A stretch of DNA of 64,000 nucleotides, taken from NCBI GenBank assembly GCA_023091665.1, contig JALJCQ010000024.1, forward strand, positions 868,001 through 932,000, in the 5' to 3' direction. The notes under the pieces are model-generated. The model was not told the DNA's origin and searched no databases. It saw only the letters and a program-made list of their open reading frames with translations. This DNA comes from Pythium myriotylum. Lineage: Eukaryota > Oomycota > Peronosporomycetes > Pythiales > Pythiaceae. This document shows positions 1 to 64,000 of the stretch, one piece after another. The translations under genes and the position numbers were made by a program. How positions within the stretch are numbered: position 1 is the first letter of the stretch; every line of letters starts with the position of its first letter.

Positions 1-1383
1 TCGGGCTTGCATATCACTGTCGCTTTCGCTTTCGCTGCCGCGTAGGTTCTCGCTCTCACGCTGACCAAGCCGGCCGAGTTGACCGAGCTGGCGGAGCGAC
101 GGCGCGCGCAGTTTGGGCGAGAAGCTGCCAAGCGGAATGGCGTCCAGACTAACCGGAGCGTAACCCTGATGCAATAGCGGCTGCGAGCCGTTGGGCGACG
201 CCTGCGTGATCGCGAGCGCGTTCGAATCCTGGCGTGACCATGACTTGAGCAGGGGCTTGCATGCGGTCGCGTCCGCACAGGTGAAGAGGTTCTGGTCGAG
301 AGAGATGCCGTGGAGTTTCGCGAGCTGGTCGTTGTCGGTGATGTCGTCGTTGCGGTCGCCGTTCCAGTTGCCCATGAGTCCGGAGATGACGTCGCGGGCA
401 CTAGCAGGATTCCCAGCGGCAGTCGCAGTCGCAGTCGCAGTCCTGTTCCCAGCTGCAGCTCCGGCTCCGGCACCGATCCCAGTCTTGAAGTAGGGTGAGA
501 GTTGCAGCGCGACATTGATGAGCGGGTAGTCCTTAAGTTGGCTGAGATTGATATCAACGTAGGCGGCGTGGTCGACGTTGGCAAAGACGCGGAAGCCCTG
601 CGCAGCGGTCGACGTGAGGCGCTCGACCGAGAGCCACTGGAGCGAGGCCGAGGCGCGCGCAGCCTGTAGCTTGCCGTCGACGATGAAGAAGCGTGCGAGC
701 GAGGCACCGAAGGCGACAGCGACGCCCTGGTAGCAGCTAGGCGCCGCGTCCTTGAGTCGCGCGACGTCACCGCACTTTTCCTGGAAGATCTGCACCTGGA
801 GACTGCCGGCCTCGACGTACTTGAAGACGCCCTGCTTCTGGAAGTCATAGGCCACGCCGTCGAGCGTGGTGAGGTGCGGGTCGCCCCAGCCGGAGCAGCT
901 GCCGGAGCTGATCACCTTGCGCTTGAGCTTCTGCTCGTCAGTAGCTCGCGGGCCCCGTTTGTACGCAAGCGTCACGGGTATGTCCACGACGCTGCCGTCG
1001 GGCGTCGAGGCCGATGCCGAGCCGGTCAGCGTGCGGCACGTGGCGCGCTGCGTGTGGGACGCCTTCTTGGTCTTGGAGAAGGCGAACTTGGAGCGGGCGC
1101 AGACCAGTCCGGGCGCCGAGACCTCGACCTCGGCGGGTGGGTTCTTGGCGTACTTCGGATTGAGCTTCACGACGATCGTGACGACGGTGCCGTCTTGGAT
1201 GGGCGTGTCGGGGGAGACATCCGAAGAAGAGGGAGCGTTGGCGCTGGCGTTAGAGTTGGTGTCGGTTGAACTTTGAACGGCGACGGAGACGCAGTTCTGC
1301 GCGGCCGCCAGGTCGGTTGACGTGGCAGCGAGGACAGCGAAGGCCGTGGCGAGCAGGGAGCGGAGAATGGCAATGGCGCGCAT
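1..1383 (-). CDS. Secreted VWD-domain protein, left copy (partial)
   Basis: This is a partial copy of the gene at 3374-5380, read on the minus strand from the ATG at 1381-1383. The window edge cuts it at a point equivalent to position 4756 of the right copy, so the C-terminal linker and EGF module are not visible. The protein starts with a signal peptide (MRAIAILRSLLATAFAVLAA) and contains a von Willebrand factor type D domain with the CSGWGDPHLTTLDG signature near residue 162. In the aligned region it matches the right copy base for base as far as I checked. It is transcribed divergently from its twin across a 2-kb shared upstream region. Function is not established; extracellular adhesion or matrix assembly is inferred from the domain type. 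Confidence 0.85.
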   Translation of the reverse strand, partial: MRAIAILRSLLATAFAVLAATSTDLAAAQNCVSVAVQSSTDTNSNASANAPSSSDVSPDTPIQDGTVVTIVVKLNPKYAKNPPAEVEVSAPGLVCARSKFAFSKTKKASHTQRATCRTLTGSASASTPDGSVVDIPVTLAYKRGPRATDEQKLKRKVISSGSCSGWGDPHLTTLDGVAYDFQKQGVFKYVEAGSLQVQIFQEKCGDVARLKDAAPSCYQGVAVAFGASLARFFIVDGKLQAARASASLQWLSVERLTSTAAQGFRVFANVDHAAYVDINLSQLKDYPLINVALQLSPYFKTGIGAGAGAAAGNRTATATATAAGNPASARDVISGLMGNWNGDRNDDITDNDQLAKLHGISLDQNLFTCADATACKPLLKSWSRQDSNALAITQASPNGSQPLLHQGYAPVSLDAIPLGSFSPKLRAPSLRQLGQLGRLGQRESENLRGSESESDSDMQAR

Positions 1384-2204
1384 GGTGATGACGGGCCGAG
1401 TCGGGATAGCGGTGGTACAGTATCGACGAGGCGGGTACTGTGGGTGGGGTTGGACTGGAGACCTCGTCTTCAGTAGTTGGGTTGGTTGGTTGGTGGGTGG
1501 GTCGTGTGGGATTCACGAGGCGAGTTGTAGAATGAGTTGTCGGTAGGTGTGGAAGCTGGGGGTCGACAGGGTCGACAGGGTGGAGTGGGTGAAGTAGGGG
1601 TGTTGCTTCTGGTGATGTATGTGTGTGAGGTGTGGGTACTACCCACGGGCATGCTACCCGTCCTGGAGCAGGACTCTCGCTGCCCAGTAGGTAGCGCGGA
1701 GGGTGTAGGGCCACTTTGTGTCCCTCCAGAGTCGTGTGCGGTGTGAGGTGGTTGAGTATGAGACTATGAGAGGCAGAGTGAGCCGGTTTAGATGGAGAGG
1801 CTCGGCGATGGAGGGATCGAGACAGCTGGGGAAAATGGTCTCACTAAGATGCAAGAGGCAGAGCACTAGAGAGTATGGATTGTTCGCGAGGAGAGGAAGA
1901 CTTGAAAAGTGACATGCGTATTCGTCGCCAGGTTGGCCGGAGTGTAAGTCTTCTTGTTGCGGACTTGTTGGCGATGTAGCCGCTTGTGGACTTCCAATGG
2001 GTCTGCGCGCTTGCGTGCTTTTTGGTAGACCGTAAAGAGCCCGATTGAGCTATAGGGAGTGGTCGACCTGGAGGCCGCCGATTAGGCCTCTGTACTCCAC
2101 TTGGCCGCTATTTGTAGTAGATACGGCGCTTAGCTCCACCCGATGGAGGCCTCACCGGAAGATCGAATGACGTGAACGGCCCCGTGACTTCAATTGAAGT
2201 TGCT
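1384..2204. other. Upstream region of left VWD gene
   Basis: This is the mirror copy of 2553-3373 and holds the upstream region of the left VWD gene. It contains the mirror of three short dyads found at 3083-3125, lying here at 1632-1674. I see no convincing gene in it. Confidence 0.6.
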
Positions 2205-2552
2205 GAGAGATTTCTCTGCTGATCGCCTGGGTGTCTAACTCATTCCATAATACAAAATCCGTCTGAGCTTGACGACACGTATAGTCAGTGCAAGGTGCGT
2301 GGTTGTTGTCCACACAAGTTAAATAGCCAGTAGAAAAGATGACATCAGCAAATCCGAGCCTTACCATTCCGATATGGCCTCTCGAATACTCCAAGGATAA
2401 TGCGAACAAATCGAAATCAGCCCTCTTCTCTATTCCCTTGAAATTGCCATGGGCGGCATCGTGACGACCATGTCCATAGACGATCCAAGTGCACAAATCT
2501 CTTATCAGCGATCGACCGTTGAGAAGAAATTTGTGCACATAAACATGTTCTA
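2205..2552. other. Unique spacer of the inverted repeat
   Basis: This 348-bp stretch separates the two arms and is not repeated elsewhere in the window as far as I can see. It is more AT-rich than the arms. On the minus strand an open frame runs from a GTG at 2538 through the spacer to a stop at 2152 inside the left arm (128 codons). The frame looks protein-like (aromatic residues and four cysteines in the middle) but has no ATG in frame at its start and no family I recognise. It may be a captured gene fragment. Confidence 0.6.
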
Positions 2553-4756
2553 AGCAACTTCAATTGAAGTCACGGGGCCGTTCACGTCATTCGATCTTCC
2601 GGTGAGGCCTCCATCGGGTGGAGCTAAACGCCGTATCTACTACAAATAGCGGCCAAGTGGAGTACAGAGGCCTAATCGGCGGCCTCCAGGTCGACCACTC
2701 CCTATAGCTCAATCGGGCTCTTTACGGTCTACCAAAAAGCACGCAAGCGCGCAGACCCATTGGAAGTCCACAAGCGGCTACATCGCCAACAAGTCCGCAA
2801 CAAGAAGACTTACACTCCGGCCAACCTGGCGACGAATACGCATGTCACTTTTCAAGTCTTCCTCTCCTCGCGAACAATCCATACTCTCTAGTGCTCTGCC
2901 TCTTGCATCTTAGTGAGACCATTTTCCCCAGCTGTCTCGATCCCTCCATCGCCGAGCCTCTCCATCTAAACCGGCTCACTCTGCCTCTCATAGTCTCATA
3001 CTCAACCACCTCACACCGCACACGACTCTGGAGGGACACAAAGTGGCCCTACACCCTCCGCGCTACCTACTGGGCAGCGAGAGTCCTGCTCCAGGACGGG
3101 TAGCATGCCCGTGGGTAGTACCCACACCTCACACACATACATCACCAGAAGCAACACCCCTACTTCACCCACTCCACCCTGTCGACCCTGTCGACCCCCA
3201 GCTTCCACACCTACCGACAACTCATTCTACAACTCGCCTCGTGAATCCCACACGACCCACCCACCAACCAACCAACCCAACTACTGAAGACGAGGTCTCC
3301 AGTCCAACCCCACCCACAGTACCCGCCTCGTCGATACTGTACCACCGCTATCCCGACTCGGCCCGTCATCACCATGCGCGCCATTGCCATTCTCCGCTCC
3401 CTGCTCGCCACGGCCTTCGCTGTCCTCGCTGCCACGTCAACCGACCTGGCGGCCGCGCAGAACTGCGTCTCCGTCGCCGTTCAAAGTTCAACCGACACCA
3501 ACTCTAACGCCAGCGCCAACGCTCCCTCTTCTTCGGATGTCTCCCCCGACACGCCCATCCAAGACGGCACCGTCGTCACGATCGTCGTGAAGCTCAATCC
3601 GAAGTACGCCAAGAACCCACCCGCCGAGGTCGAGGTCTCGGCGCCCGGACTGGTCTGCGCCCGCTCCAAGTTCGCCTTCTCCAAGACCAAGAAGGCGTCC
3701 CACACGCAGCGCGCCACGTGCCGCACGCTGACCGGCTCGGCATCGGCCTCGACGCCCGACGGCAGCGTCGTGGACATACCCGTGACGCTTGCGTACAAAC
3801 GGGGCCCGCGAGCTACTGACGAGCAGAAGCTCAAGCGCAAGGTGATCAGCTCCGGCAGCTGCTCCGGCTGGGGCGACCCGCACCTCACCACGCTCGACGG
3901 CGTGGCCTATGACTTCCAGAAGCAGGGCGTCTTCAAGTACGTCGAGGCCGGCAGTCTCCAGGTGCAGATCTTCCAGGAAAAGTGCGGTGACGTCGCGCGA
4001 CTCAAGGACGCGGCGCCTAGCTGCTACCAGGGCGTCGCTGTCGCCTTCGGTGCCTCGCTCGCACGCTTCTTCATCGTCGACGGCAAGCTACAGGCTGCGC
4101 GCGCCTCGGCCTCGCTCCAGTGGCTCTCGGTCGAGCGCCTCACGTCGACCGCTGCGCAGGGCTTCCGCGTCTTTGCCAACGTCGACCACGCCGCCTACGT
4201 TGATATCAATCTCAGCCAACTTAAGGACTACCCGCTCATCAATGTCGCGCTGCAACTCTCACCCTACTTCAAGACTGGGATCGGTGCCGGAGCCGGAGCT
4301 GCAGCTGGGAACAGGACTGCGACTGCGACTGCGACTGCCGCTGGGAATCCTGCTAGTGCCCGCGACGTCATCTCCGGACTCATGGGCAACTGGAACGGCG
4401 ACCGCAACGACGACATCACCGACAACGACCAGCTCGCGAAACTCCACGGCATCTCTCTCGACCAGAACCTCTTCACCTGTGCGGACGCGACCGCATGCAA
4501 GCCCCTGCTCAAGTCATGGTCACGCCAGGATTCGAACGCGCTCGCGATCACGCAGGCGTCGCCCAACGGCTCGCAGCCGCTATTGCATCAGGGTTACGCT
4601 CCGGTTAGTCTGGACGCCATTCCGCTTGGCAGCTTCTCGCCCAAACTGCGCGCGCCGTCGCTCCGCCAGCTCGGTCAACTCGGCCGGCTTGGTCAGCGTG
4701 AGAGCGAGAACCTACGCGGCAGCGAAAGCGAAAGCGACAGTGATATGCAAGCCCGA
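2553..4756. repeat. Right arm of large inverted repeat
   Basis: This is the reverse complement of 1-2204. It spans 820 bp of upstream sequence plus the first 1383 bp of the right VWD-EGF gene. The gene continues past the visible arm end because the left partner is cut by the window, so the repeat may be longer. Confidence 0.95.
3083..3125. promoter_or_regulatory. Three adjacent dyads upstream of VWD gene
   Basis: Three short inverted repeats follow one another about 250-290 bp upstream of the VWD start codon. They are GTCCT/AGGAC at 3083-3097, CGGG/CCCG at 3097-3111, and the perfect 15-mer GTGGGTAGTACCCAC at 3111-3125. Dyads of this size can be binding sites for dimeric regulators. That function is inference only. 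The mirror copy lies at 1632-1674. Confidence 0.3.
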
Positions 4757-5380
4757 CTCCTGCAAGGCTCGGCGGAGTACGTGGCAGGCATCGTGGCGGC
4801 GACCCCAGATGGCGCCAAGTCCAACGATGCGGTACGTACAGCGACTGCCTCGACGTCGATGGCCGTCACAGGCAACAATAGCGCCACCAACGTCACCGAC
4901 AAGCCCATCTCGACGCCAATTTCCACGCTGTCATCCACTCCCACTCCCACGCCAACTACTTCAAAGCCGAACTCCGACGCCGCCACCAACAACGTTGTCG
5001 ACGTCACGCCACGTGCCACTCTACTCTGCCAGCAGGTCATTTCGGCCATCGCCACCACTTGCGCCAAGTACGTAAGCGACACGGATCACCACATCCACTC
5101 TCGATGCATCGCCGACGCCGCGCTCCTCCAAGACCTCACCATCGTCGACAGCGCCAAGCTCGGCTACTTGCGCGAGTGCCGCCGCGAGCTCGACGCGCGT
5201 CTGTCGTCGCAGACAGCTACCGCCGCGGAGACCGCTGCGCTGCAGAAGGATCGTGACGCGCTCTTCTTCGGCGATCTGTCGCGCTGCGCCAACCAGTGCA
5301 GTGGTCGTGGCAAGTGTCTCGCGGCCGGCTGCCAGTGCGACGCTGGCTACACGGGTCTTGGCTGCGACGTCAAGATTTAA
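3374..5380 (+). CDS. Secreted VWD-EGF repeat-linker protein, right copy
   Basis: This is an uninterrupted 668-aa gene. The ATG at 3374 starts a clear signal peptide (residues 1 to about 28, ending ATSTDLAAAQ). A von Willebrand factor type D domain begins near residue 162 with CSGWGDPHLTTLDG and ends near the GNWNGDRNDD motif, a typical VWD arrangement. A Ser/Thr/Pro-rich low-complexity linker follows. A cysteine-rich segment then leads to a C-terminal EGF-like module (CSGRGKC, CQCDAGYTGLGC). The protein is predicted to be secreted or wall-associated. Two further copies occur here, an identical partial one in the left arm and a diverged one at 61704-63815. The biological role is unknown; adhesion or extracellular matrix function is inferred from the domains. 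Confidence 0.9.
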   Translation: MRAIAILRSLLATAFAVLAATSTDLAAAQNCVSVAVQSSTDTNSNASANAPSSSDVSPDTPIQDGTVVTIVVKLNPKYAKNPPAEVEVSAPGLVCARSKFAFSKTKKASHTQRATCRTLTGSASASTPDGSVVDIPVTLAYKRGPRATDEQKLKRKVISSGSCSGWGDPHLTTLDGVAYDFQKQGVFKYVEAGSLQVQIFQEKCGDVARLKDAAPSCYQGVAVAFGASLARFFIVDGKLQAARASASLQWLSVERLTSTAAQGFRVFANVDHAAYVDINLSQLKDYPLINVALQLSPYFKTGIGAGAGAAAGNRTATATATAAGNPASARDVISGLMGNWNGDRNDDITDNDQLAKLHGISLDQNLFTCADATACKPLLKSWSRQDSNALAITQASPNGSQPLLHQGYAPVSLDAIPLGSFSPKLRAPSLRQLGQLGRLGQRESENLRGSESESDSDMQARLLQGSAEYVAGIVAATPDGAKSNDAVRTATASTSMAVTGNNSATNVTDKPISTPISTLSSTPTPTPTTSKPNSDAATNNVVDVTPRATLLCQQVISAIATTCAKYVSDTDHHIHSRCIADAALLQDLTIVDSAKLGYLRECRRELDARLSSQTATAAETAALQKDRDALFFGDLSRCANQCSGRGKCLAAGCQCDAGYTGLGCDVKI

Positions 5381-5787
5381 GCAAGGCGAAGAGTTTCAAG
5401 TGGAAGGAGAGGTTTGCGTGGCGATCGGAGCCGTCGCATTCCATCGAACGGAGACGCAAAGCGTCCCCGTCTCGTGCATAGTGCATTTTGTAGCGTTTGC
5501 ATCCGAAACAGTCAATGGCAATGGGAATACCAATGTCCTCGCCAAACATGATATGGATGCGCCAAAACCGATATGGGTTCATCCGAGTCAGACATTTGGG
5601 TCAATCGTCTTCACCTCCAATTAATTGCTGACGAGTCTTACAAACCCCGAATGGGGTAGTTCATAGTTCTGTTACTCATCGAGCTATGGGTTGGCACAGT
5701 GACGCTCTCTTTAGTAGGTTGATGTTGCGCTTGCCTACTTTGGACAGGCGGTGTGGATTCTACCAGACTGGATATGACGCAGAAAAA
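5381..5787. other. Convergent intergenic region
   Basis: This 407-bp stretch lies between the 3' ends of the VWD-EGF gene (plus) and the first GH72 gene (minus). Only short overlapping frames are present. I see no gene, RNA or clear repeat. Confidence 0.5.
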
Positions 5788-7504
5788 TTAGGCCATGGCG
5801 GCGACGACGGCCGTCGCAAGCAACAGCGCGAGACTGGCACCGAGCGAACCAGCGTCATTTGTGCCTGCGGTCTGCGTCTGTGGAGACGCACTGTTGCTGC
5901 TGGCACTGGCACCGGCGGTCGCGGGCGGCAGCGTCGTCGGGTATTTGGTAGCTGTCGTACGGCCGCAGGTCGGCACCACCGCCGAGCATGCGAGTGTCTC
6001 GACTGTTAAAGATCCCACCAGACATGAGTTAACCTCTTTGGTGGTGAAGAAAGAGGAGATATGGCTTACCTGATGGCGTAGGAGGGATCGTAGACGAGAC
6101 GTTGGCAGTCGGGCACTTGAGTGCGGCGCCGCTGCGCGTGGGCGTGTAGTTGTCGATCGTGAGTGTCGAGTCCTTGGTGGTCGTGTACGCCTTCTTGAGG
6201 TTCTCGAACTCAGGGTACGGCACAAACTTGCAGGGCACTTTGTCATGGTCGCAGTCGTCCGGCTGGAAGTAGCCAATACCGTACTTGCCTGGGTCCTTTT
6301 CCTTGGTGAGCTCTGTTGGAACGAGTCAGTACGAGGGTTCTAATCGTATCTTCTCCAACTCAACGACGTACCCTTGACTTTGACGAGGTTTGCGACCTCC
6401 GTCGTGAACTCGAACACATTGCCGCCGACGATCTGCGCCGTCATGTCGGCTTCGTCGTTCATCCATTTGGCCTACACCACAACAGCGTTGTCGATATCTC
6501 GTGCTCTCAGCTGGTCAACAGAAGCTACTTACATCGTAGAACCCGCGCTGGTTCTCAAAGCCTTCGACCGTGTTCTCGCCTTCGTTACAGCCAAACTCGC
6601 CAAACATGAGCGGCCGAGAGTACGCGATGTTCTCGTACTCCTTCATGAGCTGCTGGAGACCCTCCGAGTCGGCGTACTTGACGTTCTTGATCGGGTCGCA
6701 CTCGACGTACGGGTTGAAACCGATCCAGTCAGCGCGTGTGTTCGAGTCGCCATCAATCTCGCAGTCGTAGTACTGAAGCCACTGTGCGCGCGGCGGGATG
6801 TCGGCGATGTCGAGCCCGATCGGCACCTGGCGCAGCGACGAGGCACAGCTCGCAGCGTACGCACGCGTGTCGCGCAGCAGTGCCTTGACGCACGGCGCAG
6901 TGGCTGTGCCGGCCTTGCCGTGTTTGATCTGCAAGTTGTTCTCGTTGCCGACGCTGAAGCCGAGCGTGTTGTCGTACACGGCCATGGCGTTGTACACCAT
7001 CTGGATACGCGTGAAGAGCTCGCCCGGGTAACACGCTGGTGGCAGCACGTCCTGCACCGAACAGTTCTCGCATCTGTACAGATCACATGATTAGAGAGGT
7101 CAGATTAATCCAGCGAGAACGACTAGCGAGACGTACGGCGCCGTCATGCCGATGAGCACGTAGATGCCACGCTCGGCACACGCACACATAAACTTGTCGT
7201 GCGGTCGCGTCGGGTCGACACTGTACAAGCGGATCGTGTTGACGCCGAGGTCCTTCATGATCTCGAGGTGCGGGAGCCAGACGTCTTCGTAGTCGTCGGC
7301 GGCCCAGTCGTAGTTGCCGACGTTGGCAAACTCGCCGGCGTTCGGACGCGGGTAGTAGGCCATGCCTTTCATGCGGAACTCTTTGCCGGTCACCGAGTTG
7401 AAGAACTTGTTGCCCTTGATGATGATCGGCGGGGCTTCGGCGTTGACGGACGAGATCGCCGCGAGAGCCAACGCGGCGATCGAGGCAAAGGTCGAAGCTC
7501 GCAT
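5788..7504 (-). CDS. GH72 1,3-beta-glucanosyltransferase, copy 1
   Basis: This gene encodes a 488-aa GPI-type beta-1,3-glucanosyltransferase that elongates and remodels wall beta-glucan. Five exons: 7137-7504, 6533-7073, 6372-6471, 6070-6312 and 5788-6002. The introns are 59-67 bp with GT-AG ends (for example GTACGT...CAG at 7136-7074). The ATG at 7504 begins a signal peptide (MRASTFASIAALALAA). GH72 catalytic acids sit in SVGNEN (about E167) and LMFGEFGC (about E282). A cysteine-bearing C-terminal region and a Ser/Thr-rich stretch precede a hydrophobic tail (GASLALLLATAVVAAMA), as expected for GPI attachment. It is the downstream-most of three tandem paralogues. Splice sites were chosen so that the frame matches the uninterrupted paralogue at 10128-11702. 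Confidence 0.9.
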
Positions 7505-7935
7505 CGAGGAAGAAGAAGGGAAGAGGAGGGGACGAGCTGCGGGGACCGAGGCGCGTTGGAGAATGAGAAGCCTGGCAGCCAGCAACAAGCGACTGAGAAT
7601 CGTCGGATCGACAACGCCGGCACAGCATGCGACAGTGAGCCAGCAGGTTCAGCGAATTGTGCCACGTGGGATTAGCCTTAATCAACGGCTGGTTTCGCGA
7701 TCCCGATTAACCAATGGGCTCTGACGTGGATGAGTCTCGACGACGATGTGACACTCGGGGAAGTGCGATTGAAAGCGATGGGTACGTAACAGACGAGCTG
7801 ACTCTTTCTTTCTCAGCTTTCTTTCACATTCGTTCGCTCTCTCTCACTCGTTCCTGACAAGCGACGACGGCGAAGGGGTGTGTAGTCAGAGATTTGGCAT
7901 TGTTTGGTTCAGTTGGGATCTTGGCATTTTCTAAT
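7505..7935. other. Promoter region between GH72 copies 1 and 2
   Basis: This 431-bp interval is upstream of GH72 copy 1 and downstream of copy 2. It contains a CT-rich stretch around 7803-7855. I see no additional gene. Confidence 0.5.
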
Positions 7936-9728
7936 CTAGAGAACGTGGGCTGCGACAACCGCGACGAGCACCGTCGCGGCCGTTGCAACACTGGACGCAG
8001 ACGATGTCGGCGCTGGTGTCGTGGTCGCAGACGATGACGATGACGACGGTGCCTTGGTGGTCGAGGAAGGCTTGGTCGTTTTGGTATCGGAGCCCGAGCT
8101 GCCCGCTGCCGAGGCCGAGCCCGTGGACGACTCGACGGTCTCAGTCGACAGAGGCGTGCCGTCGACCTTCAAGCGGTCGTCGATGACCTTTGGGTTCTTG
8201 CCAGTATTCGACTTCTTTCCGGCACAAACTGGCTGCGTGCCCGACGCACAGGCGAGTGGGACGACTGCACAAGAGACGCGGCGTTGTCAGCGACGAGATC
8301 CCGCCATGTGGAGGAGAAGAGCAAACGAAGGCGACTCACCGTCTGGCGTCTTCGGGATTGACTTGGAGATGGTGGTCGGGCACGTGAGGAGACGATTGCG
8401 CGACGGCGTGTAGCTCGAGAGCTTGACAGACGACGGGTCCGTCGTGGTGTAGGCCTTCTTGAGGTTGTCGTACTCCGGGTAAGGGGTGAACTTGCACGGA
8501 ATTTTGTCGTGGTCGCAGTTCTCCGGCAGGAAGTAGCCGACGCCGTACTTGCCGCCGTCCGAGGCCCCACTCAGCTCTACACAGAACAGTTCAAACCGTT
8601 AGCGCCTGTCCAATGGTGCCCATTGATGATCGCCCACGGAGACTCACTCTTGGTCTCGAGGTTGGCGATCTCCGTCGAGAACTCGAAGACGTTGCCGCCA
8701 ATGACCTCGTCTACCATGTCTTTTTCTGTGTTCATCCACTTGGCGTCGTTGAACGCACGCTGGTTCGCGAAGCCGTCGACCGTGTTCACGCCCTTGTTAC
8801 AGCCGAACTCGCCAAACATGATCGGTCGCGAGTAGTTGGCGTCGCGGTAGTCGCTCATGAGCTTCTTGAGGCCGTCGGCGTTGGTGTACGACGGATGCTT
8901 GATCGGGTCGCACTCGACGTACGGGTTGAAGCCGAGCCAGTCGGCGCTCGTGTTGGCGTCGTCGTCGACGAGGCAGTCGTAGTAGCTAATCCACTGCTGG
9001 CGTGGAGTGAGATCGGCCTGGTCCAGTCCGATGGGTACGTGGCGGAGATGGCCGACACAGCTGGTGGCGTACGCCTTGGTGTCGCGCAGCAGCGCCTTGA
9101 CGCACGGCGCCATGCGGAGCCCCGTCGGGTCCTTGGGCGTCGGCATGTTGTTCTCATTGCCGACACTGAAGCCGAGCGTGTTGTCGTAGACAGCGAAGGC
9201 GTTGTAGATCATCTGCACGCGCGTGAGGAGCTCCTTCGGGTAGCACGCCGGCGGTGCGAGGTCGGGCACGGCGCAGCCGTCGCATCTGTTCCATTCCCAG
9301 TCCATCTGTCAGTCTCTTAAAACCATCCGCCAAATGTTCTCCAAGTGGCCCACGTACGGCGCTGCCATGCCGACGATGACGTAGATGCCGGCCTCCGAGG
9401 CCGCGCACATGAACTTGTCGTGGGGCTTGGTCGGGTCCACGCTGTAGAGGCGCACGGCGTTGACGCCGAGATCCTTCATGAGCTCGAGGTGCGGGCCCCA
9501 GACAGCCTCGTGCTCGTCGGCCGCCCAGTCGAAGCCCGTGACGCCGGCAAACTCGCCGCCGTTGGGGCGTGGGTAGTAGGCCATGCCCTTGATGCGGAAC
9601 TCGAGCCCCGTGTCCGAGGCGAAGAGCTTGTTGCCCTTGACCACGAGCGGCGCGAGCCACGCGTGCGAAAGCTGCAGCGCGAGCGCCGCGCAGGCCAGCA
9701 GCAGCCGCGTCGCGCTGCTGAACGCCAT
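7936..9728 (-). CDS. GH72 1,3-beta-glucanosyltransferase, copy 2
   Basis: This gene encodes a 524-aa paralogue of its neighbours with the same predicted activity on wall beta-1,3-glucan. Four exons: 9358-9728, 8648-9285, 8340-8576 and 7936-8264, with introns of 71-75 bp. The ATG at 9728 gives a signal peptide ([20 protein letters not shown]). Catalytic motifs SVGNEN and IMFGEFGC are intact. The C-terminus is rich in Ser and Thr and ends in a hydrophobic segment ([17 protein letters not shown]), consistent with a GPI anchor. Compared with copy 1 it lacks the intron after the FYD/FND motif but keeps the other three positions. Confidence 0.9.
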
Positions 9729-10127
9729 GACGAACTGGGCAGACGGAGGAAAGAAGGAGACGGCTGACGAGACGAAGGAGACTCGGAGAATGACCGAGTG
9801 GGAGGCGTGTTCGTGGGCGTGCGTGGGCGTATAATAGGAGGGGGACTCGAGAGACCACGGTCTCCGATCCAGGGAGTATTACTCACGTGGCCAAGCTGAG
9901 CTCTTCAAGAGTTGCCCCCCTAGCCCTTCCGGTTCCAAAATTTCAGCGTTTTTAGGTGACGGGGTAGGGTTGTCGGTCGAAAATGGACCATTTGATTGGA
10001 TGAAAGGTATCCGAGTGCACAGAACCGGGTCATTTTTGTAGGTACCTGTAAAGTGATGACGGTCGGAACAAGATACGTGTGGAGTCAGCAAATTATAATT
10101 TGAGCTGAGAAACGAGCACTTCTTTCT
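9729..10127. other. Promoter region between GH72 copies 2 and 3
   Basis: This 399-bp interval separates GH72 copies 2 and 3 and should hold the copy 2 promoter. I see only short frames and no clear repeat. Confidence 0.5.
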
Positions 10128-11702
10128 TCACGAGAACATCGAGAGCAGCAGTAGCACGAGCCCTATGAGCAGCCTGTGGCTGCCTGCTTGCCCCACTGCC
10201 GCGGCACTCGTGTGGCTGCCTTTCGACGGCGTCGGCACGGTTGGCGACGCGTTCGTCGGCGGGATCGCGGAGCCCAGGGGCACTTTTTGCGTCGGGTCTT
10301 TCTCGAACGCGTTCGACTTTTTGTTGTGGCACACGGGCTGCCGCGTCGAGCACTCGAGCGTTTCCACTTGCGGCATGGGCGGCAGGTCGGTCGACATGGT
10401 CGACGGACACGAGAGCACGTCGGTGCGCGTGGGGCTGAAGCTCTCGAACGAGACGTTGGACGGAAGCGTAGTCGTGTAGGCGCGCTGGAGGTTGTCGAAT
10501 TCCGGGTATTTGATGAACTTGCAGGCCACGGCCGCGTGGTCGCAGTTGTCCGGCTGGAAAAAGCCCACGCCGAACTTGCCCGGGTCTGCGGCTCGGCTCA
10601 GGACTATGCACGCAACAAATCAAAAAATGTCAGCCAACAGTTGGTTCGAGATCACGCGCGAGCGCTCCGTTGATTGTGACGTACCCTGGCCGGCGAGGTG
10701 GATCTTCTCGGTCGAGAACTCAAAGACGTTGCCGCCCACGATCTCGTCCGTCATCTCTTTCTCCTCGTTCATCCACTTGGCGTCGTAGAATGACCGCTGG
10801 TTCTCGTACCCGGCGAGCGTGTGCTTGCCGAGATTGCAGCCGAACTCGCCGAACATGATCGGCCGCGAGTACGCCGTCGACGCGTACTCCTGCATGAGCT
10901 CGCGTAACCCCGTCGAGTCTTCGTACACTGTGTGGTTTACCGGGTCGCACTCGACGTATGGGTTGAAGCCGACCCACTCGGCCCGCGTGCACTCATCGTT
11001 GTCGACGCTGCAGTCGTAGTACTGGATCCATTGTGGGCGCGGCGGGATGTCAGCAATGTCGAGCCCGATGGGCACCGCACGCATCGAGCCGGCGCAGTTC
11101 TTGGCGTAGCGGCGCACGTCTCGGAGAAACGCCTTGACGCACGGAGCCGTGACGGTGCCGTCAGCTCCATGGAGCTTCTGGAGGTTGTTCTCGTTACCGA
11201 CGCTGAAACCGAGCGTGTTGTCGTAGACGGCAAAGGCATTGTATACCATTTGCGCGCGAGTAAAGAGCTCGGACGGGTAGCACGCCGGCGGCTTTTCGTC
11301 CAGGATCGAGCAGTTCTCGCACGGGGCGGTGATGCCGATGAGCACGTAGATGCCAGCTTCGGCACACGCACACATGAACTTGTCGTGGGACTTGGACGGG
11401 TCCACGCTGTAGAGTCGCACTGTGTTGACTCCCAACTCTTGCATGATCTTGATGTGCGACTGCCACACGTCCTCGTGGTCGTCGGAGGCCCAGTCGTAGT
11501 TGTTGACGTCGTACAGTTCGCCGGCGTTCGGTCGTGGGTAGTAGGCCATGCCTTTTAAGCGAAACTCCAGCCCCGACTCCGAGTCGAAGAACTTGTTGCC
11601 CTTGGTGACGATATGTGGTGGCCATGCAGTCACGACTTGGAGAGAGAGCAGCAGAGCGACGGACACGAGAGCCTTGGCCTGGACACGGCGAGGCGGCGAC
11701 AT
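10128..11702 (-). CDS. GH72 1,3-beta-glucanosyltransferase, copy 3
   Basis: This gene encodes a 497-aa GH72 enzyme with a single intron. Exons are 10685-11702 and 10128-10603; the 81-bp intron joins phase 1 (a single G) to TC. The ATG at 11702 starts a signal peptide (MSPPRRVQAKALVSVALLLS). The open frame extends further upstream without an ATG, so 11702 is the likely start. Catalytic motifs SVGNEN and IMFGEFGC are intact. The hydrophobic C-terminus (HRLLIGLVLLLLSMFS) suggests a GPI anchor. Its uninterrupted coding sequence at two positions where both other copies have introns supports the splice models used for those copies. Confidence 0.9.
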
Positions 11703-12171
11703 CGCGAGAAGACCAAAAACGAGCGTGGGTGAGAGACGTCGAGTTGCCAAGTGCTGACTCGGTTATGGCGACGCTGTGTGGCGTGCTGATGGCAATGATT
11801 GAGGGCCAAAGCATGCGATTGAGGTGGTGCATCCCAAGTCTGCGACCAAGGAAGAAAGGCAAGCACGTCGTCACACGTCACACATCTCTAATTACATCCA
11901 ATCATAAGTCGTTTTCACCGTTATTGTCCAATCACTTGTCTTCGGGAAGACCACAAACCGTTTCCCCCGGCGATCGTCGCGAACGGAAATAGCAATCTCT
12001 TCGGCACCGCCCCATGCCGCTGGGACGGCGCTCGATCATCAAAGGAACCTGCTCAGCTTCTTCTTTTGGTGGTTCATGTGCTCGCGAGGTCGGGTCTCAG
12101 TAATCGACTCGTCTCATTTTTGTTATCGGAGACTGTACCGCACAACTACATGCCTAGGATTTCCTGACAGC
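11703..12171. other. Promoter of GH72 copy 3
   Basis: This 469-bp interval lies upstream of GH72 copy 3 and downstream of the hydrolase-like gene. It contains only short antisense frames and no recognisable element. Confidence 0.5.
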
Positions 12172-13899
12172 TTAGAACTGGCACTGGAGCCACTTGACGG
12201 GCTTGCGGTCGTCTCCCCACCAGCCGTCGCCGTGGCGCATGGCGATGTCCGCGTGGTTGAGTCCTGCACGGTAGAACGCGCCGCCGTTCCACTTGGTCGA
12301 GTACTTGGACTCGGGGAGCGAGCCGCGGCACGAGTCGTAGTGCACTTGGCCGTCGTTGAGCACGCTCGGGAAGCCGCCGACCGTGGCCGTGAGCGCCTGC
12401 TTGGCCGAGTCGGCAGAGAGCAGACCGATGGCACTGACACCGCAGAGACTGGCACCGACGTTGGCCTTGAAAGTCTCGCCAGCAGCCGTGAAGAGCGCGT
12501 CCAACGCAGCGGTCGATCTGGCCGAGCCCTTGGCGACGATCGACTTGAGCGACGTGAGCGTCGAGCAGAGGTGGCTGCTGTCGAGCAGCGAGTAGATCGG
12601 GTCGTCGAGGATCGTGTTGGGGTCGTTGCTGCACCAGGCCTCGCGCGTGGCCGGCGGCAGCGCCTCCATGGCGGTCACGAACGTCGTCGAGACCGGGCTG
12701 CCGTAGATCGGCCCAGCGAGCGAGATCCACTTGGAGCTCTTGGCGAGTCCGCACTTGCCGTCCATGATCGCCGCCGAGAAGATGAGGTTGCCCATCGAGT
12801 GCGCGACCACCGCGAGGTTCTCGAGCTGCAGCGGGTTCTTGCTCTGCGTCATCTCGATGGCCGTGTTGCAGACCTTGCTCGTGAGCTTGTCCGAGTACCA
12901 GGCCTCGTTGTTGGTGTCCAAGTGCACGAACTTGATCGACGTGCAGCACGGCATCGACTTCTCGATCGTGCCAAAGTAATCAAATGAATCCGTGGCCGCG
13001 CCCGTGTCGTTGTGGCCGAATCCGTGCACGAAGAGGCACTGCTTCTTGCCCTCGCGGCACGTCGTCCTGCAGTCGGTCGAGGCCATCGACGCGAGGCGAC
13101 GTCCACCCGTGGCGACCTGGATCGCGTCCTGCGTGCGCTGCAGCAGGCGTGAAGCCGTCGAGGTCGAGGTCGCCACGAGGCTCGCGTCGCCGGTCGAGGT
13201 CGTGATCTGGTCGCACTTGGTCATGTCAATCATCGACGGCGGCGCGAGCGACGCTAGCGAAGGCACGCCCTCCGAGCTCTCGGTCAGCACGTTCAGCGAG
13301 ACTTCGAGATCGTCGCCGACAACCTGCACGGTCCCCGGACCGTCGCTCCCTACGTTCGAGCAGAGCACGTACGGCTCGCCGGCAAAGTCGAACTCGACCA
13401 GCTTGCCGCTCGCGCAAGTGACGTTGAAGCCCTCAACGGCGTCGACCACGCGCGCATTCTTGAGCGCATCCGTGAACGTCGCGATCGGCGGCACGTTCTC
13501 CGGGTTAATGCAGCCCGTGCGCGTGAGTCGGCCAGACGCGAGGTCGGCCACGGTCAAGTACGCGCGGTCGTCCACGAGCGTGAAGTTGAACTGCTCGCCG
13601 GCAAAGTCGTACGAGATGCGGCCGTCGAACGCGATCTGCTTGTCCGAGGCCACCGAGGTCTTGGGCAGCAGCATGCCATGGACCTGGAGACCCGTGCGGT
13701 CGCGCAGCGTGACTTGGACGCCCTTGGCGCTCGCGATCTCCGCGAGCAGACGCGCTGACTCGTGGTGGAACGAGCCCGTGTGGTAGCCGACGAGGCCGAG
13801 CGTCGCGACGGCGCCAGCCGTGAGGGCGACGCCGCCGAGGGCGAGGCGCTTGGCCAGCGGAGTACGAGGAGACGTGGAGGGATCGAGGACCTTGGCCAT
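12172..13899 (-). CDS. Membrane-anchored alpha/beta-hydrolase-like protein
   Basis: This gene encodes 575 aa without introns, starting from the ATG at 13899. A hydrophobic segment near residues 13-33 (ALGGVALTAGAVATLGLVGY) suggests a type II membrane anchor or uncleaved signal. The second half resembles alpha/beta hydrolases: CLFVHGFGH (about residue 283) fits an oxyanion-side HG motif, and VVAHSMGN (about residue 363) fits a nucleophile elbow with Ser. A His-rich stretch near the C-terminus could supply the acid/base His. Several cysteine pairs (CCTS, CRTTCREGKKQC) suggest an extracytoplasmic fold. Lipase or esterase activity is inferred; the substrate is unknown. The in-frame extension upstream of 13899 has no signal-like start and is probably 5' untranslated. 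Confidence 0.65.
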   Translation of the reverse strand: MAKVLDPSTSPRTPLAKRLALGGVALTAGAVATLGLVGYHTGSFHHESARLLAEIASAKGVQVTLRDRTGLQVHGMLLPKTSVASDKQIAFDGRISYDFAGEQFNFTLVDDRAYLTVADLASGRLTRTGCINPENVPPIATFTDALKNARVVDAVEGFNVTCASGKLVEFDFAGEPYVLCSNVGSDGPGTVQVVGDDLEVSLNVLTESSEGVPSLASLAPPSMIDMTKCDQITTSTGDASLVATSTSTASRLLQRTQDAIQVATGGRRLASMASTDCRTTCREGKKQCLFVHGFGHNDTGAATDSFDYFGTIEKSMPCCTSIKFVHLDTNNEAWYSDKLTSKVCNTAIEMTQSKNPLQLENLAVVAHSMGNLIFSAAIMDGKCGLAKSSKWISLAGPIYGSPVSTTFVTAMEALPPATREAWCSNDPNTILDDPIYSLLDSSHLCSTLTSLKSIVAKGSARSTAALDALFTAAGETFKANVGASLCGVSAIGLLSADSAKQALTATVGGFPSVLNDGQVHYDSCRGSLPESKYSTKWNGGAFYRAGLNHADIAMRHGDGWWGDDRKPVKWLQCQF

Positions 13900-15004
13900 G
13901 GTGGTGGAGTGACGGGGAGTATCGGAGCTCTGTGGAGAAGCCGGCCGATTCGAGAGTGAGGCAACGGTCGAGAGCCGTGCTGAGACTCGCCAGAGGGAGA
14001 GAGCTTGCTCATGATCTGATGGTGAGACTGTCCACATCAATGATCGGATTTGTGTCAACGAAACAGCCGTGCGTGCGAGAAGTGGATGCCACTCTGGCCG
14101 TGGGTGAGTTCACGCTGGAGTTGATGTGAGTTCGGAGCGGCAAGAGTGAGTAACCGAGCAGTGGCCATAGACGAGAACGGATTGGTCTTCCGACCGAACA
14201 GTCCCACTTGAACTCGAGCGCATCACGATGAACTGCTGCAGTACAGTCTTCAGAACGCCCCGAGTGCTTAGTACTCTACAAAACACTACATACAGGATGG
14301 TACGTTGCACGTGGATCGCCGAGCCGAATCCGGGACCTGGTCGGACTCACTCGGTCGCTGACTGACCGACGGCTGTTCTCCCAGCGAAGGAGACTGTCCC
14401 ACCGAGACGGCCCCGCCTGTCCCGGAGAACCCACGCTCCTTTCCCTCAAGCCGTTCAGCGAGAGTGAGTCGAACCCGTGCCTTCCACCAGACGATTGACT
14501 CAGCTGTAAGTTCCACGGGACTGTCCGCATGCACTAACGCAACTGTGCGTCGTTCGTTTCCCGAGACCAAGCACACTTTCGTTCGTTCTGAGTCCGGTGT
14601 TCCACACATACACACACATGCAACCGCCCCATCCGCCCACGAGCTCCGAATCGAACGCCCACACAGCAGCAGCGATGCAGCACCACTGCTGCACGCCCTC
14701 GCGCCTCGTCGACGCCACGGAGAGCAGGGAGGAGGCTCTCGAGTCGAGCCAACCCAGCCTTCCCAACTCCAGTAGTAGTGGAGTTGATGCAGTAGTATTT
14801 AAAAATACTACTACTGCCTTTACTACTTTCGTTAGATATGGATCCATCCATATACAACACATTCGGAATTCGCCCCCTCTTTTTTCAACCCAGTTTCCAA
14901 AACAACTAACCTAACCTACTTCTTCCTTCCCCTCTCCCCCTTCGTCCTTTCATTGGTCAAAATGCGAGCGGCCTTTCTCGGCCAGCAGCTCACTTGCCCC
15001 TCCC
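13900..15004. other. Divergent promoter region with hairpins
   Basis: This 1.1-kb region separates the hydrolase-like gene (minus) and the dihydrouridine synthase gene (plus). It carries three closely spaced inverted repeats at 14764-14853, annotated separately. Short frames on both strands look random. Confidence 0.5.
14764..14853. promoter_or_regulatory. Cluster of three inverted repeats
   Basis: Three perfect short dyads lie 150-240 bp upstream of the dihydrouridine synthase ATG. They are CAACTCC/GGAGTTG (14764-14770 and 14780-14786), AGTAGTATT/AATACTACT (14791-14799 and 14804-14812), and ATATGGA/TCCATAT (14836-14842 and 14847-14853). They could be regulatory sites or form hairpins in a 5' leader. 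Function is not known. Confidence 0.35.
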
Positions 15005-16144
15005 ATGGTCGCCGAGAGCTCGCCGCCTGCTGCTGCCATGCCGCGAGTGCGCGGCGCCGCGTTCTTCCGCGCGCTCGGCGCGCCGCAGCGCGTCGTGGCG
15101 CCCATGGTCGACCAGTCGGAGCTGGCCTTCCGCATGCTCACGCGCCAGCACGGCGCGCAGCTCTGCTACACGCCCATGTTCCACAGCCGGCTCTTTGTCG
15201 AGAGCGCCGAGTACCGCGCCAAGATGTTCGAGCAGCATGTGCGCGACCGCCCGCTCGTCGTGCAGTTCTGCGGCAACGACCCGCAGACCGTGCTCGCGGC
15301 TGCGCGCCACGTCGAAGGCCACTGCGACGCCGTCGACCTCAACCTCGGCTGCCCTCAGGGCATCGCGCGCAAAGGCCGCTACGGCTCGTTCCTCATGAAA
15401 GAGAAGACCGTCGTGCGCGACATTGTCGCAACGCTCAGCCAAAACCTGTCGATCCCCGTGACCGTCAAGATCCGCGTCTTCCCGGACCGCCAGGAGACGC
15501 TCGAGTTCTGTGATATGCTCCAGGAGGCCGGCGCCGACTTGCTCTGCGTCCACGGACGCACCAAGGAGATGAACAAGACGGCCGTGCGCGAGTGCGACTG
15601 GGATATCATCCGCGAGATCAAGAACCGCTTGTCGATACCCGTGATCGCCAACGGCGGTATTGAGACGCCCGAGGACGTTCAACGGTGTCTCGAGGCTACG
15701 GGCGCCGACGGCGTCATGTCCTCCGAGGCGATTCTCGAAAACCCAGCACTGTTCAGCCAAGACGAAGCGGCCAAGTCGCTGCGGTACGTAGACATGGCCA
15801 AGCAGTACCTCGACCTCACGCTCGAGTACCCACCGGCCAGCGAGAAGATCATCCGCGCGCACCTCTTCAAGCTCGTCTTCCAGGACCTCATGGTCCACAC
15901 AGATCTCCGCAGTAAACTCGCCAGCGTGCGAAGTCGCGAGGAGATGGTCGCGATCGTCGATGAGCTTGACAAGCGTGTGACCGAGACGCCTATCGAGTAC
16001 TCGAAGGAGAAGAGCTGGTACCGTCGCCACCGTCGCGGCCAGGAGAAACTCCAAGAGCGAGAGAACCAGAAGAAGCGCTTGCGCGATGAAGCTGGTGAGA
16101 CAAACGCTGACGAACAGCCTGAGCTCAAGGTTGTTGCCGCCTGA
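15005..16144 (+). CDS. tRNA-dihydrouridine synthase (DUS1-like)
   Basis: This gene encodes a 379-aa flavoenzyme that reduces uridine to dihydrouridine in tRNA D-loops. The TIM-barrel Dus signatures are present in order: VAPMVDQSELAFRML (about 31-45), the catalytic-cysteine motif NLGCPQGIARKGRYGSFLM (Cys116), VKIRVF, LLCVHGRTKE and IPVIANGGI. The C-terminal third is charged and ends in a KK/RE-rich tail. Eukaryotic DUS1-type enzymes usually modify U16/U17, so that site is the best guess. The ATG at 15005 is used; a second in-frame ATG follows 33 bases later. There are no introns. The gene ends 85 bp from the convergent SET-domain gene. Confidence 0.92.
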   Translation: MVAESSPPAAAMPRVRGAAFFRALGAPQRVVAPMVDQSELAFRMLTRQHGAQLCYTPMFHSRLFVESAEYRAKMFEQHVRDRPLVVQFCGNDPQTVLAAARHVEGHCDAVDLNLGCPQGIARKGRYGSFLMKEKTVVRDIVATLSQNLSIPVTVKIRVFPDRQETLEFCDMLQEAGADLLCVHGRTKEMNKTAVRECDWDIIREIKNRLSIPVIANGGIETPEDVQRCLEATGADGVMSSEAILENPALFSQDEAAKSLRYVDMAKQYLDLTLEYPPASEKIIRAHLFKLVFQDLMVHTDLRSKLASVRSREEMVAIVDELDKRVTETPIEYSKEKSWYRRHRRGQEKLQERENQKKRLRDEAGETNADEQPELKVVAA

Positions 16145-16229
16145 GACTACATGTAAACAAAGCTATCATAGATCCATTCACCCCCGATCAAGTAGTGTCC
16201 TCTATATTTGCGTTGCGAAAGTCAGTAAA

Positions 16230-19200
16230 TCATGAGTTGAGCCCCATGCCCCACCCGAGCTTGGCCCGCCGCTTGCTCGCCGGCTCATCGAGTCCGCTCG
16301 AATGCGAGGAGCCGTTTGCCTCGCCGCCCAAGACGACATCCTGCAAATGGTCGGGCAACGGCACGTAGTCGTCGTCTTGCACGCCGTTGCCTTCGTCTTC
16401 GTTAGCTGAACTGGTGCGACGCGATGAACTGCTTGAGTGTCGACGCGACTTGGAACTCTCCGTCGACGAAGCCGAGTCGGGACGCTCGTACTCGGATGTT
16501 CGCCGACGCTTTGCAGACGCGGCCGACGCCTTCATGAGCTGGTGTTCCAGCTTGCGTCGTTGGGCGTCGAACGTGGATGGTAGTGCCGAATAATCCATTT
16601 CCTGCCGAGGGCCTTTGCTGAACTCGGCGAAGTACTCCATCTCTAGTAGCTTCTTCGCGCTACATCGCTTGCTCGGGTCGAGCTGCAGCATGGCCTCCAG
16701 CAGATCGATCGCCTCCGTTGGCACCGGCAGGTTCTTGTCCTGGCGGTGCTCGAGCAGCGTCTTGCGCAGCCGCATCTTGTACTCGCGCTTGGGCTTGAGA
16801 GGTTCATACTGCGAGAGCTTCATGCCATCGGGCCACATGATACTAGGCGTACCGCAAAGACGGAAGATGAGATTAATTTGGGCCTTGAGGTCGGCACCCT
16901 GCAGTAGTGGGATCGACTCGAACAAGAGCATCAGTGCCACGCAGCCCGCTGACCAAATATCGCCCTTCATCGTGAATGTGCGATCACCAAGCAACACTTC
17001 GGGCGGCGTCACCAGCATCCACGAACCGTGGCAGTGCTCCTTGCGCTCGCTGTCGCTCATCTCATACCGACCAGAGTCTCCGCCCTTTCCAGCCTTGAGA
17101 CTGAGCTTGCGGATTGCGTGGTAACCACCCAGGCGAATTCCATCGGGAAACACGAACAGGTTACACGGGGCCACATAACGGTGGACGTAGCTCCACTCGT
17201 GGCACAAAGCAATAGCACTGATCATGTCAAAGATCGCTCGCTTGCGCAGTGGCATCGGCACGTACGTCCTCGAGTCCAGCAACCCGGAGTACAAGTGAAG
17301 CGGCTGGTCGAACGCGCAGTAGTGTCCTGTTTTCTTCAGCTGAGCTTTGATGGTTTTCTCATCCTCAAAGGCCATAGAGAAGTCTGTATCCTCCCCAGCC
17401 TTGTCTTCGTTCGGAAAAACAATGCCTGCGAGCCCAAGGAAATGTTGCGGCGCGCGCGAGGTCATGATCAAAGCAGTCGATAGCTCGCGAACGCACGCTC
17501 TTGAAGCTCCAGCCTTTGCACTGAACACAGGTTCGTGCTCGCGGTATGGCCACGGCAACAGGAATAGCGGTTTGCCTTTCAGAGTTGATCCCTCGAGCGA
17601 TGAAGATACAGTTCCGAGAAATGTTCGCTTGCGAATTTGATAAGAGTTCTCGATATCAGACACATGAAGCCGTGGTGGTCGGTGCAGTTGGTCATGGCCA
17701 CCCTTCGGAGCGGGGTCGAGAACAAGCACTTCGCTGGCTTTAATTGCTGGCGTGTCACGAGGCACAATATTGAACGATCCGGTTCTTCGCCTCTTCTTCA
17801 GCTCGCGCAACGTCATGTGGGCTAACTGATTACTCATCGCAGCTTCGTTCTGATCGTTCTTGAGATCAATCCACGTCTTTAGGAGCATCGTAATGCGTTG
17901 TGTGATTTCAACCGGCTTATGGCGTTGTACGGCAAACTGTTCGGTATCAAAAATGTCCGGGTCGGTGCGTCGAGAAGCCATACGCGCTGCAATCGCGCTG
18001 CCTTCAAGTCGCACCCACCGCTCTTTTAGATTGTCGACAATGAACGAGGCGCAGTCCAAGAGGTCTAGCGCATCCTTCTCATTGTTCATCACGTCAAGAG
18101 TTGGTAAAAAAGCAGGAATAGGGGATGGAACAAATTGTTCATCACTACCCGAGAAAGTCAAGGCTGTGGTCACGGCTGCGCCAATGTAGACGATGCTGAG
18201 GATCACGCACTCGACCGATGTGTGAGCCCATACGGGTAAACGCAGGGTCTCCGACAGCAAGTGTTTGGCTTCCTTCTGCACATCTGTTGGCATAGGTGGT
18301 TGTGACTTTGCACCGGCAGCTGATGCGTCGAATTTTCTGCGGTATTTGCTGGTCGATGTCAACATGTCCAACAACCCGTAAGGATCCTCACTGGAGATGT
18401 CGAACATCAGCCCTTCAAGCAAGTCTTTCTCCGTCTCCATGACCTGACGCTCGCATCGTTTGAACACTTCACTGTCTGAATTAAGCTTTGGCGCAGGTGC
18501 CTTCGGATCTCCACTTGGATATTTCGCCGCATAGACTTCGGAGATAAACTCAGGCCACGCGATCTTCCTTCCATGCGCCTTAAGATAAATGTGCAGCATA
18601 CCCGCGGCCATGAATTCGACATTCTGCATGGGAAAAAATGTGAAGTAGCGATGGAGTGCAAGGATTGAGCTTGGAGCGTCTTCTCGCTCGAGGTGCAGAG
18701 CCTTAGCCACCTTCGTGATCACGTTCACATATTGTGCACGCATTTTTTCTTCGAGTGAAGCAGACGTTCCTTTCCGTCGACTCGGTGAGTCTTCAACGCG
18801 CTCGATTGTGACGAGCCAGTCCAGCGCTCGGCCGTACGGGTATGGCTTCGGGACCACCAGCTGTTGAGAAGTGGCGCCGCTTTCACCCCGAAGACTTGCC
18901 AGAATCTTGTTTTCTTCTCTTCGGATCGCAGCGTTTCGTTTGGCTCGCTCGTAGTTATCCACTTCTCGGCGTCCTGCGTGGAACACACGCAGCGCTTGGC
19001 CCAAGAGATCGCGCGAGTTCAAGTTCCGACGAAAGTACTTAGGGTAGTATGGGTCTGAAAACTCTATCAGTGCCCAGCCCGATGTCTCATCGAAGAAGAA
19101 ATAGTCGAGCTTGACCACGATTGCATCAAGCGACTGCTGCGCAACGACGCTTGAGTGCAGTTTCTCCAACATAGTCGAGGAGCGCTGTTTACGAGGCGCA

Positions 19201-20826
19201 ATGAACAGCTTTCGAAGCAAAGCCTCGTCGCATTTCGCCGGTAAACCTTTGATCAGAAGCTTATTGGTGACGATGTCACCGTCGTGGTCAAGTAGCTCGC
19301 CATCTTGATCGCGCCGCTCTTCTCGTACGACTGGAACACTAGGTAACTGGGACATTCCAGCACCAGGAGTCGACGAAGGGGTGGTCGACGACTGCGAAGG
19401 CGAGGTCGTCGCAGCAGTTTGGTCTGATTTGCCTGGTGAGTCACCTGGCGTTCCACTGGGTCGCCGCTTGGGGATTGCGAACACGGCCTTCTCCAGCTGG
19501 TCCTCGGTGAGCCCAGTCAGCTCCACAAAGATCTGCCAGCTCCGTTCACCGAGCTTGACAACCGGTGGATTGCGAGGCTCGTCCATTGCCGACAGCGGCG
19601 AGTCGAACGCTGCATCCTGCGGTGTGCCAACTTGGTCGCCGTACTCAAGTTCGTACGACTCGTCCTCAGCGTTGTATCCTCGCACCGTCGCGATCGTGTA
19701 TATTGACGTGTCTGACGCCGAAAGGAAAAGACGGAGATGGCGCCCAATGAGAGCCTCTCCACTCTCCTCCTTGGTGGGGTCTCGGTAGAATCCTCGCGGA
19801 CCGTTGTCTACGAGCGTCTTAGTCGGGTCGGACTCGGAGCCGATCACGCCCTTGCAGTTGGCCGAGCCGCAGTAACACTTGATTTGCATCGAGCCGAGCG
19901 ACTTCCACTGGTAGTCGAACGTGAGCTCTTCGCGCGCCTGGATCGGCCGCAGGGCCACGACAGCGATGCGTGTCTCGCCGTTGACCGTCCACTTCTCGGT
20001 CTTGCAGTTTGGCTCGCAGCTGTGGTTCACGAAGCGAGTGAAGCTTCCTTTATTCCGCGCATCGATGTACACGCCGGGTTCCAGTGCCAGGTAGTAGAAA
20101 TTGAGCTCGTGCTAGCGACAAAGCATTTCGATAAGTAAAAAAAAAAAACACTCCTCTCGCCTTTCGGTCTCCCTTCCAATTCAGTGCCATGCTTACCCTC
20201 GGGACGCCCTTGAGCCGCCGTTGGAGTTCTTTCTCGTCGATGATCTCACCGACGTACTCTCCGATGACCGTGTGCTGCTTGATCTCACTTCGTGCTCGTA
20301 CACCGAAACCTTTATTCTCGGTCTACAGATCCACCATCCATGCATCAGCGACGAGTTCGTACGGGGAGCGGACAACCGGGCGCCACGCCAACGGCACCTT
20401 AAAGGCCTCGAGCTCCGGGAAGCGTTGCGGGTGCTGGAGGCGCTGGTTCTGGCAGAACTTGCCGGCGTCGCACTTGTCCGGGCTGCACTCGATGTACGTG
20501 GCAAAGTTGAGGCAGCTCACGTCGTCGCAGCGGCTCGTGTCGTCGTCGTCGTCGTCGTCGTTTGGGAACGTGCAGTAGCAGACGGCGTCGGCGTCGTCGG
20601 GCTTGAAGAGCTTGTCGCGCGGCAGGTGCGCGAGCGGGTACTCGTTGCGCGAGATGAGCGAGACGCCGCGGATGGCTTCCAGGTGCTCGAAGCTCAGCGC
20701 CTCGGCGTCGGCGCGCGGCGCGTCCTCGTCGGCCGACGCGTCGCTGCTGTCGGCGCTCGAAACGGAGCGAGATCGCCGCCGATTGCGACGGCGAGCACCG
20801 CGTTCGTCGCGCGAGCGTGCGCGCAT
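16230..20826 (-). CDS. SET methyltransferase fused to RRM, cyclin and CDK-like pseudokinase
   Basis: The model encodes 1478 aa in three exons: 20398-20826, 20197-20322 and 16230-20111 (introns 75 and 85 bp). An acidic/Arg-rich N-terminus leads to an AWS cysteine cluster (C83-C125), a SET domain (about 144-262, with GFGVRARSEI, GEYVGEII and NHSC at 214-217) and a post-SET CYCGSANC, an arrangement typical of H3K36-type methyltransferases. An RRM-like region follows (about 466-566). Residues 643-838 resemble a transcriptional cyclin (LHRYFTFF, LLEGLMFDISSEDPYGLLDML). A CDK-like kinase fold occupies about 1003-1390, with TPPEVLLG and DIWSAGC. Its catalytic loop reads HRYVAPCN instead of HRDxxxxN and the DFG site reads LGGY, so it should be catalytically dead. 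The C-terminus is Ser/Arg-rich. Exons 1-3 restore a continuous AWS-SET sequence, which supports the splicing. Confidence 0.85.
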
Positions 20827-21330
20827 TCTCGTGGGCCGCGTCTCGGCGCGCCGGTCGCGCTCGGGGGGCCGCTGCGCGCGCGGGAAGAGAGCGCTTCCCC
20901 TCGGTGCGAGGTGGCCGTCGCGACCGTCGTTTTGGAGCGCGCCAAAAAATCATTCCTTGGCGAAATTCACAATATAGACATAAAAATGACGTAAATAGAC
21001 AAATGTAGTGGGTATTTGGTGGAAAGTAGTCGAGATAGTTGGCTGTATTTACGGAAAGAGAACATGTTCCGAATCCTCCCTCCGAGAATAGACGTTGTAC
21101 TCCCGCGTCTCACCATTCTGATGGCCACTGAAAGTGTAGCCATCTGAAGAGAAGCCCCACAAGGTGCAAGGTCTCACTTGCAGTCACTTCGATGGTCGTC
21201 GAAGAACTCTCGACAGCTGCGAGCGCGTCTGGCTCACGGGCGCCGACAGAGAGAAGAAGAAAAAAAGAAAAAGAAAAAAAAAACACGAACGTCGCTGGAG
21301 GCGCTTCGCACGTGGTGCTCGACGAACGAA
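20827..21330. other. Promoter region of the SET fusion gene
   Basis: This 504-bp region is upstream of the SET fusion gene. It contains a homopurine run at 21248-21283 and an AT-richer stretch around 20960-21060. I see no confident gene. Confidence 0.5.
21248..21283 (+). repeat. Homopurine (A-rich) tract
   Basis: This is a 36-bp uninterrupted purine run dominated by A with scattered G. It is low complexity and probably neutral. Confidence 0.7.
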
Positions 21331-22053
21331 ATGCCGCGTGTGCGTTTTTGCGGCTGCAAACATGACAGGTTTATTCGCAGCAGCGTGGCCATCGTCGCGG
21401 CGGGCAGTGCGCTGTGCGAGACGCTAAAGGCTCAGGTTCAGGATGGTGAGGGGTCGTCTTTGACCCGGGACGGGTCTCTTGCTGCTCTCTTGCTCTCGTT
21501 GTCTGAATTCGCAATCAGTTCTAATACTTCCTCGCGTCGTCAATCGTGGCCGAAGCCTCGCATTCGTGGCCATGAGAGAATGGCTCGTCCACTCTATGAT
21601 TCTAACGGACGCGGTCATGTGTCATTGGGGTATCATTTCCCAGAGCACAAGCTCAGGCTTTATCTCGTCAAGAAGAACGTGGGCCTAAGGTGGACTGCTG
21701 AGGATGACTTCGATTTGAGTGATCAGAACTTTCTCAAGAAAAGAGCGCTTCACGTTCGCTGATACACCTTGAACGGATCATGTCGGTGTTGCGGCTGCTA
21801 GAGTGGATTCTCCTCTGCTACGCGGTGGGAAGAAAACTCGCGGGGAGGATTGCCTCGAATATGTGAAAGGTATATTCGTCGTTTCGGGAAAATTGCGAGG
21901 GTGCTGTCACTAACGCATGGTTTTCTGACTTTTCTAGAACAGGAATCGCGCGGTGGCTCCCAGTCGTGTGATACATCTCCCATCTCTTTACTTGGACATC
22001 TTTCCCGTCGTTTGTGAGCAAGGGAAAAGTCCCTGCGACGACGAAGAATGTTT
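21331..22053 (+). pseudogene. Possible degenerate coding region, unrecognised
   Basis: An ATG at 21331 opens a 143-codon frame ending at 21762, with protein-like composition near its end (RPLYDSNGRGHVSLGYHF and LRWTAEDDFDLSDQNF). Beyond the stop, another frame looks coding (PLLRGGKKTRGEDCLEYVK). It can be joined across a plausible 76-bp GT-AG intron (about 21871-21946) to further residues. The two parts are in different frames and no family is recognised. This could be a decayed gene, a missed multi-exon gene or chance. Confidence 0.25.
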
Positions 22054-22419
22054 AAAGGATGAAGTTGACGACGGAAGAAGAGCTCATCGATGTGCTGAAG
22101 CGCGCAAAGCTCTGAGCAGTCGGTTGGCAGGAGAACCAGAGATTGTGGTTCCGAACACCGATATTATAATACCACTCTTTCGCGAAAGCGGCGCTTTTCT
22201 CGTTACATATCAGCTGTGTCTTCGTAGAGATGCACGAAGATTTGCAGCTTTTTACCAGCGCCAATACGAGGGATCCTTTCGTTAAAAAGGAGACTGACTT
22301 CGCCGTCTGATGCAAACAACTAGAAACCAGAATCTCTCATAGTTATCGACGGAAGGAGTGTCGAATTCATAATAGATATTATTATATCAAGCCAACTTCG
22401 CGAACTACATCAGCGGCGC
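22054..22419. other. Intergenic region
   Basis: The stretch downstream of the FAIM-like gene contains overlapping short frames on both strands and no recognisable feature. Confidence 0.4.
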
Positions 22420-23994
22420 TCACGATAGTGTCGCGAACGGGTCAGCACCATAAAACGCTGGCTGGCTCTGTGCTGGCGGAGCTGCCGTCATGAAAGGCTG
22501 CTGCGTCATGCCTCCGTATGCGCCGTATCCGGCAACAGTCCCGTACTGAGCAGGCTGAGCCATCATACCGTGTTGCTGCTGCTGCGGTGGGTAGTATCCG
22601 ACGGGAGCGGCCGTGCTGTAATACACTTGCTGAGGAGGAGCAGCCATCACCACAGGTGCTGGGGCGGGCAACGGCATGACGGGGGTCTTGTTGTTGAACG
22701 ACGAGGTCTTACGAGCCTGCTCGAGCGTTTGGCCCGTTCGAACCGAGGTTGGCTTGGGTTTTTGCGTCGGTTTGAGGTTGAGATCGACCATCTTGGATTC
22801 CCACAAATCCCCGCTACCAGTCTGCGATCATAGCAAAGTTCTCGTCAGGTAAATAACAAGAGCTAGATTGGTCTTCGTGGGCTGGTTGACGTACACGTTC
22901 GTTGGTGGAGTCTTCGGCAGGGTTTGGCGATGCAGGTCCCTGCGAGAAGTTGGCAAAGTTTTGTTCCTGCTGAGGCGATGGAGCTGGTACAGTCGTAAAG
23001 TCCAACCCTGAGAGCATGGACGTGATGTCTTCCTGCTTGCCCATGTGCTGACCGAATGAATTCGCGGATGACTCGAACGACACTGACGAGGTCGTAGGTG
23101 CTTGGATCGCGTTGGACTTGGCGAATGGGTCGGTATTGAATGCCTTGGCGGCTTCCACGTTGAACGCGTCGAACGAATTGTCATCCGAACTCAAGAGATC
23201 GGTCTGTTTGGGCTGTGGTTTGCCAGTAGACGGCGGAGGCGTTCGCTGCTGGAGTGCCGCCTTCGCTCGCTGTGCCATTGCGGGGGCTGCACACCAAACG
23301 CGATTGCGGTAAGCTCACACTGGAAACTCTCCAAGATAGGATGCAGAGAGCCTTACAGATGTATGCAGGTTTGGGATCTCCGCAGGCCTCGCATACTGGT
23401 GCGAGCGGTTTGTCGTTGACGAGTGTGCAGCTCTGGCACTCCCAGGGCGTGAAGGAGCTTTCTCGCGAGATGTTCCGCCCGCCGCCAGGCTTTTCTCCCG
23501 AGTAGATGTACTGCGAGTCGGGCGACGGTTTGCGGTTTGGGTCGAGCCGGTCAGGCAGGCGGCGGAACGAGACGCCGTCGATGATCAGGTCTAGGCGATC
23601 CGCATGGCCGACGTCAGACCTATTGTGTGCGGCTTTCGAGGACACAATACCAGAGAAGTAACCCACCGTAGCTGTCGTTGATATCGACGGACGGCTTGAT
23701 GATGATATGCACGACGTGGCCGCCGGGCAGGTTGAATACGTAGTCCCAGTCGCCGAAGGACATGGCCTTGGCCGTGTACTTGACGATACCGTCGACGCGC
23801 AGCACTTTCTTGCCCGAGGCCAGCGAGTGCGTGAGCGAGATCTCGTACTCCTTGCCCTCTTCGACCTTGAGTCGCCACGTGATGCGCTTCTTGGAGGCCT
23901 CGATCGTCTTGCCCACGTTCGAGATCTCGTGGTAGAGCGCGCAGGCCTTGGCGTTGGTCGCCTTCATCATCCCCCACGAGTTTTGCCACGACAT
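22420..23994 (-). CDS. FAIM-like domain protein with RanBP2 zinc finger
   Basis: The model encodes 451 aa in four exons: 23667-23994, 23357-23590, 22895-23286 and 22420-22821, with introns of 70-76 bp. The N-terminal region (about 1-125) resembles the Fas apoptotic inhibitory molecule beta-sandwich: HSLASGKKVLRVDG, YVFNLPGGHVVHIIIKPS, and after splicing SYDLIIDGVSFRRLPD. A RanBP2-type zinc finger follows (WECQSCTLVNDKPLAPVCEA), with C-x2-C-x10-C-x2-C spacing. The rest is disordered, with DLL, SFDAF, DLW and DPF peptides and a Gln/Pro/Tyr-rich tail; such short motifs occur in endocytic adaptors. The ATG at 23994 is the first sensible start. Role unknown: ubiquitin or RNA binding by the finger is possible. 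The combination is unusual in my knowledge of FAIM proteins. Confidence 0.75.
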
Positions 23995-24419
23995 GGCTCG
24001 AGTCGCTCGGAGTCGTTCGGTGCCGCCGGCAGAAAATGAGGCAGCTCCCACGCGGAAAGCCCAGCTCCGAAGCGAGCGGAAACGGCTCGAGTCGTGCTCA
24101 TAGAGAGCAAGCTATTCTTACGTCCGCGTCGTTTCGTGCACCGCCAAGTTGAAGCGCTCCATTCACACTACATTCGGCTTTTTTCCTTCTTTCAAAACCT
24201 TAATCGAGGTATCTACCTTGACTTATGTACTACACACCAATTATTGAGGAATCTACCTTAACTTATGTAGAACACATCGATTATCTCTGTTATATGATAA
24301 TTTGGTATGGTACAAGAGAGGATCGGTCTGACAACCAAAGCTCGACCTGGCCTCGTGGACACCACGTGACCGACTGGCGCTCGCGCTGCTTGACGCGTCT
24401 CCTCGCCGCCGCCCTCGCG
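23995..24419. promoter_or_regulatory. Divergent promoter with 40-bp tandem repeat
   Basis: This 425-bp region separates two divergent start codons (23994 minus, 24420 plus). It contains an imperfect 40-bp direct repeat at 24206-24245 and 24246-24285, about 33 of 40 bases alike by eye. Both units share ATCTACCTT and ACTTATGTA. It may drive both genes. Confidence 0.4.
24206..24285 (+). repeat. 40-bp imperfect tandem duplication
   Basis: Two head-to-tail 40-bp units begin GAGGTATCTACCTT and GAGGAATCTACCTT. They differ at about seven positions. They lie within the divergent promoter interval. Confidence 0.7.
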
Positions 24420-25091
24420 ATGTCGCAGTGTCCGCAGTGCTACACGGGCACGTGCAAGCGCCACGCGCTGCAGGACCATGGGCGCTCGGCCGTGAAAATG
24501 GCCAACAAAGAAGAGACGCTCCAGAAAATGTACGAGCTCCTGGTCGGCTCGAAGCTCCAGAAGCTCCAGGCCGAGGCCGCCGTGGACCCGTCGATGGCCA
24601 AGACCGAGGCCTTCCGCCAGCAGCTCGACGCCAAGCGCGACAAGTCGATCAAGAAATCGGCGAGAAAGGCGTCCAAGCGAAGCGACCGCGGCGTCGCCAG
24701 CGGGCTCAACCCGCAGGCGCTCGCGGCCATCGCGAGCGAGTCGTCGAGCGAGTCGTCGGGCAGCGAGAGCGACGCGGAGAGCGAGCGTCGTCGGAGAAAG
24801 CGCGCGAAAAAGGCCAAGAAGAAGAAGAAAAAGAGCTCGTCGAGTCGTCCGTCGTCGGCGTCGTCCAAGCGCAAAGACAAAGACCGCGAGAGCAGCTCCC
24901 GCCGACGCAAGCATAGTCGCCGCGCGGCGTCCAGCGACAGCGAGTCTTCAGCATCGTCGTCGTCGTCGTCGTCGTCGGACAGCGAAAGCGACCGCGAGCA
25001 GAGACGATCCAAGAAGCGCAAGCACAAGAGCAGTCGAGAGAGGAGCGACGCGAAGCGGCGACGCCACGAGCACCGTCGCGACGAGCGATAG
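24420..25091 (+). CDS. Lys/Ser-rich protein with N-terminal Cys knuckle
   Basis: This gene encodes 223 aa without introns. The ATG at 24420 starts MSQCPQCYTGTCKRH, a C-x2-C-x4-C-x2-H cluster that could bind zinc. A short helical region (KEETLQKMYELLVGSKLQKL) is followed by a long low-complexity half made of Ser, Lys, Arg, Asp and Glu, including KKAKKKKKK and a run of serines. This composition is typical of nuclear or nucleolar proteins linked to RNA processing. No specific family is recognised. It is divergently paired with the FAIM-like gene. The frame is open upstream of 24420 but has no other plausible start. Confidence 0.7.
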   Translation: MSQCPQCYTGTCKRHALQDHGRSAVKMANKEETLQKMYELLVGSKLQKLQAEAAVDPSMAKTEAFRQQLDAKRDKSIKKSARKASKRSDRGVASGLNPQALAAIASESSSESSGSESDAESERRRRKRAKKAKKKKKKSSSSRPSSASSKRKDKDRESSSRRRKHSRRAASSDSESSASSSSSSSSDSESDREQRRSKKRKHKSSRERSDAKRRRHEHRRDER

Positions 25092-25353
25092 ATAGACCCC
25101 ATACAAAACCATCCCGGTGTGTCTGTCATCCAGACCCCCCCCTCTGAATTCATGTGTTTGATTGGCTGATTTCACGTTCCCGACAGCATTTCGTCCAATG
25201 ACCTTGCTTTGGTGCTTGGAGAGCTCTTCAGATGGCTACATTTTTCTGCTTTCCGGGCTCCTCGACGAATGGCCCCACCAATCGACATTGTCACGTCCCA
25301 AGCAGCTTTCTGTGACGAAAAGAGATCTTCCCGTGCGGCTGCAACGACATCTC

Positions 25354-25378
25354 GAGAGAGAGAGAGAGAGAAAGAGAA
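25354..25378 (+). repeat. (GA)n microsatellite
   Basis: GA repeats run 25354-25370 and continue as an impure purine stretch. Confidence 0.8.
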
Positions 25379-26021
25379 GTGGACGCCTGTCTCGCTGGAC
25401 CAGTCGGGAGGAGGAGCTGCGCGGCCCGCTGTCACGACACGAGAGGCTGCGCGGCGCCGGAATCCCTCCTTACGAGCAGCTCTCGGCAGCTGCGCGCTCA
25501 CCACGCCATCAGTGGACGCTCGGCGCTCCATCGGAGCCCAGGCACCTCCGACTGCGCATGCACAGCGGTTTGCAGGCGTTTCGAGCGCCGCCCGTCCGGC
25601 TGCAACGGCGGACCCTTCGTGGCGAGTTGGCCTCGGCATTGCGCATCTCCTCCGCTCGTCCCCTCCGCTTCCGTCCGCTCGCCGGGCGCGTTTTCGTCCA
25701 TCATCGTTGATTGGGCAAACTGCAGAGATCCGTTGAGGCAGACTTGACGCGTGACGCGTCACCACCAATCAGCGCCGAGTGTTCCGCTGATACCGACCGC
25801 GGAGTAGATGTGCAGCCATATCGACTTAAACCGGTTACTATATCTTACAGGAAATATTGTACGTATTTTCTTTAAAAAGTGAAATGATAGTAGAAAACTA
25901 ATAATTGTCAGAGGCACGCGTGACTTCGTTCACTGTCGCGACTGAAGAACACTCGTGTTTCGGGAGTGCGGGACGGCGCTTCTGTTCTGCGGTTTGCTGC
26001 TTTGGGTTCCAAACTGCAGCC

Positions 26022-26078
26022 GCCTCCTCTCCTCTCCTCCTCTCCTCCTCTCCTCTCCTCCTCCTCTTCTTCTTCCCT
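26022..26078 (+). repeat. CCTCT-type pyrimidine tract
   Basis: A homopyrimidine run of CCTCT/CTCCT units spans about 57 bp, roughly 0.7 kb upstream of the glutamine synthetase start. It could be promoter or leader sequence. Confidence 0.7.
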
Positions 26079-26752
26079 TCTCACGCCCTGACTCGTTAAT
26101 GGAGACCATGCTGCGACTGGTGACCGGACGTCTATATATATCTATATACATCCACTAAATCTATAATCACATTTGGTCTCAAAATACATAGACTCCCCCC
26201 CAGCAGCCCTCAGCCCTCGTCCAACCCCCTCAACTTCCCACCTGGGACCTGCCTGGTGTCTCACCCTCGCGACGGCTCTCTCACGCGCCTGACGTGACGT
26301 CGACTCCACGTCGAGCTCCTCAAAACGGAATCTCTCCTCCCTCTATGCAACTTCGACATGTATGCGCATCAAGAAAACCTCCACTCGTCTTTGTTCTGGT
26401 GCTGGACTGTCCGCCGTCGCTTCTCCATCTTTCTTTATACTTGATCCCACTATCCCCCCATCACATCCACATCCCACATCATCCCTCCTCCTCCCCCCCC
26501 ACCACGAGAATCCTCCTCGAGTGGACGCAACCCTACCCCGTCCGCTTCCAATCCCCCCAAGCGGACGGGTTTGCCACGGAAAACACAAACCCGAAAACCC
26601 GTCCGCTCCGAAAAACTGAGCTTTTTCGCCCCCAAAGGATCCACCACAAAAAAGGCAAGGTGCACCCCAGACCTCGTGAGCAGCTACGAGCAGCTCCCCA
26701 TTGCGGAATTTCACGTCCCAGCCACAAGCCCTTCTTCCTCTCCACAGCCACC

Positions 26753-27826
26753 ATGAGCAAGCTCGACCGCGCCGTCTACGACCAGTACATGAAGCTCCCG
26801 CAGCCCGAGAACATCGTGCTCGCCGAGTACGTCTGGATCGGCGGCTCGGGCCAGGACTTGCGCTGCAAGACCAAGACGCTGACCAAGCCGCCAAAGTCGG
26901 TCGCCGACCTGCCCATCTGGAACTTTGACGGCTCGTCGACCGGCCAGGCGCCCGGCGAAGACTCGGAGGTGCTGCTGCGCCCGGCCGCCATCTTCAAGGA
27001 CCCGTTCCGCGGCGGCAACAACATCCTCGTGCTCTGCGACTGCCTCAAGCCCGACCTCACGCCCATCGCCAACAACACGCGGGCCGACGCGGCGCGCGTC
27101 ATGGAGGCCGCCAAGGACCACGAGCCGTGGTTCGGCATTGAGCAGGAGTACACGCTCTTCGAGGCCGACGGCGTGACCCCGTACGGATGGCCCAAGGGCG
27201 GCTTCCCGGGCCCGCAGGGTCCGTACTACTGCGGCGCCGGCGCGCACTCGGCCTTTGGCCGCCTCATCGTCGACGCCCACTACCGCGCCTGCGTCTACGC
27301 CGGTGTCAACATCTCGGGCGTCAACGCCGAGGTCATGCCGGGCCAGTGGGAGTACCAGGTCGGCCCGTGCACGGGCATCGAGTCGGGCGACCACATGTGG
27401 ATCTCGCGCTACCTGCTGCTGCGCGTGTGCGAGGACTTTGGCGTGATCGTGTCGTTCGACCCCAAGCCGATCCCGGGCGACTGGAACGGCGCCGGCTGCC
27501 ACACCAACTACTCGACCAAGGCCATGCGCGAGGAAGGCGGCATGGCCCACATCATCGAGGCCATCGAGAAGCTCGCGCTCAAGCACAAGGTCCACATCGC
27601 CGCCTACGGCGAGGGCAACGAGCGCCGCCTCACGGGCCGCCACGAGACGGCCTCGATCGAGTCGTTCTCGTACGGCGTCGCCAACCGTGGCGCCTCGGTG
27701 CGCATCCCGCGCTCGGCCGAGGCCGAAGGCAAGGGCTACTTCGAGGACCGTCGTCCGGCCTCGAACATGGACCCGTACGTCGTGACCTCGCGCATCGTCA
27801 AGACCACGATCCTCAACGAGGCATAG
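26753..27826 (+). CDS. Glutamine synthetase type II
   Basis: This gene encodes 357 aa, the usual length of eukaryotic cytosolic GSII, without introns. The enzyme makes glutamine from glutamate, ammonia and ATP. The ATG at 26753 is in a good ACC-ATG context. GSII signatures are all present: [63 protein letters not shown] and SVRIPRS. No targeting peptide is evident in the 357-aa product. The open frame extends about 460 bases upstream, but that part is Pro/Ser-rich leader sequence and not conserved GS. Strong codon bias toward C/G third bases suggests high expression. Confidence 0.97.
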
Positions 27827-28415
27827 AGTGCTTGCCCCCCCGCCCGCCGTCGACCACGTTCTCTCTCTCTCTCTTTCTCCCAGCAGCGAGTGCGCATCTT
27901 CCCGCCACTTCCCATGCGGGACGATGGGACAGGAGCTTCTTCCCAGTCGCTTGCTCGTAGTCTGCATTTAGTATCTAGTCTCTTTTGAACCCCCCTACCC
28001 AAGGGAGCCCGCTAAACCCCCAACACGCAACCCTCTCTTTCCCATCGCACGCGGCGGTCCGCCAGCCTTCGCTTCCTCCGTCCGTCGATCCATCGCCAGC
28101 CGAGCCAGCCAGCCCACCGAGCGCACCCGTTGCTCCCGACGAGCCAAGCGACGCCGACCACTCGTTCGCAAACGCGACCCGCGACGCCCGACCACGCACG
28201 CGGCAGCAGCGAGCGCGGCAGAAGTGCCACGCTCGTCGCGTGCCGTCCAATCCAACGCTCGCGGCGGCACCGCAGTGCGAGAGAAGAGGCCGCCTGTCTC
28301 GGATCGCACTTGTGTGGACGGAATGGAGAGCTCCCGATGGCACTGTTGCGAGGGAAATGTACCCATCTGAAAAAGCGCCCCAGGTGAGACCGTGGAGGGT
28401 GAAAGGCTCTTGTTG

Positions 28416-28454
<39 letters not shown>

Positions 28455-29087
28455 GCATCCGCTCGGTGGACGCGAGTGGGCGAGGCAACTTCAAGCGCGG
28501 AGGGCGAGCTGCGACGCTTCGCTGCGGGAAGAATCCATTGAAGGGACCAAAGGGGCAGACTGGGCGCTCAACGCGAGTCGACTGGACGAATCCACCGGTG
28601 TGGTGGTGGATGCGAGAAGCGAGATGCGATTGCTGCGGCGACGGGCGGTTGAACGAGCGAGTTCTGAGGGAAGAAGAGTGCCAGGACGCGATTGACGCCC
28701 ATGGCGACCGGCGATGACGTGTCGACTGGAAGAAGCCGATCTGGGTGTTGATGGACGCGAGAGGCACCTAGACGCGATTACTCTGTCGAGGGCTTGTCGA
28801 CCGGACGAGTCCAGAGGAACGCATGAAGGCGGATAATGGACGCGGACGAAGCGATTATGCCCGAGAGTGCGACGGTCGGCGGCGTGGCTCAAGCAGTCGG
28901 GCAAGGCGACGTTGCGTTGTGCCGAGCAGTGGCGTGGCGTGGTGAGTCTATTGTACTCCACTCAAGAGCGAATGATCACAGCATGTGGGTTCACAAGAAG
29001 ATCGTGTTGAACGCGAATCAAGAACACGAAGGATCTTGCGATTGAACTAGCTAAAGCTGGTGGCATAAAGGATTATTGTCATCAGAA
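27827..29087. other. Intergenic region with AG microsatellite
   Basis: This 1.26-kb region contains CT runs (about 27861-27880) and an (AG)16 microsatellite. Frames of over 230 codons overlap on both strands at 27985-28767. They have no recognisable domain and probably reflect base composition. Confidence 0.5.
28419..28450 (+). repeat. (AG)16 microsatellite
   Basis: A perfect AG dinucleotide run of 32 bp followed by CGAG. Confidence 0.9.
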
Positions 29088-30881
29088 CTACGTGCTGGTG
29101 CCGTACGAGGTCACGGTGTTGCGTCGGCGAAGCTTGGGAGCTTGCCGGAAGCGCTTCCACACGAGATACGCCGCCATGACCACGAGATTGAACGAGCCGC
29201 AAAAGAGCCACACGCGACTGCTCTGCGCGAGCAGCACGCCCGTGAGCACGATGATCTTCGGGATCGTGATCGCCCAGGCGCCCGTGTTGCCGAACGGCAC
29301 AGCGAACGGCCGCTCCGTGTGCTTTTCCACGTACTTGAGTCGTAAGAACGCGAAGAATTCGAGCAGCAGCGACGTGCTGAATAGATGAATACAGTTGGAT
29401 CAGTATGGAAGGAAAGGAGGAATTTGGCAGAGGAGGGAAACCGTACTTGTTGAAAAACGTGTCGAGAATGACGAGAAACTCGAACGAAAAGCTCATGAGC
29501 ACGGCCGTGGTCACAGTCTGGAAGAGGATCGCGGCGATCGGCGTGCCGAAGCGCTGCCACTCGTACGCGAGGAAGCTCGGCAGCATCTTGTAGTCGGCCG
29601 TGGCCCAGAGCGCGCGCGAGCTGCAGGCCATGACGACGTTGAACTCGCCGAGCGTCGCGATCACAGCGGCAGCACCGACCCAGACGCCGAGCCATCGGCC
29701 GATGCGCATGGCGATCGTCTCGAGCATGCCTTCCGACCACTCGGAGAAGTCGGGCTCGACCATGATGCCGGCAGCGACTGGGAATGCATAGTTGATGGTG
29801 ATGAGCACCATGGCGATGCAGATCGCGATCGGGTACGTGCGGCCGCCGTCCTTGACTTCTCCAGCCACGCAGCCGAGCGAGTCCCAGCCTTGGTAGTTCC
29901 AGAGGATCGTCGAGAGGAAGAGCGACCAGTCGATCTGCGGCGCGACGTGGCCCCAGGTTGCGACGTTGAACGCCTCGACCGAGAACGGCTCGAGCACGAA
30001 CGGCGCGAGCACAAAGAGCGACATGGCCACGGACGCGAGCGCCACGCAGCGCATGCCCACGGCGTTGACCGAGAACACGAGCAGCAGCGCGAGCCCCTTG
30101 ACCATCCACCGCTGCGCACTGGTCATCACGACGCCGTAGCCCGACATGAGAAAGGCCTCCACATAACTACACACCAGACAGAGCTTAGTCACCTGCTCCT
30201 GTTACTCCAACAGACCAAGAGAGTCGGAATCGCTACCTGCAGAAGAGCACGGGGTACGTCGGCAGGTCGCAGACGTTGCTGGCGATCGAGTTGAACGCGT
30301 TCACCCAGCCAGCGAACTCGCCGAGCCCTCGACGGACCCAGAGGATGTACCCGCCGTTCTCGTCGATCATCGTGCTCAGCTCGGCTGTCTACAGCGTCAC
30401 CACCACCACATATCAACATCTCCATACCCTTATACACACCACAGCCTCGAGAACGCACCATGAGCGCCTGAGGGAGCCCCCACGTGAACGGCAGCACGAC
30501 GACGGCGACCAGCACGGGGTACGGACCGGCCGCGCGCACGGCGTCCTCGACGCCGAAGGGCCCCGAGGCCACGGCGAAGTACGCGATGAAGCCCAGCGTG
30601 AGGTAGTTGATGGTGCGCGGCGGCTTGGCGCGCCGCTTGTCGAGCTCGTCGCCTCGGTCTTTGTCCTCGCACAGCAGCACGGTCGAGTACTCGGCCTCGC
30701 TGTCCACGAGCGTGTGGTACTCGCGCGCCGAGGGCGAGCTGGCGGCCGGCAGGTTGCGCCAGCTCTTGAGCGGCGAGCGGTCGGCCGACGACGGCGGCAC
30801 GAGGTGCAGCGCGTGGTCGCTCGCGTCGCGCGAGTCGAAGCGCGTGCGCACGGCGAGCGCCGTGGGCGTGGACTTTGTCAT
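29088..30881 (-). CDS. APC-family amino acid/polyamine transporter
   Basis: The model encodes 527 aa in four exons: 30459-30881, 30237-30388, 29447-30166 and 29088-29376. All three introns are 70 bp. The ATG at 30881 leads into a cytosolic N-terminus of about 90 residues. The APC core begins at TINYLTLGFIAYFAVASGPFGVEDAV. Joined exons give QALMTAELSTMIDENGGYI and DLPTYPVLFCSYVEAFL, hallmarks of the plant/protist LAT-like polyamine and amino acid transporters. About 10-12 hydrophobic segments are visible, including WNYQGWDSLGCVAGEV. It probably imports polyamines or amino acids across the plasma membrane; the substrate cannot be told from sequence. Confidence 0.88.
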
Positions 30882-31997
30882 TTGATTTCTCGGCGAGTTC
30901 TCAGCGCACGGCGGCCGCGAGCATACAGATCGAACGCGCAGAGAGCGGCGGAGAAATCGCGCTCGACGGACGCGGCGCGGGCGGCGGCGGAGAGCAGAGA
31001 GAGCGCGCGGACGCCGCGACACCAATGGCCATGCACCCTCACTCCAGCGGATCGTTTCGCAACGGGCAGGTTCCGAAAAAAAACAGAACCCAGAAACTTA
31101 CCAAAATAGACATCTGAACATTTATAATTACAGTTATGGTAATCAAAAAGGGTCAAAACGACGTAATTACATGATCTGAGCCGCTCAGAGCTGTGTTGGT
31201 CGGACCTTCGACGGCCAGTCATTCTGGACCTCGTGAGGAGCTTCCAGATAAAGCTCAGTTGCCGAAATTCCTTTCTTCTCGCTCACCAACAGCCCGCCCG
31301 CGCGATCTCCTTGCTGTGTGTGGATGGGTATAGTCTGACGCGGAGAGCGACTCGGAGGCCTGTGCGTCGCGGCTTTTAAAATCGTGGCGGCTAGCACGGC
31401 GGCAGTGTGCGCCGCCACGCGCGACGCGCAGGCCCACAGATCTTGGCCATGTATATCGTTTTGACGTTTCGCAACGCACACTCTGTGCTTGACCCTCTCG
31501 TCCGTGGTCGATGTCCAATTTTTCACGTTGCAAGACCAACCCACTCGCTAACTCACTGGCGTGCTCTCTCTTCGTGGGCGCGTCGGTCTTGAGTGCAGTG
31601 ACATGTCGTAAATGTCTAGTAGTTGGTAGGACTAGTAGGAGAGATCGACGTGAGGAAGAAAACCTCTCGGGGAGCGACTCGCGAGGACTTTCCCAATGAC
31701 TACAATTCTCTGATCGATCCTTCCTGGAGCTTTTTCGAGGAGCTTCTCTTCATTCGTGATGGCCCTATTCTTCTCACTCCCTCGTTCCAGTGCCACTGCG
31801 TCACCACGATGACCCGCCCTGCGTCATCCCCTCTTGATCCACGTCGAACAATCCATCCTTAATCTGTCTCGCACTGTACTTCCCATTCGAAAAAAAATAC
31901 CGTATCCCACGAGCTCTTCGTCAGCTCCTCCAAGCACCACGAACCAGATCCGCTCCTCTCCTTCCTCGCTCACTTCGCCCTCCCCCGACCGCGCGCC
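30882..31997. other. Divergent intergenic region
   Basis: This 1.1-kb region lies between the transporter and GH81 start codons. It has an AT-richer middle (about 31070-31180) and a CT-rich stretch before the GH81 start. No gene is supported. Confidence 0.5.
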
Positions 31998-34672
31998 ATG
32001 ACGGCGCGCCGCCCCAACGAGACCTCTCCGCTGCTGCAGGGCCGCTCGCGCGTCGCGCCCGCCACCGGCGCCGCCGCCAGCGCGTACGACGCCGGCCGCC
32101 GCCAGCTCCATCGCGCGCGCTACGCGCTCATCCCGCTGCTGCTCGTCGCCGTCGTCGGCATCCTCTGGGCCTTCTCGGACGACCCGAGCTCGCACAGCTA
32201 CCGCATGCAACACCTGCGCGCGCCGCTCGTGAACAGCAGCGGCTTGTCGGACGCGCAGCTGCTCCAGCTCGCGCCGCCGTTCTCGGTCGCCGGCCACCCG
32301 CTCGCGCCCAAGATGCTCAACCGCTCGGCGTTCGCCGACCGCGCGATCCCGACCAATGCCTACTGGACCAACCTGCTCATCGGCGACGACCACGGGATGA
32401 ACGTCGGCGCCGGACCGGTCACGCTCTCGCCGTACACGGTGCGCTGTCTGCCCAAGCGCCTCGACATCTCGTACGGAGACTCGCGCCGAGTCGTCACGAG
32501 CGGCAACGTCACCGAGTACTTTAACGTCGACGCCGCGTTCACGGGGTACGCCTCCAAGGCCGCGCCGGGCGAGAGCAAGCTGCTGGGCGACGGCAATAGC
32601 ACGTGGCGAGAGGTCGTCGCGTTCGACGCGCACTCGGCGCTCGTGCAGTACCGCTTCGACAACGTCTCGGTGCGCGGCGAGCCGTGGACGCAGCCGACCC
32701 AGTGGATGAACGCGCTCATCGTGCGCGGCTCGCCGTACGTGACGGTCGAGTACGCCAACATCATCCCCGTGCTCGAGTTCAACGCGACGGTCTACTCGAT
32801 CAACAACGTGCCGGTCCAGGAGATCACCGAGCCCGTCGCGAGCGAGGCGCGGCAGCAGTGGACGGCCAAGCGGTTCGAGATCGACCTAGGCGTCTACGGC
32901 GCGACCAAGGCCGTGACGCGCCAAAAGTGGGTGCTCTACTTTGCGAGCGAGCGCACGCTGCAGCTACAGCTCGCGAACGAGAAGGATTACCGCTTGTACA
33001 ACTTGCGTGACGAAATCACGACGCCGACCAACATCCGTTTGGTCGACACGGACTTCTACACGGGCGCCGCACGACTCGCGATCGTGCCGGTGGTCGGCCG
33101 AGATGGCGCGGTCGCGACGCTGGACGCGCACGCGAGTGTGTATCCGACCTCGATGTCGGTCAAGACGCAAGTCACAGATCTCACGGCGCTGGTGACTCTG
33201 CACTGGGACGCGAAGACGATCTCCGGTGCTCCGGTTTCGGCGAGCGATCCTCCGCTTCTGCAGCTGGCTCATCCGCACCATGTCGCGTCGTTCAGCAAGA
33301 CACACCAGACGGACGGCTCGTTCAAGGTCGTCGATCCGGCTTTTGGCCACCGCACGGTCAAGTCTTACATGACACCAGTCATCGGCAACTCGTGGGTTCT
33401 CGAGGAAGAGCTTCCTGATGTGGGATTCAACGGACCGCAGAACGAGATCGACCGCCTCCGTGCACAGCCAGCGTCGGTCGAGGCCATTCTGACTGCTCTC
33501 CGCAACGACTCCAAGTATTCTCCGGAGGCCCAGGACCCGTACTACTTTGGCAAGGAGATCGGTCGACAGGCACGGCTGATTCTCATCGCTGACTTGCTGG
33601 AGAAGGACAACAAGACGCGCAACAAGCTGCTCGACGACTTGGAAGAGTGGGTCGCGCCGTGGCTCGTTGCACAGAATGACGATCAATTCATCTACGAGAA
33701 GGATTGGGGCGGACTGTGCTCGCTCAACGGCCTCAAAGGTGTCTTCTGGATGACGGATTTCGGCAACGGCTGGTACAACGACCATGTAAGTTGTGTGAAG
33801 GTGTCTTGCTGGCTCACCATCGCTGTCCTTACTGACTTGACATCATCCACCAGCACTTCCACTACGGATATTTCCTATACGCGCTGGCAGTCGTGGCCAA
33901 GTTCCGCCCAACGTTCGCTCATACCCACAAGGCCGCGATCCTCGCGATCGTACGTGACATTGCGAACGCCGACCCCACCGAGTAAGCTTTCTTCACCATT
34001 GCCTTGTGGCTGTCATTGGATGCTAATGAGGCCTTCTTTTCTCATTGCAGTGCGTACTTCCCATTCACCCGTCACTTTTCCTGGTTCGACGGCCACTCGT
34101 TCGCGAGCGGCGTGTACCTCCTCGACGGCGGCAAGTCGCAGGAGTCAGTCAGTGAGGCCATCAACGCGTACTACGGCGTCTATCTCGTGGGTAAAGCACT
34201 CGAAGTCCCCGAGATCGAGCACATCGGCCACGTTCTGATGACGCTCGAGAGCCGTGCCGCGCGCACGTACTGGCAGATGCCGTCCGACTCGACGATCTAC
34301 GAGCCCGAGTTCGCGCAGAACCGCATGATCGGCCAGATCGCGGCCACCAAAGTGTCGTACACGACGTGGTTCGGCCCGGAGATCGAGCACATGCACTTGA
34401 TCAACATCATGCCGTTCACGCCGGTGACAGCCACGTTCATGGCCCCGTCCTACGTCGCCGAGGAGTTCCAGGTGCTCCAAAAAGAGGCCTTCGAGCGAGA
34501 GGTGAGCCCGATCGAAGACCGCTGGAAGGGGTACGCCTACCTCGATCTCGCCATCATCGAGCCGACGAAAGCTTGGGATCTTGTCCAGCAACTCAACTTC
34601 TTTGACGATGGCAACTCGCGCGCGAACTCGCTCTTCTGGATCGCTACTCGACCGAATGTGACTGCTACCTAA
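31998..34672 (+). CDS. GH81 endo-1,3-beta-glucanase, membrane-anchored
   Basis: The model encodes 845 aa in three exons: 31998-33785, 33854-33981 and 34051-34672 (introns 68 and 69 bp, GTAAGT/GTAAGC donors). It hydrolyses internal bonds of beta-1,3-glucan. A short cytosolic head is followed by a transmembrane helix (about 42-59, ALIPLLLVAVVGILWAF), so the catalytic domain should face outside. GH81 signatures are seen: PTNAYWTNLL near the start, YNDHHFHYGYFLYALAV across the first splice junction, and GKSQESVSEAINAYYG (E670/E674) holding candidate catalytic acids. With the GH72 cluster it points to wall beta-glucan turnover in growth or zoospore encystment. It is convergent with the VPS13-like gene, 97 bp apart. 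Confidence 0.93.
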
Positions 34673-34769
34673 GCATGACGATATAGTAAAATCCCACTCA
34701 TTATCCACCCACACAGAAAATGACCAATGCATTTGGGTTATGGAAGCGAAGCTAGTGTGTGCTACATCC

Positions 34770-37700
34770 TTACACAAACTCACACGCGATTCGAATCTTG
34801 CCGGCCTTCACAGCATCTGCGTCCAGCCTGAAAGTGTTGCTGCGATCAGCGCCAATCTTCGGAGTACCTGTCTTCGGGGTGCTAGCTTTAGGCGTTCCAG
34901 CAGGTGCTCCCATCAGTGCAGACGCCGCAGTTGCACCAACGACTTCAACCTTGAGCTTGATGAAGCCAATTACGTCTCCTGTCACGTCCTTCGTCTTTCG
35001 CACTTCGACCTCCTGCTCAATTGGGGTTCTCGTCGGCTTAAACTGCAGCGGAAGGTTCGCGTAGCCGATAGTTTCATCGTGAAGAACGCTCTTGTCCTTC
35101 AAAGAGAGCGTAACTACAGGGGTCGCACTGTCAGCATCCTTCTTCAGGACAGTGAACGTAAACAGCTCGTTCCACGAAGTGTTAGCCTTCTGATTGGCTC
35201 CCGAGCCGGTGAAAGTCACCTTTCCGACGTGCGTGCGTTGTTTGTCCTTGGCGACGTGAACAGAGACGTACGGAGAGATGTTCGGTGTACTGCTCACCAA
35301 ATTGCCCAACCCAAGCACGCCACCGCCACTTGAACTCGTCAGCTTCAAGTCGCGCAATGAAGTGATGGTTACGAGCACCTGAACATCGTCTTGTGACAGC
35401 TTAACCTTCGCAGGCCCACCGAGTCCTAGCATCGCCGTAGCAGAGCCAACTACGGCTGCTGCGCCACTTGAAGCTTCGTTCTTCACGAACAGAGTGTATT
35501 CCTTCTCTTTCACCACGTTGCTCACATTCTTCTTGGTCTCAACTGGCTTGACGCCAGTTCGTACCCACTGAGCAAGGCTCGATGAATACTCTGGTGGTCT
35601 GAAATCGTCCTGGAGATCATCCATCGAAACCGCGCATTTGCCAATAGTCCGCTCAACCGCTCCACCGTACGAATCCTTGACGACAAACTGGAACTCGTTC
35701 TCTGCGCCAGTGAGTTCAATTTGCGTTTTCTCCTGCCAAACAGGGTTCAACGTGTTGTACAAAACACGAGTCTTCAAGACAGGCCTCTCATCAATCCGGA
35801 CAATACACTTGGGATCACATGAGTCGTCGGAGAGCAAACCTTGAGCGCTAACAACCTCCAGGAGGAGGCGTGTTGGGCGGTAGTGCTTCTCATCGAAGTC
35901 CGCCACTACGCGATTGCCTTCGACCTTCTTTGCTAGGCGACGGCGGCCACCAAAAGGTGATCGATCCACAACTGTTGACTGGACGCCGAGAGCCACATTA
36001 TGAGTCGTGGAAGTAATCTGCTTGAGCAACACGACTCCTGGACCAGCAATACCCTGAACGGTACCTGATAGAAGACCGGTGATACCACCTTTCTTTGCCC
36101 CCTCAACAGGCTTGGTGAAGATACCAGTCAAGCCTTTTCCTAGGTCCTTCGCAAACTTGAGACCGCCTCCACTCGAGGGCGAGTCTGCTGATTCACCAGC
36201 TGCCTGATTAGTGTCTTCGTCTTCTTGCGCGAAATCACCGACAAACTTGTCCAAGGACCCAGTGATCTTCGCCAGTGTCGACGCACCCGTCTGGGCAACT
36301 GTCTTACCGAGCACCTTAACACCTTCGCCACGTGTCTCTGACTCACCAAGAAGCTCACCCTTCGTGATCTTCAAGAATTCAACGACTCCAGATCCGAGAT
36401 CCTCAACCAAACCAATCGGATCACCGATGATATCAGCGCTGCCGATGAGGCGGTATGCCTGCATCACAGCCTGACGCACAAAGTTCTGGATCAGTTGGCT
36501 TTGGAGGCGTTCTTGCGTTGAGAAGCATCGCTGAATAACGATCTCGCTGAATGATAGCGTTGGAGATCCACTGAGATTGGAGCCAATTAGACCAATCACT
36601 TGAGTAATCAACCCAAAGATTACTGAGTTGCCTCCACCAGCATTCGAGACGATGTCCTTGCGCGTGATCGAGTACTCGAGATCGATGGAAAGTGCGCCAA
36701 TACGCAAGAGGTCGAAGTAGAGTAGGTTGTGTCGAATGTTGCCATCAGCAGTCAACTGTGCAGCTGGGACTGGTGGTACCTGGCGTTTCAACACCCGATC
36801 CAACGTTTGCATTGACGCGATGAGCATAGCCGCGTCTGACGCTAGAAACGGCTCCACAAGTTTCACCAGATTCACGATGTAATCAAGATCAACCTTGAGC
36901 CCCAGACTGTTGAGTTGCAAGTCGAGCAACTTATAGATGCCGATCTTTGCAGCTAGGTCAGCATCCACGACAAAATTGACGAGAGGCTTAGGGGGTTTTC
37001 CTGCGGTCTTGTCGCTGAACCCAGAGTTGAGCGGGTTGAGAATGACAGGGAATTTTGCGTTTGGAAGCATGTTATCGATCTGGCTGTGGAATATTGAGAA
37101 AGCCCACTCGAGCGATGATGGCACTTTTTGAACCTGGATGACATCCACGGACAAGAAGAACACCTCCTGAGGCAACGTATCGAACAGCGACAGACCGAGC
37201 CCAGCAATACGGATGTCAAACGATGAGGCGAAAACCATCTTGCGTTGCTCAAACTCTTGCTCAAACTGTGCTTCTTGGTTTTCCAATCGGCTCATCTCAA
37301 GTTCCTTACCGATGAACTTCAGCACGCGAGTACCTTCGTCGACAACTGTTTGTACAATGATCTCTACACGTTCACAAACGTTGCCATCGGCACCCTTAGC
37401 TTCGTCCAAAACAATCGAGTCGTGGTAGCCGACTGCATCAACGTCATACTTCTTCTCCTTTGAGCGCCCATCTGAGTGTTGCAGTCGGATCTGCATCTTG
37501 TGCTCCTTTGACAGAGAGTTGCTCCACGCAAATGCGTACCAGTCGCCATTCTTCACGGTTCTTGCGGATACGGTAGAGGCAGCCTTGAACAGAGATGAGT
37601 CGGTCGCAATTTGAGAACAATCTATCTTGTATGGAGTGAAGTTCTCAATGCGATATGGAGGAGATCCAGACGAGTCGCTGAGAATGACGTATACGTACAT

Positions 37701-40700
37701 CTCAATAACTTGCACACTCACGAGGCAGATGATGTAGCGCTGGCGTAGTTTCGAATACAGCTGGATGTAGGAGTCGCCAGCAGTACTGACAGGTATCGCG
37801 TGCGACCACAATTCACCCCACTCGTCCGTAAACGAAATCGAGATGTACTTCTGGCTCTGGGTGAGAACCTCTCCCTTCTTCAGCGGGAAGAAGTGGTACA
37901 TAGGAGTTGATTCGCCTGTGAGCACGGATGACATAGCGATCTTTGCTTCTTCTTCTGTTCGCTTCGTCTTGAACAGTTGATCGGCGTTCTCTACAGATTC
38001 ACTTGTATCAAACGCCTGAACAAAAACCTTCTCCTTCAGTCGGTTCTGGACGTAGAATCGTGGGCTCACAGTGAGCGCAATGCTCTGTTCAAACGAACCA
38101 TAGAGACCTTCGATCTTGACTCCGAATACACTCGGTCCGCACGTTAGTTCACCGATAGTGTTGACGGTTGTAGAGTTCATTGGTTCGGACCAAGTTGCAG
38201 CCTTCAAAGCCACATCTGTGACAGGGTTCGAGGAGTATGCAGAAGCGGGAACCTTCCCTAGCGCATTCCATCCAGCTGGCCTCTTTCCTGTCATAGCGAT
38301 CGGTTTAAAGCTCACACGATCATGCTCCAAGGTGGTCATACGAGGATACTGGAATGCCTTGGTGCTCTCTAATGCCTCAAGGTCACTTAGCTTGTCGCCA
38401 GGAGCTGCCGACGCGATAGACAGATCCAGCGAGGTATTGTTTACAATCCAGTACGGGGAAGAAAGACGGACCAATCGAGGCAAGTTCTGTTGAGTGAGGC
38501 GATCAAGTCCAAATTCAACCCCTGGCGCGAGTTCAATCGTTTCACGCGCAATAGAGAATGATTCGATCGAACCGTGAATGGCCATCAACAAAGGCTTCGA
38601 CCATGGTGACTTGGCCCGCGTACCTGCTTCATCCCTAGACTTGCTTACAAGTCGCAGTGAAAGGTATCCTGGAGCCAAGCAAGAGATACCCGTTATTTCA
38701 GCGTCGTGTCCAGATGAGACACTACCGCTGATGACATCGGACGTCAGCTTGTCGTCCGGGGCCTTCAATGAAGCTTCGATAGCTGCAAAGTCGGCGTTGA
38801 TATTGCCCGACTTGACCTTGTACTCAACAAATCTGTAGTCAACTTTGTACGGGAGCGAATTGCGAACGACGAACGGTGGGAGGAGTGACATTTCCCACTC
38901 GAAATGAGTACGCAAATGCCAGCGACGGAGAATCACACCTGGGGAGAGTTGCTTGATAACCTTCGAGTTGTTTTCTTGAGTAACACCGTACGCGATTGCA
39001 CCACGTCGTTGCTGCAGCGACGCCTTCATTGCCTTATCTTGTTCATCAATATCTTGAACCGCAGCAGCACTTGTCATCAGATCGTTGTTCAGCGTAGCTT
39101 TTACAATCCAATCATTGAAGTGGACTGGTCGTGCATATAGCTCAGTGATACCCAAGAGAACAGAGATCGGAAGCGCAGTTCGTTCACTCGGGCTCAAGTG
39201 GATGACCTCCGACGTTACTGCTGGTCGCTCCGTTGTACCGATCTGCAAATACTTGAGTTCGTAGTTCTGGGAGCTGTGGTTGCACACGAACACATTGGAC
39301 TTGAACACAATACGTCGGTGAAGAGGATCTTCAAGACGACAGTAAGCCGAGACAAACAACTCAACGCCAGGTGTAGAGTCGCTAGCAATTCTCACGCTCT
39401 TGATACCAAACGAAGGTAGCACGGTGGCCTCCTTGCTGTGACCCCAGGCCTCAAGCTCAACACCATCAAGTGTGGCAGTACCGTCAGCTGCCACCTCCAA
39501 TTTGGTAGACGCTCGCTGGTCAGCGTGCACCTCAACTCTTTGACCAGCAACAACGACAACCAAGTTGCATCCCGTCGAGTTTTCAATGATGCAGTCAGGG
39601 TTCTCCTGGCTACTCGCGATGAGACCTGACCGGAAAGCCTCTTGGTGTTTCTTCCACGACGCTCGAGCCTGGTCACCGGACGTAACATCGTTTAGTGCCC
39701 GATACATCTTCAATAGGCCAGGAGTCACGTTGATCTGGAATCGCTTCTCAGCTTCAACTAGGACTGCTACGCCATTCTCTCCGAGTGAGGATGAGACAGC
39801 AGCAACGAGTTCCCATGGTTCGATAATGTCTTCCATCGCGTTCGCGAGATCGCTGTAGCTCATCGCCTGGATGCGGACACCAAAGAGAGCAGTCCACTCC
39901 GAGGAGCCAGAGGTTGCGACGCCAGTCCAATCAACTGGCCCACTGGCGCTGATGTCGCTTGCGTTCATCTCTGCAGAGACCTTCACCTTCTGGATCGCGA
40001 AGAATCCGCGACTGTGTTGAACAGGTAGTTCCGGGTCGGTAAGCACAAAACGAAGGTTACCCAGTTTGAGATCTGTTGAAAGCTTGAGTTTCTTCTTCAC
40101 AATCGGGCCCGTTTGAACCTGCAACATCTTCTCTTCAGCCTCGCGCAACGCTGTGGCAAATATCGTGTCTTTCTTCTGGCGAGCGATGACCTTAGCAGCG
40201 TTCTGATACTCGCTGATTCCTCCACAGTACATCGATGGTTGAATCAGCCATTCGGACTTCTCCTCGACTGGAAGTTCCGGTAAAACTAGCAGGTTCCAAC
40301 TCAATTCGGCGGCATCATAATTTCCGAGAAGGCGAATCAGCTTCTTTTGTACATCAAGACCTCGCTGTCCGTTTAGAGTTGATTTCGTCGCGTGAATTTC
40401 GCTCTCATACAGATCGAAAAATCGACCCTTGAAGAACGGCTTTGAAATAATTTCCTCCATTTGCAATTTGCTGGTTGGCTTGACTCCTCCGCTAAGTTTC
40501 TCGAACTCATCGGTCGATCCATACTCCCCACCACGCAAATTTAGGGATCCGTCAAGTTCTCCGCTTCCGGCAGCTCCAGTCATGGCTGTGCCATCACTCA
40601 GCACATCTTCGCGCAAATACATACGGAGCTCTTCGAACTCAATGTACCCGTTTCCGTCACGATCAATTTCCTTGAATAGCACTCGCACGAAGTACTCGAG

Positions 40701-43340
40701 CTCACGCTCGAGTAGTGTGTCCGCAACCTTAGCCCGTCTAAGAAGAACCAGCAGTTCACCGAGTTCAATGTGGCCGTTCTGGTCTTGATCAATTTCATCA
40801 AACATACGACGGATCCGTTCAATGATTGCATCCACTTCGGCTTGCTTACGCTGTTCTTCTTGCTTCTGGATTGTCTCCAAACGAAGTTGAGCGCGTTCCG
40901 GCGTCGTGGTTTGGATACCAGAAAGAGCTGTTGAACACGAAGACAATAAAGCCAGACTCAAATCTGAGAATGACATCACCACGTCTGGGATGGTGACTGA
41001 AAGCTTTTGGACTCCAGTCAAAGGGTCAGACGAGTCCGCATCAAGCTGGTGGGCAAACGAGAAGGCTGTCGGGGCCAGAAGATAATCCGTGTCATCAGCC
41101 TCTGCGACAGACCCATCAAGGTAGCGTGCAATGAGGCCAAGTTTCGTCACATCCAGCTTCACAAGCTCTTTCTTCTTTGAGCTCGCAACCACCAAATGGA
41201 GACCTATTGGGATCTCAACCCGACTCTTTCCCATACCATGACGGCTGGAGTGCTCGATGGCGCTGTCATAGTCGATATCCGCGTACACTCCGTCATCGTA
41301 CGGCTCCGATGGTAACAAAAGGATACGACAGCCTTCCATCTTCACGTCAAGATCAATGTCCATTCCTGCAAGCAATGCAAACGGGGCGAGATCACTACTG
41401 GCTGCAGTTTGCGGAGACGTTGGGGCCACAGCAGCAGGAGGCGGATTCTCAATTGGCGGCAGAGTTGGCATTGGCTTTGCCGCAGACATTGCCTGGCCGA
41501 CATCAGTGTTCAAACGGTCAACAAATAGGAGGAAGCACTGCAACTCGTGCGCTGCGGCAACGATCTGGACACCATTGAGTGATGCTTCGACGATCTGCTT
41601 GCCAGACTCGAACTGCTTGACATTGGCCGTAATTTGCTGCGAACGACTACTCGCATCTTGTGAAGTGCTAACATGCGTGAAATCTGCGTAGACAATCTTC
41701 GACAATGGCGACTCAGCAGGTCCCACGGTCGAAACCACTGGAGGAATGATACCAAAAATGGTCTGGCCGAGCGTCATGTGGATGTCTCGAAGTAGTCTTT
41801 CGTCACCATTCGCAATTGGGAACTGGTCAAGGTTGACACCAAATTCGTTCAGCGAGAATTCAGCCAACTGATGGCGTTCCTCTTGGAAATCAACAGCGAA
41901 TGTCTCCAAGCGGAGAGCAATCTCCATCTTCGTAAACATCATGTTCTCAGGCTTCGCACTCAGCTCGTTTCCGAGAGCAATGCAGTCGTCCAATCCGAGA
42001 ACCGCGCAATCTTCACCACGGAAGTACACGTCAAGGCCGAGGCTTTTCATGCGCAACTTGATCAACTCAGAGAGCGTAACCTTCGATTCAATTTGCGCAA
42101 GTTTCTCCTGCAAAGCTGTCTTCTCAGCCGCTGGCAACTTCGCGTCCGTCTCCACTTTCTTGAAAGTGTCGACATAGAACGCCACTTCTTCTGGAGATGC
42201 GGGGTTGCGCGCGACATTTTCGGCCTCCACATCACGAGCATTCTTCAGCACAACCTGATAGTCTGCGTAGGGCACATACGCGTCCTGAAGCACATGCACA
42301 AGAGTAGCCTTCTCGAGTGTGATGCGATTGCCTGCCGGCAGCAGCAACTGCACACGAGCGAAACGCTTCTCGATAGGAACTGGCGCATAGTTTGGCACGA
42401 GGCCTAGCAAACGCGCCATTGGGGGAACATCCAGGTTGAGTTCAATCGAGGGAACATCGAGAAGCTTGACAATGGATTTGTCATCCTCCTGCGGCGCACC
42501 CTTCCACTCTTCCACAACCTCCCCAATACCGATGGAGAACTCGTCAATGCGAATCTTGTGCGACTCACGGATGTCTGTCGAAGTGAGAATGAGCTCGCGC
42601 CCTTCGTCGACATTCTCATGAATGATAGCGGACAGCACTTCTAGCTCCTTCAGCCCAAGGCGCACACGTGTATCCTTGATGCGACCAGTCTGCTGAGACG
42701 GCGCATCTACAACCACGTTCACATCGCGGATCTGAATGCCAATCTGCGCAACGAGCAGTTGCATGATGCGGTCCTTGAAGCCAAACACTCGCTGGCTTTC
42801 GGGCAGTTGCGCAGCCTGCTGGTCGCCTTCTTCCTTGGTCCTCTGACCAGCAAATCGAACAATCCAGCCAGCAGCCTCGCCAACTTTCAATGCGACCGCA
42901 TCCTTGACTTCGACAAGCGCCTCGGCATTCGGGTTGATCATCTTGACGCGGACGTCGACATTGTTAATGTCAATGAGGACCCGCCAGGGCGAGCCGAGAT
43001 GGAGCGAGATCTCGCGGATGATCACATCCGAGACTTCCACGGGCGCAGCGCCTTTCTTTTCGAGCGCGAGCGTCTTCAAAAAGTCGGGTTGCACTTGCAC
43101 TTGCAGCAGCGAGATGGTGATGCCGCGCAGCGTCTCGCGGATCTGCTTGCCGCGGCCGCGCCAGTCGAACGGCGTGAAGAGCAGCTCGACCTGGATCGTC
43201 GGGAGCACATAGGTCGACGTGAAGCGGTGGATGATCGCCGAGAGCACGGGGAAGACCGTGTAGCGCGCAAACGACGGCACGACACAGAGCGAGAGCGGGA
43301 TGAGCACCGAGATGAGCGCGACGAGCACGACGCCGATCAT
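34770..43340 (-). CDS. VPS13-family lipid-transfer protein with EF-hands and C2 domains
   Basis: This is a single uninterrupted 2856-aa gene from the ATG at 43340. The first 50 residues hold hydrophobic helices (MIGVVLVALISVLIPLSLCV), suggesting an N-terminal membrane anchor. The following chorein-like extended region is typical of bridge-like lipid transporters. Two EF-hands lie near residues 850-900 (DQDQNGHIELGEL and DRDGNGYIEFEEL). A SHR-binding/VPS13 adaptor-type region spans about 1350-1800 (SPYWIVNNTSLDL). A VPS13_C-like segment (DPIGLVEDLGSGV, KGLTGIFTKPVEGAKKGG) lies about 2290-2440. Two C2 domains close the protein (about 2490-2590 and 2650-2790). It probably moves bulk lipid at membrane contact sites under Ca2+ control. 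Use of the 43340 start is favoured because the upstream frame lacks an ATG. Confidence 0.85.
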   Translation of the reverse strand: MIGVVLVALISVLIPLSLCVVPSFARYTVFPVLSAIIHRFTSTYVLPTIQVELLFTPFDWRGRGKQIRETLRGITISLLQVQVQPDFLKTLALEKKGAAPVEVSDVIIREISLHLGSPWRVLIDINNVDVRVKMINPNAEALVEVKDAVALKVGEAAGWIVRFAGQRTKEEGDQQAAQLPESQRVFGFKDRIMQLLVAQIGIQIRDVNVVVDAPSQQTGRIKDTRVRLGLKELEVLSAIIHENVDEGRELILTSTDIRESHKIRIDEFSIGIGEVVEEWKGAPQEDDKSIVKLLDVPSIELNLDVPPMARLLGLVPNYAPVPIEKRFARVQLLLPAGNRITLEKATLVHVLQDAYVPYADYQVVLKNARDVEAENVARNPASPEEVAFYVDTFKKVETDAKLPAAEKTALQEKLAQIESKVTLSELIKLRMKSLGLDVYFRGEDCAVLGLDDCIALGNELSAKPENMMFTKMEIALRLETFAVDFQEERHQLAEFSLNEFGVNLDQFPIANGDERLLRDIHMTLGQTIFGIIPPVVSTVGPAESPLSKIVYADFTHVSTSQDASSRSQQITANVKQFESGKQIVEASLNGVQIVAAAHELQCFLLFVDRLNTDVGQAMSAAKPMPTLPPIENPPPAAVAPTSPQTAASSDLAPFALLAGMDIDLDVKMEGCRILLLPSEPYDDGVYADIDYDSAIEHSSRHGMGKSRVEIPIGLHLVVASSKKKELVKLDVTKLGLIARYLDGSVAEADDTDYLLAPTAFSFAHQLDADSSDPLTGVQKLSVTIPDVVMSFSDLSLALLSSCSTALSGIQTTTPERAQLRLETIQKQEEQRKQAEVDAIIERIRRMFDEIDQDQNGHIELGELLVLLRRAKVADTLLERELEYFVRVLFKEIDRDGNGYIEFEELRMYLREDVLSDGTAMTGAAGSGELDGSLNLRGGEYGSTDEFEKLSGGVKPTSKLQMEEIISKPFFKGRFFDLYESEIHATKSTLNGQRGLDVQKKLIRLLGNYDAAELSWNLLVLPELPVEEKSEWLIQPSMYCGGISEYQNAAKVIARQKKDTIFATALREAEEKMLQVQTGPIVKKKLKLSTDLKLGNLRFVLTDPELPVQHSRGFFAIQKVKVSAEMNASDISASGPVDWTGVATSGSSEWTALFGVRIQAMSYSDLANAMEDIIEPWELVAAVSSSLGENGVAVLVEAEKRFQINVTPGLLKMYRALNDVTSGDQARASWKKHQEAFRSGLIASSQENPDCIIENSTGCNLVVVVAGQRVEVHADQRASTKLEVAADGTATLDGVELEAWGHSKEATVLPSFGIKSVRIASDSTPGVELFVSAYCRLEDPLHRRIVFKSNVFVCNHSSQNYELKYLQIGTTERPAVTSEVIHLSPSERTALPISVLLGITELYARPVHFNDWIVKATLNNDLMTSAAAVQDIDEQDKAMKASLQQRRGAIAYGVTQENNSKVIKQLSPGVILRRWHLRTHFEWEMSLLPPFVVRNSLPYKVDYRFVEYKVKSGNINADFAAIEASLKAPDDKLTSDVISGSVSSGHDAEITGISCLAPGYLSLRLVSKSRDEAGTRAKSPWSKPLLMAIHGSIESFSIARETIELAPGVEFGLDRLTQQNLPRLVRLSSPYWIVNNTSLDLSIASAAPGDKLSDLEALESTKAFQYPRMTTLEHDRVSFKPIAMTGKRPAGWNALGKVPASAYSSNPVTDVALKAATWSEPMNSTTVNTIGELTCGPSVFGVKIEGLYGSFEQSIALTVSPRFYVQNRLKEKVFVQAFDTSESVENADQLFKTKRTEEEAKIAMSSVLTGESTPMYHFFPLKKGEVLTQSQKYISISFTDEWGELWSHAIPVSTAGDSYIQLYSKLRQRYIICLVSVQVIEMYVYVILSDSSGSPPYRIENFTPYKIDCSQIATDSSLFKAASTVSARTVKNGDWYAFAWSNSLSKEHKMQIRLQHSDGRSKEKKYDVDAVGYHDSIVLDEAKGADGNVCERVEIIVQTVVDEGTRVLKFIGKELEMSRLENQEAQFEQEFEQRKMVFASSFDIRIAGLGLSLFDTLPQEVFFLSVDVIQVQKVPSSLEWAFSIFHSQIDNMLPNAKFPVILNPLNSGFSDKTAGKPPKPLVNFVVDADLAAKIGIYKLLDLQLNSLGLKVDLDYIVNLVKLVEPFLASDAAMLIASMQTLDRVLKRQVPPVPAAQLTADGNIRHNLLYFDLLRIGALSIDLEYSITRKDIVSNAGGGNSVIFGLITQVIGLIGSNLSGSPTLSFSEIVIQRCFSTQERLQSQLIQNFVRQAVMQAYRLIGSADIIGDPIGLVEDLGSGVVEFLKITKGELLGESETRGEGVKVLGKTVAQTGASTLAKITGSLDKFVGDFAQEDEDTNQAAGESADSPSSGGGLKFAKDLGKGLTGIFTKPVEGAKKGGITGLLSGTVQGIAGPGVVLLKQITSTTHNVALGVQSTVVDRSPFGGRRRLAKKVEGNRVVADFDEKHYRPTRLLLEVVSAQGLLSDDSCDPKCIVRIDERPVLKTRVLYNTLNPVWQEKTQIELTGAENEFQFVVKDSYGGAVERTIGKCAVSMDDLQDDFRPPEYSSSLAQWVRTGVKPVETKKNVSNVVKEKEYTLFVKNEASSGAAAVVGSATAMLGLGGPAKVKLSQDDVQVLVTITSLRDLKLTSSSGGGVLGLGNLVSSTPNISPYVSVHVAKDKQRTHVGKVTFTGSGANQKANTSWNELFTFTVLKKDADSATPVVTLSLKDKSVLHDETIGYANLPLQFKPTRTPIEQEVEVRKTKDVTGDVIGFIKLKVEVVGATAASALMGAPAGTPKASTPKTGTPKIGADRSNTFRLDADAVKAGKIRIACEFV

Positions 43341-44819
43341 GGCTTGAAGCACACGGCTAGCAGCAGCTAGAGACGGCGGAGCCGGTGCGAGCGAGCGCGG
43401 CGTCGTAGCGGGTCGGAGGGCGGCGGTAGTCACGGAGCAAGCACGCTCCGTTTCCCTTTTGTTCTTCTTGGTCGCCTCGCAAAGGGAGAAGTGGTGCTGA
43501 TGGAATGGAAATGACAGGTGAAGGATCGTGCAGGTGACGTGAAGGTCGCACGAATCAGTCAGACGAGCGCTTCAACTCATTTTCGAACCGCGGCGCTCTA
43601 TTCAGTGTATGCAGGTTAGTCTACGCCCGTTGTTGAAGAAGGAATATGGTCTGGGAAAGGGGGGAGTCGTACCTTCGCGTCACCTTGATGTATCCACCTC
43701 AAGTCACCGTTGTCGCCAGTGGATCCTTCCAGCGTGCGCCAATGGAAATGGAGCCCGAGAGAGATGCAGCCCCCGGGCGCAGCTGCAGCTCGGCTCTGTG
43801 TCGCCGCACCATGCAACGCGTCTCGTCTACAAGATCCCAAAGCTCGCCGGTGCATGGACATGGAGACAGGCTCGTCAGACGATCGACTGGAAATGGAACA
43901 TGAGATACCGTGGTGGAAGACGTCGGAGAGCGGAAATTGGCATGGCAGGTACATGCGCTGTAGTGGTTGGTCGAGGGCGCGCGAGCGCTACGTAGAGAAG
44001 CGAAGAGAACGAGGATCGCGCGGCTGCACAAAATGGATTTTGAGTTGGTGGCGGATGAGGACGGGAAGAGCGTTTTGGATGCTTACGCTGCGCAGCGATA
44101 GGGGGAGGGTGCGACGGGATCGAAGTCGAAGCACCGCCACGAAGTCGAGTCGCATAGTGACGATGGAAAAAATGTAGGGAATCTTCGTGTTGACGCGTCC
44201 CGCGTTGCACGTAGAGGGCGGAAATCATGGGAAGCACGAGAAGCCGATGTTCGATATGCTCGCCTCGCTCGACGCTGAAGACAAGCAAGTCACAATGACC
44301 TGCGATGCGGACGGATGGAGGCGTCGGTCGGCAAGCGTTGGTGCCAACAACAACAAGAGCTTGGAGTGCACCACCACGAGTGGAAATGGAGGTCCGATGG
44401 AGCGAACTGCTCCACGCGGTCTCAGTCCCCCACCTTTGGCAACAACGTACTAGTACGAAGTACGGTTGCAAAATGTACCAACGCGATTACACGAAGCGCT
44501 CTCAATCAGCCACACAATGATCTCTATTTCCTCCCGAGAGCTCGCCCACGACTGTGATCTCTTGGCGAGTGAGTTGTCCGAGTCTCGAGTTCTTCCATGT
44601 GAGTCAAGCCAACGACTTCAAGTTAATGCTCTACCCACAATTCAATGAATTGAAAATGAATTGAATATTAGCCTCCGTGGTCATTCCGTATTAGGCTAGC
44701 TTGGTCGTCCTCCGTTTTAACATCCTCACCATCACTCTTCCATATCTTCTTTCAGAGTGAATGTCACCCAAGGACCATGGGAGCTCCTCACGAGCTCAAG
44801 AACGAGCTGCTTGCTTGCG
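43341..44819. other. Divergent intergenic region
   Basis: This 1.48-kb interval lies between the VPS13-like and sphingomyelinase-like start codons. Many short frames overlap on both strands, none with recognisable domains. A more AT-rich stretch (44630-44740) may be the core promoter of the right-hand gene. Confidence 0.5.
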
Positions 44820-46494
44820 ATGGCTCGCTGGCGGCGTCTCGCAGCGCTCGCGGCGCTTCTCGTGATTGCGCCTGTCTCTACCCATGCCTCGAGCAAGGCG
44901 ACGTCCATGGGCTTCCAGGTGCTGCAGTACAACGTCTTTGGGCGGCCCACCGAGGTCTCGAACGACGGCCAGCGCGAGCGGCTCGCGCGCATCCCGGCGG
45001 CGCTGCTCGCCGTCGTCTCGCACGACATTGACGTCGTGACGTTCGCCGAGGCCGATCTCAAGAACGAACGCGAGGACATGCTCGCGCAGTTCAAGAGCCA
45101 CGGCTTTGCGTACTCGACCTCGATTCTCCACGACCCGGACCCGTTCACGAGGTAGTGTGGATTTGGCGTGGCGTGCATGCACCACCAGAAATGTGTTGAC
45201 TTTTGTTCTTTTTGGCGTGGTTAGCTTGCTGAATGGCGGCGTGTTGGTCGTGTCCAAGTGGCCCATTGTGCGTGAGGCGCAGCATATCTACAGAAATGCG
45301 TGCCACTATAGCGACTGCCTCGCCGCCAAGGGCGTCAAGTACGCACGCGTCGTCAAGACCGAGCAGAACACAACCAAGGTCTTTAACGTCTTCGCGACGC
45401 ACATGCAGGCGTGGTCAACACCGCAAGGTCGAGACGACCGTATCAAGCAGGCGCAGCAGATGCGCGCGTTCGTGGATGCACTAGAGATCCCGCACCACGA
45501 GGTGAGGCTTTTGTCCGTCAGCAAGACCCAAATGAGGCTAGCTTATTCATGGTCCGTAGCCGCTGATCTTCGCCGGCGACTTTAATGTCGACAACCACAC
45601 GTTTGTCGACGAGGTCGAGCACCTCGTAGCACTACTTGGTGCCCACGCACCACGACGCATCGGCGACCAAGAGTTCACGAGCGAGTACGTCTCCCCTAGC
45701 GAATCTCGTTCAATACTGCGTATGCTCACTATCACTTGGTAGCCCGCGAACAAACTTGCTCGTCGGTCGCGATGGCGCTGCCAACAGTAACAAGTGCTCA
45801 GCACAGTATGAGCAAAGTTGGGGTCCAGTTGAGGTGCGTACCGAGTACTCCCACTATCCTTGGTGTTTCTGTAGGTACTGATGCAGTAGCTGATCGATTA
45901 CAGAACGGAACCTACCACCCCAACCTTCTCACACGTGTCCCCTGCACAAATAACACGCGTCGTGCTCCTCATCACTGGTGGCAGCGATCCGGCGGCGGGC
46001 ACGGCCACGAGTCTGTGTTCGTATCACTTGACGACGTGCCGATGTGCTACTGCCCTTGCTGTCCTCGCGAGTGGCTCGACTACGTGCTCTATGCTCAAGC
46101 TCCATACCAACAGCCTCTTTCAGAGCCAACACTGCAAAGCTTTCAGCTGCAAGTGACGCCACCATTTTCCGTCAAATGGTCGTCGTCCAAGGTCAGCGGT
46201 GCCAGCCTGGATCTGGTTGACCTGTCCGACCACTACCCTGTGCTGGGCAAGTTCGAGTTTGCAGTTGATAGATCTGCCCCGAGACGAGACGACGACCCTC
46301 TGAGCATCCACTTGGATGGCTGCTCGACCGATGCCGACTGCCGGTTCCGCGCTTTTCGATGTTACTGTGCTGGCCCGGAATGTTACTACCAAGGCAAGAA
46401 CATGAGCGGCTGGGATCTTGACTCGCACGCACCGATCAATAAGAACTGCTTGTTGCAGAAGACGGCCATGCAGTGTCTTTGTGGACCAAACTGA
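44820..46494 (+). CDS. Secreted sphingomyelinase C-like phosphodiesterase
   Basis: The model encodes 471 aa in five exons: 44820-45151, 45225-45501, 45560-45684, 45743-45833 and 45904-46494, with introns of 58-73 bp. The ATG at 44820 starts a signal peptide (MARWRRLAALAALLVIAPVS). The fold is the endonuclease/exonuclease/phosphatase (DNase I) superfamily: LQYNVFGRP, FAEADLKNE, LLNGGVLVVSKWPI, FATHMQAW, IFAGDFNVDN and DLSDHYPVLG in order. The segment around YRNACHYSDCLAAKGVKYAR resembles secreted sphingomyelinase C enzymes more than nuclear EEP enzymes. Predicted role: hydrolysis of sphingomyelin-like phospholipids outside the cell. A C-terminal cysteine-rich tail of about 70 residues (C..C..CYCAGPECYY) is extra. 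Activity is inferred, not shown. Confidence 0.8.
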
Positions 46495-47019
46495 GACAGG
46501 ATGATAAATGGAAATATCGAATAAACTCGGGAATTGTTGAGCACAGTGGCTTTTTTGTAGCAGTGGCTCGCCCCAGAGTTCCACCTTCCTCAACTAGTGG
46601 TGGTAATCATTCCCACGTTTCTCGCGAGGATGTTCGCCAGTTAGTCACTCTTGTCTTGTTCTTATTCTCTTCGTTGACTGTGACGACAAGGACCCAGCGT
46701 GCACCCATCGGCCCATGAGACAGCTAAACTGCCGTTGTCCGTAGCTGAAGGACTGCAAGTCTCTTAGCAAAGGCTACGTTTGTGGAGGGTTCACACTTTG
46801 AGAAATCGGCCAACCGAGACGAAACAAGACCTTCACTCAAAGCTTGATGTGGGTTGACGGCGTCGTTTCTTCAACTTCGAATCGAAGAGTTCCCAGGCTG
46901 TTGACTGTCATCGAAGCATCCGATTGGATTTGTTTCCTCCCGCAAAGTATCAAGTTCAGCTCAGTCGCGAAGTTGCTCGCTCACTGGCAGATCGACTCGG
47001 GACTTGACAAGTGAAAACT
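46495..47019. other. Intergenic region
   Basis: This 525-bp interval is downstream of the sphingomyelinase-like gene and upstream of the next plus-strand gene. No feature is recognised. Confidence 0.5.
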
Positions 47020-48489
47020 ATGACGTTGGACATTTCGAGTCGATTGGAAGAATTCAAGAATGATCAAAAGAAAGAGCTACAGTTCAAGGCGCTCGCGTTT
47101 GCGGAGGAGATCGCCAAATTTCATAGCAAACAAGTTGATGCACTTGCCATGAATATTGAAGGCCATATCGCCGACCAAGTTGCGCGCAACCAACCGTCCA
47201 TGGTGGATCTTGTTATTGATGATATGCTGAATGCCGACAAGCACCCGAGTTACTCTTACTGGATAAACGGCAACACTCGTCGTGAGCAAGTAAAGGCAAT
47301 TCTCGAGGAACTTCAAACGGCCTTGAAAATGAAAAATGGTAACGCCTGTCGTCAGGCTTTTGAGGGACTCTGGACTGAGTTTATGAACGAACTCGATGTG
47401 AAGCCGTCCGGGAACGACCTCAATACGTGGATCGAAGACTTGAAGAATGAATTTAATAATGCAGTTGTGGGCGACGACGTGAACCTCGTTAATCGCGTGC
47501 GGTTCGCTGCACACGCCATTCGCGCCGTGGGCAATGAGAAGTCGCACTACTCGAGCAATACCACGGACCGACATCTGTCCGAGGCTGACATTGTGCAGCT
47601 GTGTGGCAATGTTGGTGTCATTGGGAATGCGATCGGCGCGCTCGCGGATCGTCTCCGTCAGCACCGAGCGTCAAGGCCACTGCCGGTGCCTCCTATCGAG
47701 CTGATCGCCTCGCCAAAGCTCGCAAGAACAACTACTTCCCCGACCATTAGTACCCTAAATCCAACACTAACCTCCAATTTGTTCACATGTACCAGTCCGA
47801 CTACGAGGATGCCACCACCACCGCACGGTGGCTGGCTCGGTGTTGCTGCCAAGACTCTCGCTGCAGCCCCAAGCCCTATGTGGAAGTATCTCGAACCCCA
47901 CGAGATAGATGCAAGTGATGGAAGGCAGCGACTCCAGTTCAGCCTTACAAAGGATCAGTACTGGAACGCCAAAAAAGCTCAGCTGTGTTCATGCCAAGAT
48001 AAAGAGTGTGCACGCTCGCACTCATACCTAGAAGTTATGAGCTACAACCCGCTGTTCAAGCAGTTTCCGTGCCGCCAGGACCACCACTTCAGCATGCCCG
48101 TCCAGGAGCGAGACGACTGCGTTGGCATTCACGTGGATACGGGGATCAAAATGTCATTTCCAGAAGACAAGAAAAAATTGTGTACCGACGGCGAGAGGTG
48201 CAACGATGTCAACTGCCTCAAGTCGCACATTTTTGAAGAAGTCTGTTGGTACAATCCTACATACAAAACGCAAGAATGCAGTAAGCATTTCGACGGGCTC
48301 GCACGTCCATGGTGCCCATTTTATCACCCTCGCGACACAACTGATCGACGCAACAATATCAATGATCTGGTGGGAAAAGAAATCCAAGTTCCTTTCATTG
48401 AGCGCACACACAAGGCGCTCGCCACCAAGCTCGAAGCGCTGCGCGACTTTAACCGCCAGCAACAAGCTCTCAACAACTACGAAAACTGA
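47020..48489 (+). CDS. HEPN/DUF4145-like protein with C-terminal Cys/His clusters
   Basis: This gene encodes 489 aa without introns from the ATG at 47020; the frame is open slightly upstream from a GTG. The N-terminal 220 residues are helical, and AIRAVGNEKSH (about 185-197) resembles the R-x2-GN-x3-H motif of DUF4145/HEPN domains, some of which are ribonucleases. A Ser/Thr/Pro linker follows. The C-terminal half has two Cys/His clusters: LCSCQDKECARSHSY, and CTDGERCNDVNCLKSH followed by CWYNP, CSKHF and CPFYH. These look like CCCH-type zinc fingers. An RNA-binding or RNA-processing role is inferred. I do not recognise a named family for the whole protein. Confidence 0.65.
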   Translation: MTLDISSRLEEFKNDQKKELQFKALAFAEEIAKFHSKQVDALAMNIEGHIADQVARNQPSMVDLVIDDMLNADKHPSYSYWINGNTRREQVKAILEELQTALKMKNGNACRQAFEGLWTEFMNELDVKPSGNDLNTWIEDLKNEFNNAVVGDDVNLVNRVRFAAHAIRAVGNEKSHYSSNTTDRHLSEADIVQLCGNVGVIGNAIGALADRLRQHRASRPLPVPPIELIASPKLARTTTSPTISTLNPTLTSNLFTCTSPTTRMPPPPHGGWLGVAAKTLAAAPSPMWKYLEPHEIDASDGRQRLQFSLTKDQYWNAKKAQLCSCQDKECARSHSYLEVMSYNPLFKQFPCRQDHHFSMPVQERDDCVGIHVDTGIKMSFPEDKKKLCTDGERCNDVNCLKSHIFEEVCWYNPTYKTQECSKHFDGLARPWCPFYHPRDTTDRRNNINDLVGKEIQVPFIERTHKALATKLEALRDFNRQQQALNNYEN

Positions 48490-49207
48490 TAGGTGGATAT
48501 CAAGATTACTTGATGAATTGGCTTTCCCTGAACTCGTCGCTGATGTCCTGGATACGAGTGCGCATGTGGCGATTACGAATTGCCTCTTTGTCGATTCGTC
48601 ACAAACCCACTTCAACATTTTGGTAGCCAATCCTTTGGATTCTGGCTACGAAGAAATCAATATTCTTCACAGAAAATGATGGCAGGGAGAGAATCTGGCC
48701 TTGAAGGAACTTCGATCAACTGGACGGGAAGGACCTTGGTTGGTTGGATGCAACTACTTCGACTTCACAAAATGCGGTAACGGAGTTTGCATCGTGGAGC
48801 CATACATGGGTTGAACTCACCCGGGGCTACCTCCAGTCGAAATCAGCAAGTTCATACCGCTTCTGTCTCTTGTCTGGCACACAGCGTGTGACAGAACGGC
48901 GAACTGAAGACGATGGCATCTCTTAGGTCGCAAGGGGGTCGATGTGAATACTGATTACCGACGTCAACAACGAAAGCACTTGACTCACCAAAAGAGCGAG
49001 CGTCCACCTCGATGTAGCTAGCAATGGCGAGCTTCAGTGACGTAATGTGGCATAGTGGTGGGTGGTCGTGTCAACAAAAGCCTTTGTCCAATCGAGTTGT
49101 TCACTTTGATCAGACTTGTGTGTTGCATCAACCTGCACGAGAAGGCTTCAACGGACTCAACATTGAGCAAAGCTCCTCTCCATTTTGGCAAATATTGTTT
49201 TGGGATA
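48490..49207 (+). pseudogene. Possible decayed coding sequence
   Basis: Downstream of the HEPN-like gene, several plus-strand frames look protein-like but are broken by stops. Examples are VADVLDTSAHVAITNCLF (about 48540-48595), LKELRSTGREGPWLVGCNYF (about 48700-48760) and KFIPLLSLVWHTACDRT (about 48850-48897). This could be a relic of a gene or a long 3' region. No family is recognised. Confidence 0.25.
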
Positions 49208-52200
49208 TCAGCGCTTGCTTTGTTTCGATTGATCGGTAATCTCTAGAGGCAATCGCGACTCGCAGCCATTGCATTTGGAGGAATATTTGTCGTTGTTTGC
49301 AAAGCACCTATTCAAAAAGACGTCAGGAACAGAAGGAAACGTGTACAATCTGCACGTAACTTACAATGCACAGAGCCAATCATCCACAAGGATCTTTGTG
49401 TTACTCTTCGGAAATTTCCTCATTGTGCCGCAGCTTCCACACTTTCGCGCCCATGTGCTTGTGTCCTTGCGGCACGATTCGTTCGGACAGATCCATGTGT
49501 CGCGGTGGATGTCGAATTGAGCTGTCAGAATCTTCAACCTCTGAATGTTCATTTTCTCCACATAAATCATCACGTTGTTGCAGTATTGTTCTATACCGCA
49601 CCAGACAGATTATGAGTGTTTAAGATACGTACAGAACCAATCCCATATGTGGATCCACTTACTGTTGACTTCTTGAACAGCGAGGCTTGCGGCGTCGACT
49701 GACGTGAATGTGATGCGTGCGTCCCCACGCGAGCGATGGGTGCGCTGGCACAAAAACACATCAACAGCCAGGCACCCAATCTCTCGGTTCTCGGCGATTC
49801 CAAACTTTTGGAACAATTCGGTCACCATCTCTTCATCAAACGTTGGCGGAAGATTCGAGACGTATATCATGCGCTCGACCAAATCACGGTTCACTTTCAC
49901 GGTATCAAGATCGTAACGAATATCAAACGAGGTGTCTTCCTCGATTTCACCAATCGAATGGTCATCCGAGTCTGCGATGTCACTGTATTCACCATCTTCT
50001 GCAGGCGATCCGGTGGCTTCCCGCGAGGCTTGCGATCTCGCCTTCGATACAGTATGCTCCAGTCGATTCTCGAATCTTGATTCGCGTTGACTACTCATCG
50101 AACGCGCAAGGTTCTCAGCGCCTTCGTAAGACGGCAGCGATGGTCGTCTGGACTGTTCATGGTTGTGACTAGTTTTGGTTGTCTCTGTATGTCGACGGTC
50201 ATCTGTTGACAAATGCTTCGATTCGGACCTAGACCTTGACCTTGATCTAGAACGAGACCGAGAGTGTGATCGAGAGTAATCCCGTTTAGATGATCGGTCA
50301 TGATGAGATCGATGCGCGGTCGGTGACTTGGATCGGTCGTGTCGACGGTGACTACGCGCGGGTGAGTGCGAGCGGTCGCGGCGGTCACGATCTCTTCGAT
50401 CGCGCCCACTTTTACTCCCACGACTCGATCGTTCACGATCATGATCACGATCTCGACCTCGATCACGATCTCGATCATTATGGCTTCGGTCGCGGTCCCG
50501 GTCGTTGCGTTTCTGCTTGTGGCTGTCCGTACCGTTTTTGGATTTCTTGGTGTGTCGATCTGAATCTTCTTGCCCTCGCCTTGAAGTCCCAGACGGACCG
50601 TAGTGCGATCGCTTCTCAGATGATGAGCCTTTGCTTGTTTTTGCTCGCTTAGCCTTCGGTGCCGTGGCTACAGTGTCTCTTTCATGTTTACTTGTCTTCG
50701 TTGGTGCTGAGTCGAGTGAGGTCATCTTTGCGTTTCTTTCCTTCGCCAGCGCCTCTGCTGATTTCTTTGGAATTCGTGCCTTTGGGTCCAACTCAGGAGG
50801 TTTGCCTTTTTTCACATCCACACCCTTCAGCTTCGCATCTTCAATTTCCTTGACAAACTTTCGTGGACGCTTATGAAGTTCTGAGAGCGGTATATCATCG
50901 TCATTGCCGAACTGCGAGATCGCACCTGTTGCCTGATAAATGTCCATCTGTGGATGACGTGGCGGCACGTAAACTCCATCTGAAGTTTGCATTCCAGAAA
51001 GTGGCTTCAATACTCCAGCGCCAGTGCCAACAGAAGTCGCGTCAAAAGGTATGGTTGGTTGGCTTGTCATAACAGGGGTCTTCGAGGTTTGCTGCTCACT
51101 AGACTTCTCGTTTTTTTCTCGCGTTTGCTTTGCCACCTCAGCGAACTGATTTGTGCCCGACTTCTTCTCATACCCCAAATATCGCGAGTCTCTTGGCTGA
51201 GCTTGATCTCGTAAGCGTAGCGAGCGAATCGTGCGAGGGCTCACTTCTCCAGTGGGCGGTGGACCAGAACTGTTGATCAAACGACTTCGCGAAATGAGAT
51301 TCTTCTTCGGATCATGGGTTTCGTTCGTACCCGAAGCGGCCTTCATGTTCTCGTCCAGCAAGCGAATTGCTCGTCGAGTATGTTGGAACTTGCCCTTGGC
51401 GACTGTGGTAGTATTGATGTTCTGTACCTTGCGCAGTCCATTTGACCCAAGAGTGGTTGGTGGCGACGCACCAGATAGCTTGGCAGTTGAGCTCTGTTTG
51501 GTCTGAAGAGACGGAGGACTTGGCTCCTCCATGCGAATCTTCTTCACAGCGACAGCTTCTTCAATCGACGACTCACTCAACTTCGCTGGTTTCTTCCGCT
51601 TCGTTTGCTTCGCTGCCCCAGCAGAGAAAAATTGACCGAACTCGACTTCTTCATCAGCGTCATCATCACCCACCTCACCAGAGTAGTCGTCCGACTCGCC
51701 AGACCCGAAATCAATTTCTGATGACACTTCCTCGAATTGTACGGTCTCAGGATCTGCAGCTGACACGCCTTTATCCGATATCTTTTGTGCTGGGGGTGAC
51801 TCTGCGTTCAATGCACGTGGGTTGGATGGAGGCGTCGAATGCTGCGGCGACATTTTGACCTGTGGCTCGACTGGATGCAGCTTATTGGATTCTTCGCTTG
51901 CGGTAGCTCCTGAAATAGATGCCGGGGACCCATTTGCATCATGCATCTTCTCAGTATCTGTCTCGGTCATCGCTTTGTCGATGACGAGTACCACATATTC
52001 GCTAGGTTCTTGCGCATCTGTCGGCTGTTCGACATTCGTTTCGACATCTTCAAGTTTACCAAGCTCCTGTTCTTCCAAATCGATTGTCCCAGTATCTGAA
52101 AGCTCATCGGAATCGAGATAAGGATGGTTGCTGTCGTCCGTGGGATAATCATCACTATCGTTGCGCACACGTGCATTCGCCTCTCGACATTCTACGTCGG

Positions 52201-53866
52201 GAACGGCAAGGCTCAGCTGAACCTCCTTCTCGTCAGCTTCTCTCTGCGAATTCGACAGATTGTGTTCATCTTCCGTGACGACTGCAGGGACTGTATCCTC
52301 TTCACATTTTCCACTTTCAGGTGCCCGATTCAATGACTCAACAGTCACCTGTTCCACGTCTGTCTGCTGTGACTCGATCCCATCGCGTTCCAGCGCATCT
52401 TCATCAGTTGGTGGTGCTGACCTCGACTCTGCCCCTTCGGGTTGAGAGGTTTCCACGACTTTACCACCAGTCTCCTGGATGTGGTTCTTGGCGACAAGCT
52501 CCATCAAATCCCTCGGCGTCACCTTCAGCTTCAGAATCAACCTCCCACTTCCTCCGTCGACCGCCTTCACGGGTTCATCCTTGCTCTGCTCTCGCTCTGG
52601 CTCTCCTGGATAATCGACCCCGGCATCGACATCTTCTCTGTTTTGACCCTTTTCAGGGTCGCTGTCAGACATCAAATCAATCGGTTCCTCTTGTGCCATG
52701 GGATTCTTTTGATCGAGTGTTTCTTCCCGCCTTTGTCGCGTTGCCTTGGCTTCGCGCGTTGATGTCACCTTCTTGGACGCCTTCTGTTCTGACTTGGGAT
52801 GTGGGTTCTTACGGATGGTCATCTTGGTTCTCGGTCGCTGCCGTATTCGTTTGCGCGCTGGGGCTTTGCGTCTCCGCCGGTCGGCTTCCTCGTCGTCATC
52901 TCCGACATAGTCGTCCGGCAGGAGCTCGGTTTCGCTAAACGGCTCGTCAGCTTCGTCGTCGTCGTCGATCTCAACGACTTCCTGTGGACTGAAATCGCTG
53001 TCTTCCTTGGATTCCTCACTGCTGCTGCTACTGTCCCCTTCGTCGGCGTGGTACTTGGCCACGCGCCGCATCGTCGCCTGGTACTCGTAGGTCTCCGCGC
53101 CGAGCCGATTCGTGGGCTTGCGCTTTTTGTCGCCTCGCAAGGTCTCGCGGCGCTGGATCACCTCGGGCGCGTTCTGGCCCGTGACCCATCCTTCCATCTC
53201 GTTGGCGGCAGCGGTCTCCGGGTCGAAGACATCCTGCCAGGGCTTGGCGAGGCTCGTCGCCGCCGGCGGGCGTTTGGAGGCGCTGCTGTCGCTGTTGCCC
53301 GTTCTGTCGACGCGCTCGCCCGGCTGCAGCGCGCGCTGCTCACGCACGTGGCGCGGCGGCGTGCTCTCTTCGGTCTTGGCCTCTTGCTCGTCCCTACGCT
53401 GTCGCTCGACCGAGCTCGCGAGCGCCTGCACGTCGATCTGCAGCTCGTCCATGAGCTCCGAGACCCCAGCGTCTTCGCCCAGCGACCCACCAACGGCGAC
53501 GCCCGTGACCGCCACCGTCGTCTCCGTCTGCAGCAGATGCGTGGGCATCTCAATCGGCGTCGGCGCGGCAGCGTCCACGAGCAGCGAGCGCATGTCGTCG
53601 GCGTCGACGTCGCCGAGAAAGTCGAGCGACAGGTCGTGATGGTCGCCGTCGCCGTCGTCGTCGGCGACGCGCTCGGGCTCGCCGGCGGCGTCGACGTCGA
53701 GCTCGAGCGCCTCGAGCCGGCGTCGCGCGTGCGCGTGCTCGAGAAAGTGCGCGTGCGCGTTGACGCGGCGCCAGACGGCGCTCTCGAGCGCGAGGCGCGC
53801 GCGGCGGCGGCGCTCGACGTAGAGCGCGACGCGCTGGCGCTCGCTCTGCCACGCGCGCGCGTCCAT
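49208..53866 (-). CDS. RS-rich RRM protein with two RanBP2 zinc fingers
   Basis: The model encodes 1509 aa in three exons: 49663-53866, 49365-49590 and 49208-49307 (introns 72 and 57 bp). The N-terminal two-thirds is acidic and disordered. A basic RS/RD/RH-repeat region spans about 1080-1255 (HSRSRSRSRSRSRSES). An RRM begins near residue 1332 (MIYVSNLPPTFDEEMVTELF) and is completed only by exon 2. Two RanBP2-type fingers follow: WICPNESCRKDTSTWARKCG in exon 2, and WLCALCFANNDKYSSKCNGC, whose cysteines are created by the exon 2-3 junction. RRM plus RanBP2 fingers occur in FUS/TAF15-like RNA-binding proteins. A role in splicing or transcription coupling is inferred. The ATG at 53866 (MDARAWQSER) is preferred; the frame upstream is hydrophobic leader-like noise. 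Confidence 0.8.
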
Positions 53867-54361
53867 CGCCAGAGCGAGAGCGAGAGAGGTCTGCCCGTTG
53901 GAGGGTGGTGATGGCCGAGCCCCGAGGTGTTTCCACCACTTGAAGCGCGATACCGGTGAAGGATACCGGTAAAGATGTTCGAAAAGCGGGTTTAAGAGGG
54001 AGACCGCGAAGAAACAGGCAAGGGTACTATCGAAATGAATAAAATGTGATAAATAGATGTAATAGATATAGAAAGGAGGAGTGTAATATATAGTGAAGGT
54101 GACTCTTAGGAACATATATATGGGTAAGAAAGAGAGAGTACTTGGAGTGGGGAGGTGGGGAGTTGCAGTTGGCGACAGGAAGATCAAGAGGAGCGGGGGG
54201 ACAGTGAAGAGGGGGAGCTGCTCGATTGTGACATAGATGGCTACAGTGGGGAGACTGAACTCTGCTGGTTTTTTGTTCGGAGCCTCAGGTTCCTACCCGA
54301 CCTTCGCCAGCAGTCAAACCACGACCGCAACTTCAGCACTTTCAGGTTGTGAATTGTGCGG
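53867..54361. other. Intergenic region
   Basis: This 495-bp stretch upstream of the RS-rich RRM gene is AT-rich at 54030-54130 (ATATAT-like). No gene is seen. Confidence 0.5.
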
Positions 54362-56084
54362 CTAAGTCGAAGCACCGAGCTCTTGACACACTGCCTCGGC
54401 CACACGATCAAGATTCTCTCCGGTAGCGTGGTCGCCATAGTTGTCGATCAACTGCACCAGCGTGGGATCCAGCTCGGCGGTTCGAGAAACGCTGAGGATG
54501 GACCGTGTGAGGATTTCAGCATCCAATCGCTTCAACGTGGGGCTCGCCTCCATCGCTTCAATCAGATCAATCCAAAGAAGCTTTCCCCCGTGAACGATCA
54601 CGTTGGGCACGCGAGCATCTCCATGGACCAGGCCATTCGCGTGGAGCTGCCACAACAATCGAAAGAGGCTCTGTACTTCCTGTCGTGTTCTTGGTTGAGA
54701 GAGTGGTTCTCCGACTGGAGACAGCAATAAAAAAGCACTCTTAGGAGTCTGGATGAGGCTTCCCACAGGCCTAGTCGTCAGGCCTGTGTGCTGGGCACTC
54801 GTCAAGACCATCTCCTCTTGATAAAGACGTCCCATAGAACATCTCTCCACAATCTTTAGCGCCACAACCTTCCCATCTTGTCGAGTGACTTTAAACACGC
54901 GTCCATCAGCACCACGGCCAAGGAACGCATCGCCTTCCACTACATCAACGCCCAAGCAAATGCAAGCAAGGGCTAAATGCGCCACCCAAGGAGGTACATT
55001 GTCCGTGATGAAGCTCTGAAGCAATGATTTTGAGCCATTGTTGGCCCACATGCCAATTTGAACTTTGACAATAACCGCTCTGTGGCTGTTGATCAACCAA
55101 AAAGAGCGACGATCAAAAAGAATAGCGCTTGCTGAGCCGTCAGGGAAGAGATGCTGCAGGGATCGTGTCATTTGACCAAACGCAGCATCAGTTATGGTCA
55201 GCTTGCTTTCGAATAGAATGAGGCAGTCAAACAATTCTTCCTCAGCTACTCCAAATCGAAATCCACTGGGGCGTAACACTCCGTCATTTGGTGCTGGCTC
55301 GCTTCGAAACATGCCGCGATGCGTTGCAAATCCAGTTGGCTTGAGATCTCTTTTCTTGGTCTCAAACGTGTACTGGGACAACCATTGATCTCTCTCGCTA
55401 TTGACAAACACCATATTGCAGCAATCTAAGACCGTGCTAAAAAAAAGGAGTGATGAAGGCGTCGAAAACAGCCTTATTCGTAATGGCGTCAGCTTGAAGC
55501 TGAGCTTCCGCTGACCAAAATGCTTCTCCATTACCTATTGGAGCGGCATCGATGATCAAGCTGTCCTTTCGCAATCGTTCCATCTCAAGTTGACCCATAG
55601 TCGCATCTGAATAGGTTGACTCTTTGTGTCGTAAAGAGGCCGTGACTTCCTGAAGTTCCATCATAGCACGCTGTAGCTGCCTTTTGAGATCACGCATTTC
55701 GCGAAGCAGCAATAATGAAGCGGATTCGCTCATTGCACCTTCAGGAACCACCACCAACACGTTCACTGGGTGGTTTTGTCCTGGTTCCACACCATCATCC
55801 ACTTCGCCGACTAGCTGATCAGATAGGCCAACGCTTCGAAGTTCCGCTCCCACAGCACCCAAGTGCTTCAGGCCGTTGGTGTCAGTCACGTGCTTTACCT
55901 CGTTTCTGGTCAACCACGCGTCGCCTTTCTTCGCGAGGAACAGCTCCAGCTTGCTTGCAGCGAAGGTGTACGCTTGCTTCTTCTTGATTGCGTCCTTCAA
56001 GTGGCCCACCGACTTGTTCGCCTCGATGTTCACGGAGAACACGTCGACTCCCGCTCGCACGATCGCGCAGAGCAGCTTCACCAT
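54362..56084 (-). CDS. Crinkler (CRN) effector with kinase-like C-terminal domain
   Basis: The model encodes 537 aa in two exons: 55535-56084 and 54362-55425 (109-bp intron). The N-terminus is a classic CRN header: MVKLLCAIVR, LELFLAKKGDAWL (LFLAK motif, about 46-57) and VNVLVVVPEG (about 107-116), the usual translocation and DWL regions. No signal peptide is evident, as in many CRNs. The C-terminal domain is kinase-like: FLGRGADGRVFKV (glycine loop), VVALKIVER (Lys), HGDARVPN (HGD in place of HRD) and LLWIDLIEA (DFG-position Asp). CRN effectors act inside host cells, often in the nucleus. The intron contains an 8-T run before an AG; the splice at TTAG/AT joins API to DCCNMVFVNS in frame. It lies 238 bp from a retrotransposon. 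Confidence 0.85.
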
Positions 56085-56321
56085 GTTTCCTCTCACTGAC
56101 GAGGTTTGATGGACTGGCCAAATTGAGTGGGCCACATTCATGAGAATATTGTTAAGCGATGTCACCGTTGGGCAATTCTCAGCATCTTCTTCTGAATTCT
56201 CAGACATCCAGGATATTGTATCTGTCTGATTTAGGAGTACATTTCCTCCAGCTTGTGTGCTCGGCATGGGGGCCAAGCTCGCCAGCGAGCGGGATGAGAG
56301 TGTATTGATCTGTCGACGGCC

Positions 56322-57422
56322 TCAGCAGGAGAGCTGAGGCTGCCCCCACGAAGGCTTGCCTTCCGTCGACGATCTTTTGCTCCTACGCTTGGCTGCGTGC
56401 GTGACCATATCGGAGAGTTGCTTCATGTTTGTCGTTTCCATGCGGATGTAACGCTGAAAGCAATCACTTGTCCACCTTCCTTGCAGCTTGATGGTCGTGT
56501 CATTGCATCCCGCCTCGAAGAGGGCGGTCGCACCGCCACTGCGTAGCGAGTGCGTCCCGTATCGGGATGGGTCCTCACCCACTCGGGCTGCTCCGCGCTT
56601 GATGACTCGCTCAACTTCACTGGCTCGAATCGCCTCGCCGTCAAGCGAGCAGAACGGCGCGCCACCTGGTGCGCCGCTCCCTTCGTGTGCAAGTGCGAGG
56701 GCTGCTCGTACAGGGCACAGCCACTTGATGCTGGTTCTAGTCAGTGAGCGGGTCGTTGACGTGCCGAACTGGTCGGTCTTGCTCCCACGGAACCTGATCA
56801 CGACTTGCTGGACTTGTTCTCGGTCATCGCACGCCAGACCGTGTTTGTCAAGTAGCTGCACGTCTTGGCGCTGGATGACAAACCACGCGAGTTTACCGGC
56901 CACGCTCAGGTACTCGGAGCGCCGGAGGAGGAAGCAAAAGCCCAAGACCGTAGCCCCCCATAGCACGCGGTCGCGGGGTTGGGCGAAGTCGAGCTCCCGG
57001 CGGATTTCGTACAGGATGGCTGTGGTGATAGGGGCTCGCGGGGACGGGGCGGGTGACAACCGGCGCATCCCGAGCAGAGCGAGGCGGTGGGCGTCGGAGA
57101 TTTGAACGCCGTAACCGTAGCGGAGCCGATGATGCCATGCGAGATGGCTACACTTGGACAAAACGGTAGTGGGGCTGTTGTGGACGGACGTGACGTGACC
57201 TGCCCAACAGGCGACGGCGAAGATCGCGATCTCGAACGAGTGGGCTTCTGCGTCGCGAGGTAGCTGGACGGGGGCTCCGATGCGACGTCGCCACGCGCAC
57301 CACTGACTCCACGTGCGGTCATACAAGGCGAGGGAGCTTGGCGCCAATGATGCGGTCTGAAGCTCGAAGAGAAGTCGTTGTAGATCGTTCTGAACGCATC
57401 GGGAACTCGAACCTGTGTCCAT
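56322..57422 (-). CDS. Retrotransposon tyrosine recombinase
   Basis: This frame encodes 366 aa from the ATG at 57422. It would integrate the circular DNA intermediate of the element without target-site duplication. Catalytic positions of the tyrosine recombinase family are all visible: Arg in FLLRRSEYL, Lys in RFRGSKTDQ, HSLRSGG (His and second Arg), GRWTS (Trp in place of His) and the nucleophile Tyr in QRYIR. The N-terminal SAM-like core-binding part (LYDRTWSQWCAWRR) is also present. It overlaps the RT frame in another phase, as in other DIRS elements. Confidence 0.88.
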   Translation of the reverse strand: MDTGSSSRCVQNDLQRLLFELQTASLAPSSLALYDRTWSQWCAWRRRIGAPVQLPRDAEAHSFEIAIFAVACWAGHVTSVHNSPTTVLSKCSHLAWHHRLRYGYGVQISDAHRLALLGMRRLSPAPSPRAPITTAILYEIRRELDFAQPRDRVLWGATVLGFCFLLRRSEYLSVAGKLAWFVIQRQDVQLLDKHGLACDDREQVQQVVIRFRGSKTDQFGTSTTRSLTRTSIKWLCPVRAALALAHEGSGAPGGAPFCSLDGEAIRASEVERVIKRGAARVGEDPSRYGTHSLRSGGATALFEAGCNDTTIKLQGRWTSDCFQRYIRMETTNMKQLSDMVTHAAKRRSKRSSTEGKPSWGQPQLSC

Positions 57423-59347
57423 CCAGCGACAGCGTTAGTAAACAAAGCCCTGGAGTCCGGATCACCCAACCGACTGCCCGCGTCGGCCACTAGGTTAATC
57501 GCGCCCGGCATGTGTGCCGACGACACGTGGATTTGGAGGGCGGCTTCGGCAAAACCAATGCACCTGTTAAGCTCCTGTGCTTGTAGGTGTTGGGCGGAGA
57601 GTTTGTTCGTCCGCGCCGCCGCGGTTGTGTTGTCTGTCCAGCAGCGTATGTGCGGCCACGAGACGGCGGATTTGTCACGCCAGAGCGGTCCCAAAAGCAG
57701 GCAGGAGAGAGCAATTGCAAAATGCTCGCGCACGTTGATATCGAACGCGCCCGAATGAGTGGTGACGGTGGCGCGCTCGTGTGCATTAAACCGAACGGCG
57801 ATATAGCGTCGAGACGCCGGGTCGAGGACACTGAGACCTTCGTTACTCGCATTCATGTAGAAGTGCACATCGACGGGCGGATCATGAGTAAACAAGCGCG
57901 TGGGCACTTCGTGCAGCGCGTAACATTGTAGGATTCGTTCAAACCACCGCAGGTCGTCTCGTGCCCAGGTCGCTAGCGTGACGAGGCCGTAACGAGGGGC
58001 GCGGGCGCAGACACTGTGCAGACGTTGATAAAACGGTCGCGCGGCGCGAAGGCATGATGACACGTGCCGAAGACTGCCAAGTAGCCGTTGCAGCTGGACC
58101 GTGGGCACCTTGAGCGGCGAGCGGCGCATCTCAACGACGCGTCGAAGGGCTTTCTCAATTTTTGTGGCTGGCATGGCCACCGTCCGGGACACGCTGTCCC
58201 AGTCGAGACCAAGGACGTGAGCGGTCGTGCTCCAAGTCGAGAACTTGGACTCGTTGATGGCCTTGGGCCCCAACACGGCAAGCATGGCCAGGCGCAAAAC
58301 ATCTTCCGCGATGCGGCATCGATCAGCTACGTCCACCTCAATGAGGACGTGGTCATCCACCCATTCGTATTGGAAGAACGGGGTGTCGTCGTCATCTCCT
58401 GGGGACATACTGGCCGGCGACTCGCGGCCAACGAGATACGAGATGGCACGACCAAAGACCCCGTACAGCGCCGGCGACCCAGTCCAACCAAAGGGTGCCG
58501 ACATGTCCACGACAAAAGACCCGTCGGCCGGCACGATACCACCCATCCAGTGGACGTCACCTGCGAATTGCCGGAGGTGCCGAAAGGCACCTTTTACATC
58601 TCCTTTCAGGAGTAAGATCGTCAAGCCTGGGTGTCGGTGGTGCAGATACTCAATGCGCTGGGCAAGCACAGCCACAGACTCGTAGGTGATCGGCGGCAAC
58701 GAGCACTGGAGTGTGAAGTCGTTCACACTGCTCCCTGCTGGATACGAGAGGTCGTGTATCAGACGAAAGGAGGCCGGCGTTTGGCCATCACTATGCTTGG
58801 GGACGACGCCGAACGGACTGACATGCACATCGAAGTGATCGAGGAGATCACGATCGAGAACCAGGTAGGTGCCGGACTTGACGCCTTCGAGGATACAGTC
58901 CGAGACCGCTGGGGCATGTCGGTCGGCTGAGCGGTGGTTGGCTGGACGTGCGGACTGTCTGGGACACGAACGCAGCCATCCAACCCGGAAGCCACTAGTC
59001 GCAATTGCGACCATGAGATCAACATGCTCATAATTACTCAGCAGGCGGCGATATGTGGAGGGCTCCAGGGCCTTGTTTGGGCGTGGGTCGTCAACCGTCT
59101 CACCGCGTACCAGCTGAACGACGGCAGGGAGCGACATCTTGCGTAAATGGACCAGATTAGAGAGAGCAAATTGAATTGAATCGGGGGCGCAAGGCGCGTT
59201 TACCAATCCTGCCTCCACCAGTGCGTGCAAGACGCGCTGATGGGTCGCGCGTACGGCGGCATCGAGACGTAGTTGGAGGACGGCCTGAACGCGGCCAGCC
59301 AAAACCGTGTACGCCGGTCTCTGTCGAGCCGGTCGCGGCTGTACTTG
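56906..59347 (-). CDS. Retrotransposon reverse transcriptase/RNase H
   Basis: This frame follows the gag-like frame directly, in the same phase, after a single TGA at 59348-59350, and has no ATG of its own near the start. RT motifs include FRLIHDLSYP, LLKGDVKGAFRHL, SAPFGWTGSPALYG and the active site YEWVDDHVLIE (a WVDD form of the usual YxDD). An RNase H-like region follows, with YMNASNEG, DINVREHFA, CWTDNTTA and NLVADAGSR. The first acidic residue of RNase H is replaced by Asn here. The C-terminal portion beyond the RNase H overlaps the recombinase and is low complexity. Confidence 0.85.
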   Translation of the reverse strand, partial: QVQPRPARQRPAYTVLAGRVQAVLQLRLDAAVRATHQRVLHALVEAGLVNAPCAPDSIQFALSNLVHLRKMSLPAVVQLVRGETVDDPRPNKALEPSTYRRLLSNYEHVDLMVAIATSGFRVGWLRSCPRQSARPANHRSADRHAPAVSDCILEGVKSGTYLVLDRDLLDHFDVHVSPFGVVPKHSDGQTPASFRLIHDLSYPAGSSVNDFTLQCSLPPITYESVAVLAQRIEYLHHRHPGLTILLLKGDVKGAFRHLRQFAGDVHWMGGIVPADGSFVVDMSAPFGWTGSPALYGVFGRAISYLVGRESPASMSPGDDDDTPFFQYEWVDDHVLIEVDVADRCRIAEDVLRLAMLAVLGPKAINESKFSTWSTTAHVLGLDWDSVSRTVAMPATKIEKALRRVVEMRRSPLKVPTVQLQRLLGSLRHVSSCLRAARPFYQRLHSVCARAPRYGLVTLATWARDDLRWFERILQCYALHEVPTRLFTHDPPVDVHFYMNASNEGLSVLDPASRRYIAVRFNAHERATVTTHSGAFDINVREHFAIALSCLLLGPLWRDKSAVSWPHIRCWTDNTTAAARTNKLSAQHLQAQELNRCIGFAEAALQIHVSSAHMPGAINLVADAGSRLGDPDSRALFTNAVAGWTQVRVPDAFRTIYNDFSSSFRPHHWRQAPSPCMTARGVSGARGDVASEPPSSYLATQKPTRSRSRSSPSPVGQVTSRPSTTAPLPFCPSVAISHGIIGSATVTAFKSPTPTASLCSGCAGCHPPRPREPLSPQPSCTKSAGSSTSPNPATACYGGLRSWAFASSSGAPST

Positions 59348-61228
59348 TCAAAGATGTTGAGCTTCGGCGCGCAGTCCACCATAGTTGGCGTTGATGTAGT
59401 CGCGGACAGGCGCAGGTAGAGTCACCGGGAGAAAATGGCGCCGATTCGAGTCGAAGCACTCACTCGGATTGCCACGGGCACCAGAGCATCCTGTCTGCGA
59501 TAACGACTTGAGGCACAGGGATTTGCCGCCCTGACGTGGGATTAGTTGGATTACTTCTTGTGGCATTCGTGCTCGTTGGCTCGACGCGTCTCCACCGCGC
59601 CGAGGACCACGTGGTCCGTCAGGCGGACGGAACCACCGCTCTTGAGGGCCGTATGGCGTGGCGGCCGTAGTTCCTCTCGAGGCACCCGCAGCGTGTGAGG
59701 TCTGGAGGGCTTGTGCGACACGTTGAGACGTAATAAGTTGGACAATCATCTGGAACTCAGGATGTGTTTGGCACAGCGTTTCCACCGCGTGGAGACGGGA
59801 CGTGCCGCCATCGTTGGCATCCCGCGCCGCGCAATTCCGAAAATGTTCGAGGCGCCCATTCGTCCAGATAACCAGGTACTTGAGGTCCAAGGGGCCCCAT
59901 AGCTGCAGCCCGACGAGTTGCTGTACAAACGCGAGCAGAGACTGACCGAACGCGACCGTAGCTGGGGCAGCAAATGCGGCAAAGTACGTGCACAAAGTCG
60001 AAATGGCACCGATCACGTCCTCGATACATGCCGGGACGGCTGGAGACGGAACACCCACCGCGGCCAAAAAATTCTGCATGTTCACGCTGGAAGAGTGTAC
60101 CCATTCGATCTTGGCGAGATGGTTGAGCCGAGTCATATTCATGACCGATAATCCGCGTGTGCCGAAGTCAAGCGCGAAGAGCCGCAACAGCACGCCCGGG
60201 TGTGGGGGAAACTGGACCGCGTGGTGGGCAATCAGACTATCGAGAAAATCGTGCGCTGACGTACCTGGAGGAAGTGGAGCCATCGTGATCTCAAAAATCT
60301 TTTCTTGTGTAGAAGTTGGCAGAAACTGGAACTTGGAAGTCCTTTTGTCGGCCTTGCTGCCGTCCCCCGCCAGCGCGACGTGGTGTCTCTTGGGAGACGG
60401 CTGCTGGCGCGCCCTCACCGATAGGTAGTGATCGAGGAGCTCCGGGTCGTGCGCCAACGTCGCGACTATTCTCGCGTGCCGGTCGGCGTCATCTCTGGAC
60501 ACTACGTGATCTCGGGATGGACCCGGTGTCGGCGCGTGGGCCACGCATGAGGCGTCCTCATCAGACGCCGAGTCGTAAAAGGAGTCAGACGGCGCCGGAC
60601 GCTTCGTCCCACGACTCGGCGGACTGGATGCGCGCGCCACCGGCGACGGTTGCGATAGTTGAGCCCTGGCGGTCGACTGGCCATGGCTATCCGGAGGGGA
60701 AAAGAACGTGGCCCCGATCCCGTCGCGTACAGACTTCGGAATGCGCCGAGCACAACTTTCGTGGACAAATACGAAGTCGATCGCGTGCTGAAGCGGAAAG
60801 TGATGGGATGCCGAGTCCTCCGGACTAATCCATACGCAGGAACGATTTCCGGTCGGGATGTTCTCCGGCTCCACGAGGCGATCAAGAATTCGGACGATGT
60901 TCCGAGTCGGGGTCTGCCGTGGTCTACTGTCGTCACCGAGCAGGCGACCGAGAATCGAGGCGTGGATAGCCTGCATCTCTTCCAGTGGTGTCTTCACTGG
61001 GAACCGGCATTGCCCGAGAAGAAGCGCCGTGACTGGGTCGATCACGATCGCCGAGGTGGCCCGGCACGTCGATGCGTCGTCTTCACCGGAGTGGACGACG
61101 ATGTTGGCGCCTCGCGTCGCCACGACTTGGCCGTGGACCCAAGCCGAAGAGGTACGAGCAAGGACCGCTTGATGGAGGAGCGCGTGCGCGCGCGATGCTC
61201 GGCCGCGCGAAGCGTTGGTGGCCGTCAT
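59348..61228 (-). CDS. Retrotransposon gag-like protein
   Basis: This frame encodes 626 aa from the ATG at 61228. The middle part is helical, and a cysteine/histidine-bearing stretch near the C-terminus (CLKSLSQTGCSGARGNPSEC) could be a zinc-binding nucleic acid contact. It lies upstream of and in frame with the RT, and so corresponds to the Gag of DIRS elements. It ends at TGA, immediately followed by the open RT frame. The assignment rests on position and general features rather than a recognised domain. Confidence 0.7.
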   Translation of the reverse strand: MTATNASRGRASRAHALLHQAVLARTSSAWVHGQVVATRGANIVVHSGEDDASTCRATSAIVIDPVTALLLGQCRFPVKTPLEEMQAIHASILGRLLGDDSRPRQTPTRNIVRILDRLVEPENIPTGNRSCVWISPEDSASHHFPLQHAIDFVFVHESCARRIPKSVRDGIGATFFSPPDSHGQSTARAQLSQPSPVARASSPPSRGTKRPAPSDSFYDSASDEDASCVAHAPTPGPSRDHVVSRDDADRHARIVATLAHDPELLDHYLSVRARQQPSPKRHHVALAGDGSKADKRTSKFQFLPTSTQEKIFEITMAPLPPGTSAHDFLDSLIAHHAVQFPPHPGVLLRLFALDFGTRGLSVMNMTRLNHLAKIEWVHSSSVNMQNFLAAVGVPSPAVPACIEDVIGAISTLCTYFAAFAAPATVAFGQSLLAFVQQLVGLQLWGPLDLKYLVIWTNGRLEHFRNCAARDANDGGTSRLHAVETLCQTHPEFQMIVQLITSQRVAQALQTSHAAGASRGTTAATPYGPQERWFRPPDGPRGPRRGGDASSQRARMPQEVIQLIPRQGGKSLCLKSLSQTGCSGARGNPSECFDSNRRHFLPVTLPAPVRDYINANYGGLRAEAQHL

Positions 61229-61703
61229 GTTGGTTGGATACGAGCAAACGCGAACCGGTTAAGAACACACTTGTGTGTTACGCTGCCAATCGAAAAGTGG
61301 CCTGTTCTATCAGTCCTACGCTTGGTGATTGGGTCCTTGGGAGCCACACATCCCGCCTTCGGAAAACAAGCTTTCCAAACGTAATTACGTCCGGAAACCT
61401 GACCTGTCGACTTTCGAGAACCCATATCATGTTCGAAAGGATTGACATTCACGCTTTACTACTCCAAACGCTCAAATGCAATGATGCACAAATGCTCCAA
61501 GACACTACAATACAGAATGTATCCTCGAAGTTCGCCACGACATCCCGTCGCGTTGCTTCAATCACTAGACCCGTAGATCCTTGGATCTTGATGCCACGAC
61601 ATCCGATTCACTCCCTTCGATCTCTTGATCTCTAGATCCCAAGATCCCAAGAACCAAAGATCCTCTGATGATTCGATGCTTCAATGCTTAGATCCTAGGA
61701 TCC
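61229..61703. other. Intergenic region with GATC-rich stretch
   Basis: This interval lies between the retrotransposon and the third VWD gene. It may hold the 5' terminus of the element, including the dyad AACACACTTGTGTGTT (61263-61278). Its right part is a degenerate GATC-rich repeat. Confidence 0.5.
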
Positions 61704-61712
61704 TTAGATCTT
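61570..61712 (+). repeat. Degenerate AGATCC-type repeat
   Basis: Short motifs such as AGATCC, GGATCTTG and AGATCCCAAG recur about a dozen times with irregular spacing. The stretch reaches the 3' end of the VWD-EGF gene. Confidence 0.5.
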
Positions 61713-63815
61713 GACGTCGCAGCCGAGACCCGTGTAGCCGGCGTCGCACTGGCAGCCAGCCGCCAGACACTTGCCGCGACCGCTGCACTGCTTGGCGCAG
61801 CGCGACAGGTCGCCGAAGAAGAGCGCGTCGCGGTCCTTCTGCAGCGCCTTGGTCTCCGTGGCGCACGCCGTCTGCGACGAGAGACGCGCGTCCAGCTCGC
61901 GGCGGCACTCGCGCAGGTAGCCGAGCTTGGCGTGGTCGACGACGGCGAGGTCTCGCATGAGCGCCGTGTCGGCGATGCATCGCGTGTGGATGTGGTGGTC
62001 GGTGTCGCGCACGTACTTGGCGCAGGTGGTGGCGATGGCCGAGAGCACTTGCTGGCACAGCTGCGTGGCGCGCGGCGTGACGTCGACGTCGTTCTTGGTG
62101 TTGGGGTTGGCGTAGGAGTCGGTCTTGGCACTGGTCTTGGCACCGACATCGGTCTTGGCACCGGTGTTGGGGTTGACACCAGCGTTGGCACCAGCGTTAG
62201 CACCGGTGTTGGCACCGGTGTTGGCATTGGCGTTAGCGTTGGTCTTGTCTTTGGTGTTCGTGTCGAGGTTCGGCTTCGTCGTCGGGTTGGTGATTGGCGC
62301 CGGGGTGGTGGTAGCGGTACTGGTGGTGCCGGTGGCAGTCGCGGCGCCGTCGGGGGTCGTCGCTACCTGGCCCGCCGCGTACCCGGCGGAGCCACGCAGG
62401 AGTCGACCCTCGCTCGCGCGTCCATCACGCTCGTTCTCGTCCATGTTAGCCTGCTCACCCTGGCCACCCATAAGCCGACGCAGCGCCAGCGTGCGCAGCT
62501 TGGGCGAGAAGCCGCGAAGAGGGATGGCGTCCGCCGCGACCACCGCGTAGCCCTGGTGCAGCAGCGGCTGCGAGCCGCCCGACGACACGAGCGCCTGCGT
62601 GAGCGCGAGCGCGTTCGATTCGTGGATGGTCGAGGCCTTGAGCATCGGCGCGCACGCGGCCTCGCCCACACACGTGAAGAGGTTCGAGTCGAGCGAGACG
62701 CCGTGGAGCTGCGCGAGCTGGTCGCTGTTGGTGACGTCGTCGTTGCGGTTGCCGTTCCAGTTGCCCATGAGCCCGGAGACGGCGTTGGTGGTGCCAGGAG
62801 CAGCAGCGCCAGCGCCAGCCCCGGCACCCGCCTTGAAGTAGGGCGAGAGCTGGAGCGCGACGTTGAGCAGCGGGTAGTCTCCCCATCGGTCGAGGTTGAT
62901 GTCGACGTAGGTGGCGTGGTCGACGTTGGCGAAGACGCGGAAGCCCTGCGCGGCGGGCGACGCGAGGCGCTCGACCGAGAGCCACTGGAGCGAGGCCGAG
63001 CCGCGCGCAGCCTGCAGCTTGCCGTCGACGATGAAGAAGCGTGCGATCGAGGCGCCGAAGGCGACGGCGACGCCCTGGTAGCAGCTGGGCGCCGCGTCCT
63101 TGAGGCGCGCGACGTCGCCGCACTTTTCCTGGAAGACCTGCACCTGGAGACTGCCGGCCTCGACGTACTTGAAGACGCCCTGCTTCTGGAAGTCGTAGGC
63201 CACGCCGTCGAGCGTGGTGAGGTGCGGGTCGCCCCAGCCGGAGCAGCGGCCCGAGTTGACCACCTTGCGCTTGAGTCTCTGCGCATCGGATGCGCGCGGG
63301 CCTTGCCTGTAGGTGAGCGTGACAGGCACGTCGACGACGCTGCCGTCGGGCGTCGACGCCGGCGCCGCGCCGGCCGCCGTGCGGCACGTGACGCGCTGCT
63401 TGTGGGAGGCCTTGTCGGTCTTGGAGAAGGTGAACTTGGAGCGGCCGCAGAGCAGTCCGGGCGCCGAGACCTCGACCTCGGCGGGCGGGTTGTTGGCGAA
63501 GGCCGGGTTGAGCGTCACGACGGCGGTGGCGATGGCGCCGTCCTGGATGGGCGTGTCGGCGGAGGCGGTCGGGTTGTTGCCGTTGCCGTTGCCGTTGCCC
63601 GTGCCGCTCGGGTTGCCGTTACCATTGCCATTGGCAGTGGAGATGGGGATGCCACTACCGTTGGGGTTGGCGTTGGCAGTGGGCCCATCGGCGGTGGTGG
63701 CACTCTCGATGGCGACGGAGACGCAGTTCTGCGCGGTGACCAGGTCGATGGACATGGCGGCGTGGGCGGCGATGGCCGTGGCGAGCAGCGAGCGGAGGAT
63801 GGCGATAGCGCGCAT
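61704..63815 (-). CDS. Secreted VWD-EGF repeat-linker protein, diverged copy
   Basis: This gene encodes 703 aa without introns from the ATG at 63815. It is a clear paralogue of the protein at 3374-5380: nearly the same signal peptide (MRAIAILRSLLATAIAA), a VWD domain with CSGWGDPHLTTLDG, and an identical C-terminal EGF module (CSGRGKC, CQCDAGYTGLGC). It differs mainly in two low-complexity segments: a Gly/Asn repeat near residues 50-85 (GNGNGNPSGTGNGNGNGN) and an Asn/Ala/Gly/Thr/Lys repeat between the VWD and EGF regions (TGANTGANAGANAG). Predicted secreted or wall-linked; role unknown. Confidence 0.9.
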   Translation of the reverse strand: MRAIAILRSLLATAIAAHAAMSIDLVTAQNCVSVAIESATTADGPTANANPNGSGIPISTANGNGNGNPSGTGNGNGNGNNPTASADTPIQDGAIATAVVTLNPAFANNPPAEVEVSAPGLLCGRSKFTFSKTDKASHKQRVTCRTAAGAAPASTPDGSVVDVPVTLTYRQGPRASDAQRLKRKVVNSGRCSGWGDPHLTTLDGVAYDFQKQGVFKYVEAGSLQVQVFQEKCGDVARLKDAAPSCYQGVAVAFGASIARFFIVDGKLQAARGSASLQWLSVERLASPAAQGFRVFANVDHATYVDINLDRWGDYPLLNVALQLSPYFKAGAGAGAGAAAPGTTNAVSGLMGNWNGNRNDDVTNSDQLAQLHGVSLDSNLFTCVGEAACAPMLKASTIHESNALALTQALVSSGGSQPLLHQGYAVVAADAIPLRGFSPKLRTLALRRLMGGQGEQANMDENERDGRASEGRLLRGSAGYAAGQVATTPDGAATATGTTSTATTTPAPITNPTTKPNLDTNTKDKTNANANANTGANTGANAGANAGVNPNTGAKTDVGAKTSAKTDSYANPNTKNDVDVTPRATQLCQQVLSAIATTCAKYVRDTDHHIHTRCIADTALMRDLAVVDHAKLGYLRECRRELDARLSSQTACATETKALQKDRDALFFGDLSRCAKQCSGRGKCLAAGCQCDAGYTGLGCDVKI

Positions 63816-64000
63816 GTTGGGTTGGAGGTGGTAGTTGTTGTAAGTCTCTGGACGAATTGCTTGGTGATTGGGATGAAGCCCATCACGTGTCTCAGGACAC
63901 TGGTGATGCTATTAAACCGTTTGGGCGACACGAACCTCTTCTGAAGAGTGTCATCGATCATGGTCTTCACCTTTTCGGCCGAGATCGCCTCGTGTGGGAT
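63816..64000. other. Upstream region of right VWD gene
   Basis: This is the start of the promoter region of the minus-strand VWD gene, cut by the window edge. It is not recognisably similar to the upstream region at 2553-3373. No gene is supported. Confidence 0.4.

What the first reader, a model, noticed from the sequence alone, without database searches (positions are those of the whole stretch)
16230..20826. One protein combines SET methyltransferase, RRM, cyclin and a CDK-like pseudokinase
Seen directly: AWS-SET-postSET cysteine and NHSC motifs, an RRM-like segment, a two-lobed cyclin-like region and a kinase fold with PPE and DIWSAGC but HRY and GGY in place of HRD and DFG, all in one frame of exon 3 plus two short exons. 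Known: SETD2-type H3K36 methyltransferases bind the Pol II C-terminal domain that CDK12/13-cyclin K phosphorylates. Inference: this organism has hard-wired the methyltransferase to its own cyclin and a scaffold pseudokinase, possibly a covalent elongation complex that can recruit or allosterically regulate a separate CDK. I know of no described protein with this set of domains.
Basis: partly seen in the sequence, partly recalled or inferred. Interest (0 to 1): 0.92.

Follow-up and report, generated by a model that had tools for sequence, protein, structure and literature searches.

The report
SETD2-like methyltransferase fused to dead cyclin-CDK
A water mould gene encodes a histone-marking enzyme joined in one protein to an RNA-binding-type domain, a cyclin and a catalytically dead cyclin-dependent kinase; the same enzyme-cyclin-dead-kinase order recurs in other water moulds and in diatoms, so it is an old arrangement that may steer histone marking to genes being transcribed.

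Summary
On the minus strand (20826-16230) three exons encode 1478 residues: AWS-SET-postSET, a weakly supported Tudor-like segment, an RRM fold, a two-lobed T/K/L-class cyclin, and a CDK fold nearest CDK12/13 by sequence, whose catalytic lysine, HRD aspartate and DFG are lost. It is not a mis-joined gene: exon 3 is one 1293-codon frame, and 67 of 134 database proteins examined carry SET, cyclin and kinase in that order. These include oomycetes (Pythium, Phytophthora, Albugo, Saprolegnia, Aphanomyces) and diatoms. HRD and DFG are lost in 54 of 54 kinase rows aligned. The RRM was detected only in oomycete-type proteins.

Part is already in print: Judelson and Ah-Fong (2010) described a Phytophthora fusion of an inactive CDK-like kinase with an N-terminal histone methyltransferase. 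My searches found no report of the cyclin, the RRM, the CDK12/13 resemblance or the diatom relatives.

Best explanation: an H3K36-type methyltransferase without the SRI domain by which SETD2 binds Pol II, carrying instead its own dead elongation-type cyclin-CDK module as a docking device. That function is inferred, not shown. The same genome keeps separate CDK9/CDK12-type kinases with intact catalytic motifs.

The parts
20398..20826 (-). exon 1: disordered start and AWS domain (AWS match at about 20431-20547)
   Evidence: model; Pfam AWS 2.2e-11
20323..20397 (-). intron 1, 75 bases, GTGCCG...CTGTAG
   Evidence: gap-free across the junction in the six orthologs printed; no transcript data
20197..20322 (-). 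exon 2: first part of the SET domain
   Evidence: (SET 2.4e-5)
20112..20196 (-). intron 2, 85 bases, GTAAGC...CGCTAG
16230..20111 (-). exon 3: rest of SET and post-SET, then all C-terminal domains; one open frame of 1293 codons with stop
19814..20111 (-). SET C-terminal part (NHSCEPN, ELTFDY) and post-SET cysteines
   Evidence: SET 6.9e-17; SETD2 chains 9.4e-28
19638..19754 (-). Tudor-like small beta segment, residues about 305-343 (name is my reading; no fold match obtained)
   Evidence: strands at model residues 11-15, 24-33, 38-43; pLDDT 75-86; weak recurrence in relatives
18978..19262 (-). RRM fold, residues about 469-563
17868..18761 (-). cyclin, two helical lobes, residues about 636-933, T/K/L class
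   Evidence: cyclin T2 4.3e-13, K 2.7e-12; Cyclin_N in 8 of 8 members at E <= 0.1; helical prediction
16587..17681 (-). CDK-fold pseudokinase, residues about 996-1360: LFLLPWP for VAxK, HRY for HRD, GGY for DFG; RE of the PSTAIRE-type helix, PPE and DIWSAG kept
16233..16262 (-). conserved C-terminal motif KLGWGMGLNS, near-identical in the Peronosporales and Pythiales orthologs shown; not seen in the eight Saprolegniales, diatom and other C-ends printed

Best explanation
The gene makes an H3K36-type histone methyltransferase of the SETD2/NSD/ASH1 (AWS-SET-postSET) group, closest to SETD2 by best match, whose Pol II targeting is built in. Instead of the C-terminal SRI domain it carries an elongation-type cyclin (T/K/L class) and a CDK12/13-like kinase without catalytic residues. 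I propose that cyclin and dead kinase pack on each other as in CDK12-cyclin K, and that this inert module docks on the phosphorylated Pol II C-terminal tail or on the elongation machinery, so that the SET domain marks transcribed nucleosomes; in oomycetes the RRM adds a contact to nascent RNA. Shown here: architecture, conservation of order, loss of catalysis motifs, presence of separate canonical kinases and of Pol II heptads in the same genome. Inferred: H3K36 specificity, intramolecular pairing, docking on Pol II, RNA contact.
Against: No binding, activity, expression or localisation data for this species. The window's cyclin scores just under Pfam's cut-off and its fold was not searched alone. 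A diatom kinase (P0075) searched alone hits CDK3/CDK2-type chains best, not CDK12, so the CDK12 origin is supported for oomycetes only. In the SET tree the fusion group lies apart from the SRI-bearing SETD2 rows, so strict SETD2 orthology is not shown. 7 of the 74 proteins with SET and kinase give no cyclin hit at 0.01 (P0038, P0058, P0060, P0068, P0071, P0096, P0105). The search for SRI in the genome had no positive control.
Confidence: 0.45

Rival explanations
1. One reading: the cyclin half is free and recruits or activates a separate, active CDK (for example the CDK12-like L014), the dead kinase acting as scaffold or allosteric partner; the protein is an adaptor that brings Ser2-type CTD kinase activity and H3K36 methylation together.
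For: Active CDK9/12-type kinases exist separately; the cyclin is of the class that partners CDK9/12/13.
Against: A dead CDK that keeps the Arg-Glu of its cyclin-contact helix in the same chain (37 of 37 oomycete rows that cover it) would be expected to occupy the cyclin; 16 other Cyclin_N places exist in the genome.
Confidence: 0.2
2. The cyclin-pseudokinase is an intramolecular regulator or structural brace of the SET domain with no role in Pol II binding; targeting comes from the RRM, the Tudor-like segment or other subunits.
For: Dead kinases often act allosterically (general knowledge); Tudor-like and RRM segments lie between SET and cyclin.
Against: Kinase and cyclin both belong to, or are nearest to, transcription-elongation classes, which a mere brace would not require.
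Confidence: 0.2
3. The kinase keeps some unusual catalysis (as in WNK, CASK or AMPylating pseudokinases).
For: Kinase fold retained, identity 41-62% by lobe against six orthologs.
Against: Lysine, HRD Asp and DFG Asp positions are all changed; the glycine loop is not recognisable.
Confidence: 0.05
4. Artefact: two or three neighbouring genes merged by an assembly or gene-model error.
For: None found; some database rows (P0049) are evidently merged with further genes.
Against: One 1293-codon frame without introns covers SET to kinase; same order in many genomes; one MMETSP transcript protein (P0101, labelled complete) holds SET, cyclin and kinase in order; relatedness of cyclin and kinase halves across groups.
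Confidence: 0.02

Closest known systems
PITG_14137 of Phytophthora infestans (Judelson and Ah-Fong 2010, PMC3019232; section 12 read)
   Same: N-terminal histone-lysine methyltransferase fused to an inactive CDK-like kinase, orthologs in P. ramorum and P. sojae. P0011 (P. infestans) is very probably this gene, though the locus tag was not matched.
   Different: The paper's text on it mentions no cyclin, RRM, CDK12 resemblance or occurrence outside Phytophthora, and says the structure is absent from other species including H. arabidopsidis; I find it in downy mildews (Peronospora, Bremia, Plasmopara), Pythium, Albugo, Saprolegniales and diatoms.
SETD2/Set2 H3K36 methyltransferases
   Same: AWS-SET-postSET, best match in PDB, link to Pol II elongation.
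   Different: No SRI or WW found in the window protein (E <= 1); cyclin and dead CDK present; SET tree does not nest it among SRI-bearing SETD2.
CDK12/13-cyclin K (and CDK9-cyclin T, yeast CTDK-I)
   Same: Kinase and cyclin nearest these classes.
   Different: Fused in one chain in the order cyclin-kinase, kinase catalytically dead, attached to a methyltransferase.
Four P. infestans CDKs with C-terminal cyclin domains (PMC3019232, RT-PCR confirmed there)
   Same: Kinase and cyclin in one oomycete protein, also with a catalytic Asp changed.
   Different: Order kinase-cyclin, Asp to Asn only, no methyltransferase.
SETD2 homologs of diatoms (PMC10421102, passages seen)
   Same: Paper reports AWS-SET-PS in diatom SETD2 homologs plus extra motifs IV-VII in some.
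   Different: The words kinase and cyclin do not occur in its main text; figures were not available to me.

Membership tests
SETD2/Set2 methyltransferases | AWS, SET and post-SET in tandem | tested here: met
   NHSCEPN, ELTFDY and post-SET cysteines read
SETD2/Set2 methyltransferases | C-terminal SRI domain binding the Pol II tail | tested here: not met
   one search lists no SRI at E <= 1; genome-wide search negative but without a ringing control
SETD2/Set2 methyltransferases | SET domain groups with SETD2 rather than NSD/ASH1 | tested here: inconclusive
   best PDB match SETD2 99.5 bits, NSD2 90, ASH1L 78.5; tree puts the fusion group on its own side
SETD2/Set2 methyltransferases | H3K36me3 activity | not testable with these tools
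   needs an assay
Cyclins (T/K/L class) | Cyclin_N match over the curated cut-off | tested here: inconclusive
   19.5 and 22.9 bits against 23; 8 of 8 members of A4 match at E <= 0.1
Cyclins (T/K/L class) | profile match over two lobes, elongation class before others | tested here: met
   cyclin K 2.7e-12 over positions 13-217; T, K, L far ahead of D1 and C
Cyclins (T/K/L class) | cyclin fold in a predicted model | tested here: inconclusive
   helical prediction; fold searches were filled by kinases
CDK family (CDK12/13) | CDK fold and nearest sequence CDK12/13 | tested here: met
   by fold tied with CDK9; a diatom relative alone is nearest CDK3/CDK2
CDK family (CDK12/13) | catalytic Lys, HRD Asp, DFG Asp | tested here: not met
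RRM proteins | beta-alpha-beta-beta-alpha-beta fold | tested here: met
   no Pfam match at E <= 1; RNA binding untested
PITG_14137-type SET-pseudokinase fusion | N-terminal methyltransferase and inactive CDK-like kinase in one protein | tested here: met

The most novel reading that the evidence does not exclude
Across stramenopiles (oomycetes and diatoms) an H3K36 methyltransferase lost or never had SRI and instead carries a covalent, catalytically dead CTD-kinase holoenzyme (cyclin plus CDK) that has become a reader of the phosphorylated Pol II tail: a kinase-cyclin pair turned from writer to reader, fixed before oomycetes and diatoms parted.
Probability: 0.33. Interest if true: 0.87.

Novelty: new variant of a known kind. 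Interest (0 to 1): 0.72.

Why it matters
How H3K36 methylation is coupled to transcription is known mainly from animals and fungi, where the writer reads the Pol II tail through SRI and depends on CDK12/CTDK-I activity (recalled, partly in passages of PMC10421102). A whole branch of eukaryotes that joined writer and a dead relative of that kinase in one chain would show another solution, and gives a clean test of whether a cyclin-CDK pair can serve as a docking module without catalysis. It is also a well-conserved feature of water moulds absent from the animal, plant and fungal relatives listed.

Tried and rejected
Mis-joined genes: rejected. Active kinase: rejected by three lost positions. 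RRM in diatoms: profile comparison of the region between SET and cyclin gave probability 0.2, so not found; absence is not proven. Independent fusions in diatoms and oomycetes: not supported but not excluded. In the SET tree 38 fusion-type rows lie on one side of a branch with SH-aLRT 72 (67 rows) or 86 (65 rows, the two long rows P0123 and P0134 dropped), neither starred. Before P0063, P0070 and P0074 were added to the group the label needed 3 changes; I added P0063 and P0074 because they have kinase profile hits (2e-5, 5e-8), and P0070 (partial Ectocarpus protein, only a weak cyclin hit 0.32, no kinase hit) because of its place in the tree, which leans towards the result. In the kinase tree 20 of 20 fusion kinases lie on one side against 9 kinases of the own genome, 98 starred, but no diatom or animal CDKs were in it and long branches may attract. 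Beta-3 motif LQxWP or like: 66 of 75 proteins with SET and kinase; 9 miss (P0047, P0058, P0060, P0068, P0071, P0074, P0096, P0105, P0122), although P0122 visibly has SLQRWP outside the searched stretch; the loose pattern also occurs in 11 of 60 other proteins, some of them SET-less pieces of the same family. Second homolog search with a trimmed alignment gave only 12 proteins, 4 of them new. Pol II tail by Pfam model gave nothing, by heptad query it rang. The fold searches left the Tudor-like segment and the cyclin barely tested. P0063 could not be aligned reliably at HRD/DFG and is counted among the 54. The listing shows 120 of 163 hits.

Full report
What is there. The window lies in an unnamed oomycete-like genome of 58.7 Mb (relatives). 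On the minus strand a gene of three exons (20826-20398, 20322-20197, 20111-16230) encodes 1478 residues. Exon 3 alone is open for 1293 codons. The exon joins fall at GT...AG introns of 75 and 85 bases and align without gaps with six orthologs. There are no transcript data for this species.

Dead kinase. In the alignment of 54 fusion kinases with two active kinases of the same genome, the HRD Asp is present in 0 of 54 and the DFG Asp in 0 of 54, while Pro-Glu of the APE motif is kept in 54 of 54 and the Asp of DxWS in 52 of 54 (P0063 aligns poorly). Among the 39 rows of the first family alignment, the Arg-Glu of the cyclin-contact helix is kept in 37 of 37 rows that cover it, and the position of the beta-3 lysine is Gln in 35 and Leu in 2 of 37. 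The same unusual LQxWP-like stretch stands there in 66 of 75 proteins with SET and kinase, diatoms included. Against six orthologs the kinase lobes keep 41-62% identity while the neighbouring linker keeps 8-20%, which suggests that the dead kinase is under selection.

How widespread. The first homolog search gave 38 proteins; every named one is an oomycete (Pythium, Globisporangium, Phytophthora, Nothophytophthora, Peronospora, Bremia, Plasmopara). A search with the SET part of the P. oligandrum ortholog (163 hits, 120 listed) added Albugo, Aphanomyces, Saprolegnia, Achlya and Thraustotheca, diatoms (Cyclotella, Cyclostephanos, Discostella, Fistulifera, Amphora) and Triparma (that these last are diatoms and a bolidophyte is recalled). 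With profiles built from ten oomycete rows (the window protein and nine database proteins), 74 of 134 proteins have SET and kinase, 67 of those also the cyclin at E < 0.01, and in 67 of 67 the order is SET-cyclin-kinase. Of 48 proteins with SET but no kinase hit, one (P0093, a partial diatom protein) has the cyclin; the animal, plant and fungal NSD, ASH1 and SETD2 rows among them do not at that level. The RRM profile hits 0 of the 34 SET-plus-kinase proteins numbered P0054 or higher, and a profile comparison does not find it in diatoms (probability 0.2), whereas cyclin (96.3) and kinase (99.9) do match between the groups (two CDK-like sets would match anyway). One MMETSP transcript protein (P0101) carries SET, cyclin and kinase together. 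Not everything fits: 7 of 74 show no cyclin hit at 0.01 (Fistulifera P0105 narrowly, 0.013; Triparma P0068 clearly, 9.7), and a diatom kinase on its own is nearest CDK3/CDK2.

One origin or several. The SET tree puts 38 fusion-type rows on one side of a branch, support 72 or 86, not starred; the kinase tree puts 20 fusion kinases on one side against nine kinases of the own genome with 98. With the shared order and the shared beta-3 change, a single fusion before oomycetes and diatoms parted is the simplest reading, but it is not proven.

Partners in the same genome. Besides this gene there are two further AWS places (C11, C23), 16 other Cyclin_N places, a CDK12-like kinase (L014) and a CDK9-like one (L015) with DFG and HRD-type motifs (L014's HRD lies at an exon edge and reads FRD in that frame), and a Pol II tail of near-canonical heptads. 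So the dead kinase has not replaced the active ones.

What it probably does. In animals and fungi SETD2/Set2 reaches transcribed genes by SRI binding to the phosphorylated Pol II tail (statement in PMC10421102, passage) and yeast H3K36 methylation depends on the CDK12-like Ctk1 (recalled). In the listing, kinase (69 proteins) and SRI (10 proteins) never occur together. I therefore propose that the dead cyclin-CDK module is the Pol II docking device of this methyltransferase. The steps shown are the architecture and the lost catalysis; pairing in cis, docking and H3K36 specificity are inferred.

What is known. Judelson and Ah-Fong 2010 (PMC3019232; [quoted passage not shown] A search for PITG_14137 finds only that paper. 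Six further searches gave, in their listings, no paper on the cyclin, RRM or diatom version; the library lacks most subscription journals and the main text of PMC10421102 uses neither 'kinase' nor 'cyclin'. Hence 'new variant of a known kind'.

Scores. The architecture is close to certain; the mechanism is at 0.45. Interest 0.72: surprising and testable, reduced because the methyltransferase-dead kinase fusion was noted in 2010.

Noticed in passing
window 15005-16144 (+): Dihydrouridine synthase (Dus, Pfam 5.6e-77) converges on this gene, its stop only about 85 bases from the stop of the fusion gene.
   Followed up: partly
window 34770-43433 (-): VPS13-like protein of about 2887 codons with EF hands and C2 domains (Pfam).
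   Followed up: no
window 31998-34238 (+): Glycosyl hydrolase family 81 (beta-glucanase) gene (Pfam).
   Followed up: no
window 26294-27826 (+): Glutamine synthetase-like protein with weak N and C domain matches.
   Followed up: no
window 3374-5380 (+) and 61704-63815 (-): Two proteins with the same VWD and teneurin-type EGF matches near opposite ends of the window, possibly paralogs.
   Followed up: no
window 16233-16262 and orthologs: C-terminal motif KLGWGMGLNS conserved in the Peronosporales and Pythiales orthologs printed, beyond the kinase; function unknown, may be a short binding motif.
   Followed up: partly
P0049 (Thraustotheca clavata): Database protein named CCR4-NOT subunit appears to be this fusion merged with a neighbouring gene.
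   Followed up: no
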